Source: Bryopsis sp. KO-2023
Lineage: Eukaryota > Chlorophyta > Ulvophyceae > Bryopsidales > Bryopsidaceae
NCBI GenBank assembly: GCA_030272585.1
Contig: BSYQ01000009.1
Location: forward strand, 2,108,001 to 2,172,000
Direction of reading: 5' to 3'
Length of the DNA: 64,000 bases
Below are positions 1 to 64,000 of this stretch, piece by piece. The notes beneath the pieces were generated by a model, which was given only the letters and a program-made list of their open reading frames with translations, was not told where the DNA came from and did not search any database. A program made the translations under genes and the position numbers. Position 1 is the first letter of the stretch. Each line of letters starts with the position of its first letter.

Positions 1-1676
1 AGTATCTTTTCAAATCACAAAAGATAATCTAGATTTGAACCGAATGATGACACCACCAACATTTGTGTGAGTGTAACCCTCCAACCAGATACCATCTCTC
101 GATATTAAAATCAGCAAGACTCACCTGAATGACTTCCTTGCTCACGACGACATCCCCAGGCTCCGCATGTCTTTCGATTGCGGCTATCTGCTGGATAGGT
201 GGTCGACGACCGAAGGCGTCCACTTCTCTGTGCGGTGCGTCGCCGATGAAAAACTCCCACCGAGGTGTGCTATCATCTTCCTGCGTATCCTCGAGCTCAC
301 CCCCGACGTTGAATAAGCATAGCTCACCGGCACCAACCAGTACCTGAGACCGAAAGTCGAAACACAGTCAAGTTTCTGGACAGGCAATGCGAAATGTCAT
401 GTGCTTGACAAAGTGCTGAGCAAACCTTGAGTGAAAGCGTGAACTCCTCGCTCCAAACGCTCTTCTGAGGAGCCCCTTGTCGATAGGCACCAATCTTGGG
501 ACTGAAAGGAGTGCTGCTCCGCGGACTTCTTGGGGATGCAACACCTCTCCTCGAACTGAAAAAACTCCAAACATCCGTGCTTCTTGGAGTAGTGACGTCT
601 TCCTTGGGAGGACGTCCTGCACACAGGGACCCGAACAGCTTGCCCAGCCTCGATTGTCTAGAACGAGAACCATCATCATCATCTTGCCGGACGCTCGGTG
701 GCCAGAGCCTGTTCGCTCGCTTTTTTCGACCCCCAGTGAGCTCTTTAGCAGAGAGAACGTTCCCATTCGGTAGCATTCTCATTTCCCCCAGGCGTGTCGT
801 CAGTTCCATGCCGCACGCCAAAGCTCGACCAGTCACCAACTCGAGCCTCTCCCTGCTCCCTGTTTCCGCTTCCACGAACGCCACTACCAAGGAGTCGCCT
901 GCAAACTTGACAACATCCCCGCCGAACGAGCTCACCACCTCAATCATCTCAGCAAAGTAGCTGTTCATGCACCTCGTCAGCAGTTCCACTCCGTGTGTGC
1001 CCTCCAGTGACAAGGTCTCCGTGAGCCTTGTGAAGCCCGTGATATCAGCAATCATCACTGCTCCAACCCGGGGAGTCATTGATGGACCCAGTGTCGGGGT
1101 TCGCAGAATCTCTTCCTTCAGCAAGTCCGGTACAAGCGGTGCAAGCGCAGTCAGTGACCGAGTAACCGACCCCGTCACTCGACGCGGAGGGTCCACGTTC
1201 CGGTTCCCTTGGCGTGGGGTTTTCTCTTGGGCTTTTTCCTTGCTGCCTGGACGCTTTAGCCGAAATTTAGAGCTCCCTGTCACGTTCCTTCCCCAGCTTC
1301 CGGTCCTCTGTCTCTCTTTCTTGCCCTTCTTGGGCGCAAGCCAGATGGAGCGCAAAAACTTCCACCCTTTCCCCATTGGTTGTGACATCGGGTTAGGATT
1401 CCCAGCGCCATGCGTGGCGCTCGACACATGTCCACCTGTTGTCTGCTCTTGAGACGCTCCGAACGCCTCTTCCCCCAACCGCTTGCGTTCCCACTTTTCC
1501 AGGACACGCGTGGCGGGGCTCTTTGTTATCTTTTCCATCGCAAACCAGACTTTTTTTCGAACCGAGTGTTTTTTGGGGGTGGGCTCGCCAGCTTTTAAGC
1601 TTTCAGAGGTCAAAGCCACAGGTTCCGATGGCGGACACGAGATTGGGATCATGCTCATAACTTCATATTCTTGCAT
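1..1676 (-). CDS. Class III adenylyl cyclase, soluble-AC-like (partial, 3' end outside window)
   Basis: Probably makes cAMP from ATP in the cytosol, like the bicarbonate-responsive soluble cyclases (ADCY10 type). Exon 1 is 426-1676 (417 codons, ATG at 1676). Exon 2 is 125-343 (73 codons, phase 0). A third exon probably starts near base 28 and leaves the window. After about 200 basic, Ser-rich residues comes the cyclase core. The first metal-binding Asp sits in MIADITGFTR (about residue 211) and the second in GGDVVKFAGDSL (about 261). Exon 2 adds the LVGAGELCLFNVGG strand and the AEPGDVVVS end of the domain. The order and spacing match the C1 domain of soluble cyclases, except that about 110 low-complexity residues (about 300-411, rich in R, S, P and D) interrupt the domain before FTLSLK. 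No membrane segment is visible. Family assignment is firm; regulation is unknown. Confidence 0.85.
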
Positions 1677-3149
1677 ATATCATATTCTTACAGTTCACAC
1701 GTGACTGTAGTGTAAACATACAATATCACATTATGCCAGGTTATGAAAAACTCATGCACCGCGACATTCTGCCGCCCAAGCACTTTCCACAGAGGGCCAT
1801 TCACACTTGCAATCCCTTCTCATCCTGCCTCACAATTTTCAAGCCTGTATGACAACCATTCACAACCCTGTCCAGTTTCTTCTTGCTGAACCAACTGATC
1901 CAATATTTTCATGTATGTTTCACTTTTTATGGTTTCGCTAGCTCCAATGATCACCAACCTTCTCTTGTTTCGATCAACAGCCTCCAAATAATCAAAAGTG
2001 CATTGGGAAGAGTAGCGTGTAATAACCCCCCCAAAAAAAAACAGAAATTATTAAAAATGAAACCAGAGGATAAACCAAGATTCTTGAGTCTCAAAACAAC
2101 CATATTTTTTGTGTCACCTGAACAAGAATAAACAAAGCAGATAGAAAAGATATTAAAAAACGAATTGAGACTAAGTAAATGAGTTGCTGATGAGTGTTGT
2201 TTTCTCGTACTACATGTGGCTCAGCTTATTCACTGGAAGAAAAAAATTTGGAAACATTGCACAAATAAGTGCACTTTGTCAATCACAGGCAGAGAAAGAA
2301 AAACAGTCAGAGAAGAGACTGGAGTGTCACAGAGAGGTGAATTTCATATTGAAAAGGTTCAATTGATTTTTGAACTGTTGAGGAAAATTTGAGGCTTGCA
2401 CACTGTTTCAGAACCGATATTCATGCTCAGAAGCAATTGCTTCTTGGCCCCAAAATTTGGGGGGTGAAGTGTATGAAATTTTTTTCAGAAAGTTACATCC
2501 CTTGTCACAGAAATATGTTGCTGCCTGGTACATGTTTGAATTTGGAACCGGTGAGAATTCAGTTTAATTGAGGTCACCATGGCAGTTTGGATGCTTAGGG
2601 GTGAAGAGGGAGAGATTTGTGTTGCAGTGCCCTGGAGTGTTTGGGTAGGCCAGTTAAGGCTATATGTGACTTTGGTTTGTGGAAAGACTATTTTGATCTT
2701 TGTGGCAGCTGTAGAAGGTGGCCACTTGGGCTGGGTGTTACACAAAAATTGCAACGATTTGAAAAAAAAAGAGCTGATCGATCGAAACGCTCACTGGTAA
2801 CCATCAGTGAAACGGTTCCAGAATTGGATCAATCTTACGGATGTGCTTCGAGTATAAAATCTGAAATCCATGTCCCTACAAAAACTGGAAAGAAGTAGAG
2901 TTAGTTGAGGAAGTTACAAAACTTGCACCGATCCGAGCCAGAGAAGCATTTGGAATTGTTGTGATCTACTGTGTTCACAATTCTTGCTCGCTCGATCACG
3001 GTATGGTGACTGTTTGTCAGACGAGCCGCCGAACGAGTGAGACCAACGAGAGGCCCGACAGTCATCAGCCACTTGGTCTTCAACAGTCATTTCGTGCAAG
3101 TGCCAAGTTTTCCGTGAGAGCGAGCGTTTCTTTGAGTTGACGGGACACC
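1677..3149. other. Intergenic, between cyclase and TMCC-A
   Basis: This is the shared upstream region of two divergent genes. Short open frames at 2389-2571 and 2617-2898 lie in the same frame but are separated by stops, and I recognise no family in them. A segment at about 2400-2535 resembles one at about 34888-35042 (listed separately). The rest is AT-rich with no structure I can name. Confidence 0.5.
2400..2535 (+). repeat. Dispersed repeat copy 1 (diverged)
   Basis: Blocks shared with about 34888-35042 in the same order: ATGCTCAGA, a G-rich block followed by AAGTGT and AAATTT, then a CACAGAAATATG block followed by CTGGTA. The last block reads PCHRNMLL in one frame in both copies. The second copy carries about 55 extra bases before that block. 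It may be a remnant of an old mobile element or of a duplicated gene; no terminal repeats or enzyme motifs are visible. Confidence 0.4.
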
Positions 3150-6100
3150 ATGGGAGGATTTTTAGGGGGTTACACGGTTTACACGGTTCTTCTTGCGGTG
3201 CTTTTCCTTGCGTCCGTTTCAGCTGGGGAACTTGATCGCGCGGACCTCGAGGTTTGTGGTTGAAGGCTGATTGTAAAGTTCCAGCCAAGCGAATCGTGCG
3301 CGCGATGGCTTGTGTTTGGCCGTGTCTTTGTGAACGCCTGTTTTATATCCATGCGTGACGCTCACGGGAGAGTGTTGATGCTTCCACATGAAGTGAACTG
3401 GTACCTTAGGTTATTTGACCCAACACTCCAAACTTTTGTAGTTAGGGGAGAAAGAAAAATCAAATCAGCAAAAGACCATGTGCGAAAAGAATATACAATA
3501 ACTGCATGCGGTCGATGGAAATTTGATTTTTACCTTGCCGGTGACCCCCTCTCGTCAACCTGCATTCACTTTTTCAATCTTCAGTGCAAGATATCGATCA
3601 TAGAGTTGAATTGAGCAGAAGCAAAAACAGTCTTTATTCCAGAAAAAATTTTCATTTCATATTTCACCGACCAACCACCATCCAAAGAAATTTCCGAATG
3701 TCTTCCACCCCAACCTCCATCAATTTTTCTTCTGAATAACCCCCCGATTCTCTGTGGTCTGACAGGAGGAGTTGTTCAAAAAGAAGTTCTACCTGACCGT
3801 GGTCCAAGCTCTTCTGTTTGCGGCATGCGGAATTCTCGCCCATCTGTACAGGACCATTCTGCACAACAACAAATTGCACCGAGAAACGGTGAACGAGCAC
3901 AGGAGGCTGCAGCAGGAATACCATCAAGTGACATGCGGGCTCCAAGACGAGATCGGCGACCTCAAATACGTGCACAATGAGAAAAGGGATTTGGAAAAAG
4001 TGCTGAAACAAGCAAGGGGCGATGTTTTGGTGAGTGTGTGGAAAGAGTTGCACGATTCCTGGCCATATATGACCTCCATTTTCGTTTCAAGGCTTTCTGT
4101 GCACCTGGTCTATTGTACCGAATGCACAGTGTTGGGGAGCCATTTTTATTAACAACAGTGCATCCCCACTCCTGTTTTTCTTCCGAAAAACAGAAAGCCA
4201 TGAATATCCTCATCCCTGTTTCTGATGGATGTGTTTTTTTTTCCCCCTTTTGCTGCGATTCTTGAATTTGTCTTGCTTCGATGGGTAAAAACACTGTTGC
4301 AACGCACAGGTGCTGCGTGCCCACCTGGAAAAATCAGAAAGTGACCGCTCCGGATTGGCTGACTTGGTGAAGGTTTACGCTGAGGAAGCTGCAAAGATGA
4401 AAAGCCAACTGAGCGATGCCCAGGCAAGCATCCGCCCTCTTTTACCAACTTTGATAAATGGATGAATTCAATTAATCAATCAAGGAACAGAGACCCCTTC
4501 AACAACAAAATAAAAGACTATGGGCAATGTACAATACCAGGGTTGCAAGCCTGGCCTCTTTGATTTTACGCTCTGCCACCCTGTGTTTTCTTATTGAAAA
4601 AAAAAGTCCTCTGCGTGGCATAATATTATACTGCCTTAGTTTTGATGTTTCTGTGGATGGTTTTACCCAGCATTTTTTTGCTTTTTTTAAATCTGTAGGC
4701 ATGGCAGAAGGAATGCGTACTGATGGATAACGAGTTGAACGACCTACACAAGGTCAGCGAAGACAAGGAAAAAAAAATCAAAAGAGTGGAGGAGAAACTG
4801 GAAGAGGTTGAGGTAATTTGTAGGATTCGATCCAATATTTTTGTTATCGTTTATTTCCGTCTTTAGGGCGAGGGAGAAAACTGACCATAGTTTATGCTAA
4901 ATTGATAGATTTTTTTTTTTTTAAGTTTGTGGAAGTGGGTGCATGTTTTCATGCTTTTATTTATTTATTATTACTTTTTTTTTGTGAAGGGCTGGGAAAC
5001 GGAGCGTGACGAATTGAGGGCTTGTATCGATGAGCTGTATTCCGATTTCGAGAAACAAACTGAGGAGCTGGAGGCTCTGAAGGATGCGAAAAAGGATGCC
5101 GAGGTATGACCCCACAACAGATAACACAGACACTTCATCAGGCGTCATTTTGGCATGGGGTCGCCTACAGTGCTGATTGGATTTCCCCCAGCATTGGATA
5201 TGCTCTTTTAAAACTTTTCGAGCGGTAGTCATGTTGAGAAAGTGGGCAAATTGTCTAAATTCTTTTAAGTTATTGAAAATGAGGCTGGGGTTCTGGTTGG
5301 AAAGCCATGTCGATCACTGAGGCCTTGAAAAATTAACGCGTTAATTTTTTTGTCATGACTTCAGGAGTGGAAGAAGCGGTCGAACACCCACAGCAAAGAC
5401 AAGCTCAGGTTGATCAAATGCGCTCAAGACCAGGAAAAGAAGTGGGAGAGATACAAACAGAAAGCCCAGGTTCGTGCTCATCCACTCAGCTCCTCTTTCT
5501 AGTTTTTTGGGTTTTTTTTCGTTTTCTCCAACTATGATTTGTTTGAGACCTTAAATGGCGAGATTATGGACTGGATGCAGTTGTGGAAAGATCGAGCCCA
5601 AGGGTTTGAGAAAGAAAAGGAGGAATTGGAAGCCGCGCTGGAGCATGGGGCCGAAGAGTACGAGAAACTGGCAGACTGGTCAGACAACGCCTGCAAAGAG
5701 GGGGACAGATTGACCAAGGAGCTGCAAGCCAAGGCTGGGGAAGTGGAAAAGGCGGAGGAAAAAACGGCCAGCGTTGAGAAAAACCTGGAGCACATGAAAG
5801 GAACGTTTGATATCCTGGTTGCAGACAAGACAAAGTTGCAGCAAGTGGTCAATCAGCAGAATGAGGCGAAAGAGGAGCTCCGAAACGCCCTCGCTGCCAG
5901 CCAGGAGTACTGCAAAGAATTGGAGGGGGTTGTCAGTCAGAAAACTGCCCAGATCCAGGAGGGTGACAATGCTGTGGCAGCGCTTCGAAGGACGATACAG
6001 AAGGAAAGGGGGGAGGCAGCCGAAGTGGAAGAAGCGTTGGAGGAGAGTCAAAGGGAGTGTTGCAAACTGGAGGACGCTTTGGAGGGGAGGGTGGAGGAGG

Positions 6101-7202
6101 CCCATCGCTTGAAAGGTGCCTTGGTCGAAGCTTCGGAAGAAATTCAGGGATTGGAGGAGGAAGTGAGAAAGAAATCGGAGGCGATCGCCTGCTTGGAAGA
6201 AATGGCCAGAAAGAAAGCGGAAGAAGAAGAGATGGAAAAAGAGAACAAGGTCAGCATCAGCCAGTTTTACACCGTTGTATTCCATCTGCACCAAAGCAGC
6301 ATTTTCGAGGTAGATTCTTTCTCTTGGGTTTGCGGATTTTTTGTTTCTCTTTTGGAAAATCTATAGGAAATCAAGGTCCAGGACGTACAGGTTCAGACCG
6401 ATGTGGTGGAGATGCACGACAAAGCAATCGAGGCAGTCGAAACACCTGTCGAGCAGCAGGAAATCCAAGCAACAGAGGCCGCTACCCAGGTGAAGATTAA
6501 TATCTATGTTCGAGAAGAGAAAGCGATCGAGCGGGATGAAGAACACGAAAATGCGGCAAAGAAGGAGGCAAGCGAATCTGTGGTGGAGGAGCACGAAATC
6601 GAGGGCAGTTCGGCGGAGGGTGTTGAGGATGACACGGATGGTGTACCAAGCGAACCTGAAGCTGAAATCGAAGACGCTGTAAGTGAATCCACAAAAGAGT
6701 GAGATTTGTGTGTTCAAAAGGGAAAAAGAAAGGAGAAATTTGGATGAGAGAAGCTTGGAGAGTACAACCACATCTTGCGGGATTGATCTGGGCTTGAATT
6801 ATGTTTGATTGTTGCTGCCGATGGTTTTCAGAATTTTGGCCGTTCAGTACAAAGGCCGAGTGGTGGCATGGGTTTCAGCTTACTGCTGGAACTGTCTTAG
6901 ACCTGAAAAAATGGTAGCACCATATTATTTGTTTAAAACCATCTATATATTTGTAAACAACAATTAATTGCACCCATGTACATGATTTTGTTGATGTGGT
7001 GTTCTGTTGAGCCTAGGAATCCAAGAGGGAAAGTGAGGTGGATGGAGCAGAAAGCACCTCTTCAGAAAGGGCACTGACCGAACCAAGTGTGGAGAACGAA
7101 AGTACTGCCCAGGCCGATGAAGAACCATTTTCAGCCCAAGAAATGCTGGAAGGGGTTTCTGAGGGAGGAGAAGTCCACTCCAACAAAGGAAACGAGGTCT
7201 GA
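3150..7202 (+). CDS. Membrane-anchored coiled-coil protein TMCC-A
   Basis: No named family recognised. Nine exons, every intron in phase 0: 3150-3251, 3766-4029, 4310-4423, 4699-4812, 4990-5103, 5365-5469, 5581-6249, 6367-6678, 7017-7202; 659 residues. Exon 1 encodes a hydrophobic stretch ending in LASVSA, probably a signal peptide. Exon 2 encodes one membrane span (about residues 43-62, core VVQALLFAACGILAHLY). Residues from about 65 to 500 are highly charged heptad-rich coiled coil. The last two exons encode an acidic Glu/Ser-rich tail. Exons 3, 4 and 5 are each exactly 114 nt. Intron 3 begins with GC (CAG|GCAAGC). The layout recalls ER-anchored rod proteins such as kinectin or p180, but I see no specific similarity. 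TMCC-B at 30433-34144 is a paralogue with the same exon plan. Confidence 0.8.
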
Positions 7203-8185
7203 GACCTCCAGATATGCATCAATTTTTAGGTACGTTACAAAAAAAATAGGTTTTTTTCTGTTTCGAACACTGAGAAGCAAATCTTTGCTCGTAAAAGCTG
7301 AAATTGGCTGGTGGAATGTTGTGCAGGTCGTCACCCCATAGCGTCACATCGAGAAAACTAACCAGAGAGCTAAGGAGCCCTGTGGAGTCCTGTGTTCGCA
7401 TGATGGGTTAAAAAGCATCAAATATGAGTTCAATAGCATTTTTTCCTCTTGTCGGTGCCAACGCATCATACAGAAGACCGAGAAGAACCTTTCATAGATC
7501 AAGCTCTCCAAAGCAAAAATGGAGGGCATAAATGCAGTCCAGAGAGGATTCACACCCGCTTTTTTTAGTGTGTTGAGAAGAGGACAGCGTGAGGATGGAT
7601 ATAGTAATTAAAAACTCCGAGATGGAGCATATGGAAAAAAGCAGCGAGAAGATTGGGGGAATGTGCTCCCCAAAGTTTTGAAAGGTTTTTTTGGATCCCG
7701 GTTGTATTTGCACAAGCGCCTTTTTTTTAACTCAGTTTTTCTCAAAGATACAAGATCACAGCTTTTTGACCAGTGTTGTATTGAGCTGAAACAGAACAGG
7801 GACTTTCCTCGAATCTGAAGTAGAAAGGGTATATCGGTCAATCTATATGGCAGATGGAGATCTGACCCAAAAGAGTGTTTGAAGTGGGTGGTCAGTTGTA
7901 TGGATACCATTTTCTCTGTAAAAGTCGCTACACCAGTCCCTGTCGCATCCAAGTACCAAACAACACCAGCACATCCAATCAGAGGCTGGTTGCTGCGACG
8001 GTGGGCAAATCCACACGTCAAAACTTCGAACACAGGATAACTCCATTGCCCTTTTCACAACAGAATATCTACAACGCATCTCGTATTTAAATCCATCCAT
8101 AAATAGATGCTTGCATCCTGTCTGTCTTAGAAGCCCAGCGGTCGTTGGATCGACCTGCAAATCAAAGGATGCATGGGGAACGATC
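7203..8185. other. Intergenic between convergent genes
   Basis: Holds the 3' flanks of TMCC-A and the CCDC112-like gene. Open frames here are short, overlap on both strands and show no protein features I recognise. Confidence 0.6.
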
Positions 8186-10834
8186 TCAACCCAATGGCTT
8201 CGACCATGAAGGCCTCGCTTTGTGCTGAACATATCTGATGTATCCACTGTCTCTAGGAATTCGTTTTTCCTCTTGGACTGCCTTTTCCTTGTGAACCATC
8301 GCAGCCGTAGGTTTCAAAATTCTGTTTGGGTCTGCTGGCACCTCCACATGGACCTGAATGAGCAAACACACCACTTGCGTAACTTTTCCACCTTCCAGAC
8401 GCTTTCTCGAAAGCTTTCCTTTTTCTTCACAGCATTATTTGATTCGGCCAGCTGGCTTGCTGTATACCCCTTTCTTTCTCGCTCTATTTATTCACAGAAA
8501 AAGGAAAAAGAAAAAAATCTGTAAATTTTTATTTTGAAAAAGAAATGTACCTTTTGCTTCAGTTTTGATAGTCTGTCCTCTTGTTCCCTTTTCGCTTCGG
8601 CCTGTTCTCTCTCCCTTTCTATTTTCTTTTGAAGAACAGCGGCATTCCGCTGTCTGATTCGATCCAGGTTGGTGGATGATGGGGTGGTCGGTCTGAGGGC
8701 AGCCTTCGCAGAAATCATTGCTTCCTCTGCAGCTTTACGTTCAGCCATCTGCACCAAAGCTAGACACCCCTCTCTGTTTCATGAAAACCAAAAATGTGCA
8801 GGGTTTCTTTCACTTTGACTGGCTTCGTTTCACTCAGCACTATAAAAACCCGACCTCGACACAAAAATTGAACTTCCGTGGATTGCCACCACACCTTTTT
8901 CTCTTTGAAACTCTGGACCATCGCTTTGTTGTGCTGCTGGCGGATTTTCAGCTCTTCCTGTTTTTCTTCTTGGGCAAGTCTGGCCGCCTCCCTTTGCTCC
9001 ATAATCTTTTGTTTCTTTTCGGAGTCTTTGGCCTCTTGCCATTCTGCAACCATTTGACGCTGCACCTCCCTCCTGAGTCTTTCCACCATTTGCCGCTGCT
9101 CACTGTCCGCCAATGCCTGGACTGCACAAAAACATAGAACACACAGAAAACTTCACCCTCCCAAAAACTCCGTTCCAAATCAGAAAGAAAATCCAACTGA
9201 CCCCTCCCCACCCCCCCCAAAAAAAGAACAAAAAGGAAAAAGGAAAAAGGAAAAAGGAAAAAGGAAAAAGGAAAAAGGAAAAAGGAAAAAGGAAAAGAAA
9301 AGAAAATTGGGAAGGATTTCCTGTCAAAACGAGATTTCCATTTCTTCCACCCCCACCTCCCGTGCAGACTTCGATTCAAATGCAGCTTCCTGCATTCTTT
9401 TCACTTTTTCGGCCTCCTTCTCAGCTCTCCAAGCAGCGATGGCAACTTTTTTCTGATTGGCAAGATCCACCAGCACCGAATGCCATCTTGCATGGTCAAG
9501 TATGTCTTGCCGCGTGTAGCCGATCATTTCCTCGCAGCACATCTCCACAGCCACCGGATAGGAACCCTTGCAGACCTTCAACACCCTGGATCAACCCCGT
9601 CGCAACCTCGAGATGAACTCCAAAAATAGAGCATGCATCAAACCCCCCAAAACTGAACGATAGGTACCGGATAGTAAATGTTAAGAATGCCCAGGTTTTC
9701 GATGTTTAGTCAGGTTACCTCAGAAATTCCTTGTGATCTTGAAGGTGCCATCCCTTCGTTTCACCATGCGTCTGGACATATTCATCGTACTCCAGAACAT
9801 CCGGCAAAACCCCAGCACCATTGCTGCCTGGAATCCTGTACGAAAAAAAGCATTACCAACACTTTTTCGTCATTCCTGCCAGAATCTGTTTCTTCGAAAA
9901 CACAACCCATCCACCAGTTAACAAGGATCCACCACCACTTCCTGTCCGATTTTCACAAAAAAAGATTCGATTTTCTCTGAATTCCCCTGTTCAGTGCACT
10001 GACCAGTTTGAGCATTGTGGTGGTTTCTTGGGATGAGGTTTCGAACTGGACACGTTTCCCGGTCCAGCATGAGCTGAGGATGCATTCAAAGATTCCACCA
10101 TCAATTCGATGTCCCTGGAGAGCAGCTGCTCCTCTCGTGACAGCTCATCGAACTCTTTGCGCTGGTTGGCCTTGATCGACCCCACTTCCTTTTCGATCGA
10201 CTCCATTGCTTTGGACAGAGCATCCACGTATTCCTTGCCTGGCTCGACATTCTCCAACTGGGGGAAAGAAAAAAAACATCAGTGGGTCTTCACAGTTCCT
10301 TTTTTTTTTTAAACCTTCAGAGGTGGATCTGTTTTAAACATGCTGCTTGCGCTTTCTCAAAACTCACCACAATTCCTTGGGATTTTCATAAAACGGAAAA
10401 GTGATGGGTTGTTTGGACAAAATATTACGTAACCAAAGAGATTGACGACTTTGGGTGTTTTTCCTCTCTCTTTTCCTTTTAGTGCGTGTTTATCGACGCA
10501 CCATTTTCGCGACGCTTTTGACGAGACCGTTCACGCCGTCGATATCGGCATGGAGCTCTTGTCGATAGCTTCTCCATTCCTTTTCCGACGCGTCTCTCTC
10601 AGCGAGCAGCTCCTTCGTCGTCGAGCCCAACGATACAGGAACGCTGCACTCCTTCTGCACAAGGCTCGATTTTCGAACCAACAACTCCAGCCCGTGCAAC
10701 CACTTCCCCGAGGAAATCTCGCACGCTGTGGATTGCTGGAGCTTGGTCGACGACGACGACGCGACGGGATCACCGCCACGGGTAGGTCGTGCATTGGAGG
10801 GGGTGTTCTCTTTATCGGACGCACTCGTGTCCAT
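8186..10834 (-). CDS. CCDC112-like centriolar/ciliary coiled-coil protein
   Basis: Likely a relative of CCDC112, a centriolar-satellite protein linked to cilium assembly in animals. Seven exons in coding order: 10502-10834, 10004-10257, 9719-9835, 9357-9585, 8895-9116, 8551-8748, 8186-8353; 506 residues. The N-terminal part is Ser/Thr-rich, then coiled coil. The middle holds the family block: a DVLEYDEYV segment, GWHLQDHKEFLR, then GYTRQDILDHARWH and KKVAIAAWR. A long Lys/Glu/Gln-rich helix follows. The last exon carries ILKPT and ends HKARPSWSKPLG, matching the C-terminal HRA-PSW signature of this family. Exon 1 starts at ATG 10834; a GTG upstream is not needed. Intron 4 holds a GGAAAAA satellite. 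The next gene starts 211 bp away in the opposite direction. The assignment rests on motif order seen by eye. Confidence 0.75.
9228..9297 (+). repeat. GGAAAAA heptamer microsatellite
   Basis: About nine tandem copies of GGAAAAA inside intron 4 of the CCDC112-like gene. On the coding strand of that gene it reads TTTTTCC, so it lengthens the pyrimidine-rich part of the intron. Confidence 0.9.
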
Positions 10835-11045
10835 CGAGCCCGTGCGCGCGCGCGTTTTCTGAAGCACTCGGGCAACTCCAAATTGTTGAGAAATAAATCG
10901 TCAAATTGTGGATCGAATGGAGCGTTGTTGGAACGTTTGGAATTGTAAGACTGAGGGGGTGCGCGATGTGCTGCAGATTCTGGCAAACCGACGCACCTCG
11001 CCACTTCTCGTGGTGGGTTTTTCGAGAGGGAGGGTGGGTCGAAAA

Positions 11046-12109
11046 ATGTCGAACCGACCGAGTAGCAGGTCCGGGGTCACGTCGAGAGGGCTAAAAAACA
11101 AACCCTCAAGAGAAGAAGTCATCGACGACATCGATAGACTGGAAAACACAATCCGGAGCATTGGTTATCAGCTGCCCGACGTGTCCGCCGAGACTTCCGA
11201 ATTCCAAAGAGTGGCAGACACTGTGGACGAGATCCTGACAAAGAACAGGGAGTTGATGGAGATGCGGTGTCGTGGCAAAGCTAGGAGTTCGGAGGAAGGG
11301 ATGGGGGGTCTGTTGAAAACTCAGGGCTTGGTGGAGCTGGCGAGAAAGCTGAGGTCTGCGAGCGCGGTATTGGAGACGGCCCAGGAGCGCTTGCCAGACA
11401 TGGCGTTGCACAAGCAGGAAGGACCGTCGATTCCAGTCGAGGTGGAGCACCAAGCAGACTTCGTGAAACTCGTGCGGGTTGCAGCACAAGACAGGTGTGT
11501 TGCTAAAAATAGCAACTTTTTTTTGCAGGATTGGAAAATTCATGATTCGATGTGGTTCAGGTTGAAGGGGAACATGGGCTTTAGGTAGTAATTTTCTTTC
11601 AAATCTTCTAGAAAAAAGCATATATCTGTTTAGTTGCACCAGGCAAACTTGCCCATCGACAAGGTGATTTAACCCAAATATTTTCTTTCGGGAAAATTCA
11701 GCGCAATGTAAGCAAGCCCTGCAACCATGTGTACAGACACATACATATATATATATATATATTAAATATTCATTCATACATTCATATATATTTTATGTTG
11801 GTTTTCTGAGTGTCTGTCGGCTGACATGCATGTCAAATCGACACTTCTTGTAGGGACAATATCTCCGATTGTGCGAGTGCAATGGTGTGGCTGTCGAAAA
11901 CCAAAGAAACTCCTGATATGTGGCGAGAACACATCGAAAAGCAATCGGAAGCCGGAAAACATCTGGAGTCGGCCTGGAAGGCCCACACCGATTTGACTGA
12001 AATGATAAAGGAACACCAAAAATACGTTCCATTTCTGGATGCCATGAATCCTGACGACGATATTGAGAATCAGTTCCCCCATGACGATATGGGAATGGAC
12101 GTGGATTGA
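11046..12109 (+). CDS. Uncharacterised helical protein, two exons
   Basis: Not recognised. Exon 1 is 11046-11494 (ATG at 11046, ends in phase 2); exon 2 is 11854-12109; 234 residues. The N-terminal 25 residues are Ser/Arg-rich. The rest is predicted mostly helical and charged, with two amphipathic helical blocks: EEVIDDIDRLENTIRSI and KHLESAWKAHTDLTEMI. The C-terminus is acidic (FPHDDMGMDVD). No membrane segment or enzyme motif is visible. An ATG at 10917 in the same frame could extend the protein by 43 residues, but it would leave under 90 bp to the divergent CCDC112-like start. That head-to-head pairing suggests a shared promoter and perhaps a shared ciliary or centrosomal role, which is inference only. 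Confidence 0.7.
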
Positions 12110-13081
12110 TGCTAGCTCAAATAGAAAACGTGGAAAGAAAATGTAAAGTGGTCCTTTTATTTTTGGTGTCGCTTTTCTTGGAGGTCCAGGGAAAGAACAA
12201 GAATGAACAAGAATTGACAAGAATTGATATAGTTTCTTTGGGTCACCAGTAAAAGGCTAGTAGATTTTTAAAGGGGGGGGGAGGGGTTGCATTCCACAAG
12301 ACATGCCAATCTTGTGGTATTTTGAAATTCTTTTTTTTTAGGGAGAGGTGGGGGGGGGGAGGGAGAAGGATATGTACAAAGTTTTAAGGCCGTCTTTTTG
12401 CTTCTCTCCGACGAACCAAAAATCAATTTTCGATTCTTCTTCAGCTCAGCAGTGGTGCTCCACAGTTTCACAGGAAACTGAACAAAAGGTGGAGGATGCA
12501 TCTGTTCTTGATTCGAGAAAAATAATTAAAATAAAAACAGCCACACCTGCGGCGCACCAATCGCAAGACGTCACTCGGACGTCACCTTGCATCATTCGCT
12601 CTTCTCGAAGGGCATTCCTCTTCTATTACCTTCCGATCCACCGTACACCACATCCATGTAAGTTTTCAGCAGGATGCAGTTCACGCACAGCTCTGTTTCA
12701 ACACCACTCATCTGCTGAATAGCAGTTTTTGAAACAAGGAAACTTGACGGCCCAGCAACCTCAATCGCTCTCCCAGCTTTGAGGTCGACATGGCTGCCTA
12801 TACAGGGAATGTTCGTTCGTCACCGCTCGACGTTCGCTCGATTCAACAGAGACGCCGCCGTTTCATCGGGACGCAGGCATGCCAGCAACTCCACTGGACT
12901 TTCTTCCCCCATTTTCCCCCCACGTGCTACTGATCGAGCATCATTTTTGTCAAATTCGATCGCTTGACAAAGGCCTTGGCGTACGAGCCAACCATCTATC
13001 TTTCTTGTTTGAGGGTCACTGGTTGGAATCTCTGATTGGAAGGGAAACTGCCGCAATCTGCTCACCGACGACTTTGACAGC
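12110..13081. other. Intergenic
   Basis: G and T homopolymer runs near 12265-12360, then ordinary sequence up to the EF-hand gene. Open frames around 12820-13180 on the - strand overlap the EF-hand first exon and look like shadows. Confidence 0.55.
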
Positions 13082-14465
13082 ATGCCCGTCAAACCAGCCT
13101 TGCACGCCAGCCGGCGACGGCGAATGGCAGCAAAAGAAGCTAAGAAAAAAGGATCGAATGGCAGTAGCGTCTCCAGCAAGAACGAGGTAGAGATGATGCA
13201 TCAAAAATCGTCCCAACGCAAAGACGTCATATATGAAATGATGCATCTCAGGCAGCCCTGGGGTCACTTTTTCCAACCGTTCGAGAAAAAAGCAGTACAG
13301 ATTTGAGCCCAACTATTCCCATATTCATTTTCTCAGGTCAAAAAAAATTGTTTTTTTGGCAAACCTGCAGAAACTCTGACACTGGGAAAGCTATGGCAAT
13401 CAAATAGCCTTTTTGTGTTGGAATAGAGGTTCATCAAAGAAAAAATGGACCACTATGACAAAGACAAAAATGGACATCTGGATTCAACCGAACTCAAAAA
13501 TCTCATGACAGACTTGAATGATGGTAAGATCCCTTGCAACAAAATAGGAAATAAAACCATGCCACGCCTTTCAAGGCTATCGTTTTTACCATCATCGACA
13601 AAAATAACGAAACCTCTTTATATTCCTTTGTAAAACTATTTTCTTTTTTTGACATCTGTGTCCTCCAACTCCCCCACCCCCCTGAAAAAAATTGCAGGCA
13701 TACCCCCAACAGAAGAGGAGGTCCAAGATGTGTTGAAGGAGGTAAAAACAACAGAAAAATATTGTGAAAACGGCAAAAGAAATCGATTGCTATCCACTGG
13801 GTGTATTCCTTCATTGTTCTAGCTTGCTCAACTGAAGAAATGCCATCACTTTTCGAAACACATCACCGGGGACCCCGGTGGTGATCAGTACGAGTAAAGT
13901 CAAACACCCAGTTTGCACAGAAATTGATCCATCATGGGCAAAAGCCCCTAAAGAATTGATGGAGTGTGGCAAAAAAAAGGGCTGTGTATACTATTCAGGC
14001 AGACGCAGACAAGAATGGAAAAATTTCATTGGGAGAACTCACGAAAACCATAACTGTGTGGTTTCACAGGTGACCAGTGGATCCCTTATTGAATATAACA
14101 GATAAAATTATATGTAGAGTTGCATTTCCTAACAACCTTTTAATCTAGTAAAAGTCCAGCGGATATCTTCACAAAAAAAACACTGTGAAAGAACTTGCAG
14201 CAATGAAATATCGTAGCATTAAAACTGACCTCACCAGAATTTTCTGGCGCAACATATCACTGTGTGTGTGTTTTTTTGTTTAGTTCTGAATTGTGTCAAA
14301 AGGCCAAAAAGCCTACCCATCAACAAATAAAATATAATAACGTAACATTAAAAAAAAGAAAATCTCCAGCGGTTCCGTTTTCATCTAACCACCATTTTTT
14401 CTTGCCTTCAAAAAATTTTCAGCGTTGAGGAGAGACAGAGCGGACAATGCTGTGTCATTTCTTGA
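13082..14465 (+). CDS. Small EF-hand calcium-binding protein with C-terminal CaaX box
   Basis: A calmodulin-type sensor likely tethered to membranes by prenylation. Five exons: 13082-13186, 13427-13523, 13698-13741, 13999-14069, 14423-14465; phases are consistent and give 119 residues. The N-terminal 35 residues are basic (SRRRRMAAKEAKKKG). Two EF-hand loops follow: DKDKNGHLDSTE (about residues 45-56) and DADKNGKISLGE (about 83-94). Both keep Asp at positions 1 and 3, Asn at 5, Gly at 6 and Glu at 12. The final exon gives GQCCVIS and stop: CVIS fits the farnesyl-type CaaX rule, and the preceding Cys could be palmitoylated. One pair of EF hands rather than two makes it about half the size of calmodulin. 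The start is the first ATG that keeps an open first exon; a longer 5' part cannot be excluded. Confidence 0.78.
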
Positions 14466-15902
14466 CAATTCTTAACCCACCCAGGGGAAAGAATAAAATG
14501 AAATGGGAAAAGATGATGTTGCCTAGGGAGGGCAATACCTCAAAAAAGATATTGATGTCACTGATTGGGCTGTACTTTGTTATTCAATTCCAAGGTTTAC
14601 TTTTTCTTTGTAATGATAGCTTCTCGGAACCACCAACACAGGCTGGCAAAGTACATTAAACAAGGAAATGAAATCTCTATTGGCAGAACATTCAGCTGTT
14701 CCCATCAATATATACAGATGTATACATATATACTGTTGGTTATGCTGCTGTGAAATTCTCCCAGAAATCTTGCATATTGGCCTCTGCGAATTAGGCGCAT
14801 TGTCATGGACAATTGATGGCAGATCTGTCTGTTGGAGAATGGGTTCCCAATCCCTGCCGCGATCCGCAGAAAAGTAACGCTCCATCCCGAAAGCTCGTCT
14901 TTTTCTGTAGTCTTTTTTTGGCTGCCCACTATCACTCCGCTCAAGAAACAAAGCATCTCGGCCAGTATTTCGACTGGGATGCAAATCCAATCCTTCCTCC
15001 TAAGCCCTACCTTTTCGAGGATTTCGATCCCCGCCCGCCGCCACTCAGCAACTCAACATGCGTGGCGAATCCAATCCACTCATTCAAGTCTACGAAAACC
15101 GTCCTTCAACAAGACACATTTCCCCACAAGTTTTCCAGCGATAACATCACCATCCGGGCACAGTAACTGCAAGGCTGTCGCCCCCCTCTTCCTCCTTGTC
15201 TGCGAACACCAGCTCAGCGATTACGCGCCTGTCTCGTCTCTGCGCCGTTTTGCCTTGCGATCCCCTCAGTGTGAACCTCGCCTCCGTTCCAAGTTGATTA
15301 CCAACGAAGATGATGCATTGTTTGCATGTGCGCTCGTCCAGAAGGGCGTATCCTTCGCCACCCCCGCCCCAGCCCAAGAAGACAGAACCACTCGGAACGC
15401 AACATTCTGCTTCTGGGCCCAGAGCAGGAAGGCACTTGACCGAATAATTTTGGAAATGGAAGGACTGTCGAATGTCAGCATCGCGCCAGAGCAAGGTCGA
15501 CATCCTCGTAGCGCTGAGAGAACGCAGGGATGCGTGTCAGTCGCCGACCTCGGCGAGGCAGGACCAGCAGCCCAAGCGCAACGTCATAAAGAACAGGTCC
15601 GTTTCAGTCTGACCGAGGAAAACGAAAAGGGAGGCGAGAAAAAAAAAGAAGAAAAAGACAAAACAAAAAGAGGATGAGTTTATGAAGGAAAAACTTCTCG
15701 TTGCACGCACAAAAAGAAAGAAAGTGGTTATTATTTCCAAGGAGATATGACTGCGTGCTTTAAGGCAAGGATCTAACGCCGAAGATGAGCTGTTTCTAGA
15801 GCTGCCATCAGCTCCTGCTTCCGAAACGACTTAGGTTTTTTTTCTCAAGTTGCGGTGAGAAGGATGGTGTGTTGCGCGTTGCAGTGTTTTTCTTTCGGGA
15901 GA
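14466..15902. other. Unresolved region with several long open frames
   Basis: Open frames of 280 codons (+, 14832-15677), 117 codons (+, 14813-15166) and 118 codons (-, 15147-15503) overlap here, and none shows a family signature. One candidate first exon is ATG 15474 to about 15596 (starting MSASRQSKVDILVALRER and ending at AG|GTCCGT), but its phase does not fit the LRR gene that follows. The 14813 frame contains a hydrophobic stretch (LVFFCSLFLAAHYHSA) that could be a signal peptide. A gene may exist here, but I cannot choose strand or frame. Confidence 0.35.
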
Positions 15903-18045
15903 ATGAACGAAGCGACAGCTCTCGCCACGGTAACCGTCCAGGTGAGGCTTCGGCTGCCCCTCCCCGTTCGGGTGCTTATCGGCAAAGATAGGTTTTCTTG
16001 TTATATTTTGTCGAGTCTGTCGTCGCGCAGCGGGAAAGGCTCCGAGCGGCGGAACTCATCATCGTGCGACGCTGACTTTGAATGTCGACTTTCGTTTTTT
16101 CGCGATTTGGCACAATGCCCTTCGATTCGTTTTTAGTGTGCAGCAAATTCTAAGCAGACAATCTTCCGTTACTCATCCCATGAAAATTCTGCAAGGATTG
16201 CAGCATTATTGAGTTTGTGTTCCACCAAAATGAATTTTCCTTCTTGCCTTGGGTTTTGGGATCACTCAGTTGGGCAGAAAAAATAATACTGGAGAAAAAA
16301 AAATCATTGACATTAGTATGCAAAGAGAATGTCTTTTTAATTGTGCCGAGCACGTGCATTAGGATTGATGCTGCAGTTTAGTGTCAATATTTGCTTTCAT
16401 TGAGAGAACCAACAGGTCAATCAAGCGATCATGTGTTTGAATATCTTCGGAAGCTGATGCTCCGCTGAGGCCTTTGTTGCGTCTGACTCTGCACTGTTTA
16501 TGCATCTCACAGGATGATTGCAAACTTGGTGGAGGGTCGTGGTCAGCTCCTTACTCAGACATCATCCGTTTAATCATTGACCACCTCAAAATCGTGGATA
16601 GATGGAGGTGGGAGGGTCGGGCACTCAGACTGACCAATCGAACATGGTGCCGAACCATCAATCAATGCATCACCGAGGTCAAACCCCACGAGTCTCGAGC
16701 AACCACGATGTGCGACGTGGTGGAGGCATCCTCGAAATTCAAAGGGGTACATTCTGTGGATCTGTCAGGCTGCACGGGGCGATGCACGGAGGAGTCGTTT
16801 GGAGGGTTGCTTGGTCTGGCTCATTTAACCACAGTCAGACTGAGCGGGTTGTGCGTGACCGATTCGGGGATGCCCATGCTGGCGAAATCGCCGTCGATCA
16901 AACACTTGAGTTTGATCAAAGTGATGGTGACAGACATGGGGTTGGGGGCGGTGGGCAAGATGGAGCAATTGGAGTCTTTGGAACTGAAAGGGCTTGATTT
17001 TATAACCAGTGCTGCTTTGGGGAGCGTGTCGGGGGTGTCGACATTGAAGGTGGTATTGTGCACTCTGGTAACGGATGAAGGGATGACTAAACTTGGGTCT
17101 TACGAAAATCTGGTGGATTTGACGGTCATGTTGGTGGCAGTGGGCGATGCCGGAATATCGGTGGTGATGGACCTGACCAAATTGACCAGATTGACGCTGC
17201 TTTGTCATAATTCGACCGGGGCTGGTTTGTCCAAGATCTCGCAGCTGGCTTCCCTGAAGGAATTGTCGCTCAGGGAAATGGAGGATATAGATCTGCCGAT
17301 CGGGATTTGCAAGCTGACCTCGTTACGGCAACTCAGCATGTACAAGTCGAATAAGATTTGTGGGGAGGATTTGGAGTGCATAATGTCGATGAATTTGACG
17401 TCGCTGAGGCTGTATGGGATGGACAAGGTTCAACGCACGGATCTGACCAGGGTGGCGAAAATGGGAAGTTTGATGGAGCTTGGGATTGGGCAAATGAATA
17501 TCGTGAGAAGTGCGGACTTGGGGAGCTTGTGTGCGCTCACATGTCTGACTAAACTGAACTTGCAGCGGTGCCACAATATCGGGAACACAGGTGTGGCTTT
17601 GTTGACTCGACTGACCAATCTGAGGGAGCTCTTCCTGCACAACTGCGATCGAGTCGGGCGGAGAGGGGTCGAATACCTGGTGCCGCTCCAACATCTCGAG
17701 AAACTGACGGTCGGCCCGAACATGGATGATGCGTGCGTCTCGGTGATTTCCTTGATGCCGAATTTGAGGCAGCTGGGGTTCGTGCTGTGCAACGATTTGA
17801 CGGTGGGCGGGCTGCGACCTCTGCGAAGGATGGCTAGGTTGAGGGATTTGTGCTTGGACTGGTGCAATGTGTTCGCGACGAGCGGTTCGAGGGAATTCAA
17901 AGCATTGGCGAAGCTTTTTTTCATCGACTTGGACCATGTCGGGCTGCATCCGTTTCGCTTGACGGACGATATTATTAGGCAGATCCGACAGATTGCTCCG
18001 CCGCTGAAGGTGGATAGCAACGTCACTTGGGTGTGGGAGTGGTGA
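15903..18045 (+). CDS. F-box-like leucine-rich-repeat protein
   Basis: Probably a substrate-recognition or scaffold protein of the FBXL/AMN1 type. Exon 1 is 15903-15941 (MNEATALATVTVQ); exon 2 is 16513-18045 and is open throughout; 523 residues. An in-frame ATG at 15864 would add 13 residues. Residues about 25-70 (DIIRLIIDHLK, then LRLTNRTWCRTI) look like a weak F-box: two helices with Leu/Trp in the usual places but without the leading Leu-Pro. About 15 LRRs follow, many of the cysteine-containing kind (LTKLNLQRCHNIGNTGVALL, LRELFLHNCDRVGRRGVEYL). The C-terminal 40 residues leave the repeat. No signal or membrane segment is seen. SCF membership is inference. Confidence 0.8.
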
Positions 18046-20036
18046 AGAGAACAAATGAAGTGCAGTCCATGGGTTGTTTTTGCTCCTTTTCATTTCTTAC
18101 AGAAGGGAATGAAGAAAAACTGGAGGGGGGTGATGGTGTAATAAATCAGGTTTGCATGACACTGACCGAGGTTGAATGTCAGGTGTTTTCTTGCATCGCA
18201 AGTTTGGAGGTCAGCAACTAAAATGGTGGTGTGCATGAGTACGAACGCAGGGGTTACGAGGGGTCGATTCCTGTTCGCTTGGGATATTAGTCATACATTT
18301 GCTTTTCGATGTGATAAGCAATTAGTCATACATATGGTTCTGGGGGTGATGGGTGGTATTAATTCATGCACATGGTCTCGGGAGTGATGGGCAATTAGTC
18401 ATGTATGTGAGAGGGGGGTATTTGTGTTTTGTGTCAGTCAGTCATTTGGTTGCCATATATGATGCGTGTTTTCAGGAGGAAATATGTAGATGCAAGAAAT
18501 CATGTTACGGAGCCGGTTAGGTTTCTTAGAATTTGCTTTTGTCTTTCTGGTGGGCATTTTGGTTGATTGGTTTCTCAAGAGGGAAGGATCAAGCAGGGGG
18601 AAAGGGGCAAACCCTTTTAGATTATGCTGTTAATGGAAAAAAAATACTTTGCTTTTGGTGGTGGTGGTGGGGGGAAGGTGGCGGTTGTGTATGTATTTTT
18701 CCTCTACTCCTTCGGCACTGATTGCTTTTTCTTTGTGTTTTTTGTCTCTTTTTCTTTCTTTTTAACCCAAGGTTATGGGAGGTTTTGAATTCATCCCCCT
18801 GGTTTCTTGTCGGAAAAGATGCATTGATTATTTATCCTTCTGGTATTTGTCGAGACATATCCAGTGAAAGGTTGGTTTCCTTTCGAATCCTGTTCAGGAG
18901 GTTTTGGGAGGTTTTGGGGGGAAAGGGGGATTCGGTTTTGGAGTTGCAATATTTGTTTCAGAAAACTATGTACAGAGGTATGAAAGCATGCTTTTTTTTT
19001 ACCTTTTTTTTTTGGCATTTATTTGAAATCGTATGCATGAGCTTGCATGAGCGTATGAATCGCAACGGTTGGTAGGGCTTGTAGCAAAAGAAAAACTAGT
19101 GATACTTGCAAAATACTTTTTTTTTAAAGGAAATCTGTGTATGTATGAGGGGTTTCTGTTGTTGCGTTCTTTATGGTTTCATTTTAGAAAAAAAAAAAAA
19201 CACTTCATTCTCAGTGGTGTTTTTGTGTGTGTGTGGGAATTCTGTGAATTCTATTTGAAAGGCAACGTCACAAAGGAAGAAAAAAAAGTAGCAAAAAAAA
19301 ATCACTTTTAAAAACTAGTTTGGATGATTATACCTGTTCCCCTATGTTTGGTGTATCTAGAAGCCAATATTCTTATTTTGACATCGAACAATGTTCTTGA
19401 TACGAACATTGTGTGTATATGTTTCCAGCATTTTAAAGTGAAAGCATCCGCAAATGCAAAGAAGGGAAAAGATAAAGGGAAAGCAAGATAGCACTGGTTC
19501 TGGAGGCTTGCTTCTTGTCTTTTTCAGTATATTCCTTAGGTATTTGAGGGCCCTCAATCTGGGAATGGAATTTGAACTGAAAGTGGGGATTGATTAAACG
19601 AAAATGAAGTTATTCTTCATTTTCATTTTTTCATTTTCATGTTTTTTTACTTGGGATTATCTGTTTTTGAACGTCCTCTACTTGAGGAAGAAGAAGAAGG
19701 AAGAGGCAGAGGCAAGGGACCCTCCCCCCCCTTTCAGAAAAAATAAATAAAGGTGCTGAGACTCATATCCAACTGATGATTTTTTATTTGCTATTGCTGG
19801 TGTTTCTTTAAAAAAAAATTTCCTTCGAATTCCCCATCAAAATGTGCCTTATGATTTTGATTTTTACACCACCGCCTAATATCATTCTTGAATCCTAACC
19901 AAGCCCACAACTCCACTTGCATGTAATATACGAACCGTCTTGAACAAAAGTTTTGAAAGAAATTCTTGCTGAAAAACTGCCTCGAAAAGAATTTCCATGG
20001 GGAGGTGGCCCTTCTTCTAGATGACAGCTTTTTCAC
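18046..20036. other. Intergenic between convergent genes, T/G-rich on +
   Basis: Downstream of the LRR gene the + strand is rich in T and G. A phrase close to AATTAGTCATACAT recurs loosely three times at 18287-18405. No gene-like frame is seen; hydrophobic open frames are products of T-runs. The last part is the 3' flank of Pol iota. Confidence 0.6.
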
Positions 20037-23000
20037 CTAGTCTATCTTTTTTCTGACCACAAATGCATCCATTGGACCTTTCCTTTTCTGCTTCGCAATA
20101 TTTTGTGTTTTACCAAAGCTGGGCCTCCCTTTCGAGATCCCCTGACCCCCCCTCCAATTCCTGTTTTCTTCATCCTGCAATTTCCTAGCCAATTCTAGAT
20201 CGGAGGCTTCCGATAAATTGGATGATGGCAAAGCACCAGGGAAATCACCACCCGCCTTACTTCGATCCGAAACTTCTTCGGCTTCTTTCAACCCACTTCC
20301 ATTATTTGATACATCGCACCCACTTCCATTATTTGATACATCGCACGACACATTTCCAACCACAGCAACTTTCGAATGCTTCTTTTCCATAGGCAAATTG
20401 ATCTTTGGACTCTCCCCACTCCCCTTCTGCAAACTTCCCTGATCGCTACGATTTCCACCCACTGTTTGTGAATTCCAGTCTGACTTGTCCATACCCACAG
20501 AAGCTCTGGGTAAGCCCACTTGAGTTGTTTTTCCCCATGACTGCACATCAAGAGATCGGCGCTTCCTTGACGCCCACCCATCTATGTTAATTTTCATCGG
20601 CTCCACCCTCACCCCCGATGCTTGTTTCAGAATTCGAGCAGCCCAAGAGTCAGACGCCCCCGTCTCTCCACACTCATCGATGCTTTCCTCTTCCAAACCC
20701 CCCAACCCCAACCCTCCCATTGGCACCTCCTGCTTTCTTTTCTTTTCTGAGAAATCGTAGCCTTGCTCTCTCTCCCATTGTTCCCTTTCCTTGCGCTTGC
20801 TGAGAATCTTTTCTGGGATGCACTTGTAATACTTGCTGGAAACGCTGCAATCCAGAGAGGTCAACCCACCTTCGTTCGGCTTCCTATTCGACAGTCCCAC
20901 CTGCGTTTCGGAGCCACCCCCTTGTGAAGAGGTCACCCCGTTTTCTGGAGGCTTGAAGAATTGGCTGATGGGTGCGTGGGTGGATGTGGGTGGCTTTTCA
21001 TGGAAACTTGTCGCACCCAGATTGATGAGAGTCAAATTGAAAGGCGGCACAAGGTTTCTCGACAGAAGGGAGCCCGCTAATGACGCTACAGCCTTGACCT
21101 ACCAAAAAAGAAAGACAATATGCATTTCTCAAGAATCCCGAAATCACCGGTTGCTGCTTCTTTTAGGATTGAACAATGATTAGCCGAGGAAAAAATTCTG
21201 CCCTTGCGATTTACCACAATTGCACCTGGGTCTTTTTCCCCAACATCCAGTTTTTGTAATCTCATCAAATTTACCTGGGCCTTTTCATCAGCATTCGAAC
21301 TGAAGGTTGTGGGGAAGGCGGAGCTAGCTGACAAGCGATTGTTAACCCCGCTTGACCTCATCCTCCACTTCACGACTAATGTTTTGGGCCACCTGCCATT
21401 TTCATCGAATTCTTCCCTCAGTCGGGACACCAAGTCTGGTGCCAGCACCCCCACCACAATTTCGACAGCCTTCAAAGACTGGCACGTTTTGAAGGAATCT
21501 TCCACTGTGACTGACTTCGGAGGTCCCCTTTCCGTAACGGGAGTCGAATCTCGGCCATGGGCAATCTCAAGCAAGTAGCTGCCTTCAATTTCATTTGATC
21601 GAAAAACATAACACAACATATCAGCCACTCTGTTCTAGGTTTTCTCTCCCAGCTGTGGGTTGCTGGAATGCCACATTTCCGTCCTCTATATTGAACGAGG
21701 AAAGCAACAATGAAAAAAAATGAAAAAAACGCACCTGCCTTTTCCCCAAAGTTTTCCTTCAGTGTCTTCAGATCAACTTTTTGTTTGAGATCTGCCACTG
21801 TGTCGATTCCCAACTCCTTCAGCCCCCGTTCCATCTTGCTGCCCACCCCTGGTAAAGCCCGCACCCTGAGCGACGAAACAAATCCCTAGAAAAAAAAAAT
21901 CTGAACGTTGACCACAACGGTAATCGCAAGAAAGATTAACTGCAAGACAGAAACACATCTACAGCACAAAGGAAATTGCGTTTTGCTGTGGATTATTTTT
22001 TTTTATTGTTTTTTTATCTTTTTTCCTATTTTATATATAGAGAGAGATGGTCCATTTTTATATCCATGTGACGATGTGGCCCACACACAGGACACAGCAT
22101 GAAAAGCATTTGTTTGTTCAGTCTTACAGCTGCTTCAGGGGGAGGTAGAATCGTCTGATCATCCGGTTTGTGCAACCCACTGCAAAGCTTCGCCAGCAGC
22201 CTGTTGCATGCAATCCCTGCTGAACATCTCAACCCTGACTCCGCCTGGAAAAAACCCAACAAAGCCGGTCATCAGCAAAGCAACCAGAGATTTAAAAAAA
22301 AGCAGCGAAGTCTGCTTGAGAGTGTTTCCAAGCGAAAATGATCCATGTCAGTCATCCAAACAAAAGCACACGAAACAGACAACCAAAGCCCATGGGAGGA
22401 TATGACCGGCCCAGGAACTTCCTCAAAAAACAAAACTGAACTAAAGGCGACACCTTCAGCGACTGTCGAAGGTCAGCTGCAACATTACTTGCTGCCAAAA
22501 GCAATTTCCAGTACTGAGGGCTGTCTCGATCAAGCAGCATCTTATCAGAAGTGCCGTCCGGATGCGTTTTTTGACTGGAAATCGTGACTCTCAGATCCAT
22601 GGGCCGATGAGCGCTGTCTTGATGGATTTTGTCAGTCGACAAGTGAATGTGACCCCTCCACTCCAACCCCCTCGGATTCTCAGCCATTCTACGATGAGAC
22701 TCCTGTGTCGACACAAACATTAAAAAAATTTGGTCCGTCTCATGAAAACATACAGACATGACTAAAACCAGCTGTTTTTGTTTTTTTTAATCTGTTCGTG
22801 GCGGTACGAAACATTGCTGATCGAAGCATTGTTAAAGGAGTTTTTTCAAACGCATTTGCAACTCGCCTTGGTTACATCAACAATAACTTCGTCCATGCCC
22901 AGTTTCTCCACCACCCCAAATCGCTTGGCGATCTGCAGGATTTTCTTGCTAGCTTGCCGATATGGGGTCAAATCTTCCCCGCTGATCAACACCAGTTCTG

Positions 23001-23574
23001 GACAAAGGCTTCTCGCGCGATCGATGGACATCATTTTGGTAACCCCTCTGCTTCGAGCTGGGTAATTGCACGTCACAACCAGATACTTTTGAGTGACGCC
23101 CAGTGGTTTTTCTTTGAGCGATGGATTGCTGATTTCCTCGACCTGAGCATCGGGCATTCATGTGTGCATTGAGAAGAAAGAAAAAACATGTCTATTCTAT
23201 TCTATCCTCTTCTTTTTTTTGTTTTTTGTTTTTTCTGAACACCACAGTCGTAACTGAGGACAGCAGCCATCTATTGGACAATGGGGAACTCAAGTTTTTT
23301 CCAGTCTCTTTTCTTCTTGTCACCATGAACAAAAATGTGACGTTCGCCCCCAAGAATCGTTTCAATGGTGGCGTGCTTGAGGTTACTTGTATTACTGGAA
23401 GCAACAAAATTTATAGTTCGAGAGGGGGTAAGTTCGAAAAGCATTGCCCACAGAGTTCACCTGAGCATAGAAGGCATCCACATCGATGTGGATGATTGCT
23501 CGGTCAGAATCAAAGGCAGCGTCTTCCCCTCCTTGAGCCATGTTCCTTTCTGGTACACCACACGCTGTCAACAT
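20037..23574 (-). CDS. POLI: DNA polymerase iota (Y family, translesion)
   Basis: Inserts nucleotides opposite damaged bases in the nucleus. Seven exons in coding order: 23461-23574, 22867-23142, 22454-22702, 22128-22244, 21735-21885, 21215-21582, 20037-21098; about 778 residues from ATG 23574 (767 from ATG 23541). The palm motif IIHIDVDAFYAQV supplies the first catalytic Asp and LGMDEVIVDVT the later acidic residue. QKYLVVTCNYPARSRGV is the fingers motif typical of iota rather than eta or kappa. SAGIACNRLLAKL, LPGVGSKM (helix-hairpin-helix) and a little-finger domain ending PPFNLTLINLG follow. The tail has ISQFFKPP (REV1-interacting-like FF motif), ELARKLQDEE (MIU-like ubiquitin motif) and MDAFVVRKK at the end. 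Intron 2 is GC-AG (AAG|GCGAGT). A 27-bp tandem duplication lies in the last exon. Confidence 0.88.
20288..20346 (-). repeat. 27-bp tandem duplication in the Pol iota tail
   Basis: Two identical adjacent copies encode the nine residues CDVSNNGSG twice in the disordered C-terminal region. The copies are identical by eye, which suggests a recent duplication. Confidence 0.85.
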
Positions 23575-24239
23575 TAACTGAATTCTCTTCCCCTAAGGAT
23601 TCACTTTTCAATAGTTTCTAATGCGTGTTTTTTTTTCCCTGAGTTCTGTCTGATGTTTTATGCGTTTCATTGGCTCAAACATGAAGGTGACGATTGTTCA
23701 AGCATTTGATGCAAGAAGAAATTACTTGGGATGAGAGGCAACCAAATAAGTTTAAGTTTACCGATCAGGTTCATCGCGAGTTTGCCAAATCAGACACTGT
23801 ATGTTAAATCCTTAAGTTTTTTCTAATCTGGTTGCTCTTGTCTGCCATACAAGATTCAATCGATCAATATTGCATGCCCAGAAACCCAGGCCCATAAGGT
23901 TCGATACTAAAGCAGCCGAAGCATGATTTCAGATCCTTAACGCAGCATCCCACCTCCAAAGCGATCTGTCGACCCTCACACAGCGCCAAAACCGCGACTC
24001 ACCCGTTGCCTTGGATATGTTGACAGATCGGGTGTGATTTAGCTGTGCTGCATGTCTGACTTGTGGTGTACGACATCGAAGGATATGCTCGAGCACAGGC
24101 GCGCGTCGACGGTTTCGTTCGACCCCCAGCAGGAACAAAAACAGGAAAGCAACCTCGACCAGGGCTCAACAGTCGACGCACAGTTGGCTGACTTCGGTGT
24201 AAAAGTTCTGACTGGGGAGAAATATCCTTGGACGCCAAT
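23575..24239. other. Divergent promoter region, Pol iota / pyruvate kinase
   Basis: About 665 bp between two divergent start codons. No defined promoter element is recognised. A frame on + from 24052 overlaps the start of the kinase gene and is probably 5' UTR. Confidence 0.5.
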
Positions 24240-27200
24240 ATGGTCGTGGGACGAGTGCAGTTCGGAGGCGCAGGCGTGCGCAGTCGCGTGTTGAGCGCGA
24301 GAGCGGGTCCGATGCACAGGCTGCTCGGAAAGCAGCTGAGGAACGGCTGCCCACACGTTGGGGGTCATCGCTTCGTGCGAAGGTGCTCCTCTGAGCCGAT
24401 TTCTGAGGAGGCCGAGCAAGGCGTGATCGAAATCCTGCAGGAGGATGATGGCGTCGTGGCTGGGAATGGCTCCCCGGTCGTTATGGAAATGGAGATGGAA
24501 GAGCCCCAGGATACCGGCTGCGATTTGGAGGTCGATGCTGTTTTGCAGAAAGAGCTGAAAGAAAACGGTGTGCACAACTCTGTGACGTCCCAGGACGAAA
24601 AAGAAAACGAAAGGATTCAGACCGACTACTTTTCGGTGCGAAAAGTGATGCCCAGGGTGCGTGCGCTTCCTCGAACCCGCAGAGAATAGTCGTCGACGAC
24701 CTCGCCCCTGGCCCGCCTAGGGAAACAGAATCTCATCTTGAACAAGGATATCCCTGTCTCCGGCAGAGATTCAACGAAATTCTCGTTTCAACGCCGCCAG
24801 TATCCCAACACAACATGTCCCATCATTTGCAAGCATGCAGTCATTCTCTGAAAATGAATTCATTCACTGCCCCCCTCCCCCATTCTTGAAAATGACATGC
24901 ATCTTTGTTGTGCATGTATATTTCTTGGGTTATTTTTTTCTTTAGGGTTGGATATGTGGATGAAACAGGGGTCAGAAGCACCCGGAGAACTCGTATCATT
25001 TGCACCATCGGCCCTGCCACAGAGGCCCCCGAAATGCTGGAGAAACTGGCTCGCAACGGGATGAATGTCGCTCGTTTGAACATGTGTCATGCCACCCCGG
25101 ACTGGCACAGAACTGTGATTAAGAGGATTCGAAAGATGAACCAAGAAAAAGGGTGAGAAAGAGCAATAAATGATTACCCATGAAGAAGGCGCCCTAAGGC
25201 TTCTATTGGGGATAAAGATGTTGATATCTTTTTTCCACATGCACATGCAAACTAGTGGTGAAGAAACGTCCCAACAAGAAAAGGACTGGTAGAAGCTCTG
25301 GTTGGAATTTTCGTTTCTTAAATGGATTATGGTGCTGCAGTTACTCTGTGGCGGTGATGCTGGATACTGAAGGCAGCGAAGTCCATATTTCATCCCTCCA
25401 CAATCCCAGGAGGGTTGAAGTGAGTGTGTGGCTAATATTAACTTGTTCCGACCCTGACTAATCAATGTCAATTCAATCTTCAACAAAGAGCAAACCCCCC
25501 CCCAAAAAAAAATAAAATAAAAAAATAAAAAATATATATATTTATATATTTTTAAATAAGAATAATACTTGAGGAATAAACAAGCAGACAGAGAATGTTG
25601 TTTTTCCCTCCACAACCTCCCTGACTTTTTTTTGTGATGCATTGGCGTGCATTAATTTGAGTGCAAGGTTGTTTGACTGTGCGTTTCACAGGTGGCCGAT
25701 GAAGTAACCTTCACTGTCCGTAATCCACCCTACTCCGATCGGGTGTTCGGGGTCAGCTATGATGCATTCATTTACGATATCGAGGTAAAGACAAAAATAA
25801 CAAAAAACTAAGCTGCACCATGTGACAGTGAAACATAGCTTCCATGATGATGTTTGCACTTTTTCCACCAAAACAAAAATAGCTGTCAAAGATAGAGTTG
25901 GGCGTATCTCATTGTACTATCATTCATTTAATAAATTGCCAGCTGGCGAACCTTGGTGAGGTAGTCCGGGAAACCGGGGTTGAATCTTTGAATAATTGTC
26001 TTTTTCGTATTTTTTGAAGGTTGGTGATCAAGTGATTGTGGATGGTGGGATGGTGCTGTTGGAAGTTATCGACAAGGCAGGCCCAGACGTTCACTGCAGA
26101 TGCATCGACCCGGGTTTGATTCTGTCCAGAGCTAACTTGACGTTCAAGCGAACCGGTCACCTCATTCGTGGTCAAAATGCAAACCTCTCCGTTGTCACTG
26201 CCAAGGTAACTAAACTAACCGATGGCTAAAAAATAGCGCATATAATATATTGCATCGGAGCAATCCGAAACCCCTTTCGAAGCTCTTCCACGATTCGTGA
26301 TTTGGGCTGATGGCTAATACCTCTCTGGTTTTAACATCTCGTTAAAAGTCGCCAGGGACACTCCCATGTCTGACTAAACTAAACCCTAAACCAACCCTCC
26401 CCATGTCGCACATAGGAACCGTCCCTGGCGACTTTTAACGGCTTTCGTGGCTTTTAACGGCTTTCCACAAAAGCAAACCATGCTGTCCAGATGTCATAAT
26501 GGGCTAACTCTGTTGTTTGACTTTCAGGATTGGCAAGACATCGATTTCGCTATCGAAAACATGGTGGACTTCATCGCAATCTCATTCGTCAAGTCCGCTG
26601 AAGTGATCGAGAATCTGTCGCACTACATCAAGAGGCAAAACGGAGGCGATCACATGGAGGTAAATTTTGCTTGCTTTTGCTCTGCTCCACTATTTTTTGT
26701 AAGGGGAAGTCCCCCAAACCCCCCCAGGATTTCCCAGCTGATTTGGCTGTTATGTGATCCTCTATGGATGCTGTGCAACACAGATCATTGCCAAGATCGA
26801 AAGCGTAGACTCGCTGCCAAACCTCGACTCTATTGCAAGGGCTTCTGATGGGTTGATGGTGGCCAGAGGAGATCTGGGTAAGACTCTTTTCGGCAATGGA
26901 AGTCGAACCTGTGGCAATACTGGTCGTGTGGCTTTCGAAAATATGTGATTTGCGCATATAAATTGAATATATATATTTTTTCAGGTGCTCAAATTGCTTT
27001 GGATGAGGTGCCTTCTGTGCAGAAGGAGATTGTGATTAAGGGTCGAGAGCTGGGAAAGCCAGTCATTGTAGCTTCGCACCTCCTTCAATCCATGATCGAT
27101 AACCCCATCCCAACCAGAGCAGAGGTACCCATCCCTACCCACATGAATTTTTTTATCGTTTGAATCCAATCCCTTTCTTGATCAGTGTCTTTTCGCATAT

Positions 27201-28757
27201 ATCTCCAATTTCCTGGAGGCGCGGAATGATGAAATTGGGCAGCCTTTTTGTAAGGTGGTTTGGATGGATGTCTTGCTTTACTCAGGTTGCTGATGTGGCT
27301 GATGTGGTGAGGCAAAGGGCGGATGGCCTTATGTTGTGCAGTGAATCGGCCGCCGGAAATTACCCTGACAAATCCCTGGATGTTCTTCGATCGGTTTCAA
27401 CCCAGGTGGAGGAGTGGTGCAGGTGATCGATAGTTTCGCCTCTGCAGTATTTTTGGAACGAAATTTCACACGACCTTATTTTTTTATTTTTTTTTTGGGG
27501 GGGGCTAATATCATGTACCTGTGGAGGTTTTTTCAATAATGTGATTGCTGTGCTTCTAGGCAAGAGCAAAATTTTGGTGGAATTAAGTTGCCATCGATCG
27601 CGAAATCAGATGATGGGATGGTCAGTGAGGAGCTCTGTGCATCGGCAGCCATGATGGCAAATAATCTTGGGGTAATGCCTACAGTTCTTCTCGAGGCTCA
27701 TCTTGGTGCCAGGATTTTTGCTCCGTTTGTTTCCCTGTTTGTTTGTTCCCCTTGTATCAATGACGTACTGCATTTGTGAATTTTTTCCCCCCATTTTTGT
27801 TGCGGGGAGGGGAGGGGGTGGATTCTGAATGGTATATTCTCATATGCGCCTCTTGGGTGCCACTGAGCCCTAAACGGCATTGAAGCTTTTTGAGTTGCTT
27901 CAGTTGTAATGTTGTTTTGTTTTGGGGGGTATTTTCCAGGCAAGCGCAATATTCGTTTTCACAAGGCGTGGGTTCATGGCGAATTTTCTCTCAAGACTCC
28001 GACCAGAGTGCCCAATCTTTGCATTTACCGGTGAGCTCCCCCAACCCCCTCCCGGAAACATTGTGCATCTTAAAATCTTTGTTGTGGAGCAGAAGTGCTG
28101 GAAAGCTGATGATAATTGAATGGTTGTGGGGTTCTGATTGATGTTTAACTGTGTGGATCAGATCGACAGTCCGTTCGGCGCAGAATGAACTTGAGATGGG
28201 GAGTGATGCCTTTCCGAATGAGTTTCGATGGCTCCCCAGAAGACAACATCACTCGAACCTTCAGGTCAGACATGGTGACATCACTTTTTTTTATCTTTTG
28301 GAAAAAACAGAAGAGAGAAAAAAACCCAGAAAAAAGTGGCAATAACTGCTACAAATGGCCTGTGTTAGGATGTCATTTCTTTTTTCCTCTTCAGTCGTCC
28401 CGAATATGTTTTCCTTTTTTTCTCCAATTTGATCGCTCCAGGTGAAGGTTGCATTGAGTGTCATTGTTGCATGGGTTTCCTTACATGTATGTATGCACCC
28501 CCACCCCCCACTTCTCGCCTTCAATGCATGAAATTGAAAGTAGCTTTATTTTTTGGCCACGATGGTTTGGAGATCGACTCTGTTTTCTTTTCTTTTTTTC
28601 TTAAATTGATGTGTCATGTTGTTTTTCCTACCTGAAAACCAGGTTTTTGAAGGTCCGGAAGCTGGTGGATAGCGGAGACCTTGTTGTAGTGGTGAGCGAC
28701 ATTCGCCCAGAACCGAGCGAAGTCGTCCGCTCCATCCAAGTCAGACACGTGCTTTGA
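24240..28757 (+). CDS. Pyruvate kinase, plant plastid-type, with N-terminal extension
   Basis: Converts phosphoenolpyruvate and ADP to pyruvate and ATP. Core exons: 24946-25152, 25341-25419, 25692-25784, 26020-26205, 26528-26659, 26784-26877, 26985-27124, 27286-27422, 27560-27671, 27940-28030, 28162-28264, 28643-28757; all phases agree (about 496 residues). Key blocks: [83 protein letters not shown] and the C-terminal [10 protein letters not shown] and GDLVVVVSD blocks match plastid-type enzymes of plants. The extension (24240 to about 24689) starts with some 50 residues holding nine Arg and no acidic residue, which resembles a mitochondrial or plastid transit peptide, then becomes acidic. 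Its last usable donor is phase 0 while the first core exon needs phase 2, so a small exon or a border is missing from my model. Confidence 0.85.
26340..26475. repeat. 20-bp perfect inverted repeat with adjacent direct repeat, in a pyruvate kinase intron
   Basis: CGTTAAAAGTCGCCAGGGAC at 26340-26359 is exactly reverse-complementary to 26421-26440, giving a 101-bp element. The loop contains CTAAACCCTAAACC, two units of a plant-type telomere repeat. Right after it, CTTTTAACGGCTTTC occurs twice in tandem. This could be a small MITE-like element or a stem-loop; clear target-site duplications are not seen. Confidence 0.75.
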
Positions 28758-29897
28758 GAGTCGGAGACTCTCGTTGTCTGTATGGATCCTTAGAAAGCAT
28801 TTTAAGGGGCAAGAGAAAATCAAAAAAAAAAAAAAAAAGAATTTGAGAGCCGGCAAGAATGTGCACTTGGAGGATATTCACAAGTGTTTTTGTTGTTATA
28901 TTCTTGCATTTTTGGTGTAAGGTGCAGCTTTTGTTTTTTGTTGTCTTTTTTTTCTTGATGTTTTTTTGAGAAAATGGACGAGGCAGTGCTGCTGTGTTGG
29001 ATTGCGTGTTTTTGACCACGCATCATTGAGATCGATAATGAATGACGGTGTTGGTTTGGTGAGAGAAGACAGGAAAAAGAAAAACAAAACTCCGAGTTGG
29101 GGTTTTTCTTTGGTTTTTCTTGGGGTTTTTTTTTATGTCGAAAATGTGGGGTCCATCGAAGAGAAGAAAAAAAAGAAAGAAAATATATATGAAAAAGCAT
29201 ATCATGGGCGTTTTTTTTATGGGGGGGGAGGGTGGGAGAGGATCTACGAAGAAAAAAAATCTGCACATCATATTCTGGACTATTGGGGGTAAAAAGAAAA
29301 AGAAAAAGTTGCTTTTGCTCGATAGAATGTGTTGGGATTTTTTTTTTCGACATTTCGCATGTTTATGTCCTGATTTTTTTGTTGTACGGGTTTTTCATGG
29401 AATTTATGCCGAGGTCATACGTGAGGTTTTCTTTCGAAACTTATCTGGCATTTTTTGCTCTATTCTGTTTGTTTTACAGTTCGATTTTTCCGTTTTGTAT
29501 CCGTTTTCCTTTTTTTTTTCCTAGGCATCACATTTTTTTCCCCTCGTTCTCAATCTTATGCCGATCCTTCAGGATTTGACGGATCAACTGGTGTTTGTTT
29601 TGATTTTGCTGCTTCACGGCGAGTCACCGAAGGTGTTTATGTTGGGAGGAAATAGCGGTCTTTTTTACAGGGATTCAGGGCACCCTTTTTTTTCTTCTTC
29701 TTTTTTTTTTAAACCATTTCCACATTCGGAAAACTATCTTGAGAAGAATTTGTTTGCTGCTGCTGATGGTGGTGGGAGGTGCTGTTGGAAGTCGTAGAAT
29801 CATATTTTGGTGATAGGCAGCCGTGGTGGACTTTCGTTTTTGGGCTACCTGTGTTGGGAGAGTGAGAATGATGGCTGTGGTGGTTCTGTCCCCACAG

Positions 29898-29934
<37 letters not shown>

Positions 29935-30432
29935 ATCTTTTGCTGTCCCTCCTGACGACCTGTTAAAAAAAAAAGGGACCCCGGACTAATGCAATATTCC
30001 CCTTTTTATTCTTGGCTTTCGATCGATGTTCAGGTAGATATGTGCAAATTAATGCAATCATTCCAATGATTACAATTGATCTGCAAGTTGTGAAAACATC
30101 TTGGAAGAAGAAAAATATCAACCTGTGGTGTAAACATACAACCACAAGAAACAACGTTGAAATATCCTGACAAACCAACCAACCAACAAACAAACAAACA
30201 AAGGAGAAAGGGCGACTGGATATTTTCAGAAAAGAAGGAAATAGATTTGATTAATCCAATTTTTTCCCGTTCATTGTGTTCCAGTCAGACAAGCCGCAAT
30301 AGCACTTGAGTACCAACGGAAAGGTATTCCTTTGCCAGTTTACCGTGCGTTGAGAGTGCGTTTTTTGTTTTCGAGTGCGACTTTCTTGAGTGCGGATAGG
30401 TTTGCGTTTGTGCCTACCTTATCGAAGGAGGA
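28758..30432. other. Intergenic, T/G-rich on +, with poly(A) tract
   Basis: About 1.7 kb with long T runs on + and no credible gene. A run of about 36 A lies at 29897-29932. Open frames here translate to Phe- and Lys-rich strings from simple sequence. Confidence 0.6.
29897..29932 (+). repeat. Poly(A) tract
   Basis: About 36 consecutive A following CCCCACAG. It may be simple sequence or the end of a retroposed copy; no matching gene copy is recognised upstream. Confidence 0.9.
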
Positions 30433-33400
30433 ATGGAGCATTGGCGATCCTTCGTTCGCGCGATGCTGTGTTTGTGCGTCGTGGCGTGGGGCGGATGGTT
30501 CGTCGAAGTCGAGGTGATGATCCCGTCTTTGTTTTTAAGGCTAGAACCAACAGATCTGCTATGTTTGTTGATCCCGTTATTGCTCGTCCACTCGCAGTGT
30601 TTGTCGAGAAATAGCAGATCATAACAGAATTGTGATTTATGAAACCTTGAGAAGTATTGGTAGAGTACGAGTCGACGTTTCGTCTCGGTTTTCTGAAAGC
30701 TACGGTTATTCGACAACTGCCATATCACCTTGGAGTCCAGGGGAGGGGGGTGGTCAGCTGCATAGACATGGCAAAGGACTGCCCCCAAAATATATATATA
30801 TATCTGAAAGCATAACCCAACTGTTACTGTGCAGGCATTTTTTAACTTCCCAAATAACCTTACACTTGAAGCACTGAAAATTTTCCCAGTAAAACCTTAC
30901 AAAAGGAAGAAGAGAGGTGGCCCTCTTGACTTAAATCACCCCAACCAACAGTTAAAAATTAACTTTGAAGTGCAGGACTCTTTTAAGATTCGAGCACGTC
31001 CATGTCAGACATAAGTATAAGTATAAGTATTGCCTGAAAAATGAATATATATTTTGAATGGCCTTGGTCGGGCAGCTGCAGCACACCCTAACAACTGATT
31101 GCGATATTTGCTGATGTTTTTGACAATCAAATTTTGACCACCAGCAACAGCCAGAGTATAAGTGTAAAAAGATTTATAAAAAAAAGAACAGCCAGAACTG
31201 AACAGCACCAAGGCCCCTTTTTTTTTGACTGCTGTCACCGTCTATTGACCAGCAACTTGAGATAACACACTAAAATATGGAATGTAAATATGTTTTTGAA
31301 TGAGTATAATTCAATTTTGGCAGTGGTCACTTGAAAATTTGATTCAGGCGCCTGCCAGCCTGCTTTGACTGAAATACAGTCAATTTCCCCTTTCCACGCA
31401 TAGAAAAAAGAAAAAAGAAAAGACGAAAGAAAAGGAACGGGGTGTCTTATTGTCAACAATACCACCTGTTATTTTTTCCCTTTTTTTCGAGCATCATTTC
31501 TTATAAAACAGCAGGAAAATATATAAATATTGACGCAAAAGAGTCTGAACTGCACCTGACGTTTCACTCTGTGTGTGTGTTTTATTCTACCACTAGTGGG
31601 GCGATGTGTGGCAGTGGTGCTACCTCGCTTTGACCCAGTTTTTGCTGGTCATTGCGTGTGGGGTCATCTTGTGCCTCCACTACGATTTGGTGGAGAAGAA
31701 AAAGGAGCTTGCGGCCGAGCGTGAAGAGAACCAAAGCATCACCGGTGAAAAAAACGGGTTGCTTGAAAGGGTAAAACAAATTCAACAAGATTTCAAGGTA
31801 AGAGAGTTTTATCGAGGTTTTTTTTTTTTTTTTAATTACTATTTTCAACTTTTTATTGACTTTTTGTGGAAATGTAGGGCTTGCAAAAAAAACTGGAAGG
31901 CAGCCAAGAAAAATGTTCGATGCTCAAGCAATTGGCGGATGTGTATTGGAGCGATGTCGAGGCGAGTATTTATTCATTGATAAAAAGACTTGGTTCATTT
32001 TTTGAAGAGTTTTCTGAATGTGTTGCGTAAAACCCGTGCTCAGTTTCTTGAAAAAAAACTGTTTGAATCTTTGATTGATTTTCTGGATGGAGTTTAATTT
32101 TCATTTCTTTTCGATCGCTGGCCAGCTCCGGCCCGTTTGTGTCGGCTATCATGTTTCTTTCATCTTGGATGTGTCAACGTTATTGACAAAATTTTAATAA
32201 AATAAAATTCTAATATTAGTACCAAATGCTGTTGAATGTGCCGTGAAAGCCTTGGTGTTTATTTTCCTCAGAAATATCAAAACAGATGTGGCGACCTCAA
32301 GAAAGCCAACGATGAAAAGGACGAGAAGATCAAAGAGCTGTCGACCAAATTGGCTGAGTCTGAGGTCAGTTTGCATTTCCAATCATCAATTCGACCGCTG
32401 CTCATTGTTTTTCAAACTTCGTCTCTGAAAATTCTGCCTGTTTTGCTCATTGCTGTTCATCCTTGTTTCACTCCTTGCTCGGAATCTGACAACTGCCATG
32501 CCTTTGTATCTTTTTTTGTTTCGAAAAAGGAACGGCAGCTGGAGCAAGACAAGTTGATCGGCGAACTGAAGGAGGACCTGGAAAAAACCAAGAAGGAATC
32601 AGAGGTATGATCTCCAGTCAAAACAATGATAAACATACAGAAACATCCCCACTCAGCGATTTGCATAGGCCAAAAATGGGGAACTTCAGTGTATTCGACA
32701 CCTTACCAACCATTAACAGAGCATTTTCTAGATATCCATTGAACAATGATGATGCCGCCCCCATTATGAATCTAGCCTCAATAAATAACAATAAATAGCA
32801 ACAGTGAATTGAGATGTTAACATCGCAACGTTGCGACTCCACAGAGTCGATAATATCGACTAAATTGGGGGATGAATACCTTGGCCTGTGCACTGGTGCT
32901 TGGTTCGCTGAAAATATTTTCAAAAAATTGTTTCCTGTGCATTGGCTGGTCGATGTGGTGTTGTGAAGTCTATGCAGAACATATATGCAACCATCCAAAC
33001 TGATTTCCTTGGTTATTTTTCCAGACATGGCAAAAGAAAGCCGGGCGCTTCATGAAGGAGAAGCTGGAAATTGTGCTGGTTGCTTGGAAGCAAGAGAAGG
33101 AAGCTGTGGTATGTGCATCCTCAACAGTCGAGATGTCCACCGGCTTGCTGCTTGTTTTTGGTGCATTTCTGCTTGGTATTCCTACTTCTTGTTCTGTAAT
33201 GATGCTAAACGACAATTTCGGCTGTTGCAGTGGTGGTGTGGCAAAGCTGAACAGATCAAATCCACTTTGGAGAAGGTCATTGAAGAGTGCTACCAAAAGA
33301 TCAGCAAACTGGAAGCAGCCCTCACTGCCAGTCAGGACCATTCGAGAAAACTTGAGGACAATGCCCAGAAAGAGAAGATCAAGCTCGATGAGTCTGACAG

Positions 33401-34144
33401 ATCGGCAAAAAGCCTGTGGATGTCGCTGGAGAAAGAAAGGAACAGGGTCAAAGCTTTGATTGAACAACTGAAATCGAGCGCTGCAGCACAATCATCATGG
33501 CCACGAATTGAAGATGGAGTGAAGCGCCAAAAATCGGTGAGCATTCGATCACCTTCACATTGCTTGGACCAAATCATGTTCTTGTGGAAATAGGTTCTGG
33601 TGCTGTGTTTGTTTGTGAGGATTCATTGGTCGACTAATTGTGCTGAACATTTTTGAACTTTTTTGATGAGAAAGATCTAAATGATAAACTGGAAATCCTT
33701 GGAGAATGCTTCAAAGTGCTCTTTCTGAGTTCATGCAGGAAAAAAGAAGTGGAGCCATTGCTGTGACTGGAAAGGAGGCTCGAGATGGAAAGGCGAAGAT
33801 CAAAACTGCCATCAAGGAGGTCAAATCTGAAAACGCGGAGGGCTATGAAGTGGTAATGGGTTGATCCAGCTTGCATGTTGTAGACCTGTTGCAATTGAAT
33901 CAAATTTGAAAAAAAAAATAAAAAAATCATTTTTTTTTCTCCCTTAATGTAACTGGTGGCACACTTGTTTAAAAAAGCATAGCGAGTGAAGTAAAACAAC
34001 TACAGGTGGTTCAACATTGATTGGTTTTGAAATTCGCACTTGCAGGTCGACAAGAGGATCAAAATCGATGAAACGAGAGTGTTCAATGAGCTGCAGATTC
34101 CAAACAAGGGAGCTGATGCTGGTGGATCCAGCGGGGTGAATTAA
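30433..34144 (+). CDS. Membrane-anchored coiled-coil protein TMCC-B (paralogue of TMCC-A)
   Basis: No named family recognised. Nine exons, all introns phase 0: 30433-30513, 31597-31797, 31878-31961, 32272-32364, 32530-32604, 33025-33108, 33231-33536, 33739-33852, 34046-34144; 378 residues. Exon 1 gives a short hydrophobic leader (AMLCLCVVAWGGWFV). Exon 2 gives a membrane span (LTQFLLVIACGVILCLHY) aligned with that of TMCC-A, sharing ACG followed by small hydrophobic residues and L-H/L-Y. The rest is charged coiled coil with a short tail rich in G, S and D. Intron 3 again begins with GC (GAG|GCGAGT), at the same place as in TMCC-A. Exon 7 is 102 codons against 223 in TMCC-A, which explains most of the size difference. 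Likely an old duplicate with a conserved intron plan. Confidence 0.78.
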
Positions 34145-34456
34145 GGTCAGTAGTGTCATCCCTTCGTTCACTAATATTTTTCCAGCGATAAATATTTAAA
34201 TGTTTTTAAGTGCATGCTAAAACCTTGCTGCAGAACGTTTTTGTTATTGTACCTATTATTGCCAGGTGTTTGTCTGAAAAAGTGAATAGTGATGTTCCAG
34301 CGACAGCGTTGCTGAAAAAAATCACAGTTGTTAATCGAAAATTACATTTAGAAATAAAATGACAAAAATGAAATGAATTTCTAACTATAATTTTCGATTA
34401 ACACCTGATTCATTTTCTGGGATGGGGTTTTCAAAATTCATACGTGCTCTTGTTTC

Positions 34457-34805
34457 TTGAAAGATGGTGGGATTGTACAGGGAAAAAAAAAGAAGCGAGT
34501 CTTCGAAAACCATGGAAAGGAGAACAGAGAACAAGAGGCAAAAAAAGGAAAGCGAGAACATACCCCACGAAAGCAAATTGTCACCGCTGTGGGAAGAGCC
34601 TTGAGCAAACGGGCTGATGGAAAAAGAGGAGGAAAAAAAAAAACAGTTCGAAAAGCCCCACCGGTCAAATCGTGGGAAGAGTCTAGTGATAGGCTAAAAA
34701 AATGATGAAAAAAAAACAGTTAAAAAAGCCCCATTGATCAAATCGTGGGAAGAGTCTATCGGTAGACTGAAAAAAAAGATGGTGAAAAAAAATGTTAGCC
34801 TTGCT
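34457..34805 (+). pseudogene. Lys-rich open frame with tandem coding repeat, probably broken
   Basis: An 82-codon frame (34457-34705) encodes a very basic stretch ending KAPPVKSWEESSDRLKK. The following 75 bp repeat that end in a different frame as KAPLIKSWEESIGRLKK. A stop at the end of unit one and a frame change separate the two units. This looks like the tail of a nuclear, basic protein gene that has decayed, or an exon of an unmodelled gene. There is no upstream exon that I can connect. Confidence 0.35.
34634..34783 (+). repeat. Tandem duplication, about 75 bp unit
   Basis: Units 34634-34706 and 34709-34783 share AAATCGTGGGAAGAGTCTA and the flanking Lys-codon runs. They are roughly 85 percent alike by eye. 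Confidence 0.75.
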
Positions 34806-34887
34806 TAGGGATTTGTTGAAGAGTGTCGCAAAGAATTCAAGGATGTGTGAAAAAGGTTCTTTTTGGCCTTGGAAAATAGATTCACAG

Positions 34888-35042
34888 CTATGCGATGTTG
34901 ATGCTCAGACTCAGATTCTTTTGGGGGAAAGTGTGTAAAATTTGATGATAGGAATGTTCTGAATAAACTTGCCAAGTGAGTGCGTCTGTGGATTCTGTGG
35001 TGAAGGATGCCCTTGCCACAGAAATATGCTATTGGCTGGTAT
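34888..35042 (+). repeat. Dispersed repeat copy 2 (diverged)
   Basis: Partner of 2400-2535. This copy reads CGFCGEGCPCHRNMLLAG in one frame, with a Cys pattern that could be a zinc-binding remnant. About 55 bp here are absent from copy 1. Confidence 0.4.
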
Positions 35043-36992
35043 AAACAAAATAAAAAAAGAATTTGCAAAATGTTCTTTATGTAGTAGAAAAATGCTCAAA
35101 ATATGCAAATTTTTATAGCCAAAAATGTGGAACAGTGTTGCTGTGAAAAATGACCAAATGGTTGATTTATGGTTTATTTATGGAAGAGTGCACAAGAAGG
35201 CTGGTGCAGGAAACATACACAGAAAATTGAGAAAGGACCTGCTGTCGCTTCGCAGCCTATTTTTCTTTTTTTTGGCCGGTGGAAGAATCTGTCCTTTGTT
35301 GTAATAGGAAGAAAAAGAACTGTGCCGAAGGCTTTGCAACTTTTTCTTCTTTTTCAGTATACTTTGTTCAACTACTCACAAAATTTTTTGAATGGAGTAT
35401 TGAACTCTGTGGAGGAGAAATTGTCTGAACAAGGGGACACCAATTAATTAATTAATTGTTATTGTTGATGAAAATATGAATCCCGATGATACTGATGGCG
35501 TCAGTAATAGGTTTAGGCGTTTCCAATGTTTCTGTGGAGGCTGTTTGCTGGTACAAAATGCTTCCAAAAAAAAAATCCCGTCAGCCCAACGAACAACAAT
35601 CGAATTTTTGGACTGAAGGAGGCTGTCATAAACATCACCATGGAAGCATATTTAATAAAACACAGTTGTCGATTGGATTTAAACAAACAAACAAACATGA
35701 CCAAACAAACAAACACAGAGCCCAATAGCATAAAATGCAACGTGTGTTTCCAGAGTTGTGATGTTTTCTGTGGTACAGAAATCGCACAAAGGTCCCCCAC
35801 ATCTCTTTTTTGTTTTGAAGATTTAGGTGCTCGAACCTTCGGGGGGCCTTGAGTGTGTGAGACTTACGTGATGACCAACTACACCATGCAAAATAGATTC
35901 ACTTTAGTCGGAACTCAGATTCTTACACTCGGTACACTTTGGGAGACTTATTGATTGAACTGATATATTCGATGGTCTTAAGGGGTTTCACCCCAAAGAC
36001 TTAGTGGTTTTGTAATCAAATGAATTGAATTGAATTGAACTACACCACGGTTATTTCGTTAGATAGTTTCATTACATCAATTGAACTGGATTATTACATT
36101 CTTGATTATTGTCTTGATAAACAGATGGTCTAAAACGGAGGAAACCGTAAGACCGAGTTATTTTGTAAAAGTTTTAAAAGAAAAGGAAAGAACTACACCA
36201 CGATGAGGACGGGACACAGAGCAATGACGATCGACCAAGGACTTGATTTTTATAATCTGAGTGGGGTTTTTTACTGCTGAGCTGATAAACTTGGCGTATT
36301 CGATTTCGATTTCGTTTTTTCGATTTTCCTGGCCTTTTTTCAACACACCTGTTAGATGATCAGGCCTTTCTATTCTGGGATTTTCTTTTTGCATCTATCA
36401 CGTTTGAGAAAAGATGATGTTTTCTTTCTCTTCTGCTGATTTGTTTTGATTCGGCAATGATTTTCTTTGGACTTTCGGTACACTTGGATGATTTTTGTCA
36501 ACATTGTTATTTCAAATGGTCAACCAAAATAGAAAACTACACCGCGAGCAGTCGTACTGTATGAGGTCCAAAGTTGGGCCCGACGAATAATCAAACACGA
36601 ATATTTTGCTGTGAGATTCAGTCGCATGGCTATGCTGGGTTTGAACACACCAGTGCAGCGACCAAAAGCTGCAAGAAAAATAACATAGATACATGACGGG
36701 TCAACCCTTCATGTATCACCAATGTTGGTGTGTTGACAAGTTGAATTTCGTCCAAAAGTCACGCAGCAATGATGAGCAGAACGCCAAAATCAATCCGGAA
36801 GCATATTCCGAGAATAAGGAAACATGGACTCTGGAAGGACAATGTATTGTGTGCTGGGTGTAAAGGATATTTTTGTAGCGTTTCTCAGGTTTTGAAGCCA
36901 CAGCTCTGTGTGTTAATTTTTTTCGCTCGCACACATCGAGAGAAATCCACTGTCCCAAACAAAACGGTTTGGACAGAAAAGAAGTGGACGTC

Positions 36993-37221
36993 TGACTTGC
37001 TCATTGAAGCCATAACTGCACCTGTGTCAGAGATGGATGAATTACATACTGAAGCCTGAAGAACCATAACTGGACCTGTGTCAGAGGTGAATTCCATACT
37101 GAGGCCAGACTTGCTCATTGAAGCCATAACTGGACCTGTGTCAGAGGTGGATGAATTCCATACTGAAGCCTGAAGAACCATAACTGCACCTGTGTCATGG
37201 ATGAATTCCATACTGAGGCCA
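36993..37221. repeat. Composite tandem repeat (two units of about 115 bp, each with two half-units)
   Basis: The core CCATAACTGGACCTGTGTCA occurs four times (once or twice with C for G) at about 57-bp steps, each followed by a version of GATGAATTCCATACTGA. The long units begin with CTTGCTCATTGAAGCC. It is open on both strands: on + it reads IEAITGPVSEVDE-like, on - it reads VWNSSTSDTGPVM-like. Confidence 0.8.
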
Positions 37222-38443
37222 ACATGCATTGGATGGCTTTCGTTTCATGTTTTGCGAGATGATGAGCGATTGAGTTTGTAAGGAAACGAAAATAGAGGTT
37301 TGAACTCGTCACTCCGAAAAGTGAATGGTTTGTTGGTCCACACACACGCAAAGTACTTTATCGTTGTCCCACAAGGGGTTTTACCTTGAGAAAACAGGGA
37401 TTTTGCTTGCGAAAATCTGATGGTGTAACAAAAACCACCCACCACCTCAAACAAGAAATCTTGCAGAGAGCGTCAAACGGGGGAGGGGAGAAAATGCACA
37501 AACACTTCTAGTCCAAGTGCAATAAATTTCGTCGAGCTAAATTTGTTCCAATGTTTCCATTTCGATGCTTCCAATACAAACAAGCAAACAAAGGAAAAAT
37601 CAAATGAAGCGAAGTCAGCCAAGGTTCGCTGCCGTACACAGAACGTTGGAACAACATCGATTGAAGCCATGTATTGCTTCGATTTGCGGAAGAATGTACA
37701 AAATTTGATTTCACTTCTCACATTACGAATTGATCTCACCCGCCGAAAACTGAATAAGAAAAAATATCGCCCCACATTCATTGAAAGAAATAACCAGCAA
37801 CAATAACATCTAAAAGAAGGAACACTATTGGCAGCATAGCTCAGCTGTAATTTGGAACAGGAAAAAAAGAAACAGTATTGGCAGCACCTATCGTTCTGCT
37901 GTAATCAAGAACATTCACTCTGTCTGAATTGTGTGTTCCAAGAATTTAACAAGCTAATAATATTAATGAATTCAAAGTTGCTCCGAGTTGCTCGATGCTC
38001 TTTCAGGTTGCAAAAAAACTGCCTACAGCAACACAACGATTTCAAGATGCAAATTTGAATGCTGCAACTAATATCTTCTGGGGATGTCAGACTGAACCAG
38101 AACATCAACCAGGTTGAAACAACACCTTCTATAGAATCAAAGTGGGAGGTCCTATCTATTGAAGATGAATGGAACAAACCCGCCCAATTCTGGTCACACA
38201 AAAATCCTGGACTATCAACATCATTAAACACCGGTGACCCAACAAAAATTCTACTCGTCTAGTCTAAATTTGAATGTAAGCAACTCTACCAGTTATTCAT
38301 TGTGAATTTGTTCTTTCTATTTTTTTAGTTTTTTGTTTAATTTTAATCCAGTGGAAAGGTGTACACTTTTTTCCCGCTTTGAAGAGAATGACTTCTATAG
38401 ATTTCCAGAATTATGTCCTTTTCCAGAAGAACACTCACCGGCT

Positions 38444-41400
38444 CTAAAGTAAGTTGTCCCAACCTTCCACCTGCACTTCGCACAGGGTCAGGATCTGTGA
38501 CTTTCCAGGGATTCTGATGGTGACATATCTGCCCTGTGCAGAGCAGGCAAAGCCTTGTGTCTGACCACCAGGAACGCTCAGCCCACTGTTGCAAATACCA
38601 TTCTGACTGCCATCGCCCTGTGGCTTAGAATCCCCCACCCTGATCTCAAAATTTCTCAGCCTCTCCGAGCAGCAGTCTTTTCTGTTGGTCACCAAGACCT
38701 TTGTGATTTGCCTTTTGCCACCCAGATCAACCGTCCACCAGGGGTTGTCTGTACGCTCCTGCCGACGGTTACTACCCAATCCAGTGTGGGTGCAGCTCCC
38801 TCCTCCATAGTTTGTATCAAGGTTTCCATCCACTGCTCGGCTGCTTGGTCCCCCCCAGGCTGTGGTTGACTGAAAAGTGGGCCTTCCCTTGCTCAAAATA
38901 CTCTCTTGCTGGACTGGAGAGGACAAAAAAAGTGAGAAAAGGTGGCAAATAGGAATAGTATCTGTGCATTTTCCCCCAGATTTCACTGACGCTGGATCAG
39001 TCCAAATTTCAGAACCATCTTTTAACTTTTCATCTGACAGACAAACGTTCTATACATATATATATCCAATAAAGTGGGAATACCACACCTGGACCAATAG
39101 CCTCCACTTCGCACAGGGTGAGGATTTTTGAATTGCCTGGAATCCTGATCGTCAAGAACCTCCCCTTCCCCTTGCATTCAAAATCCAAGGTTTCCCCAGA
39201 AGGCACACTCAACCCACTGTTGCACACTGCATTCTGGTCCCCTGTTCCTGTCGGACTGGCATCCCCCAGCCGAATCTCAAAATTGGTCATCCTTTCAGAA
39301 CAGCAATCCTTCCGATTGCTCACCCGCACCCGGTTGATGAGTTTTGATGCACCCAGGTCCACCGTCCACCAAGGGTTGTTTGTAAGCGCCTGCCTATCGT
39401 TTCCAGTGTGGGTGCAGCTTCCTTGTCCATACAGGGAATTGGTGTTTCCATCGACAGCTCGCTCGCTGAACCCATCCCAGGCAGTAGAAGACTGAAACGT
39501 TCTTTTCCCTTGGCTCAGGACCATTTCTTGAGCAGCCAGCTCTCCAGATGCTGAAACACACACTTTTCATGAATGAATACCTTGGAATTCTCCCTGAAAG
39601 ATTTATTTGTGGGTTTTTTGTCAGCATAATTGGGGAGGTCCACTCAGGATTAGTCAGATTCCTCGTCATCGCACCTTTCGCATAGACTTGGACTTCACAC
39701 AGGGTCAAAATCTTAGCATTGCCAGGGATTCTAATCACCACAAATCGACCTCTCTTGGAGCAACCGAATTCCTTGGTCTCTCCCGCTTCAAAACTCAGTC
39801 CGCTTTTGCACAAGGGGTTATGGTCTCCTTGGCCCTGTGGCGGATTGTTCCCCACACGAATCTCAAAATTTGAGAGCCTTTCAGAACAGCAATCCTTTCG
39901 ATTTGTGACTACGACTTTTGTCAGCTGCACACTGGAGCCCAGGTCCACTCCCCACCATGGATTGACCGTGTGAGCATGACTGCCTCTATCCAGACCAGTG
40001 TGGGTGCAACTATTCCCGCCATAAGCAGAGTTCAAATTTCCATCCACTGCTCGGCTGCTGGATCCTCCCCATTCAGTTGTCGATTGAAAAGTCGGCTTTC
40101 CTTGGCTTACAAGCTTCTCTGGATCTGTGTGGCACCAAAAAAATAAGCTTGCTCAATTTTGAGAAATGCCTCATGAAACCACAGTTCATCTAAAATATTC
40201 CAGAGCATCGATGATTTTTAGTAGTTTGTGCCACCTGCAAATATATTTACCTTTGCAACCTGGAGGAATCCATTGCCCTGCTCTCCAGATGCATCCTGAC
40301 ACAACATGTCAAATGCATTCAAACACTCAAGTAAGTGAAAAACCCGCCAGCTTTGGAATTTTTTTAAATACACCAAACAATATCCCTTTGCGACTGGACT
40401 TGAATGCCCACCAAAGATATTGATCAATCATATTTCCGCATATTACACTTACTTGGACCCGGGGTGGGGACTGGCGTCGGGCTTGGGATTGGACCTGGAG
40501 ACGGGGGAGTTGGGGATGGAGGTACCTCCACGGGCGGCGGCTTCTCCTCACCCTGCAGGGCACTCAAATCTCAGATTCTTGTGGAGTTGGACTCGCACTG
40601 AAGCACAATGCCGTAGCAATCGCCGCAACAAACAGCCACAGCAGCCCCAGATCGTACCGCAATACTCAGCAGCTCTTGTTGAATCCAGCTATGCAAGGCT
40701 GGCACCGACGCGTAAATCCCAGGTTTCCCCAATTCACCACAGCCAGCGCCCCAAGACACGACCCCGACGATTTCTCCGTTGAAAAATAAGGGTCCTCCAG
40801 AATCGTTCTGGCATGCATCCTTGCCTTCCTCCCCGGCACAGATCATAGCATCAGTCACGCGCCCACCCATGGCCTCATTGCACAACGATCTACGCACGGT
40901 GGGGACCTCGACCTTCTGTATCACGTCGGCTTGCGATCGTCGATTATCCGCCACGGTTAGGCCCCAGCCGACAGTCACGACCCTCTTGCAAATCCCATCT
41001 TCGACGCAATTCCCTTTGTGTAGGACCGCGGGCGTAACAGACGCAAATCCATCCAGCACCAGCAACGCGACATCGTTGTTCTTCCAGCCCCCCTGTTCTT
41101 CATAGTCGGGATGGATGCGCGTCTCTTTCACTGCGAATTCCCTGAAACGCCCGAAATCGTCGCCTTCGCGATCTACGCGGCTCAAGTGCACGTCCGGGTT
41201 GATCAATTCGGCAGACTGTAAGCAATGGCCAGCCGTGAGGATAACGTTCGCAGCGATCAAGGTTCCGCCACAGAAATGCTGTCCTCCTCTGTGAGCGCTT
41301 GCTTCTTTTCGGATGCGCAGAGAGGCGACCTGAGGAAAGTCGCTGAGTTTGTTGATGTCCACACCAGGGACCCCTCCTATAATAGCCGCTACTTCTGGCT

Positions 41401-41512
41401 GGCGGCGACGTTGAGGTTGCTGCTCAACGGCTTCTAGTGGCTGGGCATGTGCAAAGGGCAAGAAGCAAACCAACCAAAGTAAGTATCTAATTGGGGTGGC
41501 GGGCAGCAACAT
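38444..41512 (-). CDS. Secreted trypsin-like serine protease fused to three fucolectin-type (F5/8C-like) domains
   Basis: Exons in coding order: 40658-41512, 40453-40552, 40251-40295, 39675-40124, 39089-39550, 38444-38913; about 793 residues. A signal peptide (LLWLVCFLPFAHAQ) is followed by a short propeptide with RRR, then IIGG at residue 44 as the activated N-terminus. The triad is TAGHC (His96), NNDVALL (Asp147) and DSGGP (Ser238). Asp232 sits at chymotrypsin position 189, so cleavage after Lys/Arg is expected. Position 193, normally Gly, is Asn (DACQNDSGGP). A Pro-rich linker (PPSPTPPSPGPIPSP) joins three domains of about 150 residues. Each domain has AVDGN, SCTHTG, NPWW-VDLG, NRKDCCSER, NFEIR-G and a closing ILTLCEV, the pattern of fucolectin-tachylectin-pentraxin domains that bind fucose. 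Each lectin domain is one exon with phase-1 borders. The first donor (GCG|GTACGA) is less certain. Confidence 0.88.
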
Positions 41513-42810
41513 GACCCTGTTCCCAACAGCGATATCAATCGTATCTATTCACTAGCTCTATTCTCTTAGCAGGCTTTGAATGTCTATGTGGTTTGCCTTT
41601 GCCTTGTTGCTGACGTTTTACGTTTCTTTCGACGAAAACAATTGTACGGTGGTCTCACTGTTGAGCAAGGGCTGTACAACAAACAATGCCGTACAAGAAG
41701 GTTTTTTTTGAGGTTTTTCCAGGTTTCAGCACTGCCTGGGACTGGGGAAAGTTTTGGATAAGAACCTCCACAACCACCCCAATTTGTGGAACTCAAAACC
41801 TTGCTTGGGGATCGAAGGCGATGTGGTTAGATCATTCACTTAAACTATCCAAAGGGTGCTCATCGTAACAATAGACCTCCAAACCCAGAGGTGAGCTGTC
41901 CCCATAAAAATTTACAAAAAACATATCATCGACTTCAATTCCACCAAGCCGGAGTCGGAGAGGTTCAATTCCACCTCTCTTGCATTCTATCGAATGATGT
42001 TCTTCTTTCGCCAGGGAACCAAAAAAACCACAACTAAAGTGGTTAAACTTTGCACAGTGATGGAAAGCTGTGCCCCATGTCGAACACCCACCAAACCCCC
42101 AAAATGAAGCCATTTACAAAGCCACAATTTACAATCTAATTGGGTACATCTGGAACTGACACTGAAACGAGTCTTCCCAACATCGGTCTCTTGAAATTCA
42201 CAAAAATTCTTGGCTCACAAAAAAGCAAAGATGGTAAATCTTACTCCGGTGTTCCCCACGATTTGCATTCAAGCCGCATAATGTACATCACCCTGCCACC
42301 CATTTTCGAAAATCTTTTCCCACCAGTAACGAAAACCCAGAAAAAAAAAGAGGTCAATTTCCTTTTCTTGTTGTTTAGCGTGTCTTCTCAATTTTATTGT
42401 CTTGCTTCAAAATCAACCTTCCTCCGTCCTTTTTACACTCTGTCAATACCCCCCCCCCCCCAAAAAAAAAAGCAAAGCTAAGCCCTTGGGGACCATACCC
42501 TCACTTAATATGAACCCGAATATAGCCATTGAAACAAAATAAAAATAAACCAACCTGAATACGGTCATTGAGATGGGAAAAAAGAGTTACAAACAAAATA
42601 AAAACCCAATTTCCTGCTGAAAAGAGATGCAATTCAGAAATTCTGAAAAAGAGAAAAAAAAAAAGATATTTAACATTGCTGATTGTTTATCCTTTGATAA
42701 CTTCGGCTCTCCGCTTTTTTTTTTTCAACTACATGATTTTTTGATGGTAGGAAAAAACACAAAACATGAAAAAAAACGATACATCCTCCTTTTGATACAC
42801 ATTGCTCCTT
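41513..42810. other. Intergenic
   Basis: Upstream of the protease-lectin gene and downstream of the TKL kinase. The + strand becomes A/C-rich towards 42800, with a run of C then A near 42450. No gene is seen. Confidence 0.6.
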
Positions 42811-44529
42811 TCATTCGTCTGAACGGAATTCTGGAAACCTGGCCTGCAAATCCCGTATATCTGCGATTAGCTCCTTGCACCCAGGTCGATTCTTGGGGTT
42901 CCCATCCCAGCATCGTTCGATCAACGCCTTAACATACGACATGGGATGGCCCTCCTCCTCAGGAAAGATTTCCGGAGGGAACTCCAACCTATTCCCTTCA
43001 TTCACCACCAGCAATATAGCTATTGGCACGTAATCCCTCCAAGGCCTCTTCCCCGTCAAGCACTCCCAAAGCGTCACTCCGACTGCGTAAATGTCCATCT
43101 TTTCCCCGATTCGCCCCGAAAGCACCTCCGGAGCTAAGTAACACGGCGTTCCAGCATGGGCATTGACCGTCTTCAAGTAGGATCCAGCTTTGGTTCTGGA
43201 CAAACCGAAGTCGGCCACGAGGGCTCGATGGTTTTTGTCCAGAAGGATGTTTTCGGGTTTCAAATCCCTGTGGACGATTTGCGGCTGCATGGAATGGAGG
43301 TGGTCGAGGCCTGCGAGAATGTCGAGCATGATATTGAGGGTCAAGGTGATGGGCAAGGCCCCCATGCCTTCCTCACCTTTCCCACCGTGAATCAAATCAC
43401 CCAAGGAGCGCTCCATCAGCTCCGACAGCATGAAAACATGCGGTCTGGATAAGGATCCCCCAAAGCACTTCACCACATTCTCATGCTGCCCTACTTCCTG
43501 CGTTCCAGCACGACAGCCCCATCTTCAGATTTCCAAAACTAAGAAAAACTTGCACACAGCAGAAATACAGCATGGGAATTGTTCAGGTGCCAAAAAAAAG
43601 TATGAATTTTTTTTTTGAAGTTCATCTTCCCCCTTACCCTCCTGGTGAAAACCCTTCAAATAGCTAAAACCTTCTGAAGATCACCTCATGACTAATCCAC
43701 TAAATCAGTTTCATCCGGTCCCTCTCACCTTCAAAACGCTGAGCTCCTTTCTCAAGCTGTCGATGAACTTTTCCCCTGACTCATACTCGTAATGATGCTC
43801 CGAAACCTCTTTCAACGCAACCAATCTTCCATCCCACATGGCCTCGAACACCATTCCGAACGCCCCGCTCCCGATCAGCCGCCGCCGCTTCAAATCATCA
43901 TACGAGATGCTCAAGGAGAATCCATCCACATGGACTTCATCCACCGCATTCGAGGTGATCAGCACGAAATCATCCTCGACATCATCTTGAATGGACATGC
44001 TGTTCGCCAAATCTTCACAGCCGCCGATTTTGACGCTCAGACCCCCGTCTTGCTCTTCTAGCAGCATGCACTCCGCGTTTCTCGAATTCCCACGCTTAAA
44101 TAACATGAACCTGAACTTGTCCGTGAGATCCTTGCCACTGCTGGACACCGTCGGGGTCGAGGTATCCGTCTCCTCGCTCCCTGACGATCGATTTCGACCA
44201 TGTCTGGTGGGTCGCCGGAATATGTTCTTGAAGTTGAAACGCTTCTTCGTCTGTATGCAATCTTGCGGCATTTGTATGGGAGGGAGGTCCTCCACGTCTG
44301 ATTCTGTGTCCCCCTTGTCATCCCCACCATCTGGATATATCACATGAGAAGCCGATGCCTCCCACTTGGCAGCAGATTCTGAGGTCTCCTGGATTTGCTT
44401 GGAGAGCCGGACTGCGCATGCACTCACTGTGGGGGTGGAGTCTTCCACATGCCCGTGATCTGAAACCAACCGCATCCAACTTAAGCCAGCCATCCACCAA
44501 TCGCTGGATTGACCCAGACATACATCCAT
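42811..44529 (-). CDS. TKL-type Ser/Thr protein kinase
   Basis: A cytosolic protein kinase of the tyrosine-kinase-like group. Exon 1 is 43729-44529 and exon 2 is 42811-43497 (phase 0, donor AAG|GTGAGA); 495 residues from ATG 44529. An in-frame extension upstream lacks an ATG. The first 235 residues are low-complexity with acidic and basic patches. The kinase domain shows IGSGAFGMVFEA (glycine loop), LVALKEV (Lys), VGQHENVVKCFGG, IVHRDLKPENILL (catalytic loop), VADFGLSR and PCYLAPEVL, then MDIYAVGVTLWECLTGKRPW. All catalytic residues are present. It is related to the tandem kinases at 59600-63107 (shared blocks NVVKC-GGS, EKMDIY-VGV-WECLT--RPW) but is older and split by an intron. There is no membrane segment, so it is not a receptor. 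Substrate unknown. Confidence 0.87.
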
Positions 44530-45731
44530 GGCGTGCAAAAATTCTGATCGATTCCACGATTCTGCCCAATGGTTACAACGTTTCGGGGAAAACGCTGGGG
44601 ATCCTTTTGAATTCCAGGCCTTCAGCGAGAGTATCACCAAACAGACGGAACCGAGGAGACGCCCAACGCCCTGTGATACTGCTAACCAATGAAGCAAGTC
44701 GCGCAATTGGAGCGAGCCTCACCTCGAGAACGCATCACGTCGTACTCTCGCAGAACCTGGACTTTCAAGTGTTGGGAGTCCTCAGCCATCAAGACCAGTC
44801 ACACTCGCACTTCACTCCCAGCACCAAACCTGAGCGATCTCCGTTGTGGGATAACTGCCCAACCCTGGAAAATTGGGTAAAGAAATGCGAAACAAAAACT
44901 GGGGCCTCTTGTGTCCAGTCAGAAAAAGGTGTCAAACGCCCAGCACAAGGCTTAGATAAGCAGCTGGCGCCCAGCGGTTTTGCGGTTTTGGCCAGCTTCG
45001 CGATTTGTGTTGTGAGACCTCAAAGAACTTCCGTCACAGTGACGATCTCGTCCGATGGCTGCACAGTGGCAAGTAGAACGTCAACTCCTGTGTTTGTGAC
45101 GCTAAATCACACCTGCATACATTGGGATTCCATGAAAAGTGTGATCGCAGTTCCGATAAAACGAAACGAAGGTTGCAGACAGGGTCCAGACAATTTCCAC
45201 AGTGGCAGGGATAAAGTCGATTAATTTCATCATCAAAAGGGCATGTTATGAGCCATCCCTGATTTCATTCGTAGACGCCTGTGTTACAAAAAAAAAAGCC
45301 AAAAATGTGTCATCGACACCAATAAATTTGATTCAATCCTCCTTCCCCATCTCGAATTCCCCAGCTACACCAAAACAAACCCCTCCAAAATCACACAAAC
45401 ATGATGATAAAATGCCCCGATATCCCTCTTGCAAATACAAAACCCTTTCATCATGATTAAGACCCCTCCACCCTTCAAATTCCTCCACCCATGCAAAAAA
45501 ATGCAAAAAGGTGCAGCAGCCACCAATAATACAATACACTGTTTCCCCCCACCCCCCCTTTTTTTCAAGAAACAAAACAAAAATATCCAATTGAGCATGG
45601 AATCTCCCCAGAAAACAGATAGGTCGAAGATCCTATCTTTTCCTCCCCCCCCCCTTGTTCCTCCCCTGATCGCTCAGTCCCCGACCCTCATTCCATCGAA
45701 TACAATTAAAAGAACCACCACGAAAAAAACA
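44530..45731. other. Intergenic
   Basis: 5' flank of the kinase and 3' flank of the CfaD-like protease. Open frames on + at 44355-45224 are antisense or shadow. The last 500 bp are A/C-rich on +. Confidence 0.6.
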
Positions 45732-48700
45732 TCAATTATTCTCAGCATTTCTCCTTCTGCGTCGAGCTTCCTTGGCTTTGTCTTCGTCGACAATAGCATA
45801 CACAGCATCCACATCCACCCCACAGTCATGCTCCTGTGCAACCTTGAAATAACCGTCTAGTCCCCAGAACTTGGACCATGAATTCCTCAGCTTGAAGAAT
45901 GGCAAGCCATCCTCTTCTCCGTAACCCACCATCGTCACAACGTGATCGAGCACAACCTCGCTGCAGTTTGGATTGTCATAGACGCCCCCGGTGTAGAATC
46001 GGAAATGCTGGTTGTTCACATCCAAGGCCACGCTCAACGGACCCTTGGTGTAGAGGGCATCTTTGATTGCGACGGTGTCGTTGGGAGGTACGATCGCATA
46101 GCCCGTAAAGAATCCTGCAGCTTGCTTTTTCTTCTCTGTTGTGTTGAACCTGATGTTGTACCGCCACACAAAAAGCAAGACTCAAAACACACCTCAGAAA
46201 AACTGTACGGGGATTGTCCATCATAGAGCAAAAAAATAACCAAACCTCCTCAGAAACAAAACAAGCTTTTTTGCTTTTCTACCAACACTCGTCGACCAAT
46301 TTGTCACGACTTTCCTCACGATTGTGCTTGTAAAAGGGACCAGCAGCAGAAGTTACCTGCACCAATCATTCTGCCCAATGTATCTGTAGTCATTCTCAAT
46401 CATGATGCCTCCATTCTCAGCCACGTATTGAATGGCCTCTTCAGCCCAGCCGCCATCGCATCCCCACACCCCGTAGTCCCAGGCACAGTCAACAATCTGT
46501 TGCTCAGAAAAGGAAAGTCGCTCCCCAGTGGCCAAGTACCAAGCAGCTTGCATGGTAGCTACTGCTCCGAACGTCTATTCACATCGAAAGCCAGGGATTC
46601 AATTCTTGTTAATCAAGATCCGTCGATGAACTGCACGCTGTAAAGGGTTCACAGAAAGGGTTCTTTTCCAGTTAGGCCCAATCTCACCCAGCAGGATCCG
46701 CAGTTGGCTTGATCTTTAACGATTCCACCGGTCAGCGTCCCTTCCCAATCGAGCGACTCTGGCAATTTCTTTCCTGAGGTCTTATGCCTGGGAGCATTAG
46801 CTCTGGCCTTCTTCTGAGCCTCGTCCTCGTCCTCATCCTCGTCTTCATCCTCATCCGAATCGTTGCTTCTCTGTCTCCTCCCTTTGGCCAAGAAGAAAGA
46901 AATCAGGACGGAAATATCGATAAGTGAGTTTCGTCAGCAAGAGCAAGGTCCTGTGATATCACAGGAAGTACTGAAGGCGATCCTCGATCCTCACCCAGTG
47001 CTGTTGATCGGAACTCGTCTTCCGTCAAGTCAGCAAACTTGTTCAAGCCGAGGGTGTACGACACGTCATTCCTAGCATTGTGGTTTTCGATCATTTCTTT
47101 GTTCGCCCTGAAAAGCTCCAAGCGGGAGTGGTAGTCCCCAGCATGTTCATGGTGACGTCCGTGCTGGGCTGCATGTGCATCATACTCCGGGTCCCCTGGA
47201 AGAGAGGCATTTTTTGGTTGAGATAATTGATTTTGACTGTGCCCAGTGATAAGATGCTTGCGAGAAAATAACAAAAAAAACTAGAAGAAAAGAAACACAC
47301 CTCGGAAAAGTTTTGGAACAAGAGCGAGCATTCCCAGTCCGGGCGAGAGGGCATTTTCGACGAACGTGGACTTCTTGTCATCAAGGCAGGCTTTTGGTAA
47401 ATCCATTGCATCGTCAGCCAGAGGACCAGCCTTCCAGCTGTCGTAGTCGAACTTTGCCAAATACTGGTCGAAGTGGGAACCAGAAAACCAGTTTTGCCCC
47501 ATGACAGACAGGAACAAAGGATGGCCATCGAGGGACACGTAGAAATAGTAGTATTCGACGCGGTCCCACTTCTTCTCGCTTTCCACCCAGATGTCGGCAT
47601 CCCTGCCCTCGTAGTTGGTTCTACCAGCATATGTCCAGTTCCCGAAGTCCATTGGAATTCCCTGCGTTTTGCCCGACCGAGAAAGGAAAAAAAAAAAACA
47701 CCAATGAGAAAAACAAAAGAAACCGCAACTAAAAACTGGGTTCTTTGAGAACGAAGATTTGTATGCTGTGTGAATCTCGAACATGAGAAAATTGGAGGAT
47801 GGCTGGAGCGTGATTTATGGAAAGGGTTCAACAGGGGTTTCTGGAAAAGCTCTGACAGCAACATGAGGAATTTCATATATTTAAAGAATAGCGATTGGAG
47901 ATGCGAAAAAAAAGCACTGCTGATGGGATGCCGTGCCTGGAGAATTTTGTCCCACCTTATCTGCAGTCAAACCCTTGCTGGCACCGTCCGAATTTGACAT
48001 GTAGTAGCAATAAGGTTCATCAATCCTGGGCACTCCCTTCCAAATGTAGTCCTGCGATTCCAAACCAAGAATCTTACTCTCATATTTTACTTCCAAAAAC
48101 TGTTGTTTTTTGAAAGGGAAATTCGTTGGGCAAAGAGAAGAGAAGTTCAAAAGGGGAAAAAAAACCCACACACATCTAGAATTTTTCTTAAAATCTCTTC
48201 AATTCCTACATTAAAGGAGAGGACTGCTATGGGAATCCGAACATTGCAAATTATCCGGACATGCAACAGAACGAACCGATCTAAAATATGAAACAGATGC
48301 TGTTATTTCAAAAATATTTTCCACAGCAATGTATCCTCCTCAAGGCTCCTTTAGTTGGAAGGAAAGACCCAGAAAATAAAATATTGAACAGAAAATAACA
48401 AACAACAGGCAATCAAAGTGCTTCACCTACGTCTAGAACGACGGTTGTGTCTATGCCCCCCAAAGTCTCGACCCTCATGTGTCCAGTCTCCGAGTCGTGC
48501 CAGAGATGAACGTCGTACCTAAACAATTTTTACATAAGCGTCAACAAGAAGTGAGAAAAACAGAGAAGAACCTGAGACTGCGCTGGAGTTTCTGAGCAAA
48601 GCGTTCCAAAGCGATAAAATTCTCGTCGAAAGGTCGATAAGATTCCGTGAAGGAGAAGTCCGAAAATGAAAGAAAGGGTTTTTGTCATCATGGGGGCGGG

Positions 48701-49091
48701 TGTCTAGAAGCAGCGACGACTCACGAAAGAGCCTCGGCCTGATACGCCAAGGTGTAGGGCATCGAGAATTTGTATTTGACCTGTGAAGGGACGCAAGGAA
48801 AGGCAGGGATCCTCAGAAAACAGAAGAGGGGGCAGAAACGAGAATCCATTGCGATCAACCAACCCTTCGTCTGCGAGGAAGAAAGGGTCTTCGAGTTGAC
48901 CTGCTCACCTCATATTGTTTGGGGAAGACGGGCGGGTCTGGTTTCGACAGCGAGTTGTCGATCCTGCCAGTGGGCAAATTGAATGGTGCGTTGTTGTTGA
49001 GCTTTCCCTCAGGTAGCCACTCGACGGGAGCCCCGAGAGTGACGGGCAACAGGGTCAGCAAGAGAGTAAACGCGCGCGTGTGGGAATGCAT
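45732..49091 (-). CDS. CfaD-like papain-family (C1A) cysteine protease, secreted or lysosomal
   Basis: Resembles counting factor-associated protein D of Dictyostelium: a papain-like enzyme with an extra N-terminal domain. Exons in coding order: 48909-49091, 48725-48780, 48427-48518, 47956-48089, 47301-47661, 46995-47195, 46688-46881, 46357-46574, 45732-46149; 618 residues. A signal peptide (FTLLLTLLPVTLGAP) is followed by the family domain (MRVETLGGIDTTVVLD; FSGSHFDQYLAKFDY). An I29 inhibitor propeptide comes next (RLELFRANKEMIENHN, LGLNKFADLTEDEF), then an Asp/Glu run and the catalytic domain. Catalytic residues are Gln and Cys in QANCGSCW, His in LDHVVTMVGYG and Asn in LRNSWSKFWG. The tail is RRRRRNAENN. 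A further open stretch at about 48572-48635 (FIALERFAQKLQRSLR) ends in a good donor but has no AG acceptor in the right phase, so I left it out. Confidence 0.85.
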
Positions 49092-52068
49092 GACTGTAGA
49101 GCAACTTGGATGGTTTTAGGAAAAAGCGATATTTTATATATTGAGATACAATACTTTGCGAATTACGCGATGATTTGAGAGAGGTGCTGCTCTGCGGCTG
49201 CAGTCAACTCAGTCCGAGGTGCCGACACAGGCGGACGTGGGGAGAGGTCGCAGGCCATTGACTTGCCAGACACCAAAACGAGGTCGCCAAGAGTTGACCT
49301 CCACCCTCCACAGACTCGTGTTCGTTTGGACGTTGGTGAAATGAATGTTTGGGACCCCTAACCTCTCCCCAAAGAAAAAAAAGCCCAAGCAAATTAGTCA
49401 ATTTGACTGATAGGCTGTTTTACCAGACAAACAAGGACACAGCAGAAAATCCATGTTTTCAAGTGTTCCCCCACCACCAGAAATACGTTTTTGACACTGC
49501 TTATTCATTTCCATGTCCACCTCTGAAGAAAAAAAAAAATTGGGATGGGTCCAAGACAAACCACTTGATTAAAAGACCGTGCCGAAATCAGCACCCATCC
49601 CCCCACAACTCTCATCAGACACCTCTCCCCATCAGATAGGGCCCCTTCTTACAAAATGCAACCTACTCATCCATAAAATCATCAACTCCCCCACCCACCC
49701 CTTTCCTTCCTTCCTACCCGTCCCTTTTCCCAACCCCAGCCTCATCCTTTTGTTTCCTTTCCTCAACCCCCTTGTCTTTTTTCGTCAATCCAACCCCCAG
49801 CCCCACCGATCGAAGGACCAAAATAAAGATGCTCAAGCTCTTGAGAAGCCAATGATGGGGGATGTCTGCTCATGCATACATGTGGTGTCGTTTTTTGATT
49901 CCTTTTTCAATAATGTTGGTTTTATGTTGAACTCTCTTTCGGTGCACCATCCCCGGACTTACCACCAAACAGCTCCCCTCGGGTAGAGGACTCACACCCC
50001 AACCAAGTCGACGATAAATCGTGTCAACTCTGAAGAGAATCTCCAACCTTCCCTCCCCCCCCCAAAAAAAAACCAAAAAAAACCCACCGCCTTTCCTTTC
50101 CCACTCATCGATATTACCCACACAAAAAAATCATATCGGAAAATATGTTTTCCCACGAAAGCCAACTAACCAAGGCCACGATTTTATGTGTTCACACCAA
50201 AAACAAAAAATGCTTATCGTCTTTTTTCCCCCTATAATTTTTTTTTCAATTAGACCGTTTTTGTACCCCGAAAAAAAAGAAAAAAGAAAAACATACATCC
50301 GCTCCAGCTGGAAGTTATATAGAGAACCCCCCAAAAAAATAAAGCTTTTTTTAGAGAACCAGAAGTTTGAATGCATGACACTCTTCATGCATGCATTTTT
50401 CATGTATGAAAAAAAAATACATGTACGAATATCCTTTATCTATTCTTTCTCAAAGTATCTATTTTTTTTTTCCTTCTGAGGGAAAAGAATGCTGAATTCG
50501 ACCCCAACATATGGCCACTGAATTTTCTGTTGTGATCGCAACTTGTCATTCAGGAAACTCAAATAAAAACCATTACAGAAGTGGAGGGAAAAAAAAAGGA
50601 GGGGGGTGGGGGAAAACAGGGGGTTATTGAGGGAAGTGGGGAGCCAACAAAGGGACATTGAGATTCTTTTTTCTCATTTTCATCCAGAAATGATTATCCA
50701 CAAAAACCGATTGCCATCGGCAGGTGCTGCGACAAGTCCCAAATTTTATATACAAGATTTCCCTTGCTTGATCTGTCCGGGCATCAATTCACATCGTTTC
50801 TCTCTCTCTGTGAGTGTCTCTCTCTTTTTAACCCGAAAGCCCACCGCACCCCCCCCCCCTTTTTTTTCCTTTGAACTCTGCAGTGTCAAAACATACTCCT
50901 TACCCTGGCGGAAACACAGAAATAATACACGAGGAAAACGAACCAAAAAAAAGAAGAAGAAAATACTTCCCTATTCCACACACACGTCTAAGAAAACAGG
51001 GTCCCCGAAATCTAGCCAAGACTCGCCGCTGCTTCTTGTGGAATATTTCCATGTAGAGTTTTTCTCTATCTGTGTGTCTTTTTTTCCTCTTTTTTTTTTC
51101 AACCAAGCATTTGAGCGAAGCCATTCTCAACCAAGCATATCGTGACATCAAATATTTTTCACAGGGGAAACGAGGATTTTCTTCAGCATTTGACCCACTC
51201 ACCACCCCTCTCTCCTTATGTTTCAGTTTTCCCTTGTCTTTGAAACTCCTCTACCCTCCCCCCCCCTCCCTTGAAAATTTCTGTGCCTACTTTGAAATGA
51301 CATTGGATATATTTTCCCCCTCCTTTCTTTTTTTCTCTCTCTTTTGTTTCTTTCTTTTTTTTTTTGCTTTTTCCGAGGTTTGCCCCCTTCCCTCTCAGTC
51401 TCTCTTTTTGCATTTTTCAGAATTTTGCCCCAGAGCGATAATCGAGAAGATTCAGAAAACCCCCTCTTTTTTGGCCCCAATCAAACTTATATATTTCCCC
51501 CCCCCACCCTTCCATCCCTCTTTTCCCCCCCAAACCACCATCAATGAATCAATATTGATTCAAGCTCTCCTTATTCTTTCCGACATGAAATTACCTTTCC
51601 CCTTGCACTGCATGAAAGCAAATCCAAAACCCATCAAGAATATATATTAAAAAAAAAAAAAAGATAAGAAAAAAAAAAAGAAACACACTCACACACAACA
51701 CACTGCCGCCCACCTGAGCTCAACCTTTGTCGATTAAAAAAAACACACACACCAAAAAAAAAAAAAAACTCCAGCCACAGACATATATTTTTTCTTCTTT
51801 TTTTTTCTGTCTTCCCACACATATTATACCATCTCTCACACTTTTTGTTTTCTCTCGCCTTTCCCATCTTTTTTCTTTTTTTAAATGTTGTTTTTTTTGT
51901 TTTTTTTCCCTTTCCGTCATGTGTGTTCTAGCCCCTAGCTGACATCCCGCTTGCACCCCCGGAAGATTTTTTTTTTTTTTTTCACTCTCTTCTGTTTTCT
52001 ACATACCATCTTTTTTTGGGGGGAGGGGGTACAAGTTTTCTTGAAACAAATGAAGAGGCTTTTCCGAT
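49092..52068. other. Gene desert of simple, pyrimidine-rich sequence on +
   Basis: Three kilobases with long runs of T, C and A on + and purine-rich sequence on -. Examples are poly-C next to poly-T at about 50840-50870 and several A runs at 51640-51780. Every open frame is built from these runs. It lies 3' of EB1 and 5' of the CfaD-like gene. No RNA gene or repeat family recognised. Confidence 0.65.
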
Positions 52069-54424
52069 TCATTCTCCGTTTTCTTGGTCAATGGCATCTT
52101 CTCCATCCATGAACACCTGGCCAGCATATTCCATCTGCGTTTTTTGGACGATTTGCCGAGCCTCCTCTTCGTTGGGGGCATACAATATTTGTTCGATAAC
52201 CTTGACGATCTGCTTCAGGGAAGAACAAGAAAAAAAACCAAAAAAATGATTGATTCTCCTGTTCCTCCGAAATATGTTGAAAAAAAATTTAATTTCTTGT
52301 TGAACGACCAAAGGAAAACCTAAGTGCTCACCGGATCATCGCAAACTCGAGGTGTCTGGCAGAGGATTTCAATCTCCCTCAACTTTCCGTAGTAAAACTC
52401 TCGCTCACGCACAGACTCTTCAGCTGTTAACCTCATTTCGGTCAACTGCAACCAGCCAAACAAAAAAAGTCTCATTCTTTGCCCTTCAATTTACAAAAAA
52501 CATAAAACAAACAAACAAATAAATAAATACACATTGTGCCACTCATGGAAAAAACCCACACCTCGGGATATCAGCAACATGGGTGTCATGAAAGAATACT
52601 AAAAATATTACTAGATTAGGTAAGTGACTATTTTCGAGTGGACGCACCTGCTCGGTGAGTTCCTTCACTCTTTCTTGAGCCTCAGAATCGGCGGCAGACA
52701 TCAATCCGGGCGATGCCACCTTTCCAGAGATCTTCTGCGACCCGAGTGCTTGCTGGCTGCTGAGGCTACCACGACCAATGGAGCCGCTGCCACCACGCGC
52801 GACAGAGCCTGGAGCAGAACAATCGCAAATGGACCCTCCAGGGTTATTATGAACATTTTTCAAATGATCTGAAAAAAAAATTGCGAAGTTTTCCTTTCCT
52901 TCTGGAATCGATTTCTACATGGAAACAGCCGACCCGCGATTACTTTCCCCAAGTTTCGGCCTTCGACAGCTAATGTAACCCACGTCGGATGGGAAATGCG
53001 ACAATTGTCTGCATGTGTTGACCAAAAGGTGTTCCTTCCCCACCTTTCTCGGCATTCTTTCTGGTATGACTGGGGGTGCTTGGTGTTCGAGGTGGCTGCG
53101 ATCCAGCCCCCGGTCGAAGTCGCGCAGGCTTGGCCGGACCAGATTTGAAATCGCCAGTCTTGCACTGGCTCCGCCTGGCGACGGGGTCGTAGTCATCTGA
53201 AATCCCCATGCCCCCAGTTTCCTTGTCAAAGTAAGCTTTCATCCACTGCATGAACTCCATGTTGTCCAATGGCCGCCCCTTTATCAGTTTGTTGACGAGG
53301 ATGCTCTACAGGTCCATGAAAAAACGATGGAGATTCTCAATCAATATTCGACTGAGAATATTGACAAACATGTATGTATGTTTTGATACACATATCAAAG
53401 AATTTATCGGAGGAGTGCTTCCAGAAATAGAGCTGACTAATCATATTCCATAATCCCAGGGATAGAATAATTTGAGAAGCGAAAGGGGTGACTTTCACAC
53501 TTTTATGAAAGCTGAGATTGATATCGATGGCGTCTGAATCTCTGCAAGCATATTCTACACATGGAAAAGCAGTGCATGCCCTGAGGAACAACAAGCAGCC
53601 ACCAAATTGCCAAATATCTGCTCCAAATATTGGAGCAGATATTTGCTGCGAGTTTGCAGAGCCTGACCCAGCCCTACCTTCTCCACACCCTTCTTATTGA
53701 AGAAAGCCTGGAGCACTTTGTAGTTGTTGATCATTTCGTACTCGTTCTTGGCGTTGAAATCGATCTGGTGGGAGAGGAAATGGAGCAACGGGAAAAACAA
53801 AACCACGTCAACTGAGCGTGTGGTATGAACTTGCCTTTCGAAATCTTCAGCGCTCCGAAAAGAAACAGACAGGAAGTCCAAACAGGGAGTTCTGAGTTGT
53901 TCATATTCATTCGATGTTTTTCACTGCTATCGTTCTGTCACGACGACACGACGAATCATTGAGGGGAGCAAAAAAAAAAGCTGGAACGCGTCCAGCAACC
54001 TAACGAGATTTATGACGAGTCGACCGTGACGTTCCACTCGAAAGCCACGACTCGAAAATAGAAAACGCAAGGGTAAAAAACCCGCGTCGACACTGACCTT
54101 CTGCATCGGAAATTGTCCGGGACACACCGCGTCCATCAGCTGGCACGCCACTGCCCCATTCGCAGTCTGAACAAAAGCCACATAGGAAAGCTCTCACGCA
54201 TTTCCCTCGTGAGTTTCGGAAAAACAGGGAAAAAAAAAAGAAAGATGAACGAAACAGCTGAAAAAAAAAGCTGTGCGTTCGTCGTCGTCCACAGAATTTT
54301 CCCCCTCCCGCATTTTCCGCAACACCGACCCCACCTGTTCGATTTTCGTGATGTTCAGACTGAGCGTCGAGTTCACCCATAGCAGGAGCTCGTTTCTACC
54401 GACGAAGTACGTGCCGTCACCCAT
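52069..54424 (-). CDS. EB1: EB1-family microtubule plus-end-tracking protein
   Basis: Binds growing microtubule ends and recruits partners in the cytoplasm and at basal bodies. Exons in coding order: 54335-54424, 54098-54166, 53678-53764, 53044-53305, 52648-52868, 52332-52445, 52069-52209; 327 residues. Calponin-homology domain at about residues 1-125: [57 protein letters not shown] basic Ser/Pro/Arg-rich linker follows. The EB-homology coiled coil contains [20 protein letters not shown] and EILCQTP, the family hallmark. The C-terminus is DAIDQENGE and lacks the EEY/F tail that binds CAP-Gly proteins in animals and fungi. Exon 5 could instead begin at 52808, which would shorten the linker by 20 residues. 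Identity is firm. Confidence 0.92.
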
Positions 54425-55437
54425 TGCTGCCCAAACAGAAAGCGCTCGAAGGTTAACTTAGCGCAAGGTATAGTAAGAAGACTGTCCACGCGACGAAGCC
54501 AAACAGCCGCGAAACAAAGCTCCTCTCTCCGTGGGACTTTCTTGTCGTTTCGGGTCGATCCTCTCTTTTGCTGCTGGTTTTTTTTTTTCCGCCTGTGGAT
54601 TTTCGAATTCCAAAGAACTCCCAGGAGAGCGGTGAGGGTGGTGGGAGGCGATGGATTTCACGACGATTTTTTGGAACTGTAGCGGTTGAAATTGGCCTGT
54701 CACACTAGCACCAGTACACATACAAGCGTACGGAGCACCGAAAAAAGTACAAGGGATGCAAGGTTGAGAAAAGAAAACACTCAAGGGGGTGTGGCAGCCA
54801 GGCATGGAAATTCAAATTCTACACCATTTTCACCTAGATGTCCACCAGACGAGGGAAATCAACGCATTCCCAAATCCAAAGGTGTGTTTTATGCTACCTG
54901 AAATGCCTATAGAGGGAATTTGGAATTTTGATTGAATTTCTATTTGGTCAGTCACATCCTGCAAACTTTCGAGCCTGTCTGCAAATCAATCATGCTCAAC
55001 CAATTGCCACACAGCTCCCACAGCATGGCTTCCTCCCCACCAACACTCTGAAAGCCTTTCCACATTATTGCATTTTCAATACATCGATATCCTCACTTGT
55101 TTGGGCAACAGAAATGCACAAAGCCATCTTAAGGATGAATTCCTCAAATGATTTTTTTTTTTTAAAGGACTCAAACAGGAGATAAGAAGCAGTGCTTTCA
55201 TTGGAAGAGCTCTTGAAATGACATCACCATTTTTTAGATTGTGGAACACCCATTTTCTCAGGAGTTGAACTATTTTAGTAAACACACAAAGAAGCTTCTA
55301 AAGACAATGGATCAGAAATAGAGACAACTCAGATAGAATCCTTGATGTTGTCGAAAAGACTTCTCAACAAAAAACCACCTCAAACAAAAAGATGCCATGC
55401 ACCACAGACCGGAGAACAGCTTCATGAACAGGCCATG
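54425..55437. other. Intergenic
   Basis: EB1 promoter side and 3' flank of ELP6. A 115-codon frame on - (54458-54805) has no family features. Confidence 0.6.
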
Positions 55438-56187
55438 TTAAACGGGCGTCGCTATTGTTGATACAAACCTAATTCCAGAATCCTTCAATCTGAAGTACAG
55501 TTTCCTGGATGGAACTATTTTCCCCTGATGCACCCCTGAAAACCCAGCTCTCTGTGTAACTATAACCTGCCCATCGACCTCTGCGATGGATATCAATTCC
55601 AGTGGCTGGGATGTGATGGTTACATCAGCAACATGCTCCACCCAATTCAACCATTGCCCATCATCCGAGACATCCACATGCACCAACGTAACGAATCTGA
55701 ATGCCACTGGGGTGTTGGCCATCATCGATCGACAATAACCCAGGAAAGACACCCACTCCGAAACGGGCGCCTCCACACACAAGGATCTCAGGGTCGTCAT
55801 GCAGTCGACGAACAGAGCAATCTTGCCCGACTGGGGCCCCGCCGCCAGTTCCGAAACGTTGCGTCGAATTTCATCGTGCATGGCTTTCAAGGAGGGCGGA
55901 TGTTCCGCCAAATTACCCAGGGGTCCACCAGCCAGCCAATCCAGCATCACTAGATTTCCACTTTCGATGGAGGGGGCGAGTGGCGCCATCAGCCTGCGCA
56001 TCACGCGCTCGTAGTGTTGGACGCTTTGATCCACCGCCACGAAAATCGCCTTATATCCCGACTCCAGGGTCTTCTTCAATAGATGAGGGAGTAGGAAGCT
56101 CGCCGGCGCATCCAGCGTATCTTTTACGCATATGAAACCCGGCGAGTGTGTGCAGGCGCCGAGAACCTCTTCTGAATTGGGATTCAT
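55438..56187 (-). CDS. ELP6: Elongator complex subunit 6 (ELP6)
   Basis: One of the three RecA-like subunits (Elp4-5-6) of Elongator, which modifies wobble uridines of tRNAs. Single exon, 249 residues from ATG 56187; the frame is open for another 50 codons upstream, but those look like 5' UTR. The pattern PASFLLPHLLKKTLESGYKA, then IFVAVDQSVQHYERVMRRL, SGNLVMLDWL, KIALFVDCMTTLRSL and a final sheet with FRFVTLVHVDVSDD, follows ELP6: a RecA fold with no Walker A P-loop. Length is usual for the family (about 250-270). The call rests on fold pattern and the ATP-site loss, so a distant ELP5 or another RecA-like protein is possible. Bud32, another tRNA-modification factor, is the next gene upstream on the same strand. 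Confidence 0.72.
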   Translation of the reverse strand: MNPNSEEVLGACTHSPGFICVKDTLDAPASFLLPHLLKKTLESGYKAIFVAVDQSVQHYERVMRRLMAPLAPSIESGNLVMLDWLAGGPLGNLAEHPPSLKAMHDEIRRNVSELAAGPQSGKIALFVDCMTTLRSLCVEAPVSEWVSFLGYCRSMMANTPVAFRFVTLVHVDVSDDGQWLNWVEHVADVTITSQPLELISIAEVDGQVIVTQRAGFSGVHQGKIVPSRKLYFRLKDSGIRFVSTIATPV

Positions 56188-57029
56188 CGAGCGATGTGTG
56201 CTTTTCGTGAACGGCGCGATTTTGAAAAAAGTTGGGGTAGGGGTGTTGATTTTGTCATGATTTTGATCTGCGAACATCTGTAGGATGATGTCAAATTTCA
56301 ACAAGCTAAAATTTCCCTTGGGGCAATATGAATCCATCGTTTCTAGAGAACCATCGACTATTGCTCAATATTCCTTCCCTTCTATCCTTTTCACAGGAAC
56401 CAGTGGATCACAAAAGGAATAAATTGTGAAAAAAAAGGTGATTGTTTTTTTTTAATGTATTGCATGGAGGATGAAAGCCAGTGAGTATATATTGAGTGAT
56501 ATGGGGCAGGGAGGGGATGGCTGCCAAGGAAGAGTTCCTGCAGTTCAGGCTCCCTCATTGAAATTAATGCAGAAGAGTCCATGGATCCAACTGATGGTTC
56601 GTTTCGACGAAAGTCAAAACAACTGACCACCAATCCTGTGTGGAAATGTATATTCCTTTTGCGATCATGCGGATAGATGTGAAACTCAACAGCACAGTTC
56701 CTTTTCAACTTCCTTCAAGCAAAATATTAACTTGAGGGAAAAAAACACACACACTCTTTCCTTGGGACTTCCAGATAACAGGATTTCCAGCGGTGATTTC
56801 AACGAAGGTTTTTCTTGAAGGTTTTTCGTTTCCTGTTAACAATTCTTCTAACACACCCTCGATCGATTGTCCCCCCCCAACACTCCAATTCTGTTACATA
56901 TTATCATCCTACCTATCGCCCCCTTATGTCTGATATCCCCAGGGGGGGGGGGAAACAAAAGAATATATATGTGTATAGATTTGTATAGCTGTTTTTGCTT
57001 AAGCAAATATAGATTAAAATTCATAATAT
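56188..57029. other. Intergenic
   Basis: Between the Bud32 3' end and the ELP6 start. A G run lies near 56940. No gene is seen. Confidence 0.6.
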
Positions 57030-57683
57030 TTAGCCTATCATAGGTCGTTTTCTTCCCCTCATCCGAACCTCCCTGTATTTGTTGTTCACCGAAGTCCACA
57101 TTCTGGTGGCTTTCTCATAATGCTCCAGTATTTGATTGAACCCCTCCTCCAGCCCTGGGTGGGCACTGGTAATAGCCCTTTCCAAAACGTACAGGTCAAC
57201 CCCTTTATCCTCCGCCAGTTTGGAATAGCTGCTCAGCCCGAAGTCGATGATCACCAGGGCACCGTCGCCATCCCTGACCATCATGTTCGACGTCGTGATA
57301 TCTCCGTGAATAATCGCGCCGTCGTGGAGCCGAGCCACACTCACCCCGATGTCTTTCCATAGCTTCTCCAGCTGCTCGTCGTTGAGCGTTTCCTCGCTCA
57401 AAATCTGTTTGACGCTTTTGCCCGAAATCTTTTCCATATACAGGCAGCCACCGTCGCAGTCCACCAGATACAGCACCGGCGTCAAAACACCCAGCTTTCG
57501 TGCCCGCAGCATGCATCGCGCCTCTTGTCTGAGGCGAGTGAGCGTGAGTTTCTTGTCCAGCTCCGGGATTCGATACTTCTTGCTGAACCTCTGCTTCACG
57601 ATGGTGGGGCGTTGCAAGAAGGCCACCTCGAAAACTTTCGCCTCCGCACCCTGGAAAATCTTCTTCTCTGGCGGCAGCTCCAT
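57030..57683 (-). CDS. BUD32: Bud32/PRPK atypical kinase of the KEOPS complex
   Basis: Small ATPase/kinase that supports Kae1 in making t6A at position 37 of tRNAs that read ANN codons. Single exon, 217 residues from ATG 57683, the usual size for Bud32. The N-terminus QGAEAKVFEV replaces a glycine loop. TIVKQRFSKKYRIPELDKKL carries the catalytic Lys and the characteristic K-YR-PELD motif. LYMEKISG, HDGAIIHGDITTSNMM (catalytic loop, HGDIT-SN) and IIDFGLSS follow. The C-terminus is basic (RMRGRKRP), as expected for tRNA contact. The micropeptide gene at 57922 starts 238 bp away in the opposite direction, so a shared promoter is likely. Confidence 0.93.
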   Translation of the reverse strand: MELPPEKKIFQGAEAKVFEVAFLQRPTIVKQRFSKKYRIPELDKKLTLTRLRQEARCMLRARKLGVLTPVLYLVDCDGGCLYMEKISGKSVKQILSEETLNDEQLEKLWKDIGVSVARLHDGAIIHGDITTSNMMVRDGDGALVIIDFGLSSYSKLAEDKGVDLYVLERAITSAHPGLEEGFNQILEHYEKATRMWTSVNNKYREVRMRGRKRPMIG

Positions 57684-57921
57684 CCCCTCGCACGAGTCAA
57701 TAAAACAAAAACACTCGACGCCAAAAAAAATAAAGCCGTCACCAGCTGCCACAAAGACTTCAAAACAAAAATGAGAACGATAATGAAAAAAAACCCAAAT
57801 CCTTGTGATCATTTTTAAGCTGCTGGATCAAACCTGGCGACGCTTAACATTTTTCTTGACGTCCCGGGCTGAACTGCTCTTTATCTTCCCCTCATCCCCT
57901 GCGTGGTTTGTTCGTTGGCTT

Positions 57922-58704
57922 ATGTCTTTGATTCGAGGGTTGTTGGGGAGCTTCGTCGGAGCGGTGCTGGCGAACAATCCTGGAGTCGTGTTCTTTCTCG
58001 CTGGCACTGTGACTGGGGTGTATGTGGAGCAAGCGTACAAGCTGCCCGACTTGGAGGAACAAGTAAAAATGTAAGCACTCTCCTACTGAGGAAGAAAAGT
58101 CTTTTCCAAATTGGAACATAAAAAGATATTGATAAAAATTCATAGAAATTGGGTGGAGTGCACTTGGGGATGGTCTGGACAACAGGTTTCCCCCCATGAA
58201 ATTAACAAATGAAAAGTGGGCAGGATTTCCTTGTGAGTGGGGATCACTCTGGGAATTCAACTGAACTTTTTTGAGGCTTCGCTAAGTGATTTTGCTTCTT
58301 TGTTACATGAAGTTGTCCTTTTTGTATGTGTACATTTTGTTAATCGTATATAGTTTTGAATGCTTGGTTGCACCCTGGCATATATTGCCCCAATTCCTAT
58401 AAAAGATGAGCAATTTACGTGTGATAATTTTATGGAACTATGCAAATCCACTCGCTCGCCGTGTTCTCAGTGGTCATTTGATATTAGAAATGCAGAATAA
58501 AAATGAAGTAATGGCTGATTCATTCAGGTTGTTTAAGATAAATCCACTGTGCCCAAGGATAGGCATGTTTTCTGTTTACGGGTTTTTTCTTTATCTGCAG
58601 CCACCACCATTGCTTGCCTAATGGATGCAATTTTTCCGTTGATATTCAATAGGTACATTGACAAGCTGAAGAATCTAGAGCAGGACTTGAAAAAGGATAA
58701 GTGA
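57922..58704 (+). CDS. STMP1/DUF4535-like mitochondrial micropeptide
   Basis: Exon 1 is 57922-58070 and exon 2 is 58653-58704; 66 residues. One hydrophobic segment (GVVFFLAGTVTGVYVEQAYK) is followed by a charged helix (LPDLEEQVKMYIDKLKNLEQ and DLKKDK). The signature of a Gly-rich span, then Y-V-xQ-Y-xx-Pro-(D/N), then a Lys-rich helix matches human STMP1 and plant DUF4535. Those sit in the inner mitochondrial membrane and associate with the respiratory chain. The N-terminal MSLIRGLLGSFVGA also fits DUF4535. ATG 57922 is chosen because upstream residues in the frame have no family likeness. A decayed copy of exon 2 occurs at about 61161-61340. Confidence 0.75.
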
Positions 58705-59599
58705 TCGGCTTCTGTCCAGTGTCTTGGATTCAAATGGGAAAGGGTCTGCAAGGGTTGTAATCAAACCAAGAAATGAAGGATTTTCTTTTTGGATTGAGGT
58801 ATTGAGGTGGGGTCGCCAGTAGGAGACAGCTGGGAAACAGATTCGCATCAGGAGAAAGGCTTAGCTGTGGGTTTTGCAGGAGGGGATTTTGTTGTGGAAT
58901 GAGCAGAGTGTTGATAGATAGCCGGTGTGGACACGCACATCCACCCATGACAGTGCTTGTGACGGAGCCAGAATTCTGGAAGTCCCAGTTTCAACCTTGG
59001 TGTGCTGGTATCCCTTTGAAGCAAATGCAGCACTCCAAGGAAATCCAAGCTCAATGTTTTGATTGTGGGCAAGGATTGCCTGAGTGTTGGGTGGTGTTTT
59101 TCCTGCATCGTTCTATATATAACACCGCTTGCAACAGAGTCTGTTTTCAGCTCAAAAATAGAATGTCGACTGTCTCTTTTAACAGTAGAAGCGACCACCA
59201 CAAACTCTGTCCCTGGCGGCGACGAGCGTTATCACAACCGAAGTTCACCTTTTCGAAACCGTTGGGAAAGACAAAGCCTACTGGGAATAATGAGTGTGTT
59301 GTCCCTGCACACATACGCCATCATTTGAAAAAGAGAACACCAACGAGGCATCCCCCACCACCAAAACAGACACCGTGTGGAGACGAGGATTTTACGTGTC
59401 TGTTCCATTGGGGACGGTGTGTGTGACTGTGCGTCCTGGAACACTAGTTAAACTCGCGAACTTGTGCTGGTTGCACAAATTCATCTTCGAACGAGATCAC
59501 GACACTTGCGTCCTTCCAAGAGCCTTGCAAGTCGGATAGCAAATTCTGGAATGACCGCTGATTCTCGAACCTGTGATTCCTATCCTCGACGATCGCATC
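58705..59599. other. Upstream region of tandem kinase 1
   Basis: Contains the promoter side of the kinase. A 175-codon open frame at 58899-59426 lacks recognisable features, and its sequence has only patchy counterparts in the duplicated unit, so I do not call it a gene. Confidence 0.5.
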
Positions 59600-60817
59600 A
59601 TGGGGCTTTCAGGTATTAAGTCCCTCTTCCAGCCCATTTTCAACATTGGGAAGAAGGTAGTGGTGGGAGAGGAGAACAACGAGGGAACCGAGCTCATGTG
59701 GAGGTTGCCCATTGGAGCTGACGGACTATGCGAGCTAAGCAGGGAGCCCGTTCCCAACGCAGACACGCTACGATTGGTAGACGCAGGAGAGGATGGATTG
59801 GTGCTCGAATCTGGGGCGACCTCGATCGCCTGCCCTGTTTCGATCGGTAGGAATTCTTCGTCGATCTATAGGAGTTCTTTGTCGATCCATGACGATCGAG
59901 GATCAGGATCAGGATCACATGAACCTCTGGCGATCCTATTGGACATGAGCTATGATGCCATCCACAGAAAGGGGAGCCTGGGGGAAGGGGCTTTCGGCCA
60001 GGTGTCTGTTGCAGAGGTGGATGGGAAGGAAGTGGCTGTCAAGATGCTGCCCACATACTTTAGAAACGTGGATGAAGGGAAAGAGGGCCTGAGACGGGAA
60101 TTGGCATTGTTGGTCAGGGTGGGGCACCATCCAAACGTTGTCAAGTGTTTGGGTGGATCCGTAGTTGGACCTCATCTGTTTATTGTTTCAGAATTGAAGA
60201 AAGGTGGTACGTTGGGAGACTTGATCCATAAGGGAGGCCCAAACAGAAAGCCCCAGAGGCTGCCCGTTCGACGAGCTCTTCAAATAATTGAGGACATTTT
60301 GCGAGGGCTGGATCATTTGCACAGTCTGACACCAATCGTGGTGCACAGGGATATGAAGCCTGACAACGTGTTGCTAGACGAGGAGGGCACGGCATGCGTT
60401 GCTGATTTAGGGCTCTCCAGGTGCAAGCCCAACACATACGTCGACACTGATAATCATTGTGCAGGCACCGCTCCATACCTCGCCCCTGAGGTTTACAAAG
60501 GGGAACTGAACGAGAAAATGGACATTTACTCAGTGGGTGTGATTCTTTGGGAATGCTTGACTGCTCTCCGGCCTTGGAAAGGCTATGATTTGGTGGTAGT
60601 TTTGTGTCGGGTGCATCTAGGCCACAGGCTAGATTTTCCGCCTGATGTTTTTCCGATTGACGAGAAATCTGATGAGATCTCAGATTTGTTGATGGGGGAA
60701 ATCCGGGAGCTCATTGTCCGATGCTGGAAACAGGAACCAGAGGACCGGCCGAGTTGCAAAGAATTACTGCAAGACATTAAGGTTTTGAGGGAGTGCTTTT
60801 CCTCGCAGCTGGGTTGA
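59600..60817 (+). CDS. TKL-type protein kinase, tandem copy 1 (DLG variant)
   Basis: Intronless, 405 residues from ATG 59600; the frame upstream of it begins at GTG and lacks another ATG. The first 115 residues are a family-specific region (TELMWRLPI, DGLCEL-REPVPNADTLR) followed by a Ser-rich spacer. Kinase domain: LGEGAFGQVSVAEV, EVAVKMLP, HHPNVVKCLGGS, VVHRDMKPDNVLL, VADLGLSR, APYLAPEVY, KMDIYSVGVILWECL. The DFG motif is DLG, with the metal-binding Asp kept, and the catalytic loop has HRDMK rather than HRDLK. Activity is still possible. No membrane segment. Copy 2 is roughly 80 percent identical by eye. Both copies lack the intron of the related kinase at 42811-44529. Confidence 0.88.
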   Translation: MGLSGIKSLFQPIFNIGKKVVVGEENNEGTELMWRLPIGADGLCELSREPVPNADTLRLVDAGEDGLVLESGATSIACPVSIGRNSSSIYRSSLSIHDDRGSGSGSHEPLAILLDMSYDAIHRKGSLGEGAFGQVSVAEVDGKEVAVKMLPTYFRNVDEGKEGLRRELALLVRVGHHPNVVKCLGGSVVGPHLFIVSELKKGGTLGDLIHKGGPNRKPQRLPVRRALQIIEDILRGLDHLHSLTPIVVHRDMKPDNVLLDEEGTACVADLGLSRCKPNTYVDTDNHCAGTAPYLAPEVYKGELNEKMDIYSVGVILWECLTALRPWKGYDLVVVLCRVHLGHRLDFPPDVFPIDEKSDEISDLLMGEIRELIVRCWKQEPEDRPSCKELLQDIKVLRECFSSQLG

Positions 60818-61868
60818 GGCGCAGAAATATTTTGAAACCAGGATTTTGTGGCACCAGATCTCTTCTGAGATTGACAGCAGTATTTTTGTAGAAATGCTGC
60901 TGTGCCTTGTTTTTTTTTCCTAGGGGTGATTTTTGTGACGAACAATTTTCCAGGGCTAGGGGTGCCTTTTTTCATCATGATTTTTTTTTCTTGTGCAATG
61001 TAGAATATTATGTGTACAACTATGGAGTGGCCAGAATTGGTAACTATTTGTAAACACAGGTGTCCTGTGCTCATCACAGGAAGTGCAATTTGATGCAGTA
61101 AACTTTCAATTCTTGCGGTTTTGAGTTCAAACTTGAAAATTTCAAAATTTTCACTGGTTTATCACCATCGCTTGGCGAATGCCTTAATTGTTGGTATTCA
61201 ATAGGCGCGCGTTGACAAGCTGAAGTAAGAAAAGATTCACGTGAGAATGTCAATGTGAAGTTCGGAGATTTTTGTGGTGGCTGTGAGTTTGGGACTTGTG
61301 GCTGTAAGTTGCGCGACAGGTTTGGGAAGGGTCTTTCAACAAGGGATGAGGTTGTAAGGGATTCCTATTGTTTTGCCTGAGTTTGGGAGTACTTTATTGT
61401 CGAGAACAGTGTTTCCTCTTCACCGTTCAACAGTTGAGGGTTTTTGAGCGTTATCGAGCGTTATAACACACGACATCCAAATTTGAAAACCTGTAGGTAT
61501 GTTAAAACTTCCATGCCACGTTCCAAATGTCTGCAAGAGATGACCAGCAGGCAGATAAAAGTGCCCCCGTCGGGAATACACACTCTCACACACAAATCCC
61601 CATCATTTGAAAAAGAGCACAGCGAGGCGTTTCACCAAACGGGCTACCCCAGTAAAATGCATGTTCTGTGGCTGACAATATGTGTGACTGTGCGTGTTTT
61701 TGCCTTACTAGTTAACGCGAATTCGTGCGTCGTTGCAAACTCGTCACCGAACGACTTCACCTTCCGAGAGCCTTGTAAGTCGGATACCAAATCCTGGAAT
61801 GACCGTCGATATCGCTAGCGGTCGGTTTTCGTCGCGAACCTGTGATTCCAATCCTCGACGATCGCATC
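60818..61868. other. Spacer between tandem kinases, with an exon-2 relic of the micropeptide gene
   Basis: About 60818-61160 is the 3' flank of copy 1. From about 61161 the sequence follows the STMP1-like intron end and exon 2, then the kinase upstream region as in unit 1. Confidence 0.65.
61161..61340 (+). pseudogene. Relic of STMP1-like exon 2 and its flank
   Basis: ATTCAATAG followed by GCGCGCGTTGACAAGCTGAAGTAAG parallels ATTCAATAG followed by GTACATTGACAAGCTGAAGAATC at 58644-58680. The relic meets a stop right after the KLK codons and has no exon 1. It was carried along when the kinase duplicated. Confidence 0.7.
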
Positions 61869-63107
61869 ATGGAGCGTTCAGGTATCAAGTCCCGCTTGCA
61901 GCCCTTTCTCAAGTTTGCGAAGAAGTTGGTGCTGGGCAAGGAGGCCAACGAGGGAACCGAGCTCATGTGGAGGTTGCCCATTCGAGCTGATGGACTATGC
62001 GAGCTAACCAGGGAGCCCGTTCCCAACGCAGACACGCTACGATCGGTGGATGCAGGAGAGGATGGATTCGTGGTGATCGAATCTGGGGCGACCTCGATCG
62101 CCTGCCCTGTTTCGAGCGGTGGGAATTCTTTGTCGATCGATACGAATTCTTCGTCGACCAATGGCGTTGGATCCTCCATGACTGACGGCGATCGAGGCTC
62201 AGGATCACATGAAGCTCTAGCGATCCAATTGGATATGAGCTATGATGCCATCGACAGAAAGGAGATCCTGGGGTTTGGGGCTTTTGGCCAGGTGTTTTCT
62301 GCAGACATGGATGGGAAAGAAGTGGCTGTCAAGATGCTACCTCCACACTTGGATGGGCTGGATGAAGTGAAAGAGGGCCTCAGACGGGAATTGACGTTGT
62401 TAGTCAGGGTGGGGCAGCATCCTAATGTCGTCAAGTGTTTGGGTGGATCCGTACTTGGGCCTCACCTGTTTATCGTTTCAGAATTGAAGAAAGGTGGGAC
62501 GTTGGGGGACTTGATCCATAGGGGAGGCCCAAACAGAAAGCCGCAGAAGCTGCCTGTTCGACGAGCTCTTCAAATAATTGAGGACATTTTGCGAGGGCTG
62601 GATCATTTGCACAGTCTGACACCGATGGTGGTGCACAGGGATCTGAAGCCTGACAACGTGTTGTTAGACGAGGAGGACAGGGCATGCGTTGCTGATTTTG
62701 GGCTCTCGAGGTGCAAGCCCAAGACGTATGTGCAACCTACAGATCCTGGTGCAGGAACCACTCCATACCTCGGCCCCGAGGCTATGGGGGGGAAACTGAA
62801 CGAGAAAATGGACATTTACTCAGTGGGTGTGATTTTTTGGGAATGCTTGACTGCTCTACGGCCTTGGAGAGACTTTGATTTGAGGGCAGTTCCGTATTGG
62901 GTGCATCGTGGCCACCGGCTAGATTTTCCGTCTGACGTTTTCCCGGTGGACAAGAAATCTGATGAGATCTCAGATTTGTTGATGGGGGAGGTCCGGGAGA
63001 TGATCGAGCGATGTTGGGAACAGAAACCAGAGGACCGGCCGAGTTGCAAAGACCTCCTGCAAGACATTGAGGGTTTAAGGAAGCGCTTTGCCTCGCTCCT
63101 GGGTTGA
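61869..63107 (+). CDS. TKL-type protein kinase, tandem copy 2
   Basis: Intronless, 412 residues from ATG 61869. Same layout as copy 1. Motifs: LGFGAFGQVFSADM, EVAVKMLP, QHPNVVKCLGGS, VVHRDLKPDNVLL, VADFGLSR, KMDIYSVGVIFWECL. The DFG and HRDLK motifs are canonical here, but the APE motif at the end of the activation segment is GPE (TPYLGPEAM), with the Glu kept. The Ser/Asn-rich spacer is a few residues longer than in copy 1 (NSLSIDTNSSSTNGVGSS). An active kinase is expected; substrate unknown. Its presence as an intact frame in both copies implies that each has been under selection. Confidence 0.9.
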   Translation: MERSGIKSRLQPFLKFAKKLVLGKEANEGTELMWRLPIRADGLCELTREPVPNADTLRSVDAGEDGFVVIESGATSIACPVSSGGNSLSIDTNSSSTNGVGSSMTDGDRGSGSHEALAIQLDMSYDAIDRKEILGFGAFGQVFSADMDGKEVAVKMLPPHLDGLDEVKEGLRRELTLLVRVGQHPNVVKCLGGSVLGPHLFIVSELKKGGTLGDLIHRGGPNRKPQKLPVRRALQIIEDILRGLDHLHSLTPMVVHRDLKPDNVLLDEEDRACVADFGLSRCKPKTYVQPTDPGAGTTPYLGPEAMGGKLNEKMDIYSVGVIFWECLTALRPWRDFDLRAVPYWVHRGHRLDFPSDVFPVDKKSDEISDLLMGEVREMIERCWEQKPEDRPSCKDLLQDIEGLRKRFASLLG

Positions 63108-63643
63108 GGGGTGGAAATACTTTGAAACCAGGATTTTTATGGCACCAGGTCTCTTCTGAGATTGACACCAGTGTTTTGGTAGAAATGCGGCCATGCTATG
63201 TTTTTTTTTTCCCAGGGATGATTTTGCGACGAACTATTTTCCAGGGCTAGGGGTGCTTTTTCTTTCATTATGAAGGTTTTTTTCTTGTGCAATGTAGAAT
63301 AGTATGTGTACAACTATGGACTGGCCAGAATTGGTAACTATTTGTAAACACAGGTTTCCTGTGCTCATCACAGGAAATGTAATTTGATGCAGTAGGTTTT
63401 CAATTGTTGCGGTTTGAATTTGGACTCGAAAATTCTCAACACCATCTGGTTTGTCAGCCTCCTCCAATCTGAAGCTTGTGAGAATGTTTCCAAAATGTGA
63501 AGCTCTCCCAAACCAATTGGTTTGCCGACGCTAAATTTAGAAATCAGTCAGACACAGCCAACACCAAGATACTGTCTGCATGGTTTTGCGCTCATGGTTC
63601 CACACAAAACCAAACCGAACCCCCTCGGCCCCGACAGGGCAAG
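63108..63643. other. Intergenic, 3' flank of kinase 2 and promoter of Pol alpha
   Basis: The first 350 bp repeat the 3' flank of kinase 1. The rest is unique and leads to the Pol alpha start. Confidence 0.6.
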
Positions 63644-64000
63644 ATGGACCGCGAGAGGCGAAAAAAGTCCTCCAGCGTGAGCGACGCTATCGCACGATTG
63701 CGAGCTGATCGAGAAGGGGGTACCGGGGCCAGAGCGAGAACTTTCGAAGTCCGGGAGGAGAGCGCTGTTTATGATGTGGTGGATGAGAAGGACTACTCCA
63801 AGCTCGTCGAGAAAAGAAGACAGGAAGGCGGTGGGTGCATCACGTCTGCCTGCACGGAGAATAGCCGATAATTGCGAGGTTTCGCAGTCGCCAGGAAGAC
63901 TTTCCATGGCGCGTTCAGCGCAGGAACAGTTCATATCGTCTCCACTCGTTGGCACTGCAGCAATGTGCATATCCTGATTTCCTGTTCACGAAAAAGGGTG
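63644..64000 (+). CDS. POLA1: DNA polymerase alpha catalytic subunit, first exon (partial)
   Basis: The start of the primase-bound replicative polymerase. Exon 1 is 63644-63830 (62 codons, ending in phase 1 at GGCG|GTGGGT); the remainder of the window is intron. Visible are a basic start (MDRERRKKSSSVSDAIARLR), then FEVREESAVYDVVDEKDYSK and LVEKRRQEG. The last part is the conserved N-terminal block of Pol alpha (VYEEVDE-QYSKLV-RQ in animals), which precedes the DFIVDD motif expected in exon 2. The catalytic domain lies outside the window. The assignment rests on this one block, which is specific to Pol alpha. Confidence 0.78.

What the first reader, a model, noticed from the sequence alone, without database searches (positions are those of the whole stretch)
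38444..41512. Secreted trypsin-like protease carrying three fucose-lectin-type domains
The sequence shows a signal peptide, a trypsin domain with full triad, a Pro-rich linker and three FTP-like domains with NRKDCCSER and SCTHTG signatures. FTP lectins bind fucose and are known mostly as separate proteins or with other partners. A glycan-targeted protease would cut proteins on fucosylated surfaces, such as prey, algal mucilage or mating partners. The target is inference.
Basis: partly seen in the sequence, partly recalled or inferred. Interest (0 to 1): 0.75.

Follow-up and report, generated by a model that had tools for sequence, protein, structure and literature searches.

The report
Trypsin tethered to three fucose lectins
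A gene in an unidentified eukaryote appears to encode a secreted trypsin-like enzyme joined by a proline-rich stalk to three fucose-binding lectin modules, so it probably cuts proteins on fucose-coated surfaces; the parts are well known, but the combination is unusual.

Summary
On the minus strand, 38444-41512 reads as one five-exon gene (778 aa): signal-like N-terminus and trypsin (exon 1), Pro-rich linker (exon 2), and three F-type lectin (FTP) domains, one per exon, with phase-1 introns. Pfam gives Trypsin E 7e-44 and F5_F8_type_C_2 E 1e-59 in three stretches. The catalytic triad and the Asp189 equivalent are present. All three lectin domains keep His52, Arg79, Arg86 and Cys82-Cys83 of eel agglutinin and its calcium-site side chains. 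They group together in a tree, as a local tandem duplication would. Of 15 bacterial lectin-bearing frames scanned, none has a trypsin domain, but three are metalloproteases (one M10, two M12B) with the same plan: protease, Thr/Pro-rich linker, 3-4 tandem F-type domains. Protease-CBM32 fusions are already known, including four eukaryotic S01A entries (PMC3267712). Best reading: a glycan-tethered extracellular trypsin. Weak point: intron 1 (105 nt) must be spliced for trypsin and lectins to share one chain; no RNA evidence was available. Target, organism and activity are untested. New variant of a known kind; moderate interest.

The parts
41444..41512 (-). signal peptide, aa 1-23 (MLLPATPIRYLLWLVCFLPFAHA), likely cleaved after AHA
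   Evidence: read by eye from the translation; no signal-peptide predictor was available; the low-confidence AF2 model puts a helix at 7-16
41384..41443 (-). pro-segment, aa 24-43, ending EVAA before IIGG; no Arg/Lys at P1
   Evidence: sequence; the zymogen reading is inference
40664..41383 (-). trypsin domain (S1A), about aa 44-283; His96, Asp147, Ser238, Asp232 (189 equivalent); Asn236 in place of Gly193
   Evidence: Pfam PF00089 E 7.1e-44 over aa 59-277; PDB trypsins E about 4e-35 with alignment
40658..41512 (-). exon 1
40553..40657 (-). intron 1, 105 nt, phase 0, multiple of three, holds an in-frame TGA; donor GTACGA, acceptor CTGCAG; least certain splice
   Evidence: 20 of 48 GT-AG pairs tried keep the frame; all give the same domains
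40453..40552 (-). exon 2: Pro-rich linker GEEKPPPVEVPPSPTPPSPGPIPSPTPVPTPGP
   Evidence: donor GTAAGT, phase 1
40125..40452 (-). intron 2, 328 nt, phase 1
39675..40124 (-). exon 3: F-type lectin domain 1
   Evidence: Pfam PF22633; residue check
39551..39674 (-). intron 3, 124 nt, phase 1
39089..39550 (-). exon 4: F-type lectin domain 2
38914..39088 (-). intron 4, 175 nt, phase 1
38444..38913 (-). exon 5: F-type lectin domain 3 and stop codon
   Evidence: AF2 model pTM 0.73 with FBP32 and AAA as best Foldseek matches

Best explanation
A secreted, lectin-tethered trypsin. Shown from sequence: a trypsin domain with complete triad and trypsin-type S1 Asp, a Pro-rich linker, and three F-type lectin domains with intact fucose and calcium motifs, in consecutive phase-compatible exons. 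Inferred: the protein is exported as a zymogen and activated by cleavage before Ile44 by another protease, because P1 is Ala. The three lectin domains bind terminal alpha-L-fucose (or a sugar with the same axial 4-OH) together, which raises avidity. The stiff linker then holds the catalytic domain over a fucosylated matrix or cell surface, where it cuts after Arg/Lys in nearby glycoproteins. This would work like CBM-dependent mucinases, whose CBM32 modules are needed for long glycosylated substrates but not for short glycopeptides.
For: Domains and E-values. Fucose triad, Cys-Cys pair and calcium-site side chains kept in 3 of 3 domains (ligands from PMC5712786). AF2 model of domain 3 best matches FBP32 and AAA. 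Gene model: the FTP1 exon has no in-frame ATG between the upstream stop and the domain and the linker exon has none after the upstream TGA, so both need an upstream exon; the lectin introns are phase 1. Same layout in three bacterial metalloproteases. Mechanistic precedent: PMC13003899 abstract.
Against: No transcript or protein evidence. Intron 1 has a weak-looking donor (GTACGA) and no pyrimidine tract. A short first exon for a separate lectin gene inside the 328-nt intron 2, which holds ATG codons, is not excluded. Asn replaces Gly193 in the oxyanion loop. P1 of the presumed activation site is Ala. AAA's Tyr46 is Gly and Phe45 is Tyr here, and the loop after SCTHT is 5-8 residues longer than in AAA, so sugar preference may differ. 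In L046, one of the three bacterial parallels, the fucose triad is incomplete. The trypsin model was too poor to use (pLDDT 33).
Confidence: 0.62

Rival explanations
1. A recognition protease of a cascade: the lectins sense foreign or damaged fucosylated surfaces and the trypsin then cuts one specific partner zymogen, as MASPs and horseshoe-crab factor C do (recalled), rather than digesting the surface.
For: Single trypsin domain plus multivalent lectin, presumed zymogen with a P1 residue that trypsin itself would not cut. Some F-type lectins mediate immune recognition (PMC5712786 passages).
Against: No partner protease or inhibitor among the 17 other window reading frames scanned with Pfam (8, 9), which is weak evidence because partners need not be linked and the window was not scanned whole. 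Cascade proteases of this kind are known mainly from animals (recalled).
Confidence: 0.15
2. Two genes or two transcripts: a secreted trypsin ending in exon 1 (313 aa, if intron 1 is kept) and a separate triple F-type lectin with its own short first exon.
For: Exon 1 is open to its own stop ending at 40571. Intron 1 has weak splice signals. Intron 2 holds ATG codons that could start a short exon.
Against: The lectin and linker exons have no in-frame ATG of their own (FTP1; linker). The linker exon starts right after an AG and ends in a strong phase-1 donor matching exon 3. The 28 residues between the trypsin end and that stop do not look like linker (by eye).
Confidence: 0.15
3. A lectin with an impaired or regulatory protease domain, in which Asn193 lowers activity or inhibitor binding, so that binding rather than cutting is the main function.
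For: Gly193 is replaced by Asn in an otherwise conserved DACQxDSGGP. Position 193 changes alter inhibitor binding in mesotrypsin (recalled).
Against: Triad, Asp189, Gly216 and Gly226 equivalents and the usual disulfide cysteines are kept.
Confidence: 0.08

Closest known systems
FBP32 (3cqo) and eel agglutinin AAA (1k12), F-type lectins
   Same: same domain family; window domains 40-45% identical to the AAA fragment compared, with fucose and calcium-site side chains kept
   Different: lectins without a protease; Tyr46, Phe45 and the loop after SCTHT differ
M60-like/CBM32 mucinases (BT4244, HC11)
   Same: secreted protease whose CBM32 modules are needed for long glycosylated substrates (PMC13003899 abstract)
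   Different: zinc peptidases, with CBM32 modules for Tn/T O-glycans rather than F-type lectins for fucose
S01A peptidases with a CBM32-profile domain (MEROPS, PMC3267712 Table 5)
   Same: four eukaryotic trypsin-family entries counted with CBM32/PF00754; the window protein also hits PF00754
   Different: those four sequences were not seen here; whether any is an F-type lectin or has three is unknown to me
Bacterial M10 and M12B metalloproteases with tandem F-type domains (L017, L045, L046)
   Same: protease, Thr/Pro-rich linker, then 3-4 tandem PF22633 domains; signal-like N-termini by eye
   Different: different catalytic fold; lectins lack the Cys50-Cys146 pair; separate group in the tree; in L046 the Arg86 position is Ala in 4 of 4 domains
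M11 (gametolysin-type) peptidase with GNA lectin
   Same: protease-lectin pairing outside animals (PMC6362431 passages)
   Different: other protease and other lectin family

Membership tests
F-type (FTP) lectin domain | His52, Arg79, Arg86 fucose triad and RxDx4R motif | tested here: met
   3 of 3 domains; RKDCCSER in each
F-type (FTP) lectin domain | Cys82-Cys83 pair, Cys50-Cys146 and Cys108-Cys124 | tested here: met
   six Cys per domain at these positions, 3 of 3
F-type (FTP) lectin domain | calcium-site side chains Asp38, Ser49, Glu147 | tested here: met
   3 of 3; Asn40 and Cys146 also kept; Asn35 is Arg but contributes only its backbone O
F-type (FTP) lectin domain | F-type jellyroll fold | tested here: met
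   domain 3 only: model pTM 0.73, pLDDT 68.7, residues 8-49 low confidence; best PDB matches 3cqo and 1k12, TM about 0.6, rmsd 5.6 A
F-type (FTP) lectin domain | binds L-fucose | not testable with these tools
   needs a glycan array or calorimetry
S1A trypsin-like protease | His-Asp-Ser triad and trypsin-type Asp189 | tested here: met
   His96, Asp147, Ser238, Asp232
S1A trypsin-like protease | Gly193 of the oxyanion loop | tested here: not met
   Asn236; Gly193 is usual, not obligatory (recalled)
S1A trypsin-like protease | activation site with Arg/Lys at P1 before I-V-G-G | tested here: not met
   EVAA|IIGG; not defining for the whole family (recalled)
S1A trypsin-like protease | proteolytic activity after Arg/Lys | not testable with these tools
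   needs expression
Protease with glycan-binding modules (CBM-targeted protease) | both parts on one polypeptide | tested here: inconclusive
   gene model only; intron 1 splice not confirmed by RNA
Protease with glycan-binding modules (CBM-targeted protease) | lectin part needed for cleavage of large glycosylated substrates | not testable with these tools
   bench test proposed

The most novel reading that the evidence does not exclude
Protease, stiff Pro-rich stalk and tandem F-type lectins is a convergent design that has been built at least twice on different catalytic folds (serine protease in a eukaryote, metzincins in bacteria), giving fucose-addressed proteases. In this gene, keeping the 105-nt stop-containing intron 1 would release a free trypsin without lectins, so one gene could make both a tethered and a diffusible enzyme.
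Probability: 0.15. Interest if true: 0.6.

Novelty: new variant of a known kind. Interest (0 to 1): 0.42.

Why it matters
If true, it adds fucose to the addresses used by glycan-targeted proteases and puts the design on a trypsin scaffold, which is easy to express and assay. Fucose-rich matrices are common in algae and on animal mucus (recalled), so such an enzyme could act in matrix remodelling, mating, symbiosis or feeding. FTP-domain or fucolectin genes are reported from a green-algal male-specific region (PMC10256686, passage) and a lichen-photobiont secretome (PMC12712428, passages).

Tried and rejected
Own genome search: none held for this window, so copy number and organism could not be checked. 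Rfam (gathering threshold) and tRNA scans of the window were empty. Close relatives of the lectin: the genome-contig scan gave 1 weak locus out of 23 pattern matches, a long frame with a discoidin-like end (by eye), and searching that locus's whole genome G001 with alignment A2 found nothing. Two viral-contig scans confirmed none of 71 and 33 pattern matches. FTP1 against phage records: none at E 1e-5. FTP3 against plasmids: 2 weak bacterial hits, with no protease among the features annotated around them. NCBIfam gave nothing for the trypsin exon and only a below-cut-off metalloprotease match for L017. The trypsin structure job was useless (pLDDT 33). Literature: all 10 searches used. No title or abstract start in the listings is about a trypsin-F-type-lectin protein, but one search listed 20 of 336 papers and 20 of 55. 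The main survey (Bishnoi et al. 2015) is not held and its domain tables were not seen, so I do not claim that the architecture is unpublished. Weakened: that L046's domains bind fucose (Arg86 is Ala in 4 of 4, Asp81 is Gly in 3 of 4). Rejected: that the bacterial fusions found here are the source of this gene (lectins form separate groups, with the tool's long-branch warning; and the protease domains are of other families).

Full report
What is there. The window looks eukaryotic: genes interrupted by GT-AG introns and ELP6 and Bud32-type genes. No whole genome is held for it, which by itself does not tell the organism. On the minus strand an ATG at 41512 opens a 313-codon frame holding a signal-like N-terminus and a trypsin domain. 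Further down lie a Pro-rich frame and three lectin frames. A GT-AG model with exons 41512-40658, 40552-40453, 40124-39675, 39550-39089 and 38913-38444 gives 778 residues with no internal stop. Introns 2, 3 and 4 are all phase 1, with acceptors CACACAG, TTTCAG and CTCCAG. Each lectin domain is one exon; those of domains 1 and 2 are flanked on both sides by phase-1 introns. A GT in the same phase lies just before the stop of exon 5 (38463), so a further exon is not excluded.

The weak joint. Intron 1 (40657-40553, 105 nt) is a multiple of three, carries an in-frame TGA, and has donor GTACGA and acceptor CTGCAG with no pyrimidine tract. I tried 8 donors and 6 acceptors around it: 20 of 48 pairs leave the frame open to the end, and they differ only in the junction residues (up to about 25). 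The case for one gene is that the FTP1 exon has no ATG between its upstream in-frame stop and the domain, and neither has the linker exon after its upstream TGA. Both therefore need an upstream exon. The trypsin exon is the natural candidate, but a short start exon inside intron 2, which holds ATG codons, is not excluded for the lectins. If intron 1 were kept, a 313-aa free trypsin would result.

The trypsin. Pfam PF00089 matches aa 59-277, E 7.1e-44. In the PDB the best matches are trypsins at E about 4e-35; 524 distinct sequences matched and the best 60 were shown. The triad is His96-Asp147-Ser238, with Asp232 at position 189, and eight cysteines after the signal peptide fit, by position, the pairs 42-58, 168-182, 191-220 plus a local CVEDGIC pair (positions; pairing is inference). 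Two oddities: Asn at position 193, and EVAA rather than Arg before IIGG. The first may change inhibitor sensitivity and the second implies activation by another protease; both are inference. The only N-glycosylation sequon is NDS at the active-site serine.

The lectins. PF22633 E 1.2e-59 with three stretches and PF00754 E 2.6e-34. PDB matches, 6 distinct sequences: FBP32 3cqo E 1.4e-52, AAA 1k12 E 4.2e-22, two platelet-aggregation-factor (lectinolysin) sequences and two fucolectin-related proteins. The domains are 60-64% identical to each other and 40-45% to the AAA fragment compared. Against the AAA ligands listed in PMC5712786 (passages), all three domains keep His52, Arg79, Arg86, Cys82, Cys83, Asp38, Asn40, Ser49, Cys50, Cys146, Glu147, Cys108 and Cys124. 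Changes: Asn35 to Arg (a backbone ligand), Phe45 to Tyr, Tyr46 to Gly, and a loop after SCTHT that is 5-8 residues longer. AAA's Arg41-Glu149 salt bridge is not kept (Leu/Thr at 41). An AF2 model of domain 3 from a three-row alignment (pLDDT 68.7, pTM 0.73, residues 8-49 poor) finds 3cqo and 1k12 first in Foldseek. tblastn of the model against the window finds no further copy (remaining hits E 1 or worse).

Relatives with proteases. I searched prokaryote genomes with an alignment of the three domains plus fish lectin fragments (A2): 6 of 395 genomes of one phylum draw and 7 of 148 of one class matched, 10 different genomes in all. The genome G001 itself, reached through a weak locus, did not match. 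I scanned 15 lectin-bearing reading frames from 9 of the 10 genomes with Pfam (7, 8). A 5862-aa frame in G133 (over the size limit) and a 203-aa frame in L017 were not scanned. None of the 15 has a trypsin domain at E 0.001. Three have a peptidase: L017 1212-5447 (Matrixin PF00413, E 2e-6, HELGHAIGFGH) with three lectin domains, and L045 1644-5048 and L046 1618-4758 (Reprolysin_5, E 2.6e-18 and 5.9e-22) with four each. In all three a TP-rich linker separates protease and lectins. Across L017 and L045 1644-5048, His52 and Arg79 are kept in 7 of 7 domains and Arg86 in 6 of 7; L046 1618-4758 has Ala at Arg86 in 4 of 4. The other twelve carry other partners (for example NHL or LVIVD propellers, sugar dehydrogenase with laminin-G, planctomycete-type domains) or none recognised, so a protease is a minority partner: 3 of 15 frames, in 3 genomes. 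In G455 the four-domain array of the M12B protease pairs domain by domain with that of a neighbouring gene, so the array seems to move as a cassette.

Tree. In a 37-row tree the window's three domains form one group (97/89), the fish fragments another (99/96) and the bacterial ones a third (100/99). The tool warns that long branches meet between groups, and the root is only a midpoint. The window array thus looks like a local tandem duplication, and the bacterial fusions, with other protease families, like independent ones.

Mechanism. The layout, the intact ligand sites in all three domains, and the repeated pairing with unrelated proteases point to targeting: the lectins hold the enzyme on fucosylated material. 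[quoted passage not shown] This is likeness of working, not membership.

What is known. PMC3267712 (abstract and passages) counted 110 MEROPS peptidases with CBM32, among them 4 eukaryotic S01A and 6 eukaryotic M12B. The window's F-type domains also hit PF00754, so trypsin-F-type proteins may be among those four; I did not see them. PMC5712786 (section 16 part 1 and passages) says that diatoms, cryptomonads, brown and green algae carry F-type domains, mostly with other domains, and that protozoa appear to lack them; the words 'protease' and 'trypsin' do not occur in its main text. PMC6362431 (passages) reports peptidase M11 with GNA lectin, and LysM with FTP in Chlamydomonas. PMC10256686 and PMC12712428 (passages) report an FTP-domain gene in a male-specific region and a fucolectin-like protein in a Trebouxia secretome. 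PMC4362344 (passage) lists two fucolectin hits in one rhizarian holobiont. PMC8643629, a review of Chlamydomonas proteases, has no occurrence of 'lectin' in its main text. The survey by Bishnoi et al. 2015 could not be read.

Organism. Unknown. The Bud32 homologue at 57033-57827 matches chain 8k20_B (E 4e-65) better than human TP53RK (1e-50); I recall 8k20 as a plant KEOPS structure, and the SP/TP-rich linker resembles algal hydroxyproline-rich proteins (recalled). A green alga is therefore a guess with some support.

Verdict. Novelty is moderate because the kind (protease with glycan-binding modules) is established.

Noticed in passing
L045:1644-5048 and L045:7095-9686: Two neighbouring genes of a bacterium carry four-domain F-type arrays that pair domain by domain in the tree, behind different N-termini (one a reprolysin-type protease): apparently a lectin cassette copied between genes.
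   Followed up: partly
L017:1212-5447 (minus): Bacterial matrixin-like protease with near-identical tandem F-type repeats; a further repeat lies in another frame.
   Followed up: partly
L043:1513-6369 (Persicobacter plasmid pPP5): An F-type-like carbohydrate-binding protein is annotated close to a glycoside hydrolase family 95 gene, a family I recall as fucosidases.
   Followed up: no
window 42811-44718 (minus), 59555-60814 (plus), 61806-63104 (plus): Three protein kinase genes that look related; the last two are neighbours and very similar by eye.
   Followed up: no
window 57033-57827 (minus) and 55441-56364 (minus): Bud32/TP53RK homologue and ELP6 homologue close together; both are recalled as tRNA-modification factors.
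   Followed up: partly
window 327-1679 (minus): Fragment that reads like a class III nucleotide cyclase (ADITGFT, by eye); no Pfam match at the cut-off.
   Followed up: no
window 21089-21634 (minus): Weak match to the Y-family DNA polymerase C-terminal domain (PF11799, E 1e-4).
   Followed up: no
window 16441-18042 (plus): Leucine-rich-repeat protein in an open frame of 534 residues.
   Followed up: no
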